Assembly (NCBI GenBank): GCA_034401135.1
Contig: JAWZSP010000002.1
Span: forward strand, 496,001-560,000
Source: Volutella citrinella
Taxonomy: Eukaryota; Ascomycota; Sordariomycetes; Hypocreales; Nectriaceae
Reading direction: 5' to 3'
DNA: 64,000 bases
Part shown: in pieces, positions 1 through 64,000 of the stretch
Position numbering within the stretch: the first letter of the stretch is position 1
Layout: every line of letters starts with the position of its first letter
Notes under the pieces: generated by a model
Told to the model about the DNA's origin: nothing
What the model saw: only the letters and a program-made list of their open reading frames with translations
Databases searched by the model: none
Made by a program: the position numbers and the translations under genes

Positions 1-96
1 ATGTAAGAGTGTCTCAACACTGACGGCTGCATTGCCGAGATTTATTCTTTGGCCCAAAGATGCTTATCATTCTTGCTATCGGACGTGGACTAGTCA

Positions 97-1480
97 CTAC
101 TGCGCGCGAGCCATGCCCAGCCGCCGCTTGAGCTCAAACTTGAGCGCCGAGTACTCCTCCTTTGTCCTCCCCGCCGCATCCCGGTTTTCCACTGCACGGC
201 GCGTGAGGTAGCCCAGACAGTCGCTCATACTTCCCCATGTCGAGCACTTGTACACCTTGGGGGCGGGCTTGCCGTTCCGCTCCATCTGCAGCAGGCCGAA
301 GCTCACATGGTCCGCCATGCCCTGCAGCTGGGCGAATGCTACAGGCACCGTAGGCAGACCGGCTGCTGTGCGCTCCTGGTGCAGCTCGTGTGCTGCCATG
401 AGGCTCTCGTTGTTGTGGCTCGCGAGCACCAGGTTGACTGACGGGAATGGGCGTCCGTTTTCGGCGCCAAACTCGCCAATGTGCTGGCGCAGGGCTCCCT
501 GTGCGATTGCGTTGTACTGGTTGTCCGTATCCTGTTTGGTATCGTGGATCAAAGACCGCGGGTCGCTGGCAATGTACGCTCCCCGCACGAGTTTGAGGCC
601 CAGTGTGAAGCCCTCGTCGCTCGCGATGGCAAGGTGGCGTGTGAGTCTCTCCGATACACCTTTTAGATAGCCCTGGTATGTGGCGTAGATGACCGCATGG
701 CCATCTCGGTTGAACTTGCGCATCATTTCGATGGCTAGACGGTAGATGCCATCCATGAAGTGATGCGACTCCGCATCCATCAGCACATGCGCCTGTCGGA
801 CTTTGCACATCTGGCAAATCTCTTCCATGGCATCTAGCAGTTGTTTCGGTATTTCCCCCTTTGAGAATGCCTTTGTTGCAATGGGCCCGGCGCCAGTCAT
901 CCTGCCTCTGTTAGTATGTCCAGCACACCACAGTTGAGACTGGACACGACACGTACTTGACTGCCAGCTGGTCGCCCTCGTTGAGCAGATCAACAGTGTC
1001 TAGAGTAGCCTTCCTCCAAACCTCAATATCCGGACACCACCCGGCATCCACTGCATCAGTGATCTCGGCCTCGCCCTTCACCGTATCCTTATCGAAGACT
1101 GTCTCTTTTGCGTAAGTGAGGATCGTCCCGGCGAAGCCTAGTCGTTTCATTTCTACCATTGTGCTCTGGACCTGAGGCTTGGCCTCTCCCGCACAGAACT
1201 GCTTGTAAAATGTCGATTTCAGCATAGATCGCAGCAATGGGTTCTTCTCAATGTTGATAATTGCAGGGTTATCCGCCTTGGCCAGTTTGGAGAGTACTGC
1301 CAGGGACGGCCGCAAGAGCCATGATCGTGATGTGACGGCGTTGATGAGTAGCGACCTCAAGAGCATGCTCATAGGTAGGCCATCAAGCAGTGAACCTTTT
1401 GAGGGAGCGTTGGGGACACCGGCAATAGACACACCGCTATGGGTAGCCCGTTGCTGGAGCACATTCAAGGCATCCTTGCG
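97..1480 (-). CDS. Proline dehydrogenase (mitochondrial, FAD-dependent)
   Basis: Oxidises L-proline to pyrroline-5-carboxylate in mitochondria, the first step of proline catabolism. The C-terminal exon carries PRODH barrel motifs: KLVRGAYI, ASHNNES and the substrate-binding RRAVENRDA near the end, then a stop at 97-99. A 55-bp intron (902-956, GTACGT...GGCAG, TACTAAC branch site) joins ...DQLAVK to MTGAGPIATKAFS, matching the family. The upstream exon has LLRSLLINAV, LAVLSKLA and FCAGE, as in fungal PRODH. The 5' end is unresolved: an in-frame TGA lies at 1484-1486 and the open frame just below it begins with TTG, not ATG. The mitochondrial leader must therefore come from an upstream exon, with CAAG at about 1475 a possible acceptor, or the gene is disrupted there. 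Family identity is secure; the N-terminus is not. Confidence 0.9.
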
Positions 1481-1483
1481 CAA

Positions 1484-2584
1484 TCAAGAAGACATGGTAT
1501 ATGCTGGTTTCCTTCCTTTTTGCCGTTGAAGATGGAGAAGTTTGCCAGCCTTTGGGAGCTGTTTGAGGATGGGCCGATCTTGGAAATGTACGAAATGGAT
1601 GGCACATGGTGTTGACATCATATAGGATGCAGTGCCGAGAGTAACCCGCCACGCCACGGCTGCCCTGCCGTCGATACCAGTTGAGCGTTGACGGCGCTGA
1701 TACTTTGAAAGCTGGCCCCGTGACTGCCTACGGCTTCATGTTATCTCAATTACCCCTCACATGTCCAATTGCGGCAAAGCGATAGCTCGGTCAGAGAGGC
1801 CTGACTACTTTGGGATATTGTTTGCCAACTCTTGCATAGGCGCAGCAGATCTATCATAGTATGTGGAGGCTATGGCCGTTCCAAGCCGTGCGGGGTTTGC
1901 AGACGATGCAGCCACCAGGGTCTCTTGGTGCTTCGATCGGTCTGGAACAAGCGTCGAGGATATCGGGTGGGCCGCCGATAGAGCAGATCTGGGGCCGAGG
2001 CGACATGTCAAACTGTAGGCCATGCTTCCGTGGGGTAGACAAGTGTGTGTGGGTCCGGGGTCGTCTGATATCACTCGGCATCGGGATGGCTGCCGATGTC
2101 GTGGCCGTAACAAGCCGCCCGCCTGCTACCCGCCCCATTGGCCTGTGACCGTCTGGGCATGTTTGTTCTGTAATGAGCCAAGTACAACCTTTGGTCAACT
2201 GTTTGGGAGCAACTTGGCTGAGACTGAAGTGGTCAAGTGATAATGCAGGGTAGGACCAACGTCTGGAAGGCGCCTGAACGCTTTCAAAAATGAAGAACAA
2301 CAATACCTTCATCTTGGTTTTAGTACTAGTAGTTATCACAAGACTGTTTTACTGTATTTTAATTCGTATTGCGATCCTGGTTGATCTTTCCTGTATCAAA
2401 CACTTAGATAGCATCATGAAAATCTCACCCTCCATCAATATTGGCCTCCAATCGACACATCCTACGCCATTTTGTGACAGCTCGCTATACCGCTTGCTGC
2501 CGAACATCACTTTCTATGCAACCAAAGACACATATTCTTCCATAGAAACATCGCCATGATGCCTTGAACATATGCAAAGCTCAG
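1484..2584. other. Intergenic region upstream of the proline dehydrogenase gene
   Basis: About 1.1 kb. It should contain the promoter and first exon(s) of the proline dehydrogenase gene (roughly 1490-1650). The rest has only short overlapping frames with no recognisable protein and an AT-richer patch at 2290-2420. I see no RNA gene or repeat. Confidence 0.5.
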
Positions 2585-2965
2585 CTACTGAAGAACCAGG
2601 AGCATCATAGAAGCCTCGGCCGGATAGGGATTGAGAATGTCATCTACATTCTCTGGCCATGTCCCCCCGGAGTGGTAGCGAGCAACTGCCATGACGTATT
2701 CCCAGTACTTTGGGAAATATCCCGAATTTTCCCAGTCAATAACTGCTCTCACGCGATGTATTTCATCTTCACCTGGCACTGGCTCTAGTAGAATGTTTCT
2801 CATTTGTAAGTCGCCATGGCCGTAGAACATCGCGTAGAGGCGAGGCACAGATTGAGGAAGACCATTTTTAGCCAGCAAAAGAGCATTTCCCTCATTTTCC
2901 GCTACATCTGAGCCGTATTTGACAAGATAGATGTCTCCGATCACACACGTTCCGTCATCACCCAA
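2585..2965 (-). pseudogene. APH-type phosphotransferase remnant with internal deletion
   Basis: The frame reads like fungal aminoglycoside-phosphotransferase/choline-kinase-like proteins: GDDGTCVIGDIYLVKYG at the N-lobe, the catalytic-loop motif HGDLQMRNILL, and VIDWENSGYFPKYWEY (metal-binding Asp) in the C-lobe. In intact members about 80-100 residues separate the N-lobe PRLYA strand from HGDLQ. Here PRLYAMFYGHGDLQ is continuous with no splice signals, so the middle of the kinase fold is missing. The frame opens with TTG at 2965 and has no nearby ATG. I infer a decaying gene with an in-frame internal deletion and a lost 5' end. A retained short product cannot be excluded. Confidence 0.6.
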
Positions 2966-3496
2966 AATTTCTCTTGGAGGAGACAGGCCTGATTTCGGTG
3001 CATCGCGGATCTGTGAGATGGATGGCAGAGGTGCAGGTAGGTGATCGGGGCCACGGTAAAATGGAATCTTGGCTGGGAGAAGGGGGCATTGGCGCGTAGT
3101 CTGGATGAAGGAGTCCTGGAGAGTTGGGTGGAGGATCTGGGCTTTGGGAGGGAGGGGATGGGTCCATCAACGCCAATAATGTACTAATGTGATGAGCCAA
3201 CACCACTGGTGGCTGATGAGTGTGGCTGGAAGAATTTCGATGCCGTCAGCCACCACACCGGATTACAAGTCACTACTTATTGCGCTTGGATTAGAGCGTG
3301 GAGTTACTGACTGATCTCTTGTTTTAGAAAGTGCTACGAAAAAATGATCTTCAACGTGTCAGCGTTCGCGCACTTGGCATTAAACAACGATAGCGCCTAT
3401 GGTTTCAGCTGACGCTTGTGTATATTATAGCTAGCTATTGAGAGTTGGGTGATAGGAGACATCCTGCTGGGCCGTATCCAAGTTTGGCAATCACAC
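2966..3496. other. Intergenic region
   Basis: About 530 bases between the phosphotransferase remnant and the 3' end of the MFS gene. It may hold degraded upstream sequence of the remnant, but no frame continues its homology convincingly. Nothing else recognisable. Confidence 0.4.
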
Positions 3497-5140
3497 TTAG
3501 TAGACATAAACAAACTCGTCGTTCTTCGAGTCAGTAAGATCCATGAAGGCATTCTCTCCCAGGTGAGCCTGCTCTCCCTCATTTTGCGCGACGTATTCAT
3601 GCTCCATGCTAAGATCGTGAATCTTTGCAGGCTTGCCGTTCTTGACACGCTTGCGTTCCTGCATCTTGTTCAAGAAGACGAGGTTGACGAGCTGGAGCAC
3701 GATGACACCCATCAGGGCGCCGGTGATGCCCATGGTCTTGGTCAAGCCAGGCTTGTAGTGCGGGGCATCGGAACTGCTAAACAGAAGGGGACCCAGAATG
3801 TTGCCTCCAGAGACGCCGATGTTAAACAGCGAGAGAATGACAGACTTCTTGGTAGTGCCGGCGATGTTCGAGATCATCCAGGAAACGATGAGGGGGTTGC
3901 CGCCGAACAGGAAGGCAAGCATGTAGTAGGCTGCAAGAAGAGGGGGAATGCTGTCGTGGTTCAGCTTGTAGAGCATGACGGCGCCAGCGAGCACGGGGAA
4001 CATGACGGCCAGCAAGAAACCCGACTTGTTGCGGTAGCGGTGTGCAAGCCAAGAGGCGGGGAAGATGACGATGAGCTGGACAGCTCCAAAGGGAATGTTG
4101 AGCAGCGAAGTCACACCCTTGTCGAAGCCGAAGCCGCCGACGATGATGGGCCCAAAGGTGTTGACAACAGCGGCGGTCACGTTGAGGCACAAGGCCATTC
4201 CAATGAAGAGCCAAGTCTTGGGCTCGATGACAGCCTCCAGGGCCTGCTTCCACTTGAACTCGCGGCTGCCGGTACCGGTCTGGTTGGCTCGGAGGCGCTC
4301 AATGGCTTGCAGCTTCTCATGCTCGGTCAGGAACCTGGCCGAGGGGATGTCATTGTCGATGACATAGTAGACGACAGGAGCAGTCAGGACAGTCAGAAGA
4401 CCAACAAAGATGAAGAGAATACGCCACGAGGCAATGGATCCGTGGATCTGTCCAAGTCCGTACGAGACAGCAGCCGCAAACATGGTTGAGATACCATTGG
4501 TTCCGTACCAGCAGGCAACGCGCATAGGCTGCTCAGCTCGGCGATACCACTGGGACGTAATGACGGAAAATAGGGGAAGACATGCGGCCTCGAATAGACC
4601 CAGAAGGAAGCGCGTGGCGAGCAGCCCGCCGTAGCTGTTGCAAGCCGCCATGCAGGCCTGTGCAGTTCCCCAGCCGAAGACCAGCGTAGAGAGGAGGATG
4701 CGGTGAGGCACCCTGACCATGAGCCACGATGAAAAAGGCAGCCAAACGAGCTGGGCGATGGGAGCCATGGAGCCAACCATGGAGTATTGGTTGCCCTTGA
4801 GGTGGGTGTCCTCGCGGAGGCCCCAGACAGCGCCATAGCCGAGGACGGACTTGTCGAGAATTTGCAAGAAATATACCCAAACAAGAACAGATAGAATGTA
4901 TTTGTCGGTCTTGCGGCGGAGACGTTTGTTCTGCGAAGAGGAATGTTAGTCACTACATCACAATGTTGTGTAAGGGGTGCCACATACGTCCTCTTCGGTC
5001 AGTTCGATATGGGTGTCGCCAATCATCTGGGCAGCGCGATCCGCGCCATGGCTTTGCACCTCGCCATGCTTCGTCTGCGACTCGAGGTACTCGGCGTGAT
5101 CCTGAGAAGTGTCGTCCTGCATCTTTGGCGTAGTCGACAT
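3497..5140 (-). CDS. MFS permease, Dal5/anion:cation symporter-like
   Basis: A 12-helix transporter of the family that includes fungal allantoate and nicotinate permeases and bacterial sugar-acid permeases, so an organic-anion substrate is likely. Exon 1 (5140-4988) encodes a 51-residue acidic cytosolic head. A 57-bp intron (4931-4987, GTATGT...CTAAC...CGCAG) joins ...TEED to NKRLRRKTDKYILSV, and exon 2 runs to 3497, giving 528 residues. Family features include LQILDKSVLGYG in helix 1, TRFLLGLFEA in helix 4, and PLIVSWMISNIAG in the C-terminal half. A TATA-like CATAAAAGGG (minus strand, about 5250) precedes the start. It is divergent from the aldolase gene and shares a promoter region with two exact copies of the cluster element. 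I infer import of the acid degraded by the neighbouring enzymes; the substrate is not provable from sequence. Confidence 0.9.
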
Positions 5141-5506
5141 GGTGACTCCAAGGTATGAGGATAGCTGAATGAGGGGATAGCTTTGCTTGATGGAAGGAGA
5201 GCTATGGGGAGAAGAGCAGAGCTTGCAAGATGAGGCGGAGGAGGATGCTGCCCGGGTCCCTTTTATGCTTTGTGACGATGCTTGATAAGGAGGGGGAGTA
5301 GCTGAATGGATACCTGGCGTTGTACAGCTAGGTCTGGGGAAGTGCGGGCGTCTGGCAGTGCAAACTTGGTCATTCAGCCAGGGATATTGACGACAACGGC
5401 CCTTGTTTGGAACTCTGGTGCGCCTGCTGTGACTAGGAAAGAGGGTTCAACCGCCCTCCTGGGCTGGGATAGGCGCCGAGTAGACGGGAGAACGGAGGAA
5501 GACAGA

Positions 5507-5519
5507 GTGACCCCCACGC
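5507..5519 (+). promoter_or_regulatory. Cluster element GTGACCCCCACGC, copy 1
   Basis: Exact 13-bp copy, 367 bp upstream of the permease start on the opposite strand. Its GTGGGG core (reverse complement) also fits the SYGGRG consensus of the carbon repressor CreA. Confidence 0.7.
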
Positions 5520-6040
5520 TCTCTAGTCCGGGGAACTCGAGGCGGAGAATGCGGGGAGTGCCACGAGAGCCACGGCAATGGAGTGAGGGTCTGGACGGGT
5601 TGCGGTGAGCAACCTGGAGCGAGAGGCCCCAAGATGAAAACTCGTGGCAAGGGCCATTGTCGCCCCGGTGGAGTTGAGGCTAGAGTTCGACGGCGTCGGC
5701 GCTATGTCGAGTCAGGAGCTCTGGCTGACCCGCCTCAGCTCCGCCCCAGACCGACGCTAAGTTTCCAGAATGTACAGTACTTGTGAACTTGGTTGTCATT
5801 CTGCATGACATCCATGCGACATGAAATCCTGGGGATGCGGGGACTGTTCGTGGGGGGCACCTCGTCGCGGTGTGAGACAACCGGGATGTCTGTGTGACCC
5901 CCTCGTCCGTCAGACAGGAGAACCCCCCACGCTCCCCAGAAAGTCAAGACGCAGTGCCGGGTCCAATCCATGAATAACCCTTCCCCTTGACCCAGTCAGA
6001 CGGTCGATTTGTGGGCTTCACGCAATTCACTGATGAAGGG

Positions 6041-6053
6041 GTGACCCCCACGC
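6041..6053 (+). promoter_or_regulatory. Cluster element GTGACCCCCACGC, copy 2
   Basis: Exact 13-bp copy about 355 bp upstream of the aldolase start. It extends to GGTGACCCCCACGCTC, matching copy 1 on the 3' side. Confidence 0.7.
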
Positions 6054-6406
6054 TCCTCGACACGAGCAGCTGGGTGAAGCTTCGGCCGCTTCCATGCGTC
6101 GGCCCAGGACTAGCCACCGCATTACGCTTTCGATGGAGACTCCGGAAAGTGAAGGGCCCACTCCCACTCCCATCTTCCGGAACTGGCTGTTGATCGCAGT
6201 CTCTGAGCGTGGGGGGCCCATCGGAGTCAGTTCATGTTTCCGCCACCCACACGAGCGGTTTCCTCTCTAGCCCCCTATAACTTACCACCTGTTTGACAAT
6301 CTCTAATTTGGCCCATCAACCGCTTCAGCCATTTTCTTGTATTTGCATTATTTTCTGCAAGACATCTTCGTCCTCGTTCTCGTCGTTACCAGACTTTACA
6401 AACATC

Positions 6407-7390
6407 ATGTCGCCATCAGCAACGAGCGAGCGCGTCTCTCCCAACGGCGGAAACTCCTCCCGGCCGGCCCTCCAGCAGGGCCTTTACGTCCCCACCGTCG
6501 CTTTCTTCAAGTCCGATGACTCGGTCGATGTGGAAACAACAGCAGCACATGTGAAGCGCTTGGCGGCAACTGGCATCGCCGGTATCGTCACCCACGGCTC
6601 CAACGGCGAGGCAGTCCACCTCGACCACCAGGAGAGGCAGCTCATCAACAAGACCTCTCGCGCTGCCCTTGACGCAGCCGGAAAGACCAACCTGCCCCTT
6701 ATTGTCGGATGCGGCGCTCAGTCGACTCGAGAGACCATCCAGCTCTGCCGCGAGGCGGGCGAGTCGGGCGGCAACTATGCCCTCGTCCTACCACCAGCCT
6801 ACTACGGAGGCCTCCTCTCAACAGAGCACATCATTCAACACTTCAATGCCGTGGCCGATCAGAGCCCCATCCCCATCCTCATCTACAACTTCCCCGGCGC
6901 TTGCAGCGGACTAGACCTGTCCAGCGACACCATCATTACACTGTCCAGCCACGCCAACATTGTCGGCGTCAAGCTTACCTGCGGAAACACGGGTAAGCTT
7001 GCCCGCGTGTCGGCTGCCACTTCGTCGGAGGGCGCCTCCCAGCCCTTTAGGACTTTCGGAGGCAGCGTCGACTTCACCCTGCAGACGCTCGTCGTGGGAG
7101 GAGACGGCATCATCGGTGGCACGGCCAATATCGCACCCCGAGCCTGCGTCAAGCTCTTTGAGCTCTGGGAGGCTGGGATGCTACAAGAGGCCCGCAAACT
7201 CCAGGCCGCCGTGGCAAGAGGTGATTGGGTCGCCATCCAGGGCGGCTTCGTGTCCGTCAAGGCCGGTCTGCAAGAGTATTACGGTTATGGTGGGAGGCCA
7301 CGGCTGCCGTGTGCTCTCCTCGAGGGACAGGCTGCCACGAAACAGGTGGATGGGTTTGCGGAGCTCGTCAAGCTTGAGCGAAGTCTATAA
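6407..7390 (+). CDS. DHDPS/KDG-aldolase family protein (putative 2-keto-3-deoxy-sugar-acid aldolase)
   Basis: Class I, Schiff-base-forming aldolase fold of the dihydrodipicolinate synthase superfamily, 327 residues, close to the usual size. The start at 6407 (MSPSATSERV) is the first ATG that leaves a short tail before the conserved GLYVPTVAFF strand; the open frame extends further upstream without ATG support. Visible motifs are THGSNGEAVHL (carboxylate-binding region), IYNFPGACSG (catalytic Tyr), and GVKLTCGN with the Schiff-base Lys. YNFP rather than YNVP, together with the neighbours, points to a KDG-type or hydroxy-oxoglutarate-type aldolase rather than lysine synthesis, which fungi do by another route. 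In context it would split 2-keto-3-deoxygalactonate to pyruvate and glyceraldehyde. No intron. A TATAA lies about 130 bp upstream. Confidence 0.88.
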   Translation: MSPSATSERVSPNGGNSSRPALQQGLYVPTVAFFKSDDSVDVETTAAHVKRLAATGIAGIVTHGSNGEAVHLDHQERQLINKTSRAALDAAGKTNLPLIVGCGAQSTRETIQLCREAGESGGNYALVLPPAYYGGLLSTEHIIQHFNAVADQSPIPILIYNFPGACSGLDLSSDTIITLSSHANIVGVKLTCGNTGKLARVSAATSSEGASQPFRTFGGSVDFTLQTLVVGGDGIIGGTANIAPRACVKLFELWEAGMLQEARKLQAAVARGDWVAIQGGFVSVKAGLQEYYGYGGRPRLPCALLEGQAATKQVDGFAELVKLERSL

Positions 7391-7633
7391 AAGTAAATAG
7401 ACAATGACATGTTATTCTTGAGCCATGAAACTATTGCGTTCTATCTTCGCCTGAGGGTCCTAGGGCCAATCTGGTACTTTGGCACGGTAACACGGTCCGT
7501 TGTCTGTCTTCCTGCATCATGATCACTCCACGACATGACGAGCTTCTATGGCTCGGGGGTGAACACTGAACAGTGGAAGATTGAGACTGGCTAATTGACG
7601 TCCTGTTTATCTCTATTTAAACGTAACATCTGT

Positions 7634-9567
7634 CTACAGCCACCCCTTGAGAATTGCGACCAGTCCATACGCTCCGGGATCCGGGCAGTTCTGCCATTCC
7701 TGGCCGCCGACGTAGACCGACCGACCTAGAGATGCCTTCATGCCCTTGGTACGGTCACAGCCCGTCTGCGCCGCCTCAATAGCCCGCGTAATGTCCTGGC
7801 TTGCTGCAAGCTCGGACACGAATGGGGCCAGGGCATCGATGACGGTTCTGTCGCCTGGCTGAGCCGGGGTATAGTTGCCCAGCGTCTCAAGAGCCGAAGT
7901 CAGCGCCGATGCCCATTCCGAGACGCCGATCTGCTTAGACTCCGTCAGGCTCTTGGACTGCTCGCGCAAGCTGTGTGCCAGGGCTGTCAGGAAAATGGCA
8001 TACAGGGCTCCCGATGTGCCATCCATGTTTCCTTCGATGACGGTGGCGATGGTTTGAACGAGCCGCACGGCATCGTCCTCTGGGGAAGAGCGCTGGGAAA
8101 GTGACGATAGCACCGCCTCAGCAGCAGTCTTGAGGCAGAGACCACAGTCACCATCGCCAACCAGTGTGTCATATCGGGTGACCTCAGGCTCAGCTGCGAT
8201 GACGTTCTTCAAGGCGTTCACAATAGCACTCTGTGATGTTTGCGGGTTCACTGGCTTCCGTTAGCAATGCCCCAGGTGTCATGGTCATGCTGGGGCTAGG
8301 ATAAATACCTAGTAGATGGCTCGGTTGCAGGGTTTCGCCAGCGACTGATTCTTCGACCTGGGCAGTTGAACCATCTTCTTGCTGGGCTGTGGCGCCAGCG
8401 ACGTTGATCGAGGGCAGCCATCCACTGGCTTGGACGGGAGCATCGATCAACTGCAGCCACCGTCGATCTACCAACTTCAACAAGGTGATACTGAAGCCCA
8501 GACCATTCAGGCTGGACATGTAAACGCCAGCAAGGATTCGTCGAGGCCGGATCTCGTAGCCCTTCTGCAACTGGGCCGTCACCTCGGCAGTGATGGACCC
8601 AAGCTCGAGCTGACTCAGGCCCCCAAGATTGTTGATCAGCAGCAGTGTCTCGTCCTTGGGACTGACGTTGATGAATGCTCGGTCCTCGTCTGACTGGTTG
8701 AGCAGCTGACCCAGCATGGTCTTGACAAGGCCTGCCAGGTCGGATTTGACGCGACCAAACCCTTCCTCGTTATGGATGCCCATGCCCACCTCGATATCAT
8801 CAACTGAAGCAAGGTCATGGCCAGATGCATCTCGTCCCGGAACGTGGACGTGTGCGAGTGAGGCGCCGATGGTGCCAATATTGTCGGCGACCAGACGAGC
8901 GGCGTTGTGCACCTCATCGAGATCGTATCTGGTGGTGCGTTGTCAGTATTCGTTGCAAACTGGATCGATCCGCTGAATGGGAACACCATACCCTTGCTCA
9001 GCCATGGCTCCAGCTATTTTCTGGACAAGAACAGTTCCAGCTAGACCTCTACGGCCAATCCTGCCAGACTGAACCCGTCCAATGCCAACATCGTCGCCAA
9101 CGACGAGGAGCTGACACCGAATCCCAGCACTCCTCGCCTTCTCCACGGCCATGCCAAAATGCAGCTTGTCGCCAGTATAGTTCATGATGACGACAAGGAT
9201 GCCAGACTCTGGACGGCGAGCGCCGAGCTTCACCAAGCATCTGTACACCTGTTCGGCCGAAGGCGAGGCGAAGATGGACCCAGCAACGGCCCCAGACAGG
9301 AACCCACCGCCGACGAAGCCAGCGAAGGAGGGCTCGTGGCCGGAGCCACCACCCGAGATGACGACGACATTGGGCGAGGTTTCTGCGCCCTTGAGCGTCA
9401 CTGTTTTGTATGCTTCATCGAATGCGACCGAGGGGTTGACCAGGGTAAGCGAGCGTAGCCCAGTGGTAACCAGGGCGGTGGGATCGTTGGAGAAGTGCTT
9501 GGCTGGACGCAGATGTTGGTCAAGGTGCTGCTTCAAGGAGAGGGACAATCATGTACTTACCAGACAT
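7634..9567 (-). CDS. Dihydroxyacetone kinase (DhaK-DhaL fusion, ATP-dependent)
   Basis: Phosphorylates dihydroxyacetone; fungal and yeast enzymes of this type also accept D-glyceraldehyde. Four exons were reconstructed: 9561-9567 (ATGTCTG), 8992-9502, 8309-8928 and 7634-8250, with introns of 58, 63 and 58 bp, giving 584 residues, the normal length. The tiny first exon is supported because splicing yields MSAKHFSN, the family's N-terminus. DhaK motifs: SGGGSGHEPSFAGFVG, NYTGDKLHFG, and GMGIHNEEG with the His that forms the covalent hemiaminal. DhaL motifs: LVGDGDCG (Mg/ATP) and MDGTSGALY; the usual Gly-Gly-Thr-Ser is Asp-Gly-Thr-Ser here. It is divergent from the SDR gene and shares its motif-bearing promoter. 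Likely role: phosphorylating the triose released by the aldolase. Confidence 0.95.
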
Positions 9568-10131
9568 TGTTTGACTTGCGTTCTCACGGGTTCATACCAA
9601 GTATGATACAAAAGAGAGTCCAGAATAGAGGGCGGTTTCTCAGTTTCCCTGCCCCTTCTGCATGGACCCGCGGAAACACCTGGCGGTATAAGGGCCAAGA
9701 GTCCCCAGTCAGTCTTGCTCTGCCTGGGCGCTACGCCAGCGCTTCTGGTCTGTTGAGGCCACGGCGCGGCACATCGTGAACCCCCACGCTGTCATTGAAT
9801 TCTCGCAGCTACCCCCTGTGATAGTGGATCCACAAGAGTAACACACTGCATGACCATGAGGTGCATCCCCGCAACAGCTGCCCCGCAGGTGAGGCTCTCC
9901 ACATTTTGCGCCCTCCACCATCTCGGGTCCTCAAGCGGCGTGGGGGTCACCGAACTGACTCGCAGTCGCTATTCCGCTAGGCATCGGGTCGGGCTTCTGC
10001 CGGATTAGAGTTGGAGTCAAACCGCGCGGAGTTTGCTGTTTTATTTACTCCCCGCTAGGTCTGTAGCTCTACGGCAGCACTCGACACATCTTACAATCCG
10101 TTGATCACAGACCAAGCATCTAGGAACAAAC
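9568..10131. promoter_or_regulatory. Divergent promoter, dihydroxyacetone kinase / SDR
   Basis: 564 bp between divergent starts. Contains one exact cluster element (9938) and a near-match at 9776 (GTGAACCCCCACGC, one extra A). No coding sequence. Confidence 0.65.
9938..9950 (-). promoter_or_regulatory. Cluster element, copy 3 (GCGTGGGGGTCAC on the + strand)
   Basis: Exact 13-bp copy, 194 bp upstream of the SDR start and 371 bp upstream of the dihydroxyacetone kinase start. Confidence 0.7.
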
Positions 10132-10981
10132 ATGGCATCCATTCTTCAGAATCTTTTTGGCCTGGATGGCCGCAAAGCCGTTGTGACGGGTGCGACGCGA
10201 GGCATTGGCCAAGCTATGGCCCTGTCCCTTGCCGAGGCGGGTGCCGATATTATCCTGATCCAAGTATGGTCTTCGGCTCCTATTGCCCGCAAGTGTCTCA
10301 CATCACTAACACGAGATCTAGCGAGACGAGAGCAACCTTGAGACCAAAAAGATGATCGAAGGGCTCGGGCGACAAGCTGTGGTATACACGGCAGACCTGG
10401 TCAATCAAGAGCAGGTCGAGGGCCTGACCAAGAGGATCTTGGATGACGGGCACGACGTCAGCATTCTCGTCAACTGCGCGGGCATTCAGCGCCGACATCC
10501 CGCGCACCTCTTCCCTATGAACGACTGGGACGACGTCCTCCAGGTCAACCTTCGCACAGTCTGGACGCTCTGCCGGGATCTCGGGGCGTACATGTTGACG
10601 CGACGCCCCGATCCCGTGACAAAACACCGCGGCAGCATCATCAACGTGGCCTCGCTCGTCAGCTTCCAGGGCGGCCTCACTGTTCCTGCCTATGCGGCTG
10701 CCAAGGGCGGCATCGCGCAGCTGACAAAGGCGCTGAGCAATGAGTGGGCGAGCCAGGGCGTCAATGTCAACGCCGTGGCTCCTGGATACGTTGCTACAGA
10801 CATGAACGAGGCTTTGATCAACAACCCGGAGAGGGCAGCTAGCATCTTGTCACGAATCCCGGCTGGGCGATGGGGCAATCCGGATGACTTCAAGGGTGTC
10901 ACTGTTTTCCTTGCTGGGGCGGGCAGTTTGTATGTATCTGGTGAACTAGTCACTGTAGATGGCGGCTGGATGGGTCGGTAA
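10132..10981 (+). CDS. Short-chain dehydrogenase, KduD/2-deoxy-D-gluconate 3-dehydrogenase-like
   Basis: NAD(P)-dependent classical SDR, 263 residues from two exons (10132-10263 and 10322-10981) with a 58-bp intron (GTATGG...CTAAC...CTAG). Splicing gives ADIILIQRDESNLE. Motifs: cofactor loop TGATRGIG, NCAGIQRR, catalytic Ser in NVASLVSF, YAAAKGG (Tyr and Lys), and PGYVATDMNEAL. The AGIQRR segment and Trp-Asp-x-Val spacing resemble the KduD group acting on 2-keto-3-deoxy or 5-keto sugar acids, which fits the cluster. A generic 3-oxoacyl reductase-like assignment is the alternative. It may interconvert oxo sugar acids before dehydration or cleavage; the direction cannot be read from sequence. 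Confidence 0.88.
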
Positions 10982-11635
10982 TTGCTTCAAAAGAAGGAAC
11001 CCTTGGTAGATGATCCAGAATAGGTCGGTAGTCGAGCAAATACGCTGGTTCCTTACCTAAAGATGCTGAGATTGCCCAGTACGCCAGATAGGTTGGCTAC
11101 TGCTTGTGCCTCATGGCTACACCACACGAGGAAGACTGACATCCCCACTCTTGCCGTCGTTTGTCTGTCCGGAATATGACCCACCCGAAATGACCTCGCG
11201 TGGACTGTCTCCGCTCCGTGACTGCCAGTCCAAACCGTCTTGGGTCAGCGGCGGCGGCCAAATCACTAGTTCTACACTAGGGCGGCCCGGGCTCCGCGAA
11301 CTCATCCTTCGACCACGAGACCACACCCAGCTAGACTTTCTCTCACGCGCCCGACCAAGGTGGCTAGTTCGATTACTCACTGTCGTGGGTTTCGATGAGG
11401 CCGGATGGCGGCGTGGGGGTCACTCACACGGTATGACGATTCAGAGAACCGGAGCTATCCGGCTGCACCCCGTCTCGCCAAGCCGACCAACGCGGGCAGA
11501 AGGGCCCTTGAACAGATGGATACTCGGTTCGGAACGCCATGGGGATACATAGGAGCCGTATTTCCTTGGAGCTGCACAAGCCCACTACAAGACGCAAAGT
11601 GACACCTTTCCATTTCAGCAAAAAGCACCTAAGCA
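10982..11635. promoter_or_regulatory. Promoter region of the zinc dehydrogenase gene
   Basis: 654 bp between tandem genes with no credible frame. Holds an exact cluster element at 11411. Confidence 0.55.
11411..11423 (-). promoter_or_regulatory. Cluster element, copy 4
   Basis: Exact GCGTGGGGGTCAC on the + strand, 213 bp upstream of the zinc dehydrogenase start. Confidence 0.7.
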
Positions 11636-12874
11636 ATGTCTCTGCAAACGATCAAGGCGTCCGTTCTTCATGGAGCAAAGGACTTGCGGGAGGTTCGTTT
11701 GTGGCCCTCGGCAGCTGATAGTCGCCTGCTTACCGTCCCTTGCTGACCACGACCAACAGGAGAACCGCACGATATCCCCTCCTGGCCCTGGCGAAGTCCA
11801 GGTCTCTGTGAGAGCAACCGGCATTTGTGGCTCTGACCAACACTACTACAAGCATTACGCAAATGGCGACATCAAGATCCGTGAGCCTATGTCTCTGGGC
11901 CACGAGTCGTCCGGTGTCGTCGAAGCCGTTGGCCTAGATGTTACCGACCTTGCCCCTGGTGATCGCGTTGCCTTGGAGGTGGGCATGGCCTGCGAAACTT
12001 GCAAGCTTTGCAAGGCAGGCAAGTACAATCTGTGCCCAGACATGCGATTCCGGGGTTCAGCAAAGTTCTTCCCGCACTCCCAGGGCACGCTGCAGGAGAG
12101 AATCAACCACCCAGCTCGCCTGTGTTATAAGTACGGTGTATTCTCGACTTTTATGTCCCACCCTTGTTAACGTGATAGTACAGGCTCCCTGAGAATGTCA
12201 CTGATGCCGAGGGCGCGTTGGTTGAGCCCATGAGCGTTGCCATTCATGCGGTGCGACGATCGGCCGTCAAGCCCGGTGTCAGGGCTCTTGTGCTCGGAGC
12301 TGGAGCCGTAGGCCAGCTGGTGGCTGCGATGCTGCGGGTCGAGAAGGCTGGCCACATTGCCATTGCAGACATTGAGCAGCGTAGAGTCGACTTTGCCACG
12401 GAGCACGGCTTTGCTGACAGGGGCGTGGTGATGGCTCGTAAAGCAGCCCCAAGCGACGCAGAGGGCAAACTGGCCCAAGCCAAAGAGGCGGCAGCTTTGC
12501 TGACGGATGGAGATGAGTTTGATGTTGTCTTTGAGTGCACCGGCGTGGAGGGATGCGTGCAAGCAGCCATCTACTCGACGGCACCAAGCGGGAAACTCAT
12601 GATTATTGGCATGGGCACTCCAGTCCAGACACTGCCCTTGCTGGCGGCGTCTCTACGCGAGGTGGACATTGTAGGCGTGTTCCGCTACTCGGACACTTAC
12701 CGCCACGGCATTGAGCTGTTGTCCAGGCGAGAGGAGTTTGGGCTGCCAGATATCTCGAAGCTAGTGACACACCGATTCGCTGGGTTCCAGAATGTCCCGT
12801 CGGCCTTTGCCGCCGCTGCACAGACGGTCGACGAGCAAGGAGCGCTGGTGCTCAAGGTCTTGATAGAGACGTAG
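11636..12874 (+). CDS. Zinc-dependent polyol/sorbitol dehydrogenase-type alcohol dehydrogenase
   Basis: Medium-chain dehydrogenase, 372 residues from three exons (11636-11692, 11760-12130 and 12184-12874; introns of 67 and 53 bp). Catalytic-zinc residues appear in GICGSDQHYY and GHESSG. The four-Cys structural-zinc lobe is CETCKLCKAGKYNLC. The Rossmann motif is VLGAGAVGQL, followed by ADIEQRRVDFA with the Asp typical of NAD preference. The order and the FRGSAKFFPHSQGTLQE segment match the fungal xylitol/L-arabinitol/sorbitol dehydrogenase group. It probably oxidises a polyol or reduces a ketose as a feeder of the pathway; specificity is unknown. An upstream cluster element ties it to the neighbouring genes. 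Confidence 0.92.
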
Positions 12875-13074
12875 GGATTTTACCTTGGGAAACATAGAAA
12901 TAGTTCAAGATTTGAATGCAATTCGCTACTCCCCCATCGCCTCAGACAAAAGCCCTGCCCCTAATGACTGGAAGAGGTTGAACACAGCCGAAATACACAA
13001 CTCTCCAGACAGCGGGACCCCGGATTTCCTAGCGCCAAACGCCACACACTTGAGATAAAAACAAAAGTTCGGAG

Positions 13075-13877
13075 TTAACTCGTCTTTCCAACAGGTTCGC
13101 TGACGTTCCAGCCCAGTATTGTAAGATACTCTTCCCAGTCCTTTCGCAGTCCGTTTGGAAACTCGACCACGCGAGTCATACGAATCTGGAACCTGCCAGT
13201 CTTGACGTGCCAAATCCCTTGTGTGAGACGGACAGTGTCACACGACGCAACGACAATCATCACCTAGCAGGTTAGCAAACGTTCGATAGCGGTTTTGCGG
13301 GAGGTGTGCGTACCGGATATATCGCATGGGGCTTGGCGGCGGCTGCCACGGACGCCTGGGCGGCAAAGTAGACCAGCACGGCGAGCTCGCTGGTGCAGAG
13401 GACGCCATTCTTCAGACGGGCGCATTCAGCAAGATGTACCACGGATGTACCACGGTGTGTGGCACGTCTGGATCCTGTTTATGCGTCCAGCCGATCGAGG
13501 AAGGGGTTAGGGACCGCCGGTAGCTATGGTTGATACCCCAATCCCGATGTTCTTCTTGTGAGCGGCAGAGAGGGTCGTACCCTGGGCCACTGCAGCGGTA
13601 ATCAGTGTCGGAGGGATGGCACAGGAGGACAATATAGGTACGGAGGTAACGTACTGGACAGCTCCCCATAGTGTGTGGGACTCCATGGCATTTTTCTTGC
13701 CGGCGTTGTAATCCGAAGAATGGAGATGTGGAATTGCTCACGGTAGCGTTTGTTGAGGACATCGAGGTCGAGATACGGCTGCTTGTGCTGGGGCAGGGGC
13801 ATGAAGACGTCCTTCATCAACGTCGCAGCCGGAGCGAGCTCGGGGGAGGAGAAGTAGTGAGCGAGGATGGGGGGCAT
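13075..13877 (-). CDS. Multi-exon protein of unknown family inside the sugar-acid cluster
   Basis: I do not recognise the family. The likely start is the ATG at 13877 (MPPILAHYFSSPELAP). Plausible splice pairs join ...PTHYGELS to MAQGTTLSAAHKKNIGIG (donor GTACGT near 13670, acceptor CTGCAG near 13590). A last intron at about 13262-13312 (GTACGC...CTAAC...CTAG) joins ...AAAAKPHAIYP to VMIVVASCDTVRL, ending in VGKTS at 13077. The middle exon boundary near 13450 is uncertain because the frame breaks around a short direct repeat, TGTACCACGG twice (about 13436-13456), so a damaged gene is possible. No signal peptide or membrane span is visible. It is divergent from the D-galactonate-dehydratase-like gene, and the only cluster element nearby lies between the two starts. 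Confidence 0.4.
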
Positions 13878-14663
13878 GGCAGCTGTGGTAGTGGAGCAGC
13901 TTGATCTGGAGGGTTTGTCGTCTTGGGTTTGGGGCGGCTGGGAAGTGGCTATAGGGTGAGAGGATGCCGTTTCAATCTGGCGAGCAGCATTGCATCGTGG
14001 TGGCACCGTCGGCGCATGTTTACAGGGTCGCCAGTTTGGTGGTCCGAATATGGCCGACCTATCAATTACACAACAGTCGAGCCGTGTATTTAACGTCGGG
14101 GCATGCGATTTTGTGTATTTTCCAAGGCCTGGTAGCGCTGTGTAGGGCCATCAGCGACGGTCACGATTGTTTGCTCGCTGCTGCTTGGTGTTTTTTCCGT
14201 TGCTGGGTCATCCATTGGCCCAGCACTCCCGTGGCCCGACCCCTGCATCGGATGGTCGAGCCACCAACCAACCATCGCTCACTCAACACCGACGCCGACA
14301 CATCCAGCCAGCACTCTTCCAAGACCGGGCAAAGCCCAGCGTAGACGCCCAGAAGCGGGCTAGAGCTTGGGACTCGCTAATTAGGCCCTGTATTGCGGTA
14401 TTAGCAAGCACGCGACTCCACAAACACTTCCCCGCACTAATTGCAATGGCCTCTGTGCGAGTCGGGCGTGGGGGTCACTCCCAGTGCGGTGCCACCTCGA
14501 CTTGCAGTGGGGACGATCCAGCGGAAGGTTTCGGCTGGTTTAAAAAGGGCGGCCAAGCAAGAGCTTCTGCACAAGCTAGCTGAGGGCATCCGAATTGACT
14601 TCATTCACACTTCTCCTGCTTGTTTGACTCTGCACCTCTCCCAATACCTTCCAATCCGTCATC
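13878..14663. promoter_or_regulatory. Divergent promoter region, unknown gene / galactonate dehydratase-like gene
   Basis: 786 bp with one exact cluster element (14466) and a TATA-like TTTAAAAA at about 14539 serving the + strand gene. No coding sequence found. Confidence 0.55.
14466..14478 (-). promoter_or_regulatory. Cluster element, copy 5
   Basis: Exact GCGTGGGGGTCAC on the + strand, 186 bp upstream of the galactonate dehydratase-like start and about 60 bp upstream of its TATA-like box. Confidence 0.7.
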
Positions 14664-15988
14664 ATGGCCAAGATCACTGCCGCCAAGTACTACCGGGTCA
14701 AGCCCCGGTGGCTCATGGTGAAGATTGAGGACGAGAATGGACAGCATGGATGGGGAGAGGCCACTCTTGAAGGCCATGACCTGGCTGTCGAAGGCTGCCT
14801 CGACGAGATGATTCCCCGAATTGTCGGCCAAGAAGCAAAGTAAGCTACTGCCATCCTCATTCTAGGGATTCCCGCCTACTAAAGCCGCGTTCTACAGCGA
14901 AATCGAAAACATTTGGCAACTGTTTTGGCGCCATGGTTTCTACCGTGGCGGACCTGTATTCATGTCCGCCATGTCTGGTATCGATATTGCTCTATGGGAT
15001 CTGAAGGGTGAGTCTGCCACTCAGCGCGTGTGGCAGCGTCGAATTATGGCACTGACATCATCTAGGTCGCAACCTCAAAGTACCCGTTTATGAGCTCCTT
15101 GGTGGCAGAGTCCGTAACAAGGTCCAAGTCTACTGCTGGATCGGCGGCGATCGCCCATCAGATGTCGAAGCTGCTGCGTAAGCAAGATGCTATCAGCACT
15201 ATGCACAGTGTCATATGCTAACGAGCAACAGCAAAAAGCGAATCGAACAAGGCCTTACCTGCGTCAAGATGAACGCCACGGAAGACATGAACTGGATCGA
15301 CTCTCCGTCAGTGCTTGATAGCACCATCGAACGAATCAAGCAAGTCAAGGCGCTGGGCCTCGATGTGGGACTAGACTTCCACGGCCGTCTACACAAGGGA
15401 ATGGCAAAGCAGCTGGCCAGGGCTCTTGAACCTCACAAGCCCCTCTTCATAGAGGAGCCCATTCTTTGTGAACACCCCGAGGCCATCAAAAAGCTGTCTG
15501 ACCAGACAGTGATCCCCATTGCCTTTGGTGAGCGACTCTACACCCGCTGGGACATCAAGAGGTTTCTTGAAGATGCCAGCGTGGATATTCTGCAGCCTGA
15601 TATTGCACACGCTGGCGGTATCTCAGAGACGAAGCGGATTGCCACCATGGCGGAGGCATACGACGTGGCCATTGCTCCCCACTGCCCTCTAGGCCCCGTG
15701 GCATTCGCTGCCAGCATTCAAGTTGCACTGTCATGTCCCAACTTCTCAATCCTGGAAATGAGTCTGGGGATGCACTACAACACAGAGGCCGGAGATGACA
15801 TTGATCTCCTCACATACTTGAAGGACGGCAGCGTTTTCGACATCGAGGCCGGCTACGTCAAGGCGCCCACTGGCTACGGTTTGGGCATTGAGATTGACGA
15901 GGAGATGGTGATCAAGATCTCCAGGGAGACGGTCCCCTGGCAGTGCAAGACATTCCATGGCCCAGACGGCTCCATCCGCGAGTGGTAG
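14664..15988 (+). CDS. Enolase-superfamily sugar-acid dehydratase, D-galactonate dehydratase-like
   Basis: Predicted to dehydrate D-galactonate (or a close hexonate) to 2-keto-3-deoxygalactonate. Four exons (14664-14839, 14898-15007, 15066-15177, 15232-15988) give 384 residues, the normal length. The sequence follows bacterial DgoD along its length: [39 protein letters not shown] (metal Asp and catalytic His), FIEEPIL (metal Glu), [10 protein letters not shown] (metal Glu), [11 protein letters not shown], and [10 protein letters not shown] with the second catalytic His. The paired His in GLDFHGR and APHCPLG is the hallmark of the DgoD acid-sugar dehydratases, so the reaction class is well supported. 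The exact sugar acid is inferred. It is the key enzyme of the cluster. Confidence 0.93.
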
Positions 15989-16183
15989 AGGAAAGCGTGG
16001 GGGGCACTGGATCCGGGGAAGGGGATGGGGGGGGACCTGGGGGATACGTACAAGCCGAGAACAACCGGCCACAGGACGGCCATAGCTACCAAACTAGTCC
16101 ATTCTCAAACAAACCACTTCCATCCCTGTCAAGCAAGAATTATTTCCCCATGTTGTAATCCCAACCTTCAGCTGACAGCGCCT

Positions 16184-16196
16184 GTGACCCCCACGC
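16184..16196 (+). promoter_or_regulatory. Cluster element, copy 6
   Basis: Exact GTGACCCCCACGC, 481 bp upstream of the ketopantoate-reductase-like start. Confidence 0.7.
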
Positions 16197-16484
16197 CCAC
16201 ACAAGCCGGTTCCCTCCTAAATGCATGACATGACATGACACTCTTGACCGTATGTCTGGGCGCCCTTAGACTGACGGATCAGGCATATTACCGCCAGCTG
16301 CGTCATGTTCCGTGTTCTCCGCTAGAGGATGGAGACGCCCACTTTTCCATGAGGGGAAGTCGGCGTTAACCATCCTACACGAGGATAGCCAAACTCTGCT
16401 CCGGCCCTAACTCGAGACTACTCTAGCGAGCCCCGGAGTCTCCAGGTCTGGATCCGTGCTCAAGTACCGGTACATTGTGATCGG

Positions 16485-16497
16485 GCGTGGGGGTCAC
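16485..16497 (-). promoter_or_regulatory. Cluster element, copy 7
   Basis: Exact GCGTGGGGGTCAC on the + strand, 180 bp upstream of the next start. The same ACNGTGACCCCCACGCCC context (reverse strand) recurs around copy 6. Confidence 0.7.
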
Positions 16498-16664
16498 AGT
16501 CCTCCTGCTGCGTGTTTAAAGGGTGTGGTTGACCGACTTGGGCTGGGTGGTCCAACGATTAACGAAACTACAGGGGCCACTCCTGACCTCGTGCACTCTT
16601 CCCCTTTCATTTAGTATCCGGAGATACCCGAAAGCACAAAGATTGACGCTAGACTCGAGACAAG

Positions 16665-17817
16665 ATGAGCGACCACACAGTCAATGTTCTCGTCTACGGA
16701 CTTGGAGCGTACGTCTTTGCCACGCTGTGAGTCGACAGCAGAAGTAGGTCTAACCATCCGTGTGCAGAATTGGCTCGTTCTATGCCTTTATTCTCAGCCG
16801 CAGCAAGCAGGTCCGCCTAACTGTTGTTGCGCGCTCCAACTTTGATGCCGTGGCGAAGAATGGCATCAAGATCTCGAGCCAGAACCACGGCGAGCACCAT
16901 GTGAAGCCGCACCAAGGTGAGCACACTCACATGCTTTTGGGACTTGACTTTCATGCTCTGTTGGGTTGCTAATGCCTTAATTATAGTGTTTAAAACGGTT
17001 GCCGACGCAAATGAGAAGTTCGACTTCATCATCTGCACCCACAAGGCCGTCGATCAAACCCATGCCGCCAAGCAGATCGCGCCAGGAGTTGGTGACAACA
17101 CGACAATCGTCATCATTCAGAATGGTGTTGGCAACGAAGATGCCTTCCGTGATGCCTTCCCGGCCGCAACCATCATTTCCTGCGTGGTAAGCTACCAGTC
17201 ATCTCCCTTTTGCACGACAGACCATTGACAAGTTGCTGCAGACTTGGGTTGGAGCCAACCAGCCCCAGCCCGGAATCGTCACGCACACGACATCAGAAGA
17301 CATGCAAGTGGGACTGTACCCCAACGAAGCCGGCGATCCCTCTCGAGACACGGAGCGACTTGCACAATTCGAAGGCTTGTTGACAGCCGGAAAGACTGTC
17401 TTCCAGATTGTGCCAGATATCCAGGTGCAGCGGTGGGAAAAGGTGGTCTGGAACGCTGCCTGGAACTCCTTGACCACGTTGACGCTGATGGGCACACATG
17501 AATGGCTCAGCTCGTCTGACATGGCGACGCCAATGACGAGGAAGCTGATGAAGGAGGTAATTGATGTGGCGCGGGCACGGGGAGTGCCCATCGACTACGG
17601 CCTGATAGATAGACTCCTCGAGAAGATCCTGGGGATGCCTTCGATTGGAAGCAGTATGCGAACAGATTACGAGAATGGGAAGCCAATGGAGGTGGACGTC
17701 ATCTTGGGCTACCCGGTCCGCAAGGGTCGGGAACTCGGTATCGATGTCGGCACAGCGGAAACACTGTACATTATTCTGACGGCCATCAACAAGAGGCTTT
17801 CAAGTGCTTCCAAGTAG
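16665..17817 (+). CDS. Ketopantoate reductase (ApbA/PanE) family oxidoreductase
   Basis: 322 residues from four exons (16665-16708, 16768-16916, 16987-17186, 17242-17817). The N-terminal Rossmann loop GLGAIGSFYA is split by the first intron. Family motifs follow: VRLTVVARS, the THKAVDQT segment, and IQNGVGNED. The C-terminal helical domain carries VVWNAAWNSLTTL (Lys/Asn active-site region) and the late GKPMEVDVILGYPVRKGRELGI. Members reduce 2-oxo acids with NADPH; in pantothenate synthesis the substrate is ketopantoate. Fungi carry many paralogues of unknown substrate, and this one sits in a sugar-acid cluster with two cluster elements upstream. A reductase for a 2-oxo acid intermediate is a reasonable inference; a vitamin role is less likely. 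Confidence 0.88.
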
Positions 17818-18224
17818 TCGAGAGCCATCAGATAGTTCCAATCACGAGTTGCTCTGTAACACACTGCTTACAATTGCCACAATAGCGGCCCCGTGAATGG
17901 TGCAGATCCATTACCACGTGGCCCAGGAGTCCATCTCAAGCTCAAGTCACACGAGGAAATGCCGAATAAGAACCACTAGGCCCGGGTTCAACGAACGCGG
18001 GGGCGGGGACGAGGACACACCAGATCCACCGCTGTTCTGTACTGGTTGCTCGCCTCCTCCACCCCCCACGCCGGCGGGCCCCTGGGCAAGTCTTGCGTGG
18101 GGTCGCCGAGTCAGTGACAATATATAGCATAATCCTCGCGCTTACCGCTCAGCCCTTTGCTCATCTGAATCTCAAGAATCCCTCTCATTGCATCAGGCGG
18201 TGCTCTACCGCCGAGATTCCGTCC
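17818..18224. promoter_or_regulatory. Promoter region of the Cys-rich coiled-coil gene
   Basis: 407 bp. Holds two degenerate relatives of the cluster element (18061 ACCCCCCACGC and 18095 GCGTGGGGTCGC) and a TATATA at about 18120. Confidence 0.45.
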
Positions 18225-18869
18225 ATGGAGTCGGTTTCACGTACTCGGTCGTCGCCCAAGACGGCTGAGGGTGACCAATCGCCGCAATCTCACCACATCC
18301 ACAGCTCTCCCAAAAAGACCATGGGACCACCACCGTCGCCTTCCGAGCTACCAAAAGGACAGTGTCGATATATCCTCACCGTCCCGGAACTTCGGGGCTA
18401 CCGATGCAACTGCATGGCCTTCCACCAGAACAAGACGCTACCTGGTGCCCTCTGCGACTGCGGACACTATTCCTGCTTCCATTTGCCCTCCTCGTACTCT
18501 CAATCACGCGGCAGTGACCTCGCCGCCATCTCAAAACGGGTCCAGCAGCTAGAAAACGAGAGCCACCAGGCCCAGGACAATCAGATCGCCCGCCTGATCG
18601 GCCGCATCAGCGAGTTGGAGGAAGCAGTCGAGAGGAACGAAGAAGGCGCTGCCACGGAGCTACGGGCTTCGTACCAGAACATTTCTGCTGTATGGCAGAT
18701 GGTGGAAGTTTTGGAGCAACGAGTCAAGTCTCTGGAAGCTTATTGCCAGCAGCAGCAGGATCAGATAGTCGTGACCAGGACAGAGGTCAAAGAGATATAT
18801 AACCGCCAGCTGGAATTATTGGATAGTGAAGAGATGCTGGAAGAAAGGATCAACATGTTTGAGTACTAA
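18225..18869 (+). CDS. Cys/His-rich, coiled-coil protein of unknown function
   Basis: 214 residues, no intron; the start at 18225 was chosen because the preceding frame lacks a leader and TATATA lies about 105 bp upstream. Residues 1-45 are Ser/Pro-rich. Residues about 50-90 form a compact Cys/His block, RCNCMAFHQN followed by CDCGHYSCFH, that looks able to bind zinc. From about residue 100 to the end the sequence is heptad-rich (ISKRVQQLENE, RISELEEAVE, MVEVLEQRVKSLE), indicating a long coiled coil. Similar CxC...CxCGHxxCxH blocks occur in uncharacterised fungal proteins. A dimeric zinc-binding adaptor or regulator is possible, but there is no recognised DNA-binding domain. Confidence 0.75.
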   Translation: MESVSRTRSSPKTAEGDQSPQSHHIHSSPKKTMGPPPSPSELPKGQCRYILTVPELRGYRCNCMAFHQNKTLPGALCDCGHYSCFHLPSSYSQSRGSDLAAISKRVQQLENESHQAQDNQIARLIGRISELEEAVERNEEGAATELRASYQNISAVWQMVEVLEQRVKSLEAYCQQQQDQIVVTRTEVKEIYNRQLELLDSEEMLEERINMFEY

Positions 18870-19166
18870 TTACTTGAAAGAGAAGAAGGGCGGGAGAAAC
18901 TAGGGGGTGTTACGGGCGGCATAGCGATGTTTTAGGTCACCACGATGCAGTAACTTCATTGCCTACCATACTTGTTCGCAATGATAAGCGCAATTTATAC
19001 AAAAGTCATTTTTTTGATAAACCTTATATCCTCTTCCAAGGTGCAACGCAATCATTCACTCTATTCTGTAGTGGTTCCTTCTTACTCCAACGATACAGCT
19101 ACTCGTCATCTTCCAGACTTCTACAATCTTACAAGAGTGTCTTCATCGCAATACAGACAGTCAATA

Positions 19167-21742
19167 CTACTTCCAAGCCGCTGGAAGCGGGTTCTTCCAG
19201 TCTCCAGAAGCTGTGAATGCGGCGTAGGCATCCACCAGCTTCTTGGCCCGCTCCTTGGCCGCATCCTGGTATGCCTTCTCCTTGGGGTCCTTGTTCTTTC
19301 CCTTCTTGGCCTTGACTCTTGTATTGAGATGCTCATCGATGTCATTGACGTATTTTTTGAGGAAATCTATCAAGATCAGCCGTGGATACTCTTCTTCGTT
19401 TACCCGAGAGGGCTTTCTCACCCTTTTGCTTCTTGATGGCTTCGTCGGTTCTCGCGTAGACAAACTTGCGCCACTTGTTTCCCAAGTCCATCTTTTCGTA
19501 TGGGAGTACATTCCAGTTGGGGTCGTTCTGTACATTTTAGCAACACATCCACCAGAGCGAGTTGATTCACTTACCAGGCCAACCAGGTTGCCCTCAAGCT
19601 CGTCACTAAATAAGATGTGTCAGCCCAGACTTTCGCTGTTTTCATGCTTGGCGCTTACAACCAAGTTCCAATTCGCGCGGCTTGTGTAACAAACAAGCTC
19701 TCAATCTCGGGAATTCTCATCTAGCAGGTTGTAAGCATCAACTTCATGCAGCAACTCGGAGCCAGAAACTTACATATCGAACAGCGTGCATGACATCCTT
19801 GCATGCATTGATTGGCTTGTTCGCGTCAGGTTCCAGCTTCACATCACCCTTCTTGTTGCTCTTGGTATCTTTTAGATACAATACTCTCGTGCCTGAGATA
19901 TGGGCTTTCATCTCTGCGGCTAAACTGATGACACCTTTGCCAAAGAGTCTGTTCACAGTTAGCACACACGCAGGGTGAGAGTAGAAAATTGAAGCATACC
20001 TTTCCTTCTTCTTGTTGGCTGGGCCGGTGAGGAGTTGTAAGTCCTTCTTGAAGTAGTTGTTGTTTGGAATAGTCTGTGTGATGATCGAGATAGGAGTATC
20101 GGAAATCACCTTCTGGACACCGTTGTCAAGTACCGCTTTGTAGTCAATCTCGCGGTTCCCCCACCAGAATCGCATGTAGTCGCAATAGTTCCAGCTAGGT
20201 GGTTGAAATACTGGGTTGGCCACCTGGAAGGCGTTTGCAGCTGGGTTCACCTTGCTGAGGCTCTTCTCGGTACTTGGAAGCTCCTTGAGGATGAAGTCCT
20301 TCAAGAGCTGCCATTCCACAATGTGTTCCGAGGCAAAGTCTTCAGTCTCTCCCTTGTCCGGGTCGGGCATATCGACAACACCAAAATCGTAGTCATCACA
20401 TCCTGCCTTCTTAGAGCCTTGGCTGTTGCTCGCGTCCTTCTTGGGTCCATAGGCTTTGAAATCCAGCCCTTGCTTTCCATTGTTCAGCTGTTTGACCAGG
20501 TCGCTGGATCCAGGATAGTGAAATCCAGCTGCCTTCACTTGCACCCCGGTTGCTGCATCCGTGCAGAATGAGAATCCATCCTTTACACCTCGCTTGGCAA
20601 TGTTGCGCTTGTCAATGCTTTGTTCGTCCTTCTCCGAGTACGGAGGGATGGTCCATTCCAAACCCCTAGTTCGCAGGATTGCGGGCGCTCCTTCATTGCC
20701 TTCTGGTATGTCCTTCAGCCGCGAGGTGCAGTCGAATCTCTTCCTCCTGTTTCCGCGATCCTTTTGATCATCCTTGTCATCCTTGTCGTTCTTGTCGTTC
20801 TTGTCATTCTTATCATCCTTGTCGTCCTTATCATTCTTGTCGCTCTTGTCGTCTTTCTTGTCATCCTTGTCGTCCTCATCGTCCTCGTCATCGTCCTTCT
20901 TGTTGCCCCTGCTGTTGCCATCTTTCCCTGATCCAGGGGCCTTTCGGCACTTTGACTTGGCTTTTCCCCTTTGTTTGCAGCCATTGCTCTTGGAGTCGGT
21001 GTCTTTGCCGTCCATGTCTGGCTGGTCAATCAGCTTGGCGAAGGCGTCAGACATGCTCATCCCTGGCCAGTCATCGACGCCACAGAGGTCGCCGACCCAG
21101 TTGCCATACTGCGCTGCATCATATCCGTTCTCGTAGATTGTTTTAGCTCCCTTGACGAGTCCCTTTGCAGCTTCGGAGGCACTTTTGACAACCGCACCCC
21201 CAGGCACAGCCATAGTTGCAATATCAACGGCCATCATAGCAGCCTCTGTGAAGACGGCGCAGACAATGTTGTCAAGATAGGACAGTGATTCGAGGACAAA
21301 GTCGGCAATAACTTCAACAAACTCGGACTTGCACCAACACTTTGATGGGTAATAGGGCCATCCATCGTCATCCGTGTAGACGGGCGACCCTTTGTCCTCG
21401 ACATCCTTGACTTCGACAATGTTCATGTGAGACTCGCACTAGTTTTCCTGTCAGTAAGAGCATGCTTTTAGTTACAAAACTTCTGGGGAGCAGACGTACA
21501 CCATAGATGTTACTGTCCTTCTGCTTTGCGCACCAGTCCTTGCAGATTTGCTTCGACTTTTCCTCAACCACGCCACTGGGAGGATAGCCCTTGTCGCTCC
21601 GAAGATAATGGAAACATAAACCTTGCTGCTTGAAAGATGCGATTGTTTCTTTGTCATCGTTTCCCCGGGGCATCAACGCTGTCCCCGAAACGGTGGTTGC
21701 AAGATAGCCCAAAGGGGCGAGCCAACGTAGCGAGATTCTCAT
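19167..21742 (-). CDS. Large secreted protein with Asp/Lys-rich linker, function unknown
   Basis: Exon 1 begins at the ATG at 21742 with a signal peptide (MRISLRWLAPLGYLATTVSG) and a Cys-containing head. A 61-bp intron (21439-21499) leads to the main exon. A stop-free 51-bp intron (19949-19999) and four more short introns lead to the last exon, which ends ...NPLPAAWK at 19167, about 750 residues in all. The centre holds a low-complexity tract of alternating Asp and Lys/Asn. The C-terminal part has conserved-looking segments (SEHIVEWQLLKDF, CDYMRFWWGN) that remind me of regions accompanying secreted fungal class V chitinase-type proteins. No chitinase catalytic motif is present, so I do not assign an activity. 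Confidence 0.72.
20765..20890 (-). repeat. Asp/Lys-coding tandem microrepeat
   Basis: About 125 bp of imperfect tandem repeats on the + strand (CTTGTCATC / CTTGTCGTT units) encode alternating DDK and NDK runs in the linker of the secreted protein. It is a likely site of length polymorphism. Confidence 0.8.
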
Positions 21743-22626
21743 GTCTAGTAGAGTCTGCGGGTTCAGAAGAAGAAAGGGACAACGCCTGTGACAACTGCTT
21801 CTGAATGATGATTGCCATTGAATCCAACGGTCAAAGGCAATCTTATGTACCCCATGGCTTCCCGAGCAGTTCTCTGAAAACCTCCTGGATGAGATTCATC
21901 AACTCAGCTAGTCAGCCTGGCGGGCCAAATATGGAGCTGGCAGTGCCATGTGTAAACATCTCAAGCGAATCATGGCCATGCCTACATGACTTTGCCATGC
22001 CATTCTCATTTCTGTCTCGTATTGAGGATGTATTTGAGACGCGGGACATCTCGGCAGCAGAATCAACGCCAACCAAAACATGCGGCTAGGGCGGTGACAT
22101 GCGGCGGTGTTGGCGAATTTTGGCATTTCCCCAGAGTCTCGCGAATGAGAAGAACTCCGCAAACTCCAGCCTCTCCGGTTTTTTCATTGCTTCCATTTAT
22201 CTTGGGGCTCCCGAGTTTCCAGGGAGTTGCGCCGATTGGCTCCGGACCACGATACGCCTCAGCGGCCTCACACAGCCACACGGCGATATCACACATATCA
22301 GCCGAATCCACAGCAGCCTTGACGACACAAATTAGTTAATTCCCCATCGGCTTTTGAAGCCCTGGAACAGGCCCCACCGCCGATCGACCTCTGGCATCAC
22401 ACGCACCACTATTAGCGCATGGCGTAGTGGGAAAGTATCCGAGCCTGCATAAGCGAGGCATACTTGGTAATCTAACAATAGCAATGGTGCCCATGGAAAT
22501 TAAACACAGATTGCATCGCCTTATTACGACACACGTCAACGGGGTAGCTATCAAAGTGATATTAAACGCTAACCTCAACTCCGACAAGTCCGGCCGCGTG
22601 AGGGAAGAACTCCTTTCTAAACTACA
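21743..22626. other. Divergent intergenic region
   Basis: 884 bp between the starts of the secreted-protein and F-box genes. Contains only short unsupported frames and no recognised motif. Confidence 0.4.
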
Positions 22627-24204
22627 ATGAAGCGAACAGCCATGGCCTCAACCTCTGCTGCTCTGGACACACAAGCGCCGGAGACGATAGTGCGCATACT
22701 TTCCTGTCTCCCGAAATGCACCCTTCCTTCTCTTCGTCTCATCAATCGCCAGTTCGACTCCCTCGTCAAGCCTATGGCCTTCGGCTCCATCTCTCTCGTC
22801 GCCCAAGGAGACTCTCCAGAGAACTTTGTTCGAATCGCCACATCACCACATCTCTGCATCCACGTGCGAAATATATGCTGTCACACGGCTGTTGATCTTG
22901 GCTACGATTACCGCGAGTCAGGCGATGGCAAGTATCCCCTTCCTTGGGTCGTTGTGCAGGCACTCGGATTTCTGCACGCTTTCCGCAACTTGAAACAGGT
23001 CTATGTTCGCTTCCACAGAGACTGTGGATTCGATAACGAACTAGTTGCTGAAGGCCCTGACTTTCGACGTCACCTCTTGCGGGCTGTGTTTGGCTGCCTC
23101 GCCGGCACGTGGACTACAGAACAACAAGACGTTCTCTACTTGAGTGATACGGACGACGAGGAAGATTTCGATGAAGATGACAACTCTGAAGGAGATGATG
23201 AGGGAGAAAATGATACAGACGAGCCTGACGATGAGGCTGAGCACGAACCGAAAAGCGTGATCCAAAGGTATCCCAACATGCCTGGATCCAGCCCAATTCC
23301 GCTCAACACACTGGCAATATCTAACCTTGGTGACTTTGATGACGAGGCTGTCACCAAGTCGCCAGAGTTCCAATCTGTTCTGGAATCAAGTAGCCTCGTG
23401 AACCTTGGCCTAGAGATCACAACTACCACGCAGAATGTGGACTGTGAGTACGTTCTCTCGCCCCAGAAGTACGATCTCTTCGAAAACCTGCCCTCGACAT
23501 GGCTTGCGCCGGCCATAAGTACCAATCTTCGAGTGCTGCACCTCTCTTGCACCGAGTACTGGGGCTGGGCACCGAAGATGGACTTTCGCGCGGTCGGTGC
23601 AGGCAAGGGCATGCCAAACCTCAAAACTCTTGTTCTTGGGCGCTATGTGTTTAGCCATGATTGGCAGGTAGACTGGGTGGCTTCCTTGAACCTCGAGCAG
23701 CTCTACCTGGACAAGTGTGCTGTTCTCCATAGGGTGCAATGCCACAGCTCTCTGCTGGACTTGGGTACCACCACCGTTGGGCAGGATGAAGATGGACGCG
23801 ACATTGTTGTTTCTAACGAAGGATATCTACGCAAAGGCTGGGTTCACGACAGAAACAAAGCCTCACCCACGAGCCCACGGCCAATGCCTGGATGTACACT
23901 TCGATGGCATACAATCTTCGACAGATGGCGGGAGTCTCTTACAACAGTCCAAACATTTGGGATGGGCGATGGAGGGTCTACTCCAGTGATGGAACGCGTG
24001 CTTTCAGGATCCCGTCTTGTGCTACCAGAAGATACAGGGGGACCTCGCTATGTTGCGTGGTCGTTCTACGAATGGAAGGACTGGGAAGACTGGGCAAGCT
24101 CTTGGGGCTCTGATCTGGATGGTGCCGACTGGAAATTAGAAGATGGATTGGAAGAAAGGGACCGGGAAGCGTTGTCTCGTCTCAAGAATAAAATCTACTC
24201 CTGA
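22627..24204 (+). CDS. F-box-like protein
   Basis: 525 residues, no intron, starting at the ATG at 22627. Residues about 18-50 (PETIVRILSCLPKCTLPSLRLINRQFDSLV) have the spacing of an F-box that would dock Skp1 in an SCF ubiquitin ligase; that description is split here as PETIVRILSCLPK then LPSLRLINRQF. A strongly acidic stretch follows at about 175-205. After it come Leu-rich segments (LVNLGLEITT, LRVLHLSCTEYW, NLKTLVLGRYVF, LEQLYLDKCAVL) suggesting degenerate LRRs. Fungal genomes carry many such singletons. The substrate is unknown. Confidence 0.72.
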   Translation: MKRTAMASTSAALDTQAPETIVRILSCLPKCTLPSLRLINRQFDSLVKPMAFGSISLVAQGDSPENFVRIATSPHLCIHVRNICCHTAVDLGYDYRESGDGKYPLPWVVVQALGFLHAFRNLKQVYVRFHRDCGFDNELVAEGPDFRRHLLRAVFGCLAGTWTTEQQDVLYLSDTDDEEDFDEDDNSEGDDEGENDTDEPDDEAEHEPKSVIQRYPNMPGSSPIPLNTLAISNLGDFDDEAVTKSPEFQSVLESSSLVNLGLEITTTTQNVDCEYVLSPQKYDLFENLPSTWLAPAISTNLRVLHLSCTEYWGWAPKMDFRAVGAGKGMPNLKTLVLGRYVFSHDWQVDWVASLNLEQLYLDKCAVLHRVQCHSSLLDLGTTTVGQDEDGRDIVVSNEGYLRKGWVHDRNKASPTSPRPMPGCTLRWHTIFDRWRESLTTVQTFGMGDGGSTPVMERVLSGSRLVLPEDTGGPRYVAWSFYEWKDWEDWASSWGSDLDGADWKLEDGLEERDREALSRLKNKIYS

Positions 24205-24450
24205 ACGGCCGACTCGGACTGCGCCAGTACAAAGAGCCGAACAATCTGCCTGCAAAATTATGTAGATCATCAACCTCATTGCAGTTATCCATCATCTTCT
24301 TTTTCCTTGCACTCTATAGCAATACAGCAGGGCTCTCTCAGGCTGCAAACATGACACAGCCTACTCGGAAGAATAATACAGTAGTGTGTCCATATCTAAC
24401 CCAATTCCTCGCACCTCTCCCATCGATAAGTAGCATCTCGCGTGGCCGCC

Positions 24451-26357
24451 TCAAATCTTGGAGCCGGCCTCCTCACGCTTCCTCAACAGCCGCACGTCCT
24501 TTCGCAGAATCTTGCCAGAGGGGCTCCGGGGCACGACGTCAACAAACTTGACACCTCCGCGGAGACGCTTGTACCCAGCAACCTTGGAGGCCACAAAGTC
24601 GACGACCTGCTGCTCGGTAATCTTTCCGACAGCCGGGGGCGCGATGACGACGTAGGCGCGGGGGACCTCGTTGCCGTTGTCCTCGATGCCGATGACGGCG
24701 GCGTCGAGAATGGCGGGGTGGGAGGCGAGGACGCCCTCGAGCTCGGCGGGTGCGACTTGGAGACCCTTGTACTTGATCAATTCCTTGTTATTGTTAGTCA
24801 TTGGTCTAAAGGGTGTGTAATGCGATGGCGGTGACAGCATTCATACCTTCTTGCGGTCGACAATGTAAAACTCGCCGTCCTGGATTTGAAGGATATCTCC
24901 AGTTCGGAGCCAGCCATCGGCAGTGAAGGCATTCTCGTTGGCCTCGGGGTTGTTGTGATAACCCTGTGTGACGATTGGTCCCCGGACGAGAGCCTCGCCG
25001 GGCTCACCAGGCTTGACGTCTTTTCCGTCCTCGTCGATCAGCCTGTCGCAGTTTTAGTCACCGTTCACACATGAAGATTGTTCAGCACATACCTAAGGCG
25101 CACATTGGGCAGCAGCTTCCCAAGGCTGCCCATTCGAGCTTCCGCGCCCGGCGGAGTATAAGTAGCAGAACCGGTAGTCTCGCTCATTCCCCAAGTCTGT
25201 GTGATCTTGCTGTCGTTGCCCAGCTTCTTGGTAGCTGCGTCTTGGAGATCAGCCGTCAAGGGAGCCGCACCGCTGACAGCGCCGCGCATGAATCGAAACT
25301 GATTCTTGACGGCCGGGTGCTTGGCCATGGCCATGTAGATGGGGGGCACGGTGAAGAAGAAGGTAATCTTGAGCTCGTCGCAGTACTTGAGGAAGTCGTC
25401 AAGGTTGAACCCCGGCATCCAGTACACAATGCCGCCTTCGTACAAGGTGTTGACAAAGTATCCCTGCACACCGGCGATGTGGGCGGCGGGGAGGTGGCCG
25501 AGGGTGCGAATCTCGTAGCCATTGCCCTGGCGCTTTTGTTCGTCGAAGATGGGTCGGCTGAGGGACATGGGGAGGAAGGCTTCGGACACCATGTTGGTGT
25601 GCGAGACCAGAACAGCTACGGAGCAGTTAGTAATGTTATTCACGTCTTGGGGTTGATGAGTCGCAAGATGTTACCCTTGGGGAGCCCGGTTGTGCCGGAC
25701 GAGTACAAGAGGCAGACCTTGCTGCGTCGAAGCTCCTCTGCGTCTGTGATTTTCTTCCATGATAGGCTTCCGTAAAAATCACAACGAACTTTTCCATCAG
25801 CACTCTCAAGCGAAATCTCGGGGTGGCTCTGCAGGATCAGGACGTTCCGCTCCGGCAGGCCGGCCTCCTTGGCAGCCTGGAGTGCCAAGGGCTTGAGCTC
25901 CTTGCTGCAAACCAGCACCTTTCCGGGCCCGTCGCGAACCTGACGTGCCAGGTCCTTGGGCAATGCTGCGCCAGAGGCCGCCGAGTAAATACCACCGGCG
26001 GCGACGACGCCGTAGAAGAGACAGGGCAGGGCGGACTGACCCGACGAGACGGTCACAACGACATCGCTGCGCTCGGGCCCTGCAGCGCCAATGCCGTAGT
26101 TCTTTCGCAGGAAGTAGGCGAACTGCTTGGTGAGTTCGCGAGCTCGGCGCTTTGTGATGACGCGGTTGGGGTCTTTGGCCTCGGCGAAGAGGGGAGTATC
26201 CTCCTTTGCGCGGGTGTGCTCCGAGTCTGGAGCGGTCAGTCATGTCGTGACGCCATATTGCCAGCGGTGTGGAGGCGGGACGACAGCACTTACCAAAGAG
26301 GAACGTGAGCAGATCGAGGCTCGGTAGGTCCACGTCCTTGTATGAGGAGTAAATCAT
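24451..26357 (-). CDS. 4-coumarate-CoA-ligase-like acyl-CoA synthetase
   Basis: ANL-superfamily adenylating enzyme that activates a carboxylate as its CoA thioester. Five exons (26294-26357, 25675-26226, 25093-25615, 24847-25042, 24451-24783) give 555 residues, the normal length. The true start is the ATG at 26357; the frame opens further upstream only by GTG. Motifs: P-loop [23 protein letters not shown] (with I before T), [20 protein letters not shown] and the catalytic-Lys motif SGKILRK. The last three residues, SKI, resemble a peroxisomal PTS1, as in many fungal homologues, so a peroxisomal acyl- or aryl-CoA ligase is likely. Substrate unknown. Confidence 0.92.
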
Positions 26358-27824
26358 CTTGTCTCGCGTCGGCAGCGCCGGTCCGGTATGCACAGGGGAG
26401 CTGGGTGAGGAAGATTCAGGTTGAGATGCAAGCTACCCTCGTCCAGTGGCTGCAGCTCTTGAGCTGGAGGGCCCGGGCCATGTTTTATTTGAGGCATCAG
26501 GACGCAGAGCTGAGGGTGTGAACCCGAGGCCTGAACAGCGACTCAACGCCTCGGGGTAGACTAGCGCCCAGCAAGGACGATGCATGTCTTGACCTGTTCA
26601 GGCGATTCCGGTACCTCTCAATTGCGGGGTAGTTAGGGGGCTCGACGAACAAAGACATGCCGAGGCAGTGGGCGCGGGCAGGCCATCGGAGAAAAAGCAG
26701 CGAATAGGAGGAGCTGGAATGCTTCACTTGCGATGGCACTTGGGACGGGGCGCAAGTTTGACATGGCCGGGTCAATGCTGTGCGAAGTTCGCGTACCTTG
26801 GTACGAGATCCCGAGGGCGGGCGCTTGCGTCTTGTCGTTCTTTATTGGCCTGCCATCTGTCTGACCCTGCAGCTTACCGATGGCAGGTCATGGCGTGTAG
26901 GAAAGTGCCCTGAACACCTTCTCTATGCTCTATCGGCAACTGCTGCGAACAGGATTCTTCACAGTTGGTCATTTCAGGAACCCGCAGATGGCCAGCCGAA
27001 CAACCCAATTGGAAAGCCTGTATAGCCAATCAAGCGCCAGATTAGCTATTTCCCCAGATGGATGCAATGTCGTCCCTGTCGACATTGTGGATCGGCTGAC
27101 TCGCCAGATGCGACACGACTCGCCCCTGGCCACTGACAACGCCCCGGAGCCGTAAGCAGTAGAGTGGCCCGTAGACCAAGTAGACCTACCCTACGGAGGC
27201 GTGAATAGCAGCCCATGTTGACTAGTCGCGTGAATGAGGTCACTGCCAGAGAGTGAACAAAAGAATTATTCTTTAGGAAGCGGCAGAAGAAACAAAGAGA
27301 GGTTCGTTGAACAGTTTTGGTCGGATGTTAGTTTGTAAGGCCAGCCCTTTATAAACATGCTTGGGAAAACAATGAGCAATCCGTGGTAGAGTACTCCGAA
27401 CGCGGATTACGTTTTTGCCCGCACGGTGCGTGCACGGTGCGAGAGGTGACCTCCTGGCCATATACACACAATACATACATTCAAGTCATCTGAGTGCCAC
27501 GCTAGCTTTCCGACAAGAACAGACACGATCTATTAGAAGCCGTCTATGTCTCGGCCCGATAATGCGGTTGATTATGACGTACCTATAGCAGACAAAAGTG
27601 AGTCTCTGAAAAATCAACCCATTCGGAGGCCTCGGCCTCCGAACTAGGACGAGTCTATTTGAGGGCGGGCTGGAACCCATGCGCAGCATCAATCAAGTAG
27701 ATTTCAAGTCAACTCAACACAATTTCTTCAAGTATCAGATTCTCACACCTCCTGCCTTCTGCCGACTCTCCAGTTCCGAAACACCACGCACCAAGGCCGG
27801 CCTCACCTTACACCACAAGCCATT
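26358..27824. other. Divergent intergenic region with a palindrome
   Basis: 1.47 kb between the acyl-CoA ligase and esterase starts. It holds the inverted repeat at 27623-27642 and a duplicated GCACGGTGC at about 27421-27440. No credible coding sequence. Confidence 0.5.
27623..27642. promoter_or_regulatory. Inverted repeat TCGGAGGC-CTCG-GCCTCCGA
   Basis: Perfect 8-bp arms around a CTCG centre, 183 bp upstream of the esterase ATG. It carries CGG/CCG triplets in everted/inverted arrangement, as expected of a binuclear zinc-cluster site. Related copies lie at 31128 and 35050. Confidence 0.65.
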
Positions 27825-28877
27825 ATGCCTCCATCTCCTTTCCAATCGGACTTCATCGTTCCGGCCGGTCTTTTTGCTCCCGCTGCCATTCCTCCCACTA
27901 GCTCCCATTTTGACGATGCTATAAAAGCAGCCATGGCCAACATCCCTAAGTGGCATGAGGTCGGCGTCAGCAAGTACAGAGAAATGTGGGAAAATGGCGA
28001 ATTCCCCGTGCAGCCGGTCCGTCTTGACTGCGCCACCAACATCTCCATCCCTTCCCGTGAACCGGGGCGAGATATCATTTGCCGATTATTGAAACCACAA
28101 AACGGAACACAGACGCACCATGTCTTCATGCATATCCATGGCGGAGGCTGGTCGATGGGAAATGCTGGGGACCAGGACTCATGGCTACAGAGCATTGCCG
28201 ATACGGCTGGACTGGTTATAGTCAGCGTGGGCTACCGGCTTGCCCCCGAACATCCAGGCCCCGCGGGGGATGAGGATTGCTTTGACGCTGCGGAATGGCT
28301 AATCCTCAACGCACGGGAGTGGTTTGATGCCGAACTGGCCTTCATTGGCGGCGAAAGCGCCGGAGGGCACCTGAGCCTGGTCACTGCTCTTCATCTTCTC
28401 TCGCACGAGGAGGCGGAGATTCGAGAGTTCAAATTGACTGGGGGTCTGATTTTACTGTTTGGATGCTACGATCTTGGCTCTACACCCTCACAGATCCACC
28501 ATCGTTTGGCATCGAAGAACGGAGACGATGGGGCGAGAGAGCTTGAGCTCGTCAACCTCTATCAACCCAACGTGGTTGGAGACGCCTGGAAGAATCCTCG
28601 AATATCGCCACTGTATGCGGACCTGGAAGAATACAGAAACGCGGATGGCATAAGCAGCCGATTGCCACCAGCACTATTTATTGTCGGAACGAAAGACTTT
28701 CTGCTTGACGACACCATCTTCATGTCCGCGAAATGGCAGATGGCGGGCGCCCCGGCCGTTGTCAAGATTTTCCCTGGAGCGACACATGGATTCATCTCAT
28801 TCCCTCCGGACCAAGTACCGAGTGCGAAATCGGGAATGGAAAGTCTGTTTGCTTTCATCAAGTCTCGACTTGGTTAG
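27825..28877 (+). CDS. Alpha/beta hydrolase, hormone-sensitive-lipase type esterase
   Basis: 350 residues, no intron. Oxyanion-hole motif HIHGGGWSMGN, then SVGYRLAPEHPGP, nucleophile elbow GGESAGGHLSL (catalytic Ser), an Asp candidate in GTKDFLLDD, and the catalytic His in ATHGF near the end. Cytosolic: no signal peptide. Such enzymes hydrolyse short acyl esters, lactones or carbamates, or remove acetyl groups in specialised metabolism. It carries the same promoter palindrome as the AAC/activator and GST/GMC promoter regions, hence probably the same regulon. Confidence 0.9.
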   Translation: MPPSPFQSDFIVPAGLFAPAAIPPTSSHFDDAIKAAMANIPKWHEVGVSKYREMWENGEFPVQPVRLDCATNISIPSREPGRDIICRLLKPQNGTQTHHVFMHIHGGGWSMGNAGDQDSWLQSIADTAGLVIVSVGYRLAPEHPGPAGDEDCFDAAEWLILNAREWFDAELAFIGGESAGGHLSLVTALHLLSHEEAEIREFKLTGGLILLFGCYDLGSTPSQIHHRLASKNGDDGARELELVNLYQPNVVGDAWKNPRISPLYADLEEYRNADGISSRLPPALFIVGTKDFLLDDTIFMSAKWQMAGAPAVVKIFPGATHGFISFPPDQVPSAKSGMESLFAFIKSRLG

Positions 28878-29490
28878 AAACACTGCAAGAGTTTTAGTTT
28901 ATTCATATATCTAGAGATATATTTTTTTTGTTACTCTATCTTTTAGGTGTGCATGAAGTGGGACGGAGGCGAGAAGCGCTGGCAACGAAGGCGCAAAGCG
29001 ATTAAGAATTATAAAGGTCTCGCAATCAAAGACAAGGAAGTCACTTGTGGGGGAGGCCATTAGGCATTCCCCGAGCAGCAGAGGTGCACCGGAGAAGGAG
29101 GAGGGCGAAAGAGGGGTCAGCTGGACGAAAATGCAGGGATGTAGGACAGATGAGGCATATAATATTTTTAAAGGAGGTACTGAGAGTATACCACGCGTAG
29201 ACGTAGTAATAAAAGGGCGACTCAAGAGGATAACCCACAGCTCAACTAAGAACATATCGATTCCCAGTAGCGCTGTGATTATTACAATACGGCATGAAGC
29301 TACGGACAGCAACAAATACAAGTAGAGGAATAGTCTGGCCACGTAAACTACCCTGTAAATGATCTGAGAAACATCTAATTTGAACTATAGGCTGGAACAG
29401 AAAGAGCCTCATAGTCCATGCCTGAGTGTAGGGCGAATTTGTCCTGACTCCGTTTTCCACCCTCCCTTTACCACACCATAGCACTGAGCA
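28878..29490. other. Convergent intergenic region
   Basis: 613 bp between the 3' ends of the esterase and carrier genes. AT-rich 3'-UTR-like sequence. Nothing else seen. Confidence 0.4.
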
Positions 29491-30886
29491 TTATCCAGAG
29501 CCCCCTTTGAATTTCTTTCCGAAAACTAGTAGTTGAACTTGATCATAAATGGACAGCACACCTGCACCGGCCACGCCACGAAGGATGTTAGCACCAGCTC
29601 CCTTGAAGAAGGAACGGTATCCCTCTGTGGCGGCGATCCGGCGGGCAGCGTCAAAGGAGGAGCTGTATTTGACAGCCTGAACAAGATAATTAGCGACAGA
29701 ATTGCTGGCAGTTGGTTCTGTGCTGATTTTTGCTCACCTCTCCCGACGTCATCATCATTCGGCGACGGACAGTATCGATAGGATACGACACAATGCCAGC
29801 ACCAACAGTTACACCCCAGCCGAGCAAGAAGGACGCCAGAAAGCTGTTTTCAAGAGCGCCCACGAGCAAAACAGGCTTGAGGGAATCGTACATGCCGAAG
29901 TAAACGCCCCGATAAGCCACGATGCCAAGAACTGACGGACCAAAGCCGCGATAGAGCCCGACAATACCGTCTGTAGCCAAAGTTTTCTTGTATACGTCGA
30001 TGAGACCGGTAAATTGGCGCTCTCCAAGCCCTTTGGCAGCTTTTGCGTCGTTGGCCAAACGGGTACGGGCATAATCGAGGGAGTAGACGAAAACGAGGGA
30101 AGTCGCACCGGCGAGCTGTGATACGGCCGTCAATGATTACTTCAAGGGAATATAATAGAATATTATGTCCATGGTGAACTCACTCCACCAGAGGCCAAAT
30201 TACCGGCCATCCACTTCAGGTACCCGTCGCGATCTTTTCTGAAGGCGAATAAACTCTTGTAAGTATCGCGGAAGGCAAAGTTCAAGGCTTGAGTAGGAAA
30301 GTAGCGAACAACGTTGACGCCATTGCTTCTCCAGAGAGCTGCGATACCTTCGGCCTTGATGGTGCGGTTGAAGCAGTCGACAATGCCATCGTACTTGCGG
30401 CTGAGGCGGCCGGCTTTAATCATCTCGTCCTAGGAGTTGTCGAGAGGTCAATTATGAGATCAATATCACGATTACGGACAGCCGGATCCTGGATACCTGG
30501 TTCTGGAGAAGGAGTTTGATCCGTTCTATTGGAGCGGCGGCGGTCTTGGAGACGGCGGCGGACACGCCTCCCACTACAAGGATAATGGTCAGTTGATATC
30601 ATCTTGGCAAATAAAACTTGTATCTCATGAGCCGTAGTTTTCGGATTGGTCAACTGCCATCGAATTTGACCAAGTGATGCAAGAGGGAGCATTGGGGACG
30701 AACTCAAGAAGTCAACCATGAAATTCTATCAAGTTTTTAGCAATCACCTAACTAAGAAAAGGGAACACAGAGAGACGAATAGAAATGTAGGAGTGATGGA
30801 TCAGAAAGAGAAAGGGAAGCTCTTCAAGAATGCAGTGTACTTACTGGCATGCCTGTGGCAGGCTGGGTTGCACCATCGTTGCCCAT
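29491..30886 (-). CDS. ADP/ATP carrier (mitochondrial carrier family), accessory paralogue
   Basis: Six exons (30845-30886, 30704-30725, 30497-30573, 30184-30429, 29738-30115, 29491-29676) splice in frame to 316 residues. The 5' exons rebuild [41 protein letters not shown], the canonical N-terminus. The three carrier repeats each contain Px[DE]xx[RK] (PIERIK, SLDYAR as the variant, PIDTVR). The diagnostic nucleotide-carrier signature RRRMMM is present in [13 protein letters not shown], and the tail [10 protein letters not shown] matches the family. It exchanges ADP and ATP across the inner mitochondrial membrane. Five introns and an N-terminus lacking the usual conserved PPF suggest a diverged copy. 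It is divergent from the Zn2Cys6 gene across a palindrome-bearing promoter. Confidence 0.93.
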
Positions 30887-31262
30887 TTTAGAATTCCAAC
30901 AAGCCCCTTCTTCTCTTTTTCTCCAAGGATTACGAAGAAGAAGTCAAAATTAAAAGAAAAAAGGTCTAAAGAGCGAAAAATCCCAACAGTGCTGGTGATG
31001 TATGAACCTGCTGGAACATTTTCAAGGAGACTCTCACACACTAATGTATTAGTACGGAGTACGTAGCTCGGAGCTTTCCGGCGGTGGGGCCGTGGAAATC
31101 ACCATGACGTAATACACAGATGTCCCTGGAGGCCTCGGCCTCCGAGCCATGGAAGATTGCACCTACCGGACCCGATGGTGGTGAGTCCTCCCCCAAACAT
31201 GCCAACCAGGTACTACCACAAGTGATCATTGCCATCGGAATTCTCGTCACAAGGCCCGAGAA
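30887..31262. promoter_or_regulatory. Divergent promoter, ADP/ATP carrier / Zn2Cys6 activator
   Basis: 376 bp containing the second copy of the palindrome. No coding sequence. Confidence 0.6.
31128..31143. promoter_or_regulatory. Inverted repeat GGAGGC-CTCG-GCCTCC
   Basis: Same core as the repeats at 27623 and 35050, with 6-bp perfect arms. Lies about 120 bp upstream of the activator ATG and about 240 bp upstream of the carrier ATG. Confidence 0.65.
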
Positions 31263-33672
31263 ATGGAACCAAACCCTGGCGCCGAGCCCCGTGGCGCCGA
31301 GCCCCTTGGCCGCGGCCTCTCGGTAAGATCCTTGTCTTGGGAAGGCGGGATTTGGACTAAGCTTGGCTGACTATCATGTACAGTGTGATACCTGTCGAGC
31401 GAGGAAGGTAGGCGGCATTGATGCTTTATCTCTCCACATTTGGCTGATGATTGATGTTTGTTCTAGATCAAATGTGATCGAGAGTCACCTTGTTCTAGCT
31501 GCAGGGCAAGCGATATCACTTGTCGAACCACCAAAGGCCCTCTACAGAAACGGCAGCGAGTTCTCATCTCCCCTCGTTAGTACGTACAAGTCCGAGGTCG
31601 AATTATGCCTGCATGCCCCACAATGATTGGCCAATCAATGCTGAATCCAGAAAAGCGAGGAGGAGATTGCCATTCTCAACAGTCGGTTCGCAAGGCTTGA
31701 GAAGCTGCTGCGGGATGCCCTGGCCAACTCGCATTCGCCAGCAGATACAAACAAGACTCTAGCTGGACCTAGCAACCTCGGGCACAGTCTGGGCAGCGCT
31801 TCTTTCGAGGGCGAGTCGTCTTTTGCCGCACATTCGAAGCATACGGCACTAGAATTCGAGAGGCTTGTTGGCCAGTTGCCGTACTCGAAGGATGGCGACG
31901 TGGCAGTGGCGTCTCTTCGAGAGATTGTGAATCTTGGCTCAACCAATGCCCAAGGCGCCGAGCCTACAATCTTAAGACAGGATTTCACCGGCCTCCCTCT
32001 TCCGCCGCGACAGTTGGTGATCAAGGCACTAAATTATTGCAAGAGTAAGCTTTGGTCCAATCCTCACACGCAACAAAATATTCCAGGCGACTCATAGTAC
32101 TGTCTAGACAACGCGACACGATTCTTCAGGGACTACCCCTTCGTACATGTTGCCACTTTCACTGAAATGTGCCAACAAGTGTACTTTCCGACGGAGGAGT
32201 GTTCCTTGAGCACCTTCATCATCGTGAATTCCGGCCTTTGCAATCTCTTTCGAGATTTCAGCAACGACACCATCGACGAGTTGGGCTTGGATACCGTCGA
32301 AGTCGCCAAGAGCGTGTCCGTCTGCGCAGCCAATGTCAGGAGGGCTGCCGTGGATTTGAGACTGGCTCTCGACCCTACCTTTGAAAACATCCTCGCCCTC
32401 CTACTCTCAGTTTGACTCACTACCGTTGTCGAGATGTGTTTACTGGCTAACGCAAATGCAGGCATCAACGCGAATGGATTGGTCTAATCCATCCTTTGAC
32501 TGGAAGCTGATATCTCATGCGGCGGTTCTATGTCAGGAAGCAGGCTATCACCGACTGCCGGATACTTCAACCAGTGACAAGGTCCGCCAACAGCGCGTGG
32601 TGTTTTGGTACGTATGGGGGTTTGATGTCATGTTCTCATTCAACCTCGGCCGCAGTCCGACCTTGCCGGACCATGACATCACCACAGCACGTCCCAGATG
32701 CCCAGGGGGCGTTGACGCTCCCTGGGGCTATGGGTTCCTCTCATGGCTTGACTCTATCGACCTGCAACACGAAATCTATCAACAACTGTACTCGGGCCGA
32801 GCTCAAGCTCAACCTCCCGAGGTCAAGGCTCAGCACGCACAAGTACTAGCCGAGAAGCTAATAGCCATGCGGCAGGCTTTCGTAGCTGTGGGATTATTCC
32901 ATCTCAATGGCTGATGAGACGAAATTGGGCTAACCGGGCATAGGGGAAGGATGGCAGCACGCCAGGCTCTGCCGGCACAGACACCACCGCTGGGGAGTCC
33001 TTCGAGCTTATGTTTTACTCCCTGCTCACACTAGTTTACCGCGTGGTGCCTGTCGTAGAACAAACCCATCCCCTTCACGTCTGCAATGACTGCACGTCGG
33101 CGGCGAGAGCTGCCCTGAATATTCAGAACAGGGCATGGGAAAGGATCGGGGATTCAAATGACGAAACTTGGAAATTATTCATCCACTGGTTAGCACATCT
33201 TGCATTGTCGGCTCCTTACTTGACTAACATGGCTAGGACGCTACTTTGCTGCCCCTTTGTGCCGTTCATCATCGTCTTCAGCAATGCCATTGCGGCTGGA
33301 GACGAAGGGGATTTGCACCTCCTGGGACGGACGGTGGCGTCTCTCCAAACCGCCGCTCAACAATCTCCCAGTATTGCAAAACTACATCGCGTTTTCAGTA
33401 CGTACCATCAAGTCGGTAAAGTGTATTTCGATGGGGTTCATCGAGCCGGGAAACAACGAGTTGTCGGAGAAGGGCGCGGTGGTCTCCAGAGCCTCATGGA
33501 TGAGGATCTGACCAACATGCCATTCAACTCGGCACCTGACGCCTTGCTCCCAATGCCGGCTTGGGATAGACTGTTGGATGAATGGAATCCTGGGCCTGGA
33601 GAGGAAAACGCGATAGAGGTGTCCTCCTTCCTGGGCAACTACTTCTCAGGTGCCTTTGAATTTCAAGACTGA
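31263..33672 (+). CDS. Zn2Cys6 fungal transcription factor
   Basis: Exon 1 (31263-31322) encodes MEPNPGAEPRGAEPLGRGLS; exon 2 begins at 31384 with the first Cys. Splicing across 31408-31466 gives CDTCRARK-IKCDRESPCSSC-RASDITC, a perfect C-x2-C-x6-C-x5-C-x2-C-x6-C binuclear cluster. A short coiled-coil (EEEIAILNSRFARLEKLL) follows as a dimerisation region. The middle part (LISHAAVLCQEAGYHRLP, RVVFWYVWGFDVMFSFNLGRSPTLPD) is the fungal-specific regulatory domain. Further introns lie near 31577-31651, 32044-32105, 32410-32459, 32890-32950 and 33190-33238; their exact limits are approximate. The stop is at 33670-33672. Likely local activator of the block, with palindromes upstream of itself and its neighbours. 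Confidence 0.9.
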
Positions 33673-33922
33673 AACTGGGGTGATGGCACGTAAATAGCAG
33701 AGCGAGTGGGATATGGACATAAAGGTACCAATCATATCTAGCAGATCAAATAGAGGAAATGGGGACCAATCCGTTTGCAATTAATGGTGAGCAAAGTACG
33801 AGCGAGCGGATGTGCATCACTCCTCAGGGGGTGGATAAAACCCATTACTACATAGTGCAATGGTGAAAACCTAGATGGAAAGAAGTCGAGCGGTTGTGTC
33901 AACTTCCACATTGTCCTATCAT

Positions 33923-34588
33923 CTAGACTGTTACATGGTTCCCAAAGCCTGCAATAGCCTTCTGACAGGCCTCACGCTTGCCGATTCGCTCGAACCAGCC
34001 CGCAACATTCAAGCGACCCGGAGCATTCACCCAAGGGGCAACCCTGTCGAGAAAGGGCGCTGTCATGGCATACAACAAGATGTCAGCCATAGAGAACCTG
34101 TCGCCACAGAGAAACTGCTTCCCCTCCAACTCATCGTCAAGCTGATTCAACGCCTGGTTGATGCGCACCTTCTCGATCAACTGCGCACTGGGATCAGGGA
34201 TGCGATTGCCGCGGTAGAAGTCGACGGTTTCTGCGCCGTTGCGGAACCAACTGGTCAGAGGTTGGGCAATGTCGATGTCCATGCGGCGGAGCCACATGAG
34301 TGTTGTAGCTCGCTCAGTTGGCGTCGATCCAAAAAGCGAGTGGCCGCCGATTGCAACCTCATCGAGATACTTGCAAATCGCGACTGACTCAGTGATGACT
34401 GTGCCATCGTCGAGGCGAAGTACCGGCACCTCGCCGCGCTTGTTGACCTGAGTCCGATAGGCAAGTCGGCGTTGCTCAGTCTTGAAGATGTCGATGGCTT
34501 GGACGTCAAGCTCCAGGCCGCCACGCTCCATGATGAAGATGCGTACAACCAGAGGGTTGGGGCCGGATTCATTATCGTAAAGAAGCAT
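33923..34588 (-). CDS. Glutathione S-transferase-like protein
   Basis: 221 residues from the ATG at 34588, chosen because MLLYDNESGPNP starts directly at the first beta strand; an in-frame ATG at 34705 would add a 39-residue tail unlike the family. The thioredoxin-fold half contains GEVPVLRLDDG (cis-Pro) and ITESVAICKYL, whose Glu-Ser binds the glutathione gamma-glutamyl group. The helical half contains FLCGDRFSMADILLYAM, the N-capping box. Conjugates or isomerises electrophiles with glutathione in the cytosol. Divergent from the GMC gene across a region with the third palindrome. Confidence 0.9.
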   Translation of the reverse strand: MLLYDNESGPNPLVVRIFIMERGGLELDVQAIDIFKTEQRRLAYRTQVNKRGEVPVLRLDDGTVITESVAICKYLDEVAIGGHSLFGSTPTERATTLMWLRRMDIDIAQPLTSWFRNGAETVDFYRGNRIPDPSAQLIEKVRINQALNQLDDELEGKQFLCGDRFSMADILLYAMTAPFLDRVAPWVNAPGRLNVAGWFERIGKREACQKAIAGFGNHVTV

Positions 34589-35953
34589 TATTAAGTTTGG
34601 ATTAGGAGATTGGATGTACGATAAATCGATAATTGAGAAACTGAGTTGAGTGATGTAGATGTGATGTTGGGACAGGGTATTGCGAAAAGGTAGGACATTA
34701 GACATTATTTATAGCCATCAATTTGGATCTGTTCAAACCCAAAATCCTTAGCATCTTCATTGAGACGGAGATACAGCATGGAGATACAAGCTACAGCCGG
34801 AATGGCTTGTGATAGATGACACTCGGTCCTCTTGGGAGCCTAAACTGAAGCATTAATAACAAGCAATGCATGACATTACAGCGTCGGCAACGCTCCTAGC
34901 CCGGGCGAGGTACCAACTCCCACGGCTCAAATTCACCCATACTAGATGTCTACCTCAATATGCAGCTCAGGGAGGCGCCGGACTTAGTAATAATAAAGTC
35001 CGCAGATAAAGTACGGTGAGCAGGCCGTTGCGTGGCTTGCGAACTATGTCGGGGGCCTCGGCCTCCGTCCCACATCGCTCGCCAAATGTGCAACGCCATT
35101 GTGTGAAGGGGACGTGCAATAGTGTATAAGTTATGCGGGGAGTACCCCTTCCGAAGTCGGCGGCGAGAATCATTTCGACGACGAGTGTGGCGAAGTCGAG
35201 TTGTTTTGCTTATGAGACATGGGGGTCATCTTGAACAATAGAGACGAGTCAGGGGCCAACATGCTATACAGCACGTCAACTAAGGAGCCATCAAATTTCA
35301 GGGGCAACTCGATTCCTTCCTTTTTCCAATTTGGGCAACCTAACCATCCTCTATACGTCATGATGCAGGGTACTTGTGGTTTCTACCATACCCCAGCATG
35401 ACGTTCTCGCGAGATCGACCTTAGTACCAACCAATCGGGCCGACAAGCTGCTGAGAGAGAGTGAATATCCCATTTTGAATATGACTTGATTTTTGTATAT
35501 CAAGTCATACCTCTGACTGCGCCATTTCGCCAAGCCCTGAGGCCGCGTATTCAGTTATTGTCAAAGAAGCACGAGCCTCGAACGTCCTCTAGCCATGTCA
35601 AGTTTCACGACTTTGAAAACAGGCGCAGATCATGACCCGAGAAGAGTATAGTAACCTTGCTGGCATTGATTCTCGAACGCGACAACGCGGTACTGAGATG
35701 ACGCGGCCACCAATGTACGGTCAATTGACGGAGCTTCAGGGGAACAACTCCCAATTCCGGCTACCGCCGTGATGTTGGCAAGACAGGAGCGCCTCGTCAT
35801 GTGGTGGCAGTAAGAAAGAGAATCGGACGATGTAGATTATTATAAAAGGTCGCGGAATATGACAGAACGCTTTTCTCAAGTCACCCAAGCTTCTCAATTT
35901 CTCAAGCTTGTCATCGACCTCTTCGAATTCTACATTCTCTGCTTCCCTTTGAC
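34589..35953. promoter_or_regulatory. Divergent promoter region, GST / GMC oxidoreductase
   Basis: 1.37 kb without credible coding sequence. It holds the third palindrome (35050) and a TATAAAA at 35841-35847, 107 bp before the GMC start. Confidence 0.55.
35050..35067. promoter_or_regulatory. Inverted repeat CGGGGGC-CTCG-GCCTCCG
   Basis: Third copy of the GGC-CTCG-GCC palindrome, with one arm mismatch (GGGGGC against GCCTCC) and outer CG pairs retained. 462 bp from the GST start and about 890 bp from the GMC start. Confidence 0.55.
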
Positions 35954-37774
35954 ATGATGGGTCTTTCTTCAGTTTTTACGGCAGCTGTATTGGCTATCCA
36001 GGCCATAGCTGCTGAGGAAGTCTATGATTACATTGTGGTCGGAAGTGGCCCTGGTGGAGGGCCTCTGGCTTGCAACTTGGCCAGGGCCGGCTATAAGACA
36101 CTTCTTCTCGAGGCGGGCGACGATCATGGAGACGATCCCATTTGGAACACCCTGGCCAACAACTATGCCGCCCTCAACAGCCCCTTAGCTCGCTGGGACT
36201 TCTTTGTCCAGCACTCGGAGAACCCTGAGCATCAGGCCCGATACGAGAGACAGACGTACCGTACTGCCAACGGGTCCTTTTACACTGGTCTTGACCCTCC
36301 GGCCGGCGCTGAGAGGCTTGGAATCTGGTACCCGCGCGGCACGTCCTTGGGCGGCTGCTCCATGAACAATGCGGGCATCTCGACGTTGCCACCAGATGCC
36401 GACTGGGAGATTGTTGTGAACCGTACAGGTGACCAGACTTGGACGCCCGAGAATATGCGCCGGCATTTCATCAACATCGAGAGGAACGAGTGGCTTCCTC
36501 GTGGCACCCCGGGACATGGTTTCGACGGATGGCTACGCATCAACTCACGCAACAACTCGTGGACACAACAGCCCAACAATGTTCTGCGCATCATGCAGGG
36601 TCTAGCCAACGCCACAGACCAAGACGCAGACAGCATCCCCGAGTTAGTCGTCCGAGATGTCAACGCACCGAACCCTCATCGTGACCAAGAGCAGGGTTTT
36701 TTTGGTATGAGCTTACACATGGACGTCAATGGTCGCCGTTCGAACTCCAACACCTACATTCGTGACACCTTGAACGATCCGGCAAACTATCCCCTCACGG
36801 TTCAGCTTAACAGCCTCGTCACCAGAGTTCTTTTCGACGAAAGCGGCCCTGTACCAGTCGCCAACGGGGTGGAAGTCGTAAGAGGCCAAGCCGTGTACCG
36901 CGCAGACCCTCGGTGGAAAAAGCAGAACCAGGGTAGGCTGACGCGTATCACGGCCAAGCGAGAAGTCATCGTGTCGGGCGGTACCTTCAACAGTCCTCAG
37001 ATTCTCAAGCATTCCGGCATCGGTCCTGCGACAGAGTTGGAGCAATTCGGCATCAAAGTGGTGAAAGATCTCCCAGGAGTTGGCGAGAACATGGCTGAGA
37101 ACTATGAAGCTGGTGTTCTGGGGCTCGCGAACGACGATATCAACCGTAATGCCTTTCAGACCGGCCTACTCCTCAAGACGCCTACAGATACGACTGACCG
37201 GAACATCCATGCCTGGTGTGGCGCTTTTGCTCTCGAAGGATTCTGGCCTGGAATGCCAAACAACTATGGTCCTAGGCAGTACATGTGCGCCATGGCGCAC
37301 ATGCAGCCTAGATCCCGTGCCGGCAGCGTTAGATTGAGGTCGGCAGACCCGATGGATACTCCTGAGATCAACTTCCGTTTCTGGGAGGCTGGTGGTGAAG
37401 AGGACTTGCGAGAGCTGGTCGACGCCGTCAATATCATGCGGAGAGGTTTTCAGGCAGCTGGCGCTCCCGTTACGCCATGAAACGAGTTGCATCCTTGCCA
37501 CGGTGATGCTACCAACTGCACCGATGAGGAACAACTCGATTACTTCCGATTCCAGTCTTTCGGTCACCATGCTACCTCGACCTGCGCCATTGGAGCTGCT
37601 GACGATCCCATGGCTGTTGTGGATAGCAAGTTCCGGGTTTATGGCGTCAAGGCCCTCAGAGTCGTTGACGCGTCGGTCTTCCCGCATGTCCCAGGTGCAT
37701 TCCCCGTCTTGCCGACGTTCATCATCTCGGACAAGGCCTCACAGGATATTATCAAGGCCGCTCGTTGTGCCTAA
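35954..37774 (+). pseudogene. GMC (glucose-methanol-choline) oxidoreductase interrupted by one in-frame TGA
   Basis: Intronless frame of 606 codons with a signal-like N-terminus (MMGLSSVFTAAVLAIQAIAA). FAD-binding GSGPGGGPLACNLARAG, LLLEAGDD, the GMC signature GTFNSPQILKHSGIGP, and the catalytic-His motif FGHHATSTCAIG near the C-terminus. At 37478-37480 a TGA follows ...APVTP. The same frame then continues without a gap (NELHPCHGDATNC...) through the catalytic His to a natural stop at 37772-37774. A Trp codon (TGG) changed by one base would restore the frame. Termination there loses the catalytic half-site, so the product would be inactive unless the stop is read through or is a sequence error. 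Very recent inactivation is implied: no other lesion is visible. GMC enzymes are secreted FAD oxidases or dehydrogenases of alcohols, sugars or choline. Confidence 0.88.
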
Positions 37775-38604
37775 GGATTTCAATAGGTTTGTGGTTCGCA
37801 AGCATCCGAAATGTGCGAGTATATGGACGCAAGTGGGAAGTTGTGAATTGGGCAAGTTCCAATTATCGGTGAACTACACCTACTCTCTGTAACGGATGCG
37901 CGAAACCTCAGTTCAGAACCCATACCTATGTCTACAGCATTATGCCGCCAACAGTCATTTCCGGCTTCTCACGTATAAAGTAAGGCCCACCAGGACAAAG
38001 ATCTCCTTTTGTTACTGGAGGCCATAAGTCCTGCAATTAGAGTCACTTGATCTGACTGGTGTTCTGCATGGACTGTGCGGCTGTACTTTTCTCCTCATTA
38101 CTTCTCGCTTAAGTTCATTACTAAATCCTTAGGGACAGCGACGCTCATCCCTGGTGCGTCGCAGAGACCTGGATGAGGACGAAACCCACGTATATCTTGA
38201 GAGGCCTTCTCCAGAATGCCACGGCTGGATCCAAAAGCTTCGGCGACCTCACGAGTACGCTGGGCCGATGTTTCAAGGATTCATCAGCAACGATCACAAG
38301 GACGAGCACCCAGTGTGTTTCAAACGGTGTGTCCAAAGTCTGCACTCCTGGCTCTGACTTGCGGAGCCGGCTGGCTAAGGTTGGTAGCCAGGCGTGCTGG
38401 TGGGCTGCAGATTGCGGTGCGTGCTGTGGATAAATAAAGTGGCGCGATAATACTAGCTAAACCAAAAGGCACCATCTTTGACCGATGTAGGGGTCGAAGG
38501 GAAGAAGTGACGTGTTTATCATCGAAGGAACAGGCCATTAGAGAGCAACAGAGGCACGAGGAAAGGGACAATGCAGAGCTGTAACGGGTCGGCGGAGCAG
38601 AAGC

Positions 38605-38835
38605 TTAAGCTTTCCGGAGCCACGACGTAGCAGATCTCAGGTCCATATAAGTTTTCATTCTTCTTTCTTGGTCGACTTCATTTGGTTCCTCCCACAGAGT
38701 CTGTGTGGTTGTCCAGTCTTCGCCAAACCTGCGATGAGGAAGTCCTTGGTAGACGAGTCTGGGTACCTTCTGCTGAGGCTGTTCGGTGGCGGAGGTCTTA
38801 GCAAAGGTGTTGGGAATAACTTCTGAACTGGGCAT
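38605..38835 (-). CDS. Possible small hypothetical protein
   Basis: 76-residue frame from a true ATG at 38835, hydrophilic, no domain recognised. The only support is a TATATAAAA on the minus strand at about 38927-38936, roughly 95 bp upstream. Could equally be chance. Confidence 0.25.
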   Translation of the reverse strand: MPSSEVIPNTFAKTSATEQPQQKVPRLVYQGLPHRRFGEDWTTTQTLWEEPNEVDQERRMKTYMDLRSATSWLRKA

Positions 38836-39319
38836 TCTTGGTACGATGGATGAGATAACTTGCTGATGATATTGATTCCTGCATGATTTCTATCTTTTTT
38901 AGAGACGGGACAGGAAGGACGAGAGACGTTTTATATAAGAACTCTTAATATCTATGGAGTCCCCGTTTTTGACATCAAAGGGATATTAGCATCCACAAGT
39001 AGAAAAATACCCTTGTACACCCGGCGCTAGCTTTGACCCCAGAACAGGGCTCAGGTAGCGAAGACGTTGCAGAGGGGACCGGATTAAGGGCCTCTTGGAC
39101 ACAATGTGCCACCTTAGGTGACGGGTTCTTGCGATAATTTAGAAGGAGCTGGCTTCCTTTTAGGTTAGATTGATCGGAATTTAAAAAATCCCGTGTCTAA
39201 CAGTTGACCAAGTTAATTTACCTAGTAGGAACCGCGATCTACGCGAGGTGGCAGCCAAGGCAAGAGAGAGTAATGCCGGAGTCCAGGTGCTTCCGGTGCT
39301 AGTTGATCTAATGGCGGGG

Positions 39320-39831
39320 ATGTCATTTTGTGCAGAGGGCGGAGTTGATCTTGGTTGCATTTCTAGTCAATACATCTGATTCTCGTTTTGAGATGAGCTG
39401 TTCCGGCTCGCCAACTAGGTACCTCCTGATCTTCTCCTCTAGAATATCCAGTTCTTGTTCTTGGTAATACTGGAGCCCACTCTCTGTCCTTAGCCTCACT
39501 GGCGGCCCTGACGTAATTACTGTGCCGCCATGCGTTTCGACCTTTCGAACAGTTTCTTTCGGATTCTTTCAGACCTCCGGGGCTCTCTAGCAGGTTGGAT
39601 TGACTTGCTCCTTCTCTGAGGCTTCCGAGTTGGACCGTTGCTGCGACCAGGACCTTGAACGGGCCCGGATTGGGGAACTGAGGTAAAATCTTCATAACGT
39701 GTGGGGCTGTTCATTTCGGTTGGGGTCCCGGGGTCTTCGCTGTTTGGGAAGAACTCAGGTCCCCATCCTGTTGAGCTCTGAGGTTTACCCCTAGGTGACG
39801 GTTGTTGATAACCTGGGCCCTTAGCCCGCAC
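39320..39831 (-). pseudogene. Frame-broken remnant of a basic, retroelement-like protein
   Basis: One frame (39831 to about 39520) is Pro/Ser/Arg-rich and ends in REPRRSERIRKKLFERSKR, the style of Gag/Pol connecting segments. Immediately downstream, a different frame reads cleanly as TVITSGPPVRLRTESGLQYY, then QELDILEEKIRRYLVGEPEQ, to a stop at about 39320. The switch of good coding sequence between frames suggests a frameshifted fragment. Origin in an LTR retrotransposon is a guess. Confidence 0.35.
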
Positions 39832-40692
39832 GATATGGCCTGCACTACCAGTCAGAAACTTCGCGAAATTGCTCAGAAGTGAGCCAACCTGTGCTTTCTC
39901 TATCGTCAGTTGAATTTCGGTCAGAACTGGTCGTCTGAGGACCAGTGACTACCGAAGCGCTTGAGCCGCACTGCTTTCGTGTACCTGAGAGCTTTTTTTC
40001 GGGAGGTGGTGACAATAGTGGGGATGGGCCGGGGGGGGGACGGACGGCGCGGTACCTGTAACAGGACCGGGGTGCATGGTGGCCGACGACCCGTCAAGTA
40101 AGCATATATTTTTACGAGCGGAGCCAGTCATGGAGTCTGGAGGCCCGTTTGGAAAACATTGGACGGTGCCTGGGCGCGGTCAAGTATGACATGATTAAGC
40201 TTGGTCGACTGGTGCCCCATGGCACAGGTGAAACAGCTGAACGAGGTGGACCCCTACCGGGCCAAGCTTCGCCACGCTGTTTTGGGGTTGGCGATGGGTG
40301 CCGTGTTAGCCGTAGCCCAGATGACGTTGCTTGGCATACCTTATTTCGCCCAGCACGCGCTGCCAATGTGCCCTTGTAAGCCGGCCACTCTGCCTGGGGG
40401 AAAGTACAGGGGCAGTTTGCTGGCAGTTGTTTCAACTAGCTGGATTATTCCACGATTCGGAGAAAAGACGCGCGATGATCGTAGCAGCCACCCAGAGGAA
40501 AGCTCCGAGTCGAATGGATTCCTCAGGGGAACGCCTTGAATGAGATGAATACATAAAGCGGCAGGTCACGGCACTGGAATAGCTTCTGAACCAGTTCCTT
40601 TCGCAGTCTCAAGCCCAACAATCCCCCCTTTTCCTCTCTTGTCCACTCGCACAGCTGGTCTCTGCTCTCGTTTCTGATTGCATTTATTCACC

Positions 40693-41509
40693 ATGTACGC
40701 CAACGCCAACATGCTCCTCCTGCTCGCAGCCGGCCTGCCCGCCGTCCTTGGCTGCGCCAAGAACACCATGCCCAAGCCCTCGGGCACCGTGTCCAACCCC
40801 AACCCCATCGAGGTCAAGTCGGGCGAGGTCTTTGACGGCAAGAACATGCGATACGACCGCGAGGGATACACCTGCCAGGGCCAGAATGAGGGCGGCCAGA
40901 AGGATACCGTCTTCATCCTCCGCTCCGGCGCCACCCTGAGGAACGTTGTCATTGGCAAGAACCAGGGCGAGGGTGTCTACTGCCTTGGAGGCGGTTGCAA
41001 GATTGAGAACGTCTGGTTCGAGGCTGTCTGCGAGGATGCCATCTCCATTGTAAGCTCCACACACTACAGGGTCCTACATGGCCATCTGGAGTGTCACTAA
41101 CCGCGATCCCCGCATGTAGAAGGAGGACAAGCCCGGCGCCGTGACCGTCATCCGCGGCGGTGGTGCCTTTGACGGCAAGGACAAAATCGTGCAGCACAAT
41201 GGCTGCGGAAAGGTCGAGATCCACGACTTCTTCGTCCAGGGCTACGGCAAGATCTACCGCTCCTGCGGCACCGTAAGTTCCCCAAGCACCCGACACAGTG
41301 AATTCCCTCGCATGCTAACTGACCCGATACAGTGTTCCAAGTGCAAGCGCGACGTCGTCGTGAGCGGCGTCTCGGCCTACGGCGGCGGCGAGATCGTCGG
41401 CATCACCAAGGCCAACGGCGACACCGCCAAGCTCACTGACATCTGCACCGACGCCAAGGTGCAGTGCCAGAACTACAACGGCCCCGGCAAGAAGGACGGT
41501 ACCTGCTAA
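40693..41509 (+). CDS. Pectate lyase, polysaccharide lyase family 3
   Basis: Secreted enzyme cleaving polygalacturonate by Ca-dependent beta-elimination. Three exons (40693-41049, 41120-41272, 41333-41509) give 228 residues, usual for PL3. Signal peptide MYANANMLLLLAAGLPAVLG. Family motifs: KDTVFILRSGATLRNVVIG, GVYCLGGGCKIENVWFEAVC, EDAISI, VIRGGGAFDGKDKIVQHNG, VEIHDFFVQGYGKIYRSCG. Acidic residues of EDA and the Lys/Arg of the helix edge fit the catalytic and calcium sites. Suggests plant cell-wall contact or decay of plant matter. Confidence 0.95.
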
Positions 41510-41921
41510 ATGCAGAAAACACACAACAAAGAGTCGCATCGTCGGTTCGCGACGTCCCGCAGGAACTCATCAATTTCGGGGCGTCGCGCGCCCGGCTCGA
41601 TGCGAGTGCGAGGGACATTTGGACCGAGGGGGTTGTCCAAGACTTCTTGAGATTCATTGTATATTTATAGGCAGGATTCCTACAAATACATATTATTAGA
41701 TGCCCTATGGGCTGCCAGCAAAGTGGTCTACAGATTCAAGCGCCGTATCGAGAGTTCAACATGGCGGAGCAAGCAGTAAGACAAGCGACCGCAGATGCAA
41801 ATAGATGGACGCAGTATTGTTTCGGGTGGTCGTCAACGAGGAGTAACTACATGTGGGTTTTTGACGTGATGATAAAAACGCTAGTCAAAGGCAGCCTAGC
41901 ACCGTCCCAAACCATGCATGG

Positions 41922-42342
41922 TTAGAAGTCCTCCACTCCGTAGACCTGGTAGGCAACCTCCTCATATGGGTGAGTCCTGTAATACATCAGTGAACCGTGT
42001 TGGGATGAGGGTTGCCAGCCTATGTGATAGCGAATTCAAGACTCACGCCTTCAAAGCCTCGACCGCCTTGCGGGCAATCTCTTCGCCCATACACATAATC
42101 TCGACCCTGGCCTCTGGCGTCTCCTCGAGCTTGCCCGTCTCTCCAATATTGGGATTGGCCGTGTCACCGGGGCGGAACTGCCCGGTGCCCGTGGTGGACC
42201 AGGAGCACTCGGTGTAGTTGCCGGGGCCGGGATAGCGACCGGCGCCGGTCTTGAAGATGGCGGCCCTGCAGCCGGCGACTGCGCTGGGAGGCGCGTAGAA
42301 GACGAGCGTGAAGCGCTTGAGGGGCTGCGAGATGGATGCCAT
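41922..42342 (-). CDS. Small NIF3/CutA-like protein
   Basis: 116 residues from two exons (42047-42342 and 41922-41976; 70-bp intron). Starts MASISQPLKRFTLVFYAPPS; core GAGRYPGPGNYTECSWSTTG followed by GQFRPGD; and the end HPYEEVAYQVYGVEDF. GxYxxCSWxxxGxGQFRP and HPYEEPAY-type motifs are those of the insert domain of NIF3/YqfO-family proteins. Standalone versions are common and conserved in fungi; their function is unknown, and metal binding has been proposed for the family. Confidence 0.85.
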
Positions 42343-42910
42343 TGTTGTTGATGCTTTGGGGTTGCTGTTGAGGCGGGACTTGGGTTTGCTTGGGGGGTTT
42401 TATGTTCGTTCGACGGCCGAGTGCTTGAGGTGGGGATATGTGCTGACTTGTCCCACGACGGAAGGAGGGGCGAGAAGTCCAATTACAGAAGGGAAGGCGA
42501 GAAAGCGAGAAAAGCGAGAAAAGGGCGAGAAAACCGCAGCACGACGGGATGCATCATATGATAGGGTCACGTTCCATTGGGTCCTCCATATTAATCGCAT
42601 TAGCCATTTTTTATTTTATTTTTGAGATGTCGTGGTGTCCCTGGTGAGGCACAAATCCTCGCTCGCCTGATGGAAGTCAGCACGTGATAATACGCATGAC
42701 CTGGTCTTCGGCTTACTCGACCGCCGACGAATAGCATCCATGCGAGTCAATTTCGCGATTGGCAGAAACAACGAGTGGACATGCCTGGTCGACAACGAGG
42801 CGATCTTCTCAAATTTACATTCTTTTAATTTTCATCTTCCCAACCAAGTCTCTAGACAATCTTCAGGTCGTGTTTCATAGCGTTTCCCTCACCCGCCGAA
42901 GCCGCAACCC
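42343..42910. other. Divergent intergenic region
   Basis: 568 bp between the NIF3-like and DUF4396 starts. Purine-rich tract of GCGAGAAAA repeats at about 42496-42535 (AAGCGAGAAAAGCGAGAAAA), otherwise unremarkable. Confidence 0.45.
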
Positions 42911-43632
42911 ATGGCAACCCTCAATCGCCTCGTGCATTCAGCACGACGATGCACCGCGCCATCTACGCCTTTCCGGCTTCTAGCTCGCCCACGGACTATT
43001 CTGGGGCCCAGCTCCAGTCTGTCACAGTACTTTGCCACCTCTTCAGCGCTGAGGGAGAAATGCGCAAAGGCCTGCAGCAAAACGCCGCCGCCAGCACCGT
43101 CCGTCACCTCAATGGCGTTTTGGAACTCTCCGCCGACGTGGAAGCGCGCATCCATCAACACGCTACGATGCTTGGTTGGATGCACTGCGGGTGACTTCTC
43201 CGCAATGTGGCTGCTGCAGCTGAACTTCCCCGAACTTGGCATGGGAACCATCATGGCCATCTCAAGTACGAACACCTGCCATATGCCTCCTGCTTACGTC
43301 TCTCATTCCACTCCGTGCAAATGCTGACCCCCCGCCTAGTGGCTTCTGGAATATCCACCTCTATCCTACTCGAAACTGTCCTGCTTCGCATTGGTCGTGA
43401 TGCCCTTGCATGGGGTGCCGCCGTCAAAACGGCCATCGGCATGAGCTTCATCTCCATGCTTACAATGGAGATTGCGGAAAACCTCGTCGACTATCATCTC
43501 ACGGGTGGCGCTGTTGCATTCGATTCCCCATGGTTCTGGACTGCAGCATTGATCTCAATGTCTGCTGGCTTCCTGGCTCCCCTTCCCTACAACTTTATCC
43601 GTCTGAGAAAGTTTGGCAAGGCGTGCCATTGA
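42911..43632 (+). CDS. DUF4396 mitochondrial/integral membrane protein
   Basis: 215 residues from two exons (42911-43265 and 43340-43632). An Arg/Ser-rich N-terminus suggests a mitochondrial presequence. Then come the DUF4396 landmarks: INTLRCLVGCTAGDFSAMW, TSILLETVLLR, GMSFISMLTMEIAENLVDYH and FLAPLPYNFIRLRKFGKACH, with about four hydrophobic segments. The conserved Cys/Met/His residues (HCMxxE-like MLTMEIAEN, GKACH) have led to suggestions of metal handling; function is not established. Confidence 0.9.
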
Positions 43633-44131
43633 CGGATGCGTATAGACCACAATCGGCCAAGATGGTCGTATCTATTGTAACACTACATGTATCAATCTGT
43701 AAATAGCTCCGTATTAGAGGTGGCCCCATCCAACTGTGGCTTGTGTTGCCCAATAATTGATATAGATCTCCACACAAATGTATAATGTCCCATTCAGGCG
43801 ATTTCAACAACAATCGACAAGTGCGGAGCGCTGTTTAGAATTATGAATAAAAAAGAAATCGAATATCTACAACCGAGCTTGTATAGCCGATAACTAAGGG
43901 TATTATTTACTTGCTCCAATGTTTGGGAGCATCAAGTGATCTATGGTGTGAACGACAAAGCAACCTGACCAATCCAGGCACTCAAAGTCACCAGTCGGTT
44001 CGACCTGAACTCGCGAGCACAAAAAGCATGACGCGCCATCCGCGTACGGCCGGTGAAAGCCCCCAGTCGCCCAGGGAAGATTCAGCATATTTCTTCACAT
44101 TTTTCTCTCCTCGTCTTTGAGCCCCAACCAA
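43633..44131. other. Convergent intergenic region
   Basis: 499 bp of 3'-flanking sequence between converging genes. Nothing recognised. Confidence 0.4.
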
Positions 44132-45697
44132 TTATAGCTCAAAGGCATCACCAGGCCCAGGCCCCGGGGTGACGGGGTCGGTGACATCCATACAGTCGAA
44201 GCAGGTCATACAAGTCAGGCTGAACCAGACCGGGTCGCTGCTCGCCGTAGTAGCAAAAGTGACCTCGAAAAGGGAGTTGACGTAAAAGGCACAGCCAACC
44301 TGGGCGTTGACGAAGGCAAAGGCACCGCAGGCCTGCTTGTTCTGGTCGCAGATGGCGGCGCACTGCGCGTCGCTTCCCTGGTCGGGGAAGATGGCCTTGG
44401 GGAAGGAGAAGACTTCGGATGCGTCGGTTACGCGGATCTGGCCCCGACGGTTGCAGTTGGTGGCGAAGTCAATCGACGACGGGTCTAGCTCGCAGGAGCA
44501 GACTGGGTTGGATGGGCCGCCGGTGGTGGTGGTGGCTTCACCAGAGGTGGTGGTCGGTTCCTCGGTGGTGGTGGGAGGTCGGGTGACGGTGGTTAGGGTG
44601 GTGTCAGTGTTGACGGAAGAAGTCTGAGTGGCGGTCTCGGTGGCCGTATCGGATGCAGTCCCTGAAGCGGTCCCGGTCCCGGTCTCTGTTGCAGTCTCCG
44701 AGGCAGTCTGGGTATCAGTCCCGGTGCCAGTGTTGGTAGCAGTGGCAGTGGCAGTATCTGAAGCAGTGCCGGTAGCAGTGCCGGTAGCAGTGTCACTAGC
44801 AGTCCCCGAACCAGTCTCTGAGGCAGTCTGGGTAGCAGTCTCGGTGGCCGTACCGGTAGCAGTGCCGGTGGCCGTATCGGATGCAGTCCCTGAGGCAGTG
44901 TCGGTGGCAGTTCCGGTCGGTTCCTGAGTGCCAGTCTCCGTAGCTGTACCCGTGCCAGTTTCCGTGATGTCCTTGGTGCCAGTACCAGTAGCGGTCTCAG
45001 TCTCGGTAGAGGGACCCTTGGTGTCGGTGGAACCACCAGACTCAGTACCAGTGGAGGTATTGTCGGACCCAGTCTCGGTGGTGGTGGCAGCATCAGTGGC
45101 AGAGGTACTGCCCTCAGTCGCGGCAGAAGTGGCAGTATCGGTGGCAGTGGAGTCAGACTGGGTCTGAACATCGGTGGAAGTGGTGGCGTCAGTACCAGTG
45201 GCAGTGGCAGTGTTGGCAGTCTGAGTGCCAGTGTCTTGAGTCTGAGTAGAGTCGCCCTTGGTCTCGGTGTTGGTGCCGGTCGCATCAGTCTGAGTAGAGC
45301 CACCTTCGGTTTTGGTCGAGTCGATCTGTGAGTCGGTGGGGTTAGGATAGGTAGGTTGAGCGCCAGTGGACTGAGTATCAGTATTGGCATCGGTAGGCTG
45401 AGCGTAGGTGGACTGAGTGCCAGCGGACTGAGTATCAGTGTGGGCGTCAGTTGGCTGAGGATAGGTGGGCTGGGCATCAGTGGACTGAGTCTCAGTCTTC
45501 ACATCAGTAGGCTGAGGATAGACATCAGTCGGCTGGGGATAGACGTCGGTAGGCTGAGGATAGGTGTGTAGGCCTGTAGAAGCAGGCGAGGTCCCAGTGT
45601 CAGACGGAATGGCACTCGATGTCGCGCTGGGCTTACATTTGCCAGCGGCGGCCGAGCCCACCAGGGCCAGCGCTGCGACGGCAGCCTTGAGAAGCAT
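44132..45697 (-). CDS. Ser/Thr-rich secreted cell-surface protein with a C-terminal Cys-rich domain
   Basis: 521 residues, no intron. Signal peptide MLLKAAVAALALVGSAAAG. Residues about 45-70 are tandem VYPQPTD units. About 75-380 is a Thr/Ser/Gly-rich low-complexity region (TxTxTGTATETGT) expected to be heavily O-mannosylated. The last 120 residues form a Cys-rich domain (CSCELDPSSIDF, CAAICDQNKQACGAFAFVN, GCAFYVNS, CMTCFDCMD) whose AFAFVN...GCAFY pattern resembles PAN/apple-like modules. No GPI signal: the end is DAFEL. Likely wall-associated adhesin or coat protein. Confidence 0.85.
   Translation of the reverse strand: MLLKAAVAALALVGSAAAGKCKPSATSSAIPSDTGTSPASTGLHTYPQPTDVYPQPTDVYPQPTDVKTETQSTDAQPTYPQPTDAHTDTQSAGTQSTYAQPTDANTDTQSTGAQPTYPNPTDSQIDSTKTEGGSTQTDATGTNTETKGDSTQTQDTGTQTANTATATGTDATTSTDVQTQSDSTATDTATSAATEGSTSATDAATTTETGSDNTSTGTESGGSTDTKGPSTETETATGTGTKDITETGTGTATETGTQEPTGTATDTASGTASDTATGTATGTATETATQTASETGSGTASDTATGTATGTASDTATATATNTGTGTDTQTASETATETGTGTASGTASDTATETATQTSSVNTDTTLTTVTRPPTTTEEPTTTSGEATTTTGGPSNPVCSCELDPSSIDFATNCNRRGQIRVTDASEVFSFPKAIFPDQGSDAQCAAICDQNKQACGAFAFVNAQVGCAFYVNSLFEVTFATTASSDPVWFSLTCMTCFDCMDVTDPVTPGPGPGDAFEL
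44600..45590 (-). repeat. Coding low-complexity / tandem repeats
   Basis: Degenerate hexamer- to 18-mer repeats (GTxGC(A/T)GT(A/G) on the + strand) encode the Thr-rich stalk, and 21-bp units near 45510-45570 encode three VYPQPTD copies. They open long spurious frames on both strands. Confidence 0.8.
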
Positions 45698-47513
45698 TAT
45701 AGATTATGGAACGAATGACGCTGCAGTGGCCGACACTGCAGGGAGGATGAGAAGCGAAGAGGGAAACGAGGGTGGGACGAAGACGGAAGTGGTGTTCAAG
45801 AGCCCAACGGCCACGGTCGCGACGGCGCCAGAGACGGAAGCCATGAATATATATCGACAGGGCGCTTGTTGGGCGTCACATCGGGAAGAAAAATAAAATT
45901 GCAGGCCCTCCCGTGGCTGTGGTACGGTACTGGTGCACCGTGGGCGTCCCGTACAGCTGCAGCGAAGCGCCGGCCGGGCCACGACGGACATGTGGTTGGC
46001 AAACAAAATAGCGGCTGGCTAATTATTGGCCCTCGTGTCTCGCTGGGCGTTAGCCATGCCGCCTCCTCACGGCTACGGGAGGGGCGGGGGGGGCGGCAAC
46101 GCCATGTTTGATTACACGAGGCACGCCGCCGCAACACGCAGTACCTTAGTAGTAGCACAGGTGACAGGTTCCGTCCACCGTCGCCCAACGCGCACTACCT
46201 CGCCGCTACCGCCCGGAGAGTCATTCAGCTGCTAATGTTGGACCTCGCCAAGCGCCCACAAGGGGAAGCGAGCTCCACCCTACCGAACTGTCCGCCAGCT
46301 AAAACGTCCATGCCCAGGGGAGTATTCTCCGACACCCCGCCTGTCTGTCTAAGCGCTCGGCTTGGTAGAACGCTAGAACGGCGCTTCCGGCAATAAACAC
46401 AAGACACGAGACGAGAGGGCATTGCGATTCATCCCATCGGCAGGCGGAACTAGCTCCGTCCATCTGCCAGGGACGGCGCTACGGGAAAAGAGCAAATACG
46501 AGAAAAAAATAACGCCGCGATGCCTAGATGGGAATCCTGCAGTCGATATTTATGGCATCTTGGCCCATCCCCAGACGGGCCGGTGAGCAGCCCAGCCCAC
46601 GATACGAGATGCCAACGCGCCCGGGCTACGTCAAGCCGCATGGCAAAGGAAAACGCACGTCGAATCAGGTCATGCTCAATTCCACGGAACAGATCCAAAC
46701 GTTTCCTGGTGGGTGCCCTTCTTTCTGGCCTAACAGCTCTAGCGCCGACTACCCCAAGCCACGCCAACGCACCCATGCTAGTAGTCAGGGGCCACAGAGT
46801 CGCACCACCGCATTAGGCATCTAGATCTCACTGACCGTCCCCCTGTGCTGTCGGCAGATGTGCCCTCCGTCTTACCTGGAGGCTGGGGGGCACTGTTGCA
46901 ACGCAAGAATGACGAAAGCGCTGGCTAATAGCCCGTTCAATGCATACAATGAATGCAATGCGCGCCGGAGTTAGCGTCCCGGAGGAGGAGGAATACGGCC
47001 AGCTAAGCGTCACGCTAAGGTGCTTCGTGGGCAAACCGGCCAATGGACATCCAGTTGCTGCCAGGGACACCGTTGTTTCGACAAACCCAAACCCAAACCC
47101 AACCCCGCGATTTGGCTTCTCGACGTTCCTAGAGGTTCTGGGACTCTTGAAGGTTTTTTATCACATGTAGACGCATTGCGATGCTGTAAGCCAATGAGGC
47201 GCGATTCTTCGTATTTCTTCTACCAGACAACGATGTTTGCATCTGCATCGAGGCCCCCAACCTCGTGCAGTCTGCAGTCAATAGTCAACCAGGTTGAGGG
47301 TGTTGTCGCTGATCCTTCAAAGCAAGCCACGACGTGCTGACCTCGCCGACGCCACAACTGGACAGTTCTGGCTGCTCAATGGCCCCCGAAATAGCAGCCG
47401 AGGCGAGCTAGCACTTACAAACCGCATCCCACTTGCAGTTTTGTCCGAGCCAAGGCGGAGCCTCCGCTAATTGGCCTCTTCCGCCAGGCATTACCAGCCA
47501 TTCTTTGACGACG
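45698..47513. other. Long intergenic region, promoter of the Ser/Thr-rich gene
   Basis: 1.8 kb with no frame I can support. GC-rich with a G-run at about 46080-46095 and CCCAAA repeats at about 47083-47103. Such long upstream regions are common for surface-protein genes. Confidence 0.4.
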
Positions 47514-48876
47514 TTAATGCTGGATAGCGAGGAGAAACTGCTCGTGCTCCTCAATCTTGCGCTTCTTTTCCTCTTCCGACAAGTCCTTCCAGGCCGCGAC
47601 ATTCTCGTCCCATAATTGAACGCACTCGCGCTTCCAGTTGCAGTCTTCCACCTGTCCGTACACGGGATGCATGTACCGAGGGTGCTTGCTCGGCCAGTTG
47701 CTGGCGTGATAGTGGTGCTTGATTAGGGCTAGTGTCCGTGTTAGAAGAAGACTCCCGTTCCGTCGGGGGGAGAGCCAACCTACCATGACGTGCGTTGTGA
47801 TTGCCCGAGTCCGAGTGGCCCTGGCCTGCGCAAAATGCTTCTACATTTAGAACAAGCACTCCTCCCACCACCTTAGACTCATCCATGTTGTGAAATTCAT
47901 CCCATGTGACCTTGCGGCCCTTGGTCTTCTTGTTCATTTCCTCCAGCAGGGCCTTGGTGAAGGCTGACGGCCCGGTTCCGGATATGACCTGGTCAAAGTT
48001 CAGTGTCACCTCACCAATGGATACCCCTTGTTGTCTCGCAATATCTTTGAGCCACGCCATGATGTTCTCTATCAATCGAAGCATGACTGGCTGTCGCGGG
48101 CGAGAAATCAAGGTCCATTGGCAGAACGACATGGCCTTCTTGCCCAGAATGGGGTGGTCTCGAAATTCCGGCTGGTCAATCTCAACACCAACAATCATGT
48201 CAATCGTCGTCTCATCATACCGATCTGGAATAAACCGGCTTAACGGTTTCAGTGCCTCGACATCAATATCTGCGTAGATGCCGCCTTCTGCATACATGAC
48301 CATGTACCGTAGCAAATCGGCCTTGACGATTGTGAGGTTGAGAGATTTGTAGAATTGTACAATATCCGGCCGGTTTAATCGGTCAGGGCCAAAGAAGTCC
48401 TCGACGTAGCTCAATTCATTGGCATCGGTGAGAACTTCATATCGCATGGATGGGTTCTTGTCGACCCAGGTCCGCGCGTTGCCCACCTCAGCCTCCATGA
48501 AGTTAAACGGGTTCACCTTCCATGTTTGCCATATCTTCTGGGGAAACGTGCTGCCTGGTATTCGAGGACTATTGGATGTGTGTTCACGTGTAAAGACCCG
48601 CTTTGTGGGCACGGCGTAGAAGACGACGTCGAGGTTGAGGATGAGGACAATGATGAAGACGCAGCCAAGGTACATGGGCAAGCATCGCCGGGCTTGAGCG
48701 GGGAGTTGATGTCGACGGGTGGTCGGGGTCGCCAGAGTCGGGGAGCCTATCGGAGATCCCATACTCTCTGGTAGTGTTTTTAATGTTGTTGGTTTCCACG
48801 AGGCGCCCGAGGGAGGGATTGCAGGGGAGATTCGAAGATTAGGTGTAGGTAAGCTGCGCGAGGAGCGAGTGTGCAT
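47514..48876 (-). CDS. Glycosyltransferase family 32 (OCH1-like), type II membrane protein
   Basis: 435 residues from two exons (47784-48876 and 47514-47728; 55-bp intron). The start at 48876 (MHTRSSRSLP) is the first true ATG; the frame upstream opens with GTG. Short cytosolic tail, one membrane anchor at about residues 70-90 (MYLGCVFIIVLILNLDVVFY), then the GT32 domain: FPQKIWQTWK, VKADLLRYMVMYAEGGIYAD with the DxD motif (YADIDVE), and the C-terminal HHYHASNWPSKHP. Golgi alpha-1,6-mannosyltransferase-type activity is the family precedent; the acceptor is unknown. Confidence 0.93.
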
Positions 48877-50199
48877 ATCGATGCTGTCTCGATCAACGAG
48901 CACCAGGCCCAGCTACTGACACGTTGAAAGCTGAGAGACAAAGAGGTGAAATTGAAAGGAAGACGTTCACAAGGAACGGGTTTTGGTTTCGAACCCGGTC
49001 CCGGCCAGTAAGACATCTTAAGACGGACCAACTCGGCAGACCGGGGGCAGAACCGATCCCCCATCAGTCCAAGTTCACAGACATGACCATGCCGATCACT
49101 TCATGCCATTCATATTACACAAAATGAGCGCGAAATGCGGCGGACTCAGATCGACCCATAGCAAGGACTGACTGTGCTCTTGATTGTATCAAGGGTGCCT
49201 AGCCCGCCAGGGGCTCGGTTTGTGGGGTTGCACGTGCTTGGCAGATCACTTCCTGGAACATGTGCCGGCGATCCGTCTGTGGATCTGGGGAGCCGAAGTC
49301 GAGAGGTGGACCCGTGCGGTGTTTGCTGCCACTCGCGATGGTGAATGAGGGCTGAAACTGATTTGGGTACTCAACTGGGGTTTGCCAAATCCATCTGATG
49401 TAACATCCTGGAACGATGAAGGCTTACAAAATGGTCTGTGAGCTTCCATTACACCATCATCCTTGCGCCTGTGCACCACAGCCGAGACTCTCGGCCAGGT
49501 TCCAGCCCGTGCGCGGTCGAGCATGTGATCATCTAGACGGCAGTGTGAGGGTGCTCCCAAGGACTCATCCGCCGCCGAAGTTGAATGCATTCAACTACTC
49601 TCAATAACTCTAGTTTTTTCTTCGGACCCAAATGCTGCTGGCTTTTGCAGGCTCATCCCAATCAGATTGAAGCAATTCACCTGCCCAGACACCTTGACTT
49701 GCATGAATCTTAGCCGAGCAAGCCAAACAGGCATGTGGCCACCAGTTCATCCGGTAAATGTGCGACCGTGCCTGCTAATCGTGTCTTCAACCCCATCGTC
49801 CATCACATGAGACGGCACGGCAGCCCGCATCCCATCCCGGACTCTCGCCAACCCCCGCATTACAGGGGCAGAGTGGTTCCACCTCAGGGCCAGGCTACCC
49901 CTACCCTTTGATCTGCAAAAACATCCAATCGGGCAGATGGGGAGACAAATGGTCCTTTGTTAGCATAAGCCACTCGCTGTCGGCCTCGGGCTGGCCTTTG
50001 CAAACAGGTTCGAGCTTGTGAAAGAACGAACCCCAGAACCAGAGGCAGATCCTCACACATCTCCAGATCGGATCTTGGAGCCCAAATGCAGCACCACGCT
50101 CCTCCACCACTTCCCCGAAAACTTCCACCTGACCGCCCTTCTGCCTCTCAATCTACCCTTGCCTTTACAATCACCTTCCGCTGACTTCAACACCTCACT
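48877..50199. other. Divergent intergenic region
   Basis: 1.3 kb between the GT32 and acyltransferase starts. No supported coding sequence. A GGTTTCGAACCCGG string at about 48985 looks like a tRNA T-arm but does not fold into a tRNA. Confidence 0.4.
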
Positions 50200-51702
50200 A
50201 TGCCCTCCTGCCATGAAGGTATTCTCGACAGCAAGAAATGGGACGATGTCAAGCTTGAAGTGGCTCACCACAAGCCAATGAACAGGTCATGGAAGCCCGC
50301 TTGGAAGTCCAAATCCTCTATCGACCCTTATAAATACGGTTTCCGGGGCGTGGTTTCAGCATTGTTCCGCCGCAGAGGAACGCCGACCCGGGCAAATCTT
50401 CGCCCAACTGCCTTCTTAGATGGTCTTCGCGGTTTCGCAGCCTTTATCGTCTATTGGCATCACCATCAACTCTGGGTTCACAAGTCGATAATTCTCGAGA
50501 ATGGCTTCGGATACAACGGAGAATATCACTTTGCGACATTCCCCATTGCCAGGAACTTCTTCACCGGGGGACACTATGCCGTTGTCATCTTCTTCGTTAT
50601 TTCGGGCTACGTCTTGTCACTCAAGCCTCTGAGCTTGCTTCACAGCGGCGACCTCGTTAAGCTCGGAGATGCCATTTCATCGGCGCTTTTTCGACGATGG
50701 ATCCGACTCTTCTTACCAATCTTCATCGTAACAGGCACCTACGCGGCATCCTGGCACGTCTTCGGTATCAAGGTCAGCAACGCCAAACAGCAAAGCAATC
50801 TTTGGGACGAGCTCTGGATGTATTACTGCGATTTCAAGAATCTCACCTTCGTCTTCAACCAGGGCGGAAACCCGTGGTTCAACTACAACATTCACTTGTG
50901 GACCATCCCAGCCGAGTTCAAGGGCTCGATTGTTGTCTACACCTCCATCATGGCCTTTTCCCGATGCAGCCAACATGCGCGCCTCTGGTGCACAGTTGGG
51001 CTCATGTACTACTTCATGTACATATCAGATGGGTGGTACTGCGCCGTCTTTCTTGGTGGCATGCTATTATGTGACCTAGAGCTTCTCACGAAACAAGGCG
51101 AGCTGCCTCAGTTTATCCAGAGATTTGAGCCTCTCAAAGGGGTCATCTCGTATCATCTCCTTTTACTCAGTTTGTTCCTTGGGGGAGTGCCCTCAGAGAG
51201 CAACAAGATCGAGCAGCTGCGAATGAATCGAGGCTGGTTCTACCTATCATACCTCAAACCACAGGCTGTGTTTGACTACAAATGGTTCTATCTGTATTGG
51301 GCTGCCATATTGTTTGTCGGCTCGCTCCCCCGAATCCCTTGGCTCAAGCGATTTTTTGAGACAGGATTCTGTCAGTATCTAGGCCGCATTTCATATGCCT
51401 TGTACATGGTTCATGGGCCCATCATGTCAACGATAGGGGATCGAATCTACACTGCCGTTGGGTGGCCACCGGAGAATAGTGGAGAGCATATTCCTCACTG
51501 GGTCAACAAGTTTCCTTTACCAAGGGCAGGGCCTTTGGGACTCGAGGTCTCTTTTCTCCTCCCACATATTATCCTGCTACCGATCACATTGTTGTCAGCA
51601 GAGCTGGTGACGAGGTTTATTGACACGCCAAGTGTTCGATTAACGGCCTGGCTTCGTAAAAGAGTGGTGGAAAGCTCTTCTTCGAAGCAATCCAGATCAT
51701 AG
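50200..51702 (+). CDS. Acyltransferase-3 family integral membrane protein
   Basis: 500 residues, no intron. After a basic N-terminus come the family landmarks FLDGLRGFAAFIVYWHHHQLW (the usual R-x10-H shape, here split as LDGLRGFAAFIV and YWHHHQLW), GGHYAVVIFFVISGYVLS, RRWIRLFLPIF, and the late GRISYALYMVHGP. About ten hydrophobic segments. Transfers acyl groups to sugars or small molecules at a membrane, with His in the first segment essential in characterised relatives. Fungal members modify polysaccharides or specialised metabolites; the substrate here is unknown. Confidence 0.92.
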   Translation: MPSCHEGILDSKKWDDVKLEVAHHKPMNRSWKPAWKSKSSIDPYKYGFRGVVSALFRRRGTPTRANLRPTAFLDGLRGFAAFIVYWHHHQLWVHKSIILENGFGYNGEYHFATFPIARNFFTGGHYAVVIFFVISGYVLSLKPLSLLHSGDLVKLGDAISSALFRRWIRLFLPIFIVTGTYAASWHVFGIKVSNAKQQSNLWDELWMYYCDFKNLTFVFNQGGNPWFNYNIHLWTIPAEFKGSIVVYTSIMAFSRCSQHARLWCTVGLMYYFMYISDGWYCAVFLGGMLLCDLELLTKQGELPQFIQRFEPLKGVISYHLLLLSLFLGGVPSESNKIEQLRMNRGWFYLSYLKPQAVFDYKWFYLYWAAILFVGSLPRIPWLKRFFETGFCQYLGRISYALYMVHGPIMSTIGDRIYTAVGWPPENSGEHIPHWVNKFPLPRAGPLGLEVSFLLPHIILLPITLLSAELVTRFIDTPSVRLTAWLRKRVVESSSSKQSRS

Positions 51703-52543
51703 ACAGAAGATTAAAATAATAGCAAGGCGCTAGATGTGCATCATTCACAAATCGTCATCTTCACATGTCGTCTCCCGCATCGGCATCACGATCCCGCCCC
51801 CTGCATGAATGAAGCCCGGGTGCACATGTCCACTCAACATCCATCCCTGTTGAGGTAGCATCGCATGCACTAGCCTCCGGGCGAAATGACAGTTGGAGTG
51901 TCGCTCTGACGCGAAGCGAGCCCCGGATCAGCGTTTGGCCCTGCATCCTTGCCCCTATATGCCCATCCTGCAATATGGACACTCGCGGGAAGCTTTTGCA
52001 AACTTTAGTGGCCAGTAATCTGCATTTCAATAGATAAAGAGGGTTAGGTCGATGCGGCAGACCAGGGTTGAGTAGCGTGGGGAACAAATGCAACCTCGGC
52101 ACCCCATAGCACATGCCATCACATCACTGATGCTAGCTAGCATCGATTGCAGATCCTCAAATTGGGCTTGATTGTGGCTTGCCTGCTGCTGACGCATTAT
52201 CTCTCGTCGGATCCAGCCCCTGATTTATTCCACCCTAATCTGGAAAAGGCTTCAATGTCAGCCATCCATTACCCTCCATCGCTTGGAGTCCCGCCTGACT
52301 TCTCCGCAGTGCCTCGGCGGAGTCCCGACAACACCATCCTCCTCGATCTTCGCGCGGTGGTTGCTGGTAATCCGGGATTGTATTTATCCATTCCAGCCAA
52401 GTACCTTCTTTTTCTTTTTTCGCCAAGCACCCATATCAGCCGTCATCCCGATACTCGACGCCATCACGGAGATTGAGTCGTGTGGGCTACAAGGATGACA
52501 CACGATACCAGCATTGAACCATCAGCCTCTTTCTAAAAGAAAC
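51703..52543. other. Intergenic region, tandem genes
   Basis: 841 bp. Short frames only; presumed terminator of the acyltransferase gene and promoter of the next gene. Confidence 0.4.
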
Positions 52544-54010
52544 ATGTTGGTGCGGGGCATCAAACGCATTGTTCTCCTGGTAGCCCCCACCATCCTCCTA
52601 ATATTCTCACTCTTGGCTTACATCCGCCGCCATGCGGCGCTGCCGGAGGACGACACACACTGGGCTCACGACCGCCAAGCATCGACCTTGTCAGAAGAAC
52701 CGCTCGGCAAGCACCACAGCGAGGCCAATGGCAATTTTCATCACGCCACTATAGAAGATGGAGGTTTCCGGGATGTCATTCCAAGCAAAGATTCTCCTGG
52801 CGAACAACAACCAGACATTGGCCAACCAGCACCAGAACCAAAAGCTCCCGGAGTAGGTGTGCCATCTGGCGATAGCCAGCAGGAAGGCAATGATAATTTT
52901 AACACCTTTTTGTCTTCTCAGTCGACAGCGGATGGAAAGTTTTTCTTCCTCGACTTTGGAGAAGGTGCTGCCATGAACCCCAACATCATTCCGCACCCGA
53001 GGCTGGAGGACAGCTGGATTATTGTGGCTCAGAAAATCAGAGATGAACATGACAATAATCCCATGCTCTTCAGTGAAATCTCATGCACGGCAAAATTCAA
53101 GGACGGCATATTGACATGCGTGGAAGCCCCGAATGTGCTCCCTATTGCTCACACCAAAGGAGGTTTGTGCAAGGGAGACTTGGCGGCCTTCAACGGCAAT
53201 CTAGGGCCTCACGACGCCCGCGTATTCTGGGGCCCGGAAACTCCGTTTATTGTGTACGGTTCCAACTCTGGCTTTACATGCTTCGGCCAGTTCATCCAGG
53301 ATTTCAGCCGCCTAATCCAGTGGGACACCACACAGGACGGCATACAGCTGTTCGAATCTGGCACCGAGCTGCAGCGTCCGCTGCCCTGGAATCCGATTGA
53401 GAAGAACTTTTTTATCTTCTGGGACCACGAGGGCCAGGTTTACGTTCATCAAGACGTTACTCCCAAGCGAACATTCGCCAAACTCGACTTCGACGGCAGT
53501 GCTGGGCCGGACCTGGCGCCGTTCGCGGAGGCATCCGACAGGGACTGCATGGCAAGGTACATGCCACACCCTCTCAAGGAACACGAATCGATTCACCAGG
53601 CAACAAACTCGCTCCGGATCACCCTCTGCAAGAGATCAGACGCCTCGTGCTCGCCAAACGAAGCCAACACGTTCGTCTTCACGATATTCCAGCACAAGTC
53701 ATTCCACAATTTTCACAGTGAATACGAGCCGTATGTCATGGTCTTTCAGCAGAGGCCCCCTTTTGAGGTAGTCTCCATGTCTCGGAAGCCTCTGTGGATC
53801 AACGGCCGGAAGAAATACCCCAATGGCCAGACAGACATGTTTTATATCACGTCAATGAGTTGGAAAAGTTCGACGCAGAGATACCATGGCTATCTAGACG
53901 ACATTTTATTCCTCTCATTTGGCGTGGAAGACAAGCATGCCGCGGGTATTGATGTATTGGCTGCTGATCTGCTGGCCAACTTGGGGTTCTGTAACGACGT
54001 GATAGAATAG
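52544..54010 (+). CDS. Type II membrane protein with a large lumenal domain, family not assigned
   Basis: 488 residues from the ATG at 52544; the frame upstream opens only with TTG. A basic tail and one anchor (IVLLVAPTILLIFSLLAYI, residues about 8-28) are followed by a low-complexity stem to about residue 130. A globular domain of about 350 residues then contains NIIPHPRLEDSWIIVAQ, DARVFWGPETPFIVYGSNS, FFIFWDHEGQVYVHQD and YHGYLDDILFLSFGVEDK. The topology fits a Golgi enzyme, and the repeated beta-rich, Trp/Asp-containing blocks suggest a beta-propeller of the beta-mannosyltransferase or GH-like kind. I do not recognise a definite family. It follows acyltransferase and GT32 genes, which hints at a glycan-modification neighbourhood. 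Confidence 0.8.
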   Translation: MLVRGIKRIVLLVAPTILLIFSLLAYIRRHAALPEDDTHWAHDRQASTLSEEPLGKHHSEANGNFHHATIEDGGFRDVIPSKDSPGEQQPDIGQPAPEPKAPGVGVPSGDSQQEGNDNFNTFLSSQSTADGKFFFLDFGEGAAMNPNIIPHPRLEDSWIIVAQKIRDEHDNNPMLFSEISCTAKFKDGILTCVEAPNVLPIAHTKGGLCKGDLAAFNGNLGPHDARVFWGPETPFIVYGSNSGFTCFGQFIQDFSRLIQWDTTQDGIQLFESGTELQRPLPWNPIEKNFFIFWDHEGQVYVHQDVTPKRTFAKLDFDGSAGPDLAPFAEASDRDCMARYMPHPLKEHESIHQATNSLRITLCKRSDASCSPNEANTFVFTIFQHKSFHNFHSEYEPYVMVFQQRPPFEVVSMSRKPLWINGRKKYPNGQTDMFYITSMSWKSSTQRYHGYLDDILFLSFGVEDKHAAGIDVLAADLLANLGFCNDVIE

Positions 54011-54338
54011 CAACAGGTTCAGATCAATGGATCGAGATTTCTCTCCTTCCTTCCCTTTTGCAAAGATCATGTAACCGTAAAGTCGAGCGCTAGAGTTAGG
54101 TATAGAAATCGAGTGTTCTAGTGGATTGGCCGTTCTTTATTGTACTGTGTATATACTCTATTGACTCTGAAGAAAATCGCGAATTAATACATCTGCTGCT
54201 CTCTTGGTCGTCAGTTTATTCATTACGGTCATTATTACATGGTTCTCGTGTCGCCGGGCCCAAATCCCCGACCCTCAATCTAGTTCTCCATGCCGCTCCT
54301 TTCAAACGACCAACTCTAGCTTGCGTCCTTCATCCGAA
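54011..54338. other. Convergent intergenic region
   Basis: 328 bp of 3'-flanking sequence. Nothing recognised. Confidence 0.4.
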
Positions 54339-55887
54339 TCAAACCTTGGAGAGGAGTTTTTTGGAGAGTCTGACCCTCATTGTTCCTATAAGAAGGGCCG
54401 CTGTCATAGCCATGGCTCCCGCCCAGAAGATGCCAGGGCGGTAAGGCTCGTAGCCTGCCTGTCGCCCTCCATAGGCATCAAGCATAAAACCTGCAATCGG
54501 TGCCCCCTTGAGAGAGTTAATAAATGCAATTGTTTGGTTTGATAGTGAACTCACCATGGTAAACCCTCCTAGCCAGCCTAAAACGACGAATCCCATTGCA
54601 AGGGGCATTCTTTTGGAGCCAAAAACATTGCCGATGGTGGTTGGCATGGCCGAGAAGAAGGCGCCACTCGATATGCCATTGAGAACGGCAAAAGCGACAA
54701 GGCTGCCAATGGTTGTTGAAAACGGCCACATGACAAGAATCGTCAATGCATTGAGCGTAAGGGCAGACAGCAGTGTATTGACGGCCCCGAACCGATCACT
54801 TGCGAGTCCTGAGAGCACTCTTCCTACCGCCGATGCAAAGTTGAATCCAGCGACAAGATACGAGCCTGTTTTTGCGTCGAGGCCGAGCGAGCGGCCATAC
54901 AGTGGTATGAAGAACGGGGGCACCAGGAGGGAGAAGGACCCAATAGCTCCTGCAATGAACAAGAGACAGAAGTTGGCCTCGCGGAACATGTGCAGGTCTA
55001 TGGAGATACTCGTCATCTTCTTCCGCTCCTGTACAAGCCAGGCAGCTGGGAGGCCTGTGCCGAGAATTAGGAAGCCCACAATTCGAAAGGTCCATGCCGT
55101 TCCAACCTTTTCGACGAGAGCATTGAAGATGAGACTGATGGCGGCGCCACCAAGGCCGCCTGCTGCAAACACGATACCATTGGCGGTTCCACGTTTCTTG
55201 GAAAACCAGTCTGCAGGGGCAACGGAGGCTGTCTGGGCTGTGTTAGATCATGTCACCCGACGGCAAGAGAGGAGCGAGTATGAAGAGTTGGGAGAGAGCA
55301 AGTAGTATACCACGAGCCACGACATTCAAGATAGGAAAGGGGATATTTACCAAGAAGCAAAGACCGTTACCAATACCAAAGATGACGCCAGCTGTGGCAA
55401 ATAGCCCACCAACAGAGTGTATCGTGAACCCAGCAAGGATTTCGCCCAGGCCCAGCAGGGTCACGCCAGCCATGCACGTGTAGCGCGAGCCGATCTTGGC
55501 ACGCACTTTGCCAGTCAGGAGAGCCAGCACCGAGATCAGCGAGGTTGCGACGCTGCCGACAAAGCTAACAGTTGAGGCCGACCCGACACCGTCTTCCACC
55601 AGGGCATTCTGAAGCACGCCCCAGCTATATGAGGTGCCCATGAACCAAAACGTCAGCACAGAGCACCCAAACACGACTACCCAGCCCTTACCCCCATCAG
55701 GGGCTTCGAGATCGGCTAATCGTGATGCTTCCAGGATGGCATCCTCCTTGGCAGTTGCCTCAGGGCTGGCGTCGAAAAAGGTAGAAGAATTTCCGCTCTG
55801 GGGCAGAACACCCTTTTCCAGTGCGGCTGTCTGCCAACCAGCCGCCGTACTGGGATCTGCGCTTTGGGGAGTGGTCGATGCAGCCAT
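54339..55887 (-). CDS. MFS permease, monocarboxylate-transporter (MCT)-like
   Basis: 460 residues from three exons (55351-55887, 54555-55232, 54339-54506; introns of 118 and 48 bp). The MCT signature DGGKGWVVVFGC opens helix 1; then YSWGVLQNAL, the G-rich loop GIGNGLCFL, ADWFSKKRGTANGI after helix 4, and GLASDRFGAVNTL between helices 8 and 9. The 48-bp last intron is stop-free and a multiple of three, so its retention would insert 16 residues in a loop. Fungal members move monocarboxylates, riboflavin or specialised metabolites; the substrate is not predictable. Confidence 0.92.
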
Positions 55888-57101
55888 GGTTAGCCTTCAC
55901 GGAACGGGAAGCTAATGTAGTCGAGATGCGCCGCTGATGCCAGCCACACCAAACCCTTTCGGCATTCGAGGCCTTTCCATGGCTATATATGCTCCAATTG
56001 CCGCATGGCCAGGCCAAGGACCGCCGATATGAAGAAAAATTTCGACAGCACCCATGCCTGGTCCCGTCACTCGATTCTCAAGACGACAGGACGGAAAGAC
56101 TCGACTAGATATAGCATCAAGAGGCATTCCGCACTCGCTGAGCGCTCTTAAGCGACGGTTTCCGCCCGTGGGTAGCCGAACAGGCCCCAGTTTTGATAAG
56201 AATTCTCCATCCTGAGTGAGATGGAGCCCTTTTCGATGGCAAAATCGTTCGACAGTGGGGCTTTATTTATGGTCAGGGGCCAACCATTTGAGGCTCTGCT
56301 TTAGAGTGGAGCGCCAAGAATTGCCTTTCCCGACAGGATCGAAAGGGCGGAACGGCTAGCCCAAGGCCCGGCCTCTCCCTTGCTTCTGCGGTTCATAACG
56401 GAAGACAGCGCTTGGTCGTGGAGAGCCTCAATGACGCATCATGCAGCGTTGCAGCGCTGCATTGCGGCTCTTTGGCGATCGGCAATGGTGACCCACTTGA
56501 TGCACGTGGCTGTGGCTGTGCACAGCTTGTGGCTGTCTGTGTGGCTTTGCTGCATGCCGCTATCCAGGCCCGTGGAAACATTGATCACTGCGCCCTGACT
56601 TAAAAATGCCGATAGACATATAATCGAAGCGATGGGACGGAAATTTAGCTTCCAATTTATCACGATGGTGTTCCATATCGTCAAGTGTGGGAGGTGTGGG
56701 CTGAGGAGAAGCACGACCATATACAACGCCCTGCCTCTGAGGAGCTTCACACTGGAGTAGCCCAGCACGCTAAACAGCCGCATCGCTTTCGGGCCCTAAA
56801 TGTAGCACCCTATCTCTCCACTCAATATTCTCTTATCCAAGAGCCATTCAACTGGATTTCAGCCATGCGCACACCCCATTAGCAATCTGGAGAGATGAGA
56901 TAATGTGGCGGCACAAGATCGACCAGAAAAGCTTCAAAGTCAACATATGGATCACAAACTATATTTCGTATCATCTGATTCTACATACGGCTCGTAGTCT
57001 GAATCGACGCGCTTGATACCGGACGACTGAAGGCCAGCCCTGAGAATCGACCCGTGGCGTCCTTGGGGTCACTCCAGGGAGGGTTGGGACAGACCGCTCG
57101 A
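55888..57101. other. Intergenic region
   Basis: 1.2 kb between tandem minus-strand transporter genes. It holds a TGTGGCTGT microrepeat at about 56507-56545 and no coding sequence I can support. Confidence 0.4.
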
Positions 57102-58815
57102 TCAGACTCCGGTCTCCTTATCCTCCAGCTTATACTCACGACCCACCTCGAAGACGGCAATCTCCTCGCTGGCGAAATTTCTGGCGCTGACGCCCCTCTC
57201 AAACAGCGTGTCCAGCTCCGAGATGGCACGCCCCTTGGTCTCTGGCAGACGGAAATAGCTCCACACCAGAGCGATGGCGCAGGGCCCCGCCCAGACAAAG
57301 CCGCCCTTGCCACGAAGATTCCAGGCCCCTGGGTTCAGGATAGGAGGGGTCAGGAAGTTGGCCAGGATGCTCACGATGTTGTAGGCGTTACGGGCGATGA
57401 CGGCCGTCTTGATTCGCAAGCGGGTGGTCGGGATCTCAGCAACGAGACAGTAGCAGACGGGACCGACAGTGATGTCGTAGGTCACAACGAAAACCATCAT
57501 CAGCGCGCCCGACGCCCAGCCGATGGCCTCGACGCGGGCCGGGATGCCCATGAAGCCCACCGTCAGCAGGATGAGGAGCATGAGCCCTAGGCCGACGAGA
57601 TAGAGCCGGCGGCGGCCAACATGGGGTAGCACGAACCACGCCGCGATAGTGCCGGCCAAGGCGAGACCACCAGTGCCGATGCCGAAGTCGAAGGCCTTCG
57701 CGGGGTCAAAGCCGGCCTGCTGCAGAAAGTAGATGACGTTGCTGCCGAAAGACATGCCACATAGCACCTGAGCGGCCCAGACCATGCACGCGATCTCGGT
57801 GCGGCGCAAGTTGGTACCCTTGAAGCAGTCCAAGTACGAGACACCCTCTACCGTCTCCTTCTCCATTTGGTCAGTGTAGGCAATCATGGCCACGGTGTTG
57901 TTGATCTCCTCGTCAGTCGGCCCGCTGGCCAGCCGCCGGAGAGACTTCTTGGCCTCCTCGATCCGCCCCTTTCGCACAAGCCATATGGGACTCTCCGGGG
58001 CGAGCAGCACGCCGATAATGATGGGGGGAGGGAAGATCCATTGGAGTGCGTAGGGGATGCGCCATGCCCAGTCGTCCTGGCGGACAAGGAGGCCGCGCAG
58101 GACGCCTGAGCTGATAAGCTGGCCAATCACCCAGCACATGTTGACAAAAGTGGTGAGGACAGGGCGGAGCGGGATCGGGGTCACATCCGCGGCGAAAGTC
58201 GTTGTGAGGGTTTGGAAGGCGCCCTAGATATGGCGTGTCAGCTGTATTTAGATTGGTACGAAAGAATGAGAAGGGAGCGGGACGTACCCAGGGAAGACCG
58301 CAGAGCACGCCGGCGGAGAGGAGCATGGCGATGTGCGAGGCGAAGAAGAAGATGAAGATGAAGCCAGTGAGCATCACGAGGGAGCCGAGAATGGTCTTCT
58401 TGTAGCCGTACCGCTCAGCAACGATACCGGCCGCCGCCAGCCCCAGGATCTGGCCGACTTGGACACCGTTCTTGAGGCCCGACATCCAGGGGGCTGTGAT
58501 CTGGTAGTCGCCGTCTGGAAGCCGCTCGCCGAATCTCTGTCGGAATTGCGGCAGGGAGAAGAAGGCATCAGTCAGGGCCATGTCGTAGCCCTCCATTACC
58601 AGGCAGAGCGAGAGAATCATGGAGTAGGCGATGGCCTTGGGGTAAGCCCTGATGGCCTCCCGGATGGACATGTTCTTCTCGCGAAGAGCGGCCTCCTCGG
58701 CGGCCCTGAGCACATCGTCGAGGGCCGACACTCTCACCGCGGGCTGATGCTCAGCATCATCCTGGGCCTTGGTGTCACCCTCGTGATGCTCTGCGTTTTC
58801 CATGGCTTTGGCCAT
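57102..58815 (-). CDS. MFS sugar permease, maltose/alpha-glucoside type
   Basis: 549 residues from two exons (58288-58815 and 57102-58223; 64-bp intron). The N-terminal cytosolic region ends at RAYPKAIAYSMILSLCLVMEGYDMAL, typical of Mal-type H+ symporters. Then GLAAAGIVAERYGYKKT (sugar-porter loop 2-3), APESPIWLVRKGR after helix 6, GRRRLYLVGL in loop 8-9, and the sugar-porter end signature FRLPETKGRAISELD. Imports an alpha-glucoside or similar oligosaccharide at the plasma membrane. Three CGGACCG/CGGTCCG palindromes lie within 480 bp upstream. Confidence 0.93.
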
Positions 58816-59106
58816 GGTGGAAAAGAAGAGGATATTGAGTTAAGGAGAAGTGAGATGTGCTTTCAGTCAAGAATGCTGAGATTGATGTCTTCAGCAACAA
58901 CTCGTCTCGGCCTCGAGATGCAGTCACCTCTTTATGACAAAAAGTCTCGAGACGTCTACAGTGGGGCTGACTTCCCCAGACGCCTTCAATACCCCGGACG
59001 GGGGGATACCAACGCAGCTGGAGCACTGGGGAAGCCATGTTAGACCACTCGCGCAAAATAGAGTAGAGCACTACAATTGGTACACTTAGCAGCACAGCGT
59101 CCGTGT

Positions 59107-59113
59107 CGGACCG
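59107..59113. promoter_or_regulatory. CGGACCG palindromic site 1
   Basis: Within TGTCGGACCGACA, a 13-bp palindrome around a central A, 292 bp upstream of the sugar permease start. CGG/CCG inverted half-sites suit a Zn2Cys6 factor. Confidence 0.45.
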
Positions 59114-59179
59114 ACAGCGAAGGGCTGGACTTAGTGCCTATGCCCAGGTCTTGTTTCCATGGTGTGACACCGACGATAT

Positions 59180-59186
59180 CGGTCCG
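59180..59186. promoter_or_regulatory. CGGTCCG palindromic site 2
   Basis: Same site in opposite orientation of the centre base, 73 bp further upstream (within ATCGGTCCGGAT). Confidence 0.4.
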
Positions 59187-59284
59187 GATGATTTCATGAT
59201 AGCAATTGAAGAAGGTAAGTTGGATCACTCGAGGAAAGGAGAGCAGAACTCTACGTCATGTGCCTAGCGAGATGGCGTTCTTGT

Positions 59285-59291
59285 CGGACCG
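59285..59291. promoter_or_regulatory. CGGACCG palindromic site 3
   Basis: Within TTGTCGGACCGATA, 470 bp upstream of the permease start. A weaker copy, TTGGACCGACA, lies at about 59503. Confidence 0.45.
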
Positions 59292-60683
59292 ATAGGGGGG
59301 TGACTCAGCTGCGATGGCCCGGGCTTCTCTCAATATACTGGTGAAAATGGCGCTCCCGAAGCTTTCGTTGTCGCGTGGGGTGATTCAGGTTGTCGACTCA
59401 TTGGGCACCAAGCGGCCCTCACGCTGGACGAAGCGGGCCAGCATCACCGCGAAATCGATTTGCACGCGACAGAGCAATATTCGTACATCGCAAGAAATCA
59501 TGTTGGACCGACAACTTTGTGTCTGCCACACACGCTTTGGCCGGCTCCCATCTCAAATGTCTTGGGTGGCCAAGGTTCCCCGCACAGGTCTCGGTTGCGC
59601 CCGCCCAACGGGGCATAGACTTGGCGGGGTGGTGCCCTTTTAAAGTTTCAACTATCCCGGAATATGGTGTGTATATTGGCGCTAGACAGCCTAGACCCGC
59701 CGTTGGACCACTGAGGCGATGTAGTGACGCTGGGGAAGGTTGCGGGCTGGGGTGAATCGCGGGCCGTTTCTTGGTGATCAGACACCATGTCTTTTAGCGA
59801 GGCATTCTGCGATGGTTTAAACCAACCAGACAGACATACGGTAGCGGCTGAAACACGTGGCTTGAGCGGACAGTAAAGGGTGCGTGGAAGACCTCGGTGC
59901 ACAACCAGGTTTCCCCCTCAACCTTGGGTTACCTGGTGTAGACACCTACTCGGAGCATCATGGGAAACTACCATTTTGCAAGCTATCCTGTTGCTACTCG
60001 GACGCTGTAAAATATTGACGGACGCATCCCTCTCGGCCCCGGCGTGATATCCAAGCTCGACTTCGCCGCCATCACAGCGGCTCCATGCACTTCACATCGA
60101 CGGCTACCTCTTTGCGTACGATAGGGGCTACAACAATTCCATCAAGGCAATATACGCTCTCTTGGTGGAGCCGATTCCACCGCTACTCGGCCGACGAATA
60201 CCTGACCAGAGATATTCGAGCTGGACGTTTCAGTCCCCGCGTCGACAGCACCACGAAGGGAGGGCAGACTGGACATCTTGGTGCAATTCTCAGAACAAGA
60301 TCCACAGCTCGCGGTGTCCAGTGAGTTGCCGACTCGATCTGTCCTTCTCGGCGGCTGTCTTACCTTTGTCCTGAGCAAATGCATCTATTTTCGGCCGGTT
60401 TATTTTGAACCGGGGTGAACAGTGGGTACATTTCTAATACACTTCTTTCTTTGTGTTAGGCATAGGTAAATGGTGGCGAGAAGCCAGAGCTCACAAACAG
60501 CGTCAGCGTCTTCCGCAACTCCCGTCGACAGCCGTCAAAACTTGGCACTTGAAGTCGAACGACCATGATGTTCCTCTTGGCATGAAAACCGCAGTGCCGC
60601 AAACTCATCAAAAGATCAGTTATTGAAATCAATTACCAACACATCGACTAGTCAACCATGTATTTGAGTGCAGCATTCTCGTC

Positions 60684-61866
60684 TCAAATCGGCCTCACAG
60701 AGGGCGTAGCGACATACGACGCGTCAACCTGCTCCTCGCATAGCTTGCTGTCAACGTCCTTCCCTGTGAGCCAGCCGATCCCCATTAACATATCAGACAT
60801 GCAAATGCGTGAAATGTTCAGATCCCGGAACATGCCGTCAAACGCGTGGGGAAGACCGGGGTACACGTCCAGTTTCGTCCGCACACCGTGAGCCCGCAGC
60901 GCTTTCTCGTAAATGAGTCCATCATCTCTGAGGGGATCCTGGCCGGCGACCTGGATGTAGACTGGGGGCATTCCCGTGTGCGGATGATCAGCTTGAAAGG
61001 GAGAGAAAGCCGACGACAGGTGATCCGGCCGATATGCATCTTCCACAAAAACCATGGCTTCCTGGTTAATGACCATTGCATCGGCGTTCTGTTTTCTGGA
61101 AAGAAAGAGATGCTTGTACTGGTCGGGCACGATTTCTGGTTCCAGGAGGTACGGGATACAAGCCCAGACTCCCGAGAGTCTAGGTGAACAATTCTCTGAC
61201 ACCCATCGCTGCGCCGTGACGGCAGAGAGATTTCCGCCAGCAGAGACACCGCCGATGTAGAAGCCAAGAGATAGATCGCACCCGAGATCCTTCGCATTGC
61301 CCTCCTGGCTGAGCCATTTCACAGAGTCCCAGACATCGTCAGGGCCGGCAGGGAATTTATGCTCCGGGGCGAGGCGGTAAGATATGTTAACGACGGTGAC
61401 GTTGTGAACCGATGCAATGGCCCGTGATTGGTAGCTGTGGATGTAGTTGTTTCCCAGGCAGAAGCCGCCGCCATGAATCAGAACAAACATGGCCCGGGCA
61501 TCGGATGATGGCTTGGCTGGGTGATGGATGCGAAGCTCACTCTGGTATCCGTCTCGCATGGGAATCTGCTTGGTGTACTCGATCTCTGTCGATGGCGGCG
61601 CAGGAGGCGGGTTCTGCTTGAAAGCTGCGGTCACGGCAGAGAAAGGAGGGTTCGGGACATCTCCAGCTTTTGCGAGGAACTGTTCTCGAGTTAGGTAACT
61701 GATGACGAAGTTGGGGCTGATATCTAACCTCGACAAATTCCGGGCTTAAGGTTGCATCACAGCCTATTCAGTGTATGTCCTCGGAGAATCCAAACATTTG
61801 CCTCGAGGTTACTCACTGCGGTTTCCCAAGTTCCAAAACGGCCTCTTTCGTATCGTACTGAGGCAT
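60684..61866 (-). CDS. Alpha/beta hydrolase, hormone-sensitive-lipase type
   Basis: 353 residues from three exons (61817-61866, 61729-61744, 60684-61679). The 16-nt second exon is inferred because it gives MPQYDTKEAVLELGKP-HPEFVE-FLAKAGD in frame; the longer open frame through it begins with TTG. Motifs: LIHGGGFCLGN (oxyanion hole), NISYRLAPEHKFPAG, GVSAGGNLS (nucleophile Ser; the usual Gly-Asp/Glu-Ser is Gly-Val-Ser here), Asp in GQDPLRDDG and His in GLPHAFDG. TATA-like ATATATAT at about 61955-61975. Divergent from the bZIP-type regulator gene 268 bp away. An esterase or lactonase of unknown substrate. Confidence 0.9.
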
Positions 61867-62062
61867 CTCGAAGACAAATTGAGTAGTGAGAAGTAGTTGG
61901 TAGGGACTTGGCAATAGACTAGCTGCTATAGATAGTCAACCACAAGAGAGCCGATGATAAATATATATAGATATACATATATGCATTCCCCAGATTTCGG
62001 CAAATGATTGCGGGAGTTAGGCAAGACTACTTGCCGCATCCTCGGACTGTTCACCCCCGTCT

Positions 62063-62069
62063 CGGACCG
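62063..62069. promoter_or_regulatory. CGGACCG site in the divergent hydrolase/regulator promoter
   Basis: Same 7-bp site as upstream of the sugar permease, located 66 bp from the regulator's first ATG and 197 bp from the hydrolase ATG. Confidence 0.4.
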
Positions 62070-62134
62070 CTCAAACTTCCCGAGTCAATCCGCTAACTAG
62101 ACATGTTTCAAGTGTTGACTCGCAACGTGCGGGG

Positions 62135-63958
62135 ATGGCCCTTAGCGCACATGGGTCACGAAAGCATCCGGACATAGCGCGACTAAACTCCACTCCTCAT
62201 TTCCCGCTCGCACAATCATCAGACCCCCAGAGTCCCTATTTTCTAGGATCCGTTTCCATCGCAAACCTCGACACTCGTCTAAAAGCTTATCGCGAATCCC
62301 ATTGGGGGCCCGGCATCATGAATCCTGCGCACTCGGAGGGGACGGATGCCACGGGGGGGCGAAATACGCGTGTGCGATCCGAAAAGAAGCGGCACACGGA
62401 CCGCGTGGCACAGCAACGGCATCGGCAACGGCAGAAGGATCACGTTGCCGAGCTGGAGACCCAGCTGCGCCTGTTGAAGGGGGGTAGCAGCGACGAGATG
62501 ACACGCCTCGTAGAAGAGAATGCTCGTCTACGTCACGAGGTACGTGAACTGAACGCTAATCTAATCTGTCAATCCCGGTAAATGCAATGCGGGCGCTGAC
62601 TCGCCCACTCCATTTAGCTGCAGCGGGCCAACGGCCTTCTGGACGATCTGACAGAGGTTCTCGGCCGAAGGAGGGGCCAGGGCTCCGGCTTGGCGGGCTC
62701 TGGCTTAGCGGACACCGGCCTCGCCCGGTCCGGAAAATGGGTCTGCCGCTCGGGGGAAGAGATGCTCACCTTGGAGGATGACAGCTCAGGAGATCAAGTC
62801 CACAGATCCGGGTCAACCAGATCTGAGCAACGGTCGGACCTCGCCACGCCACGGGTACGTCAGCCACCCATAGAAGACGAGGTTGCCGTAGGGTTCGCCG
62901 GGGACCCTTCGGCAGAGCAACGAGCAGTGCCACTGAATGCAGCTTGCTTCATACCATCGTACTCCACTCCCAGCTCCCTTGGCCTGCCAGAACAGACTGC
63001 CGATGCCACATTCCCTATCCCAGCACATGAGTTCACGCGTGGGGGGCAAACCGCTTCATCCCGCCCCGGACAGACTCATGGAGGGGCGCTCGTTTCCAGC
63101 GAAGTGCTGTTTGATCCTCTGTATGCGGGATGCAGCCAGAAATGGTTGTCGTTTTGGAACTTGCCGTCCCCCAAGCCTCATTCACCTCAGTATACTACGA
63201 CCATACACTGTATCGCTTCAAAGGTTATCCAGCCGCCATCATTGCACGATCAGCATCTCCATCGAATGGTCAGCGTGGCGCGGGCCTTTGTTTGCGATAT
63301 TGGGCCGCCGACCATTGCAGACTTCGTCTTGGATGAATCGCCGAATCCACTATCCCGCCAACTGAAGATGTACAAGGGTTACCTGAAGGGGAAGCAAAAG
63401 TTGGCCGAGTATTTTGCCGCGTATTGGATTCTCTACCTCCTCTTTCGGGTGAGTTGGTCATCCCAAGGTCATGTGCTCTTGGCACATGTGCGGACTCGTC
63501 TTCAAGCTTTTGGACATAACAGCTAATGTTGCGCTTCTCGGCTCCTCGCTGATTAGTGGCAAGCGACTCTAGATAAAACCACGTACGAAGACCTGCCATT
63601 GTGGATGCAACCAACAAAATTGCAGCGAGAGGTCGAGCACTTGGCCGTCATTGATCAGGTGGTTTGGTAAGACGCACCATGTTGACCCTTGATTGCATCG
63701 CGACTAACTCATGTTCCATAATGCAGGCCGGATCTTCGAGATGAGATCATCATGTTATCATTTATTGACCTTGAATCAGCCTTGGGCGTGTTGCGGGATA
63801 TTGGCGAGCACCTTACAATCCGCGTAGGGGAAGCGCCGGTCTCCTCCACAGGGTGCTTCCAGCGATTGCTTGGAGGCCTCTCAGACTTGGCCATGTGGAA
63901 ACTAGACCCTTTATTCTTTGAGAAATACCCGCAGTGGAATTGGACTTCAGCACGATGA
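62135..63958 (+). CDS. bZIP transcription factor with DUF3425-like C-terminus
   Basis: Four exons (62135-62539, 62618-63448, 63557-63666, 63727-63958) give 525 residues from the first ATG, or 464 from the second in-frame ATG at 62318, which may be the better start because it sits nearer the basic region. Basic region SEKKRHTDRVAQQRHRQRQK, then zipper heptads VAELETQLRLLKGG, LVEENARLRHE-LQRANGLLDDL spanning the first intron. A low-complexity middle leads to a C-terminal domain with FVLDESPNPLSRQLKMYKGY, ILYLLFR-WQATLDKTTY, LPLWMQPTKLQREVEHLAVI and DQVVWPDLRDEII, the layout of fungal DUF3425 proteins. Nuclear regulator; divergent from the hydrolase and near the sugar permease. Confidence 0.88.
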
Positions 63959-64000
63959 GGCGCCACGTGCTCACAAGATGGCGCGGTGCCGCTGCTGGCG

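Follow-up and report, generated by a model that had tools for sequence, protein, structure and literature searches.

Among fungal cis-elements, the closest to the one described here are the Api-box, TGACGTGA, an 8-bp word of the apicidin F cluster of Fusarium fujikuroi that was mutated experimentally (PMC4109984, available part), and the FUR1 element CCGACGG of the L-fucose genes of Trichoderma reesei, which the available text reports as enriched in 42 core genes of the 319 activated by FUR1 (PMC12370193). The closest pathway is the non-phosphorylating De Ley-Doudoroff galactose route of fungi, for which the available account gives a D-galactonate dehydratase, an aldolase (EC 4.1.2.51) termed elusive, and a dihydroxyacetone kinase (PMC9781776). 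In the window (the whole 64-kb stretch of DNA analysed), a dehydratase, an aldolase and a kinase predicted to belong to families fitting this route (PMC9781776) lie side by side in the following cluster.

3497..5140, minus strand: MFS permease, one intron at 4931-4987 (Pfam MFS_1, E 2e-35)
6407..7390, plus strand: DHDPS-family aldolase (Pfam DHDPS, E 1e-41)
7634..9567, minus strand: dihydroxyacetone-type kinase, three introns (NCBIfam dak_ATP)
10132..10981, plus strand: short-chain dehydrogenase (SDR), KduD / gluconate-5-dehydrogenase-like, under model cut-offs
11636..12874, plus strand: zinc alcohol dehydrogenase, sorbitol / L-idonate-5-dehydrogenase-like, under cut-off
14664..15988, plus strand: enolase-superfamily dehydratase, D-galactonate dehydratase family (NF010624; PDB 3rr1)
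16665..17817, plus strand: ketopantoate-reductase-like protein (ApbA/PanE), 536 relatives found
18225..18869, plus strand: orphan protein with a conserved Cys/His cluster and long helices, 2 relatives found

Against family models with cut-offs curated on bacteria and archaea, the kinase scored 686 bits with the ATP-dependent glycerone kinase model TIGR02361 (dak_ATP; cut-off 575) and the dehydratase 514 bits with NF010624 (cut-off 311), both above the curated values, while the SDR reached 290 bits with the KduD model TIGR01832 (cut-off 339) and is therefore called KduD-like only, and the zinc dehydrogenase reached 198 bits with the L-idonate 5-dehydrogenase model NF007375 (cut-off 469), so that it is taken only as a relative of that enzyme. 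The closest PDB relative of the aldolase was 3qfe, followed by 4-hydroxy-2-oxoglutarate aldolase and YagE. No galactose dehydrogenase, lactonase or 2-hydroxyacid dehydrogenase was recognised in the cluster. The region 13077-13880 (minus strand) looks like a gene that is either broken or split by many introns; automatic searching for introns gave no open model there, and its two open fragments had no Pfam match.

The predicted enzymes fit a non-phosphorylating catabolism of sugar acids. A hexonate would be taken up by the MFS permease, oxidized or reduced at C5 by the zinc dehydrogenase and the SDR, and dehydrated to a 2-keto-3-deoxy acid, the aldol cleavage of which would give pyruvate and glyceraldehyde, the latter then being phosphorylated. 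At three places in the genome (on C2, C1 and C3) a reductase-like gene has an enolase-superfamily gene close by, and this proximity suggests that ketopantoate-reductase-like proteins may have a role in sugar-acid catabolism.

The promoters of this cluster carry a common word. The initial annotation had reported seven exact copies of the 13-mer GTGACCCCCACGC, and a window search recovered every one of them at the positions given, all within 5507-16497 and, as had been claimed, with no further exact copy elsewhere in the window. Together with the related sites they are arranged as follows.

5507..5519, plus strand: exact 13-mer, 375 bp from the permease ATG
5920..5932, plus strand: core site GAACCCCCCACGC, divergent permease/aldolase promoter
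6041..6053, plus strand: exact 13-mer, 358 bp upstream of the aldolase ATG
6207..6219, minus strand: core site GGGCCCCCCACGC, 196 bp upstream of the aldolase ATG
9777..9789, plus strand: core site TGAACCCCCACGC, divergent kinase/SDR promoter
9938..9950, minus strand: exact 13-mer, 190 bp upstream of the SDR ATG and 375 bp from the kinase ATG
11411..11423, minus strand: exact 13-mer, 221 bp upstream of the zinc dehydrogenase ATG
14466..14478, minus strand: exact 13-mer, 194 bp upstream of the dehydratase ATG
15995..16007, minus strand: one-mismatch site GTGCCCCCCACGC, directly past the dehydratase stop and 666 bp upstream of the reductase-like ATG
16184..16196, plus strand: exact 13-mer, 473 bp upstream of the ketopantoate-reductase-like ATG
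16485..16497, minus strand: exact 13-mer, 176 bp upstream of the ketopantoate-reductase-like ATG
18059..18071, plus strand: core site CCACCCCCCACGC, 158 bp upstream of the small coiled-coil gene, lowest of the 12 by weight matrix

By the gene models made here, all seven exact copies and all 12 cores are intergenic, in agreement with the earlier claim for the former. Counting divergent promoters for both genes, the exact 13-mer lies upstream of seven of the eight genes, namely those for the permease, aldolase, kinase, SDR, zinc dehydrogenase, dehydratase and reductase, as had been proposed, and the core lies upstream of all eight. The exact site occurs in the seven promoters at about 175-375 bp upstream of the ATG, with one further copy at 473 bp. 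The near-matches listed initially were real, with some offsets in position (5920, not 5931; 9777, not 9776; 18059, not 18061); the one at 18095 is present and reads GCGTGGGGTCGC, one base short in the G run (a C of the core).

The consensus of the sites, GTGMCCCCCACGCY, spans 14 bp, and information drops beyond these positions. Genome-wide (45.1 Mb), in a word search that skips simple repeats and very common words, GTGACCCCCACGC has nine exact copies, seven of which fall within the 11 kb of the cluster; the reversed pattern used as a control has one. With up to two mismatches, the window contains 13 matches versus 1.81 expected, and none of 100 shuffles reached 13. These counts bear out the initial observation and strengthen it. 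With up to one mismatch, the genome has 61 places versus 56 for the reversed pattern, of which eight are in the cluster and 53 elsewhere (2 exact and 51 with one mismatch), so that outside the cluster there is no excess over the 56 of the control. The initial annotation had named a frequent and random distribution across the genome as what would speak against it, and this is not what was found. The 9-mer core CCCCCACGC gave a similar picture: it occurs at 376 places in the genome versus 354 for its reversed control, not clearly above that control outside the cluster, and 13 times in the window, 12 of these within 12.6 kb (5511-18071), where about 0.1 would be expected from the remaining genome (Poisson P = 4e-21 for the cluster span of 13,084 bp, taking all other genomic DNA as background). 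An unbiased k-mer scan of the intergenic DNA of the cluster ranked pieces of the element at the top for k = 6, 7, 8 and 9, and after masking of the element the best remaining P value (k = 6-8) was 7e-5.

Both exact copies outside the cluster look unrelated to it: one is found beyond the 3' end of an Erv1/Alr gene (Pfam-confirmed), and the second falls in an open frame next to a nephrocystin-3/NACHT-type gene (nephrocystin-3-type domain by Pfam). Among the 51 one-mismatch places outside, the surroundings were viewed for the GTGCCCCCCACGC copy at C7:482738, which falls in an open frame that has the C-terminal domain of a cation ATPase (Pfam), and the others were judged by their number against the control; with this position and no excess in number, a dispersed regulon was rejected. 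Partial paralogous gene sets at C1:1597768-1606193 (aldolase, reductase and enolase relatives), on C3 (enolase and reductase relatives) and on C6 (SDR and zinc dehydrogenase relatives) carry no copy of the element at up to one mismatch.

There is thus good support for a regulatory element dedicated to one gene cluster. Since the word stands upstream of every gene of the cluster and is nearly absent elsewhere, it probably serves a dedicated regulator as its binding site, and we consider it likely that GTGMCCCCCACGCY is the double-stranded site of one transcription factor co-regulating seven, perhaps eight, clustered genes of sugar-acid catabolism in a filamentous fungus, probably one of the Hypocreales to judge from the nearest proteins. 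A single sequence-specific factor would bind it across the cluster promoters and may activate the genes in response to the sugar acid or to a pathway intermediate, for example a 2-keto-3-deoxy acid; the regulon of this factor would be essentially limited to this locus. Near-identical copies packed into a short span could also be relics of a duplicated promoter or of a small mobile element. There is, however, little information outside the 14-bp consensus, and the sites occur in both orientations at varied spacings; the unrelated flanking sequences largely refute a duplicated repeat, making this origin extremely improbable, and together with the two orientations they give the element the look of a protein-binding DNA site. 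The presence of both orientations relative to the genes also makes an element acting at the RNA level unlikely.

Sites of the carbon catabolite repressor CreA/Mig1 follow the 6-bp pattern SYGGRG and occur genome-wide. Every core contains GTGGGG (reverse complement), which matches this hexamer, and the genome encodes a CreA-like finger at C1:4158521 (L057). After masking of the cores, SYGGRG hexamers are still moderately enriched in the cluster (48 versus 26.4 expected from a background of mixed coding and non-coding DNA, P 1e-4), so CreA may be a further regulator of the cluster, repressing it through overlapping or separate sites. Ordinary CreA sites with flanks shared by accident are nevertheless quite unlikely. 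CreA needs 6 bp, whereas the enriched word has 9-13 bp with 4-5 extra positions strongly preferred; no near-match in the cluster (up to two mismatches) replaces GTGGGG by a different SYGGRG variant; and the longer word hardly occurs in the remaining genome, over which CreA sites are spread. CreA alone does not explain the 13-bp specificity. The earlier interpretation is supported in part: the confinement, the promoter positions, the unrelated flanks and the two orientations speak for a dedicated element, and a C2H2 factor is plausible (see below). A Zn2Cys6 protein encoded about 2 kb to the left of the window (near C2:494008, minus strand; Pfam Zn_clus confirmed) carries the sole Zn2Cys6/C2H2 pattern in about 60 kb leftward, and its gene is some 5.5 kb away from the stop codon of the permease. 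Between the two stands a proline dehydrogenase gene (window 100-993, Pfam), and for this reason the Zn2Cys6 protein may have other genes as its targets. Proteins of this class usually recognise CGG triplets, but the 13-mer has neither CGG nor CCG, CGG-N-CCG pairs in the cluster show no clear enrichment whichever spacing between 0 and 12 is taken, and the 10-kb stretch holding the gene has no motif at up to two mismatches; that this protein is the regulator is unlikely.

The orphan protein at the cluster edge adjoins the other genes, has a core site 158 bp upstream, has six Cys and three His that do not vary across an alignment of three sequences, and has modelled long helices that could dimerise, all of which would suit a DNA-binding regulator. 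Against this, it has no Pfam match, its Cys/His part is unfolded in a shallow structure model (mean pLDDT 64), and its two relatives, versus 536 for the neighbouring reductase-like protein, make it improbable that the protein travels with the cluster. The site before its gene scores lowest of the 12 and is a 9-mer core only; the score of 14.8 is no better than that of a stray window site at 63036 (14.6) and is below that of GTGGCCCCCACGCC, 34 kb left of the window (18.0), which makes cluster membership of the gene itself weak. That the orphan is the regulator is very unlikely. At its boldest, the proposal of an undescribed single-locus regulator of 13-bp specificity would make this protein a new kind of DNA-binding factor that acts on the promoter of its own gene and governs a non-phosphorylating hexonate route, complete down to the 2-keto-3-deoxy-galactonate aldolase so far missing for fungi, a reading to which we give only a slim chance.

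The dedicated factor would most likely be a zinc-finger protein of the C2H2 type that reads the G-rich strand, GCG-TGG-GGG-TCAC. Such a factor is plausible because the core contains GTGGGG and because GCG TGG GGG resembles zinc-finger triplets under the usual recognition rules. A pattern scan of unspliced frames, which misses intron-split domains, gave no C2H2 or Zn2Cys6 pattern in the 64-kb window, so its gene would be located outside the cluster; five short CreA-helix-like matches in the window each lie outside any zinc-finger pattern. A genome search with PF00096, in which 150 of 183 candidates were scored, gave at least 37 matches. Scanning for fingers in 36 loci, 30 of them from this search, showed, besides the CreA-like L057 and others, several proteins that have two fingers and helices rich in Arg (L051, L052 and L056 among them), and none of all these was singled out.

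Searching the literature text for the letters of the element gave, by title, no fungal-promoter paper among the matches listed, and searches for CCCCCACGC with fungus and promoter, or for C2H2 with CCCCAC, gave no match. The fungal papers among the listed matches dealt, by title, with zinc deprivation in Paracoccidioides and mycoviruses of Verticillium.

From sequence alone, the element joins seven, perhaps eight, genes in one predicted regulon, and a 13-bp probe offers an exact handle for catching the putative factor. The cluster groups a D-galactonate-type dehydratase, a DHDPS-type aldolase and a triose-type kinase, and since the available account terms the aldolase step of the De Ley-Doudoroff route elusive (PMC9781776), the aldolase at 6407-7390 is a candidate for it that can be tested directly. 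The cluster differs from that route in having no recognised galactose dehydrogenase or lactonase and in its extra SDR, zinc dehydrogenase and ketopantoate-reductase-like gene (PMC9781776). With the gluD-gluE pair of the Aspergillus niger D-glucuronate pathway it shares clustered sugar-acid dehydrogenases with a common divergent promoter (PMC5306355); gluD, however, is a 2-hydroxyacid dehydrogenase, a family not recognised here, where only an alcohol dehydrogenase of similar kind is present, and the available part of that description mentions no common cis-element (PMC5306355).

FUR1, like the predicted factor, is a pathway-specific fungal regulator of sugar-acid catabolic genes, but its element CCGACGG differs in sequence from GTGMCCCCCACGCY, by which FUR1 was rejected as the factor, and its target set is far wider than this locus (PMC12370193, available part). 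CreA/Mig1 shares the GTGGGG inside the element, which is nevertheless 13-14 bp long and confined to one locus. The Api-box is likewise a short box common to the promoters of one fungal cluster, divergent ones included, and enriched relative to the remaining genome; according to the available text it belongs to a secondary-metabolite cluster with a cluster-encoded factor, Apf2, whereas here the cluster is catabolic, the box has 13-14 bp and no C2H2/Zn2Cys6 pattern was seen among the genes (PMC4109984). The element is a new example of an already known type, the cluster-specific cis-element.

The 13-mer GTGACCCCCACGC is a real element and is confined to one gene cluster. The initial annotation had claimed seven exact copies, at window positions 5507, 6041, 9938, 11411, 14466, 16184 and 16485; all seven were found there, and a search of the window confirmed that it holds no further one. 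Across the 45.1-Mb genome (26 contigs), in which the window occupies C2:496001-560000, there are nine exact copies, seven of them in the cluster, against one of the reversed 13-mer used as control. With up to one mismatch, 61 genomic places match, versus 56 for the reversed pattern; eight lie in the cluster, and the 53 elsewhere compare with the 56 of the control. The word is thus not frequent and randomly distributed genome-wide, which the same annotation had named as the outcome that would speak against it. Its 9-mer core occurs at 376 places (reversed control, 354), with 13 copies in the window, 12 of which fall within 5511-18071. The 13,084-bp cluster span therefore holds 12 cores where about 0.11 would be expected from the remaining genome (P about 4e-21), a value beside which the effect of having picked the locus for its striking look is small. 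The intergenic DNA of the cluster was also scanned for enriched k-mers, with the right-hand remainder of the window and about 60 kb of sequence left of it as background. Pieces of the element lead the ranking for k = 6, 7, 8 and 9, and once the element was masked (k = 6-8) the best P was 7e-5.

Alignment of the 12 cores gave the consensus GTGMCCCCCACGCY, in which the nine core bases are invariant through the site-selection rule itself. On the 5' flank, G is found at -4 in 10/12, T at -3 in 8/12 and G at -2 in 9/12, position -1 is always A or C (eight and four), and the base after the core is always a pyrimidine (six T, six C). Information is low beyond the consensus positions, which rules out a longer repeat of which the copies would be fragments. 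All 12 cores are intergenic, though intergenic DNA makes up only 5,599 of the 13,084 bp, and both orientations relative to the genes are found. The element is very probably regulatory in a fungal sugar-acid gene cluster.

Gene models were built manually and by script, and identities were taken from Pfam, NCBIfam (six proteins) and PDB sequences (five proteins). Two proteins, the dehydratase and the kinase, pass NCBIfam equivalog cut-offs.

Genes of the cluster, with identity and how far the closest exact copy lies from the ATG
MFS permease: about 375 bp
Aldolase: DHDPS superfamily, under the NCBIfam cut-offs listed; about 358 bp
Kinase: ATP-dependent glycerone kinase, 686 vs cut-off 575 bits; about 375 bp
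SDR: KduD/gluconate-5-dehydrogenase-like, under the NCBIfam cut-offs listed; about 190 bp
Zinc dehydrogenase: sorbitol/L-idonate-5-dehydrogenase-like, under the NCBIfam cut-offs listed; about 221 bp
Dehydratase: D-galactonate dehydratase, 514 vs cut-off 311 bits; about 194 bp
Reductase-like: PanE/ApbA subfamily model, 222 vs cut-off 141 bits; about 176 bp
18225-18866, small orphan: core only, without the exact 13-mer; core at 158 bp

In the orphan protein a Cys/His cluster is invariant and long helices are present; when 5.8 billion proteins were searched in a word-limited way, just two relatives came up, one from Fusarium decemcellulare. With the weight matrix, its site scores 14.8, a stray site at 63036 scores 14.6, and GTGGCCCCCACGCC at C2:462144, 34 kb left of the window, scores 18.0. 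Since sites outside the cluster score alike or higher, membership is firm for the seven genes and weak for the eighth.

The stretch 13077-13880 (minus strand), which follows the zinc dehydrogenase and precedes the dehydratase, contains protein-like open pieces in several frames, for which neither an open spliced model nor a Pfam match was found; it may be a gene in decay or a gene interrupted by several introns. A short tandem run of CATGA units lies at 16224-16240, in the dehydratase/reductase intergenic region, and GTC(A/G)TCCTTGTC-type units form a low-complexity repeat (20740-20930) within the minus-strand open frame 19744-21426.

For the reductase-like protein 536 relatives were found; among the 120 matches listed, the top ones are from Fusarium (up to 81%), followed by other Nectriaceae, an order that would put the genome in this family or close to it. 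One Fusarium agapanthi gene model (P0072) fuses dehydratase and reductase-like sequence and is probably a mis-annotated pair of neighbouring genes, so that the two appear adjacent in that species too. Genomic relatives of the cluster genes were used to show which of them co-locate.

Partial relatives elsewhere in the genome
C1:1597768-1606193, set within 9 kb
1597768: DHDPS relative, 42%
1600323-1601360: reductase relative, 57-74% by exon
1605342: weak enolase-superfamily relative, 24%
C3:152348-155815
152348-153381: enolase relative, 32-40%
154860-155815: reductase relative nearby, 31-34%
C6:1362051-1365609
1362051-1362969: SDR relative, 51-67%
1364418-1365609: zinc-dehydrogenase relative, adjacent and divergent, 51-61%

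That reductase and enolase genes recur as neighbours suggests that ketopantoate-reductase-like proteins have a part in sugar-acid catabolism. The genome-wide scan placed no 13-mer with up to one mismatch in any of the three sets, and the 9-mer listing, which takes in the whole of C1, placed no core in the C1 set.

A dedicated factor for the element is likely. A six-frame pattern scan of the window detected no Zn2Cys6, C2H2 or bZIP pattern, and none of five short CreA-helix-like matches lies inside a zinc-finger pattern. CreA-type hexamers, with the core masked, are still moderately enriched (48 vs 26.4 expected from mixed coding and non-coding DNA), and CreA may therefore act on the cluster in addition. 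The stretch of about 60 kb to the left of the window holds one Zn2Cys6 gene, separated from the cluster by a proline dehydrogenase gene.

Near position 9008 of locus L066 (C2:494008), minus strand, about 2 kb beyond the left end of the window: Zn2Cys6 transcription factor gene
Window 100-993: proline dehydrogenase gene (Pfam Pro_dh)

The 10-kb stretch around the Zn2Cys6 gene has no motif at up to two mismatches. By zinc-finger recognition rules, the G-rich strand GCG-TGG-GGG-TCAC fits a C2H2 protein, a reasonable guess for the class of the putative dedicated factor; C2H2 genes are many in the genome (37 domain matches), with no single candidate distinguishable among them.

As described in PMC9781776, a fungal route from D-galactonate runs through a dehydratase, an aldolase (termed elusive) and a dihydroxyacetone kinase, and members of all three enzyme families are present in the V. 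citrinella cluster. With neither a galactose dehydrogenase nor a lactonase recognised in the cluster, we would name the substrate only as a hexonate. The galactonate route has also been engineered into a fungus via heterologous genes (PMC8113861). Among the titles listed by text searches for the element and parts of it, no published fungal promoter element of this sequence was found. The element is unusually long and sharp, and it is also unusual in that no regulator gene was recognised within the cluster. It adds a new case to a familiar type, whose closest precedents are the Api-box (PMC4109984) and the FUR1 element (PMC12370193).
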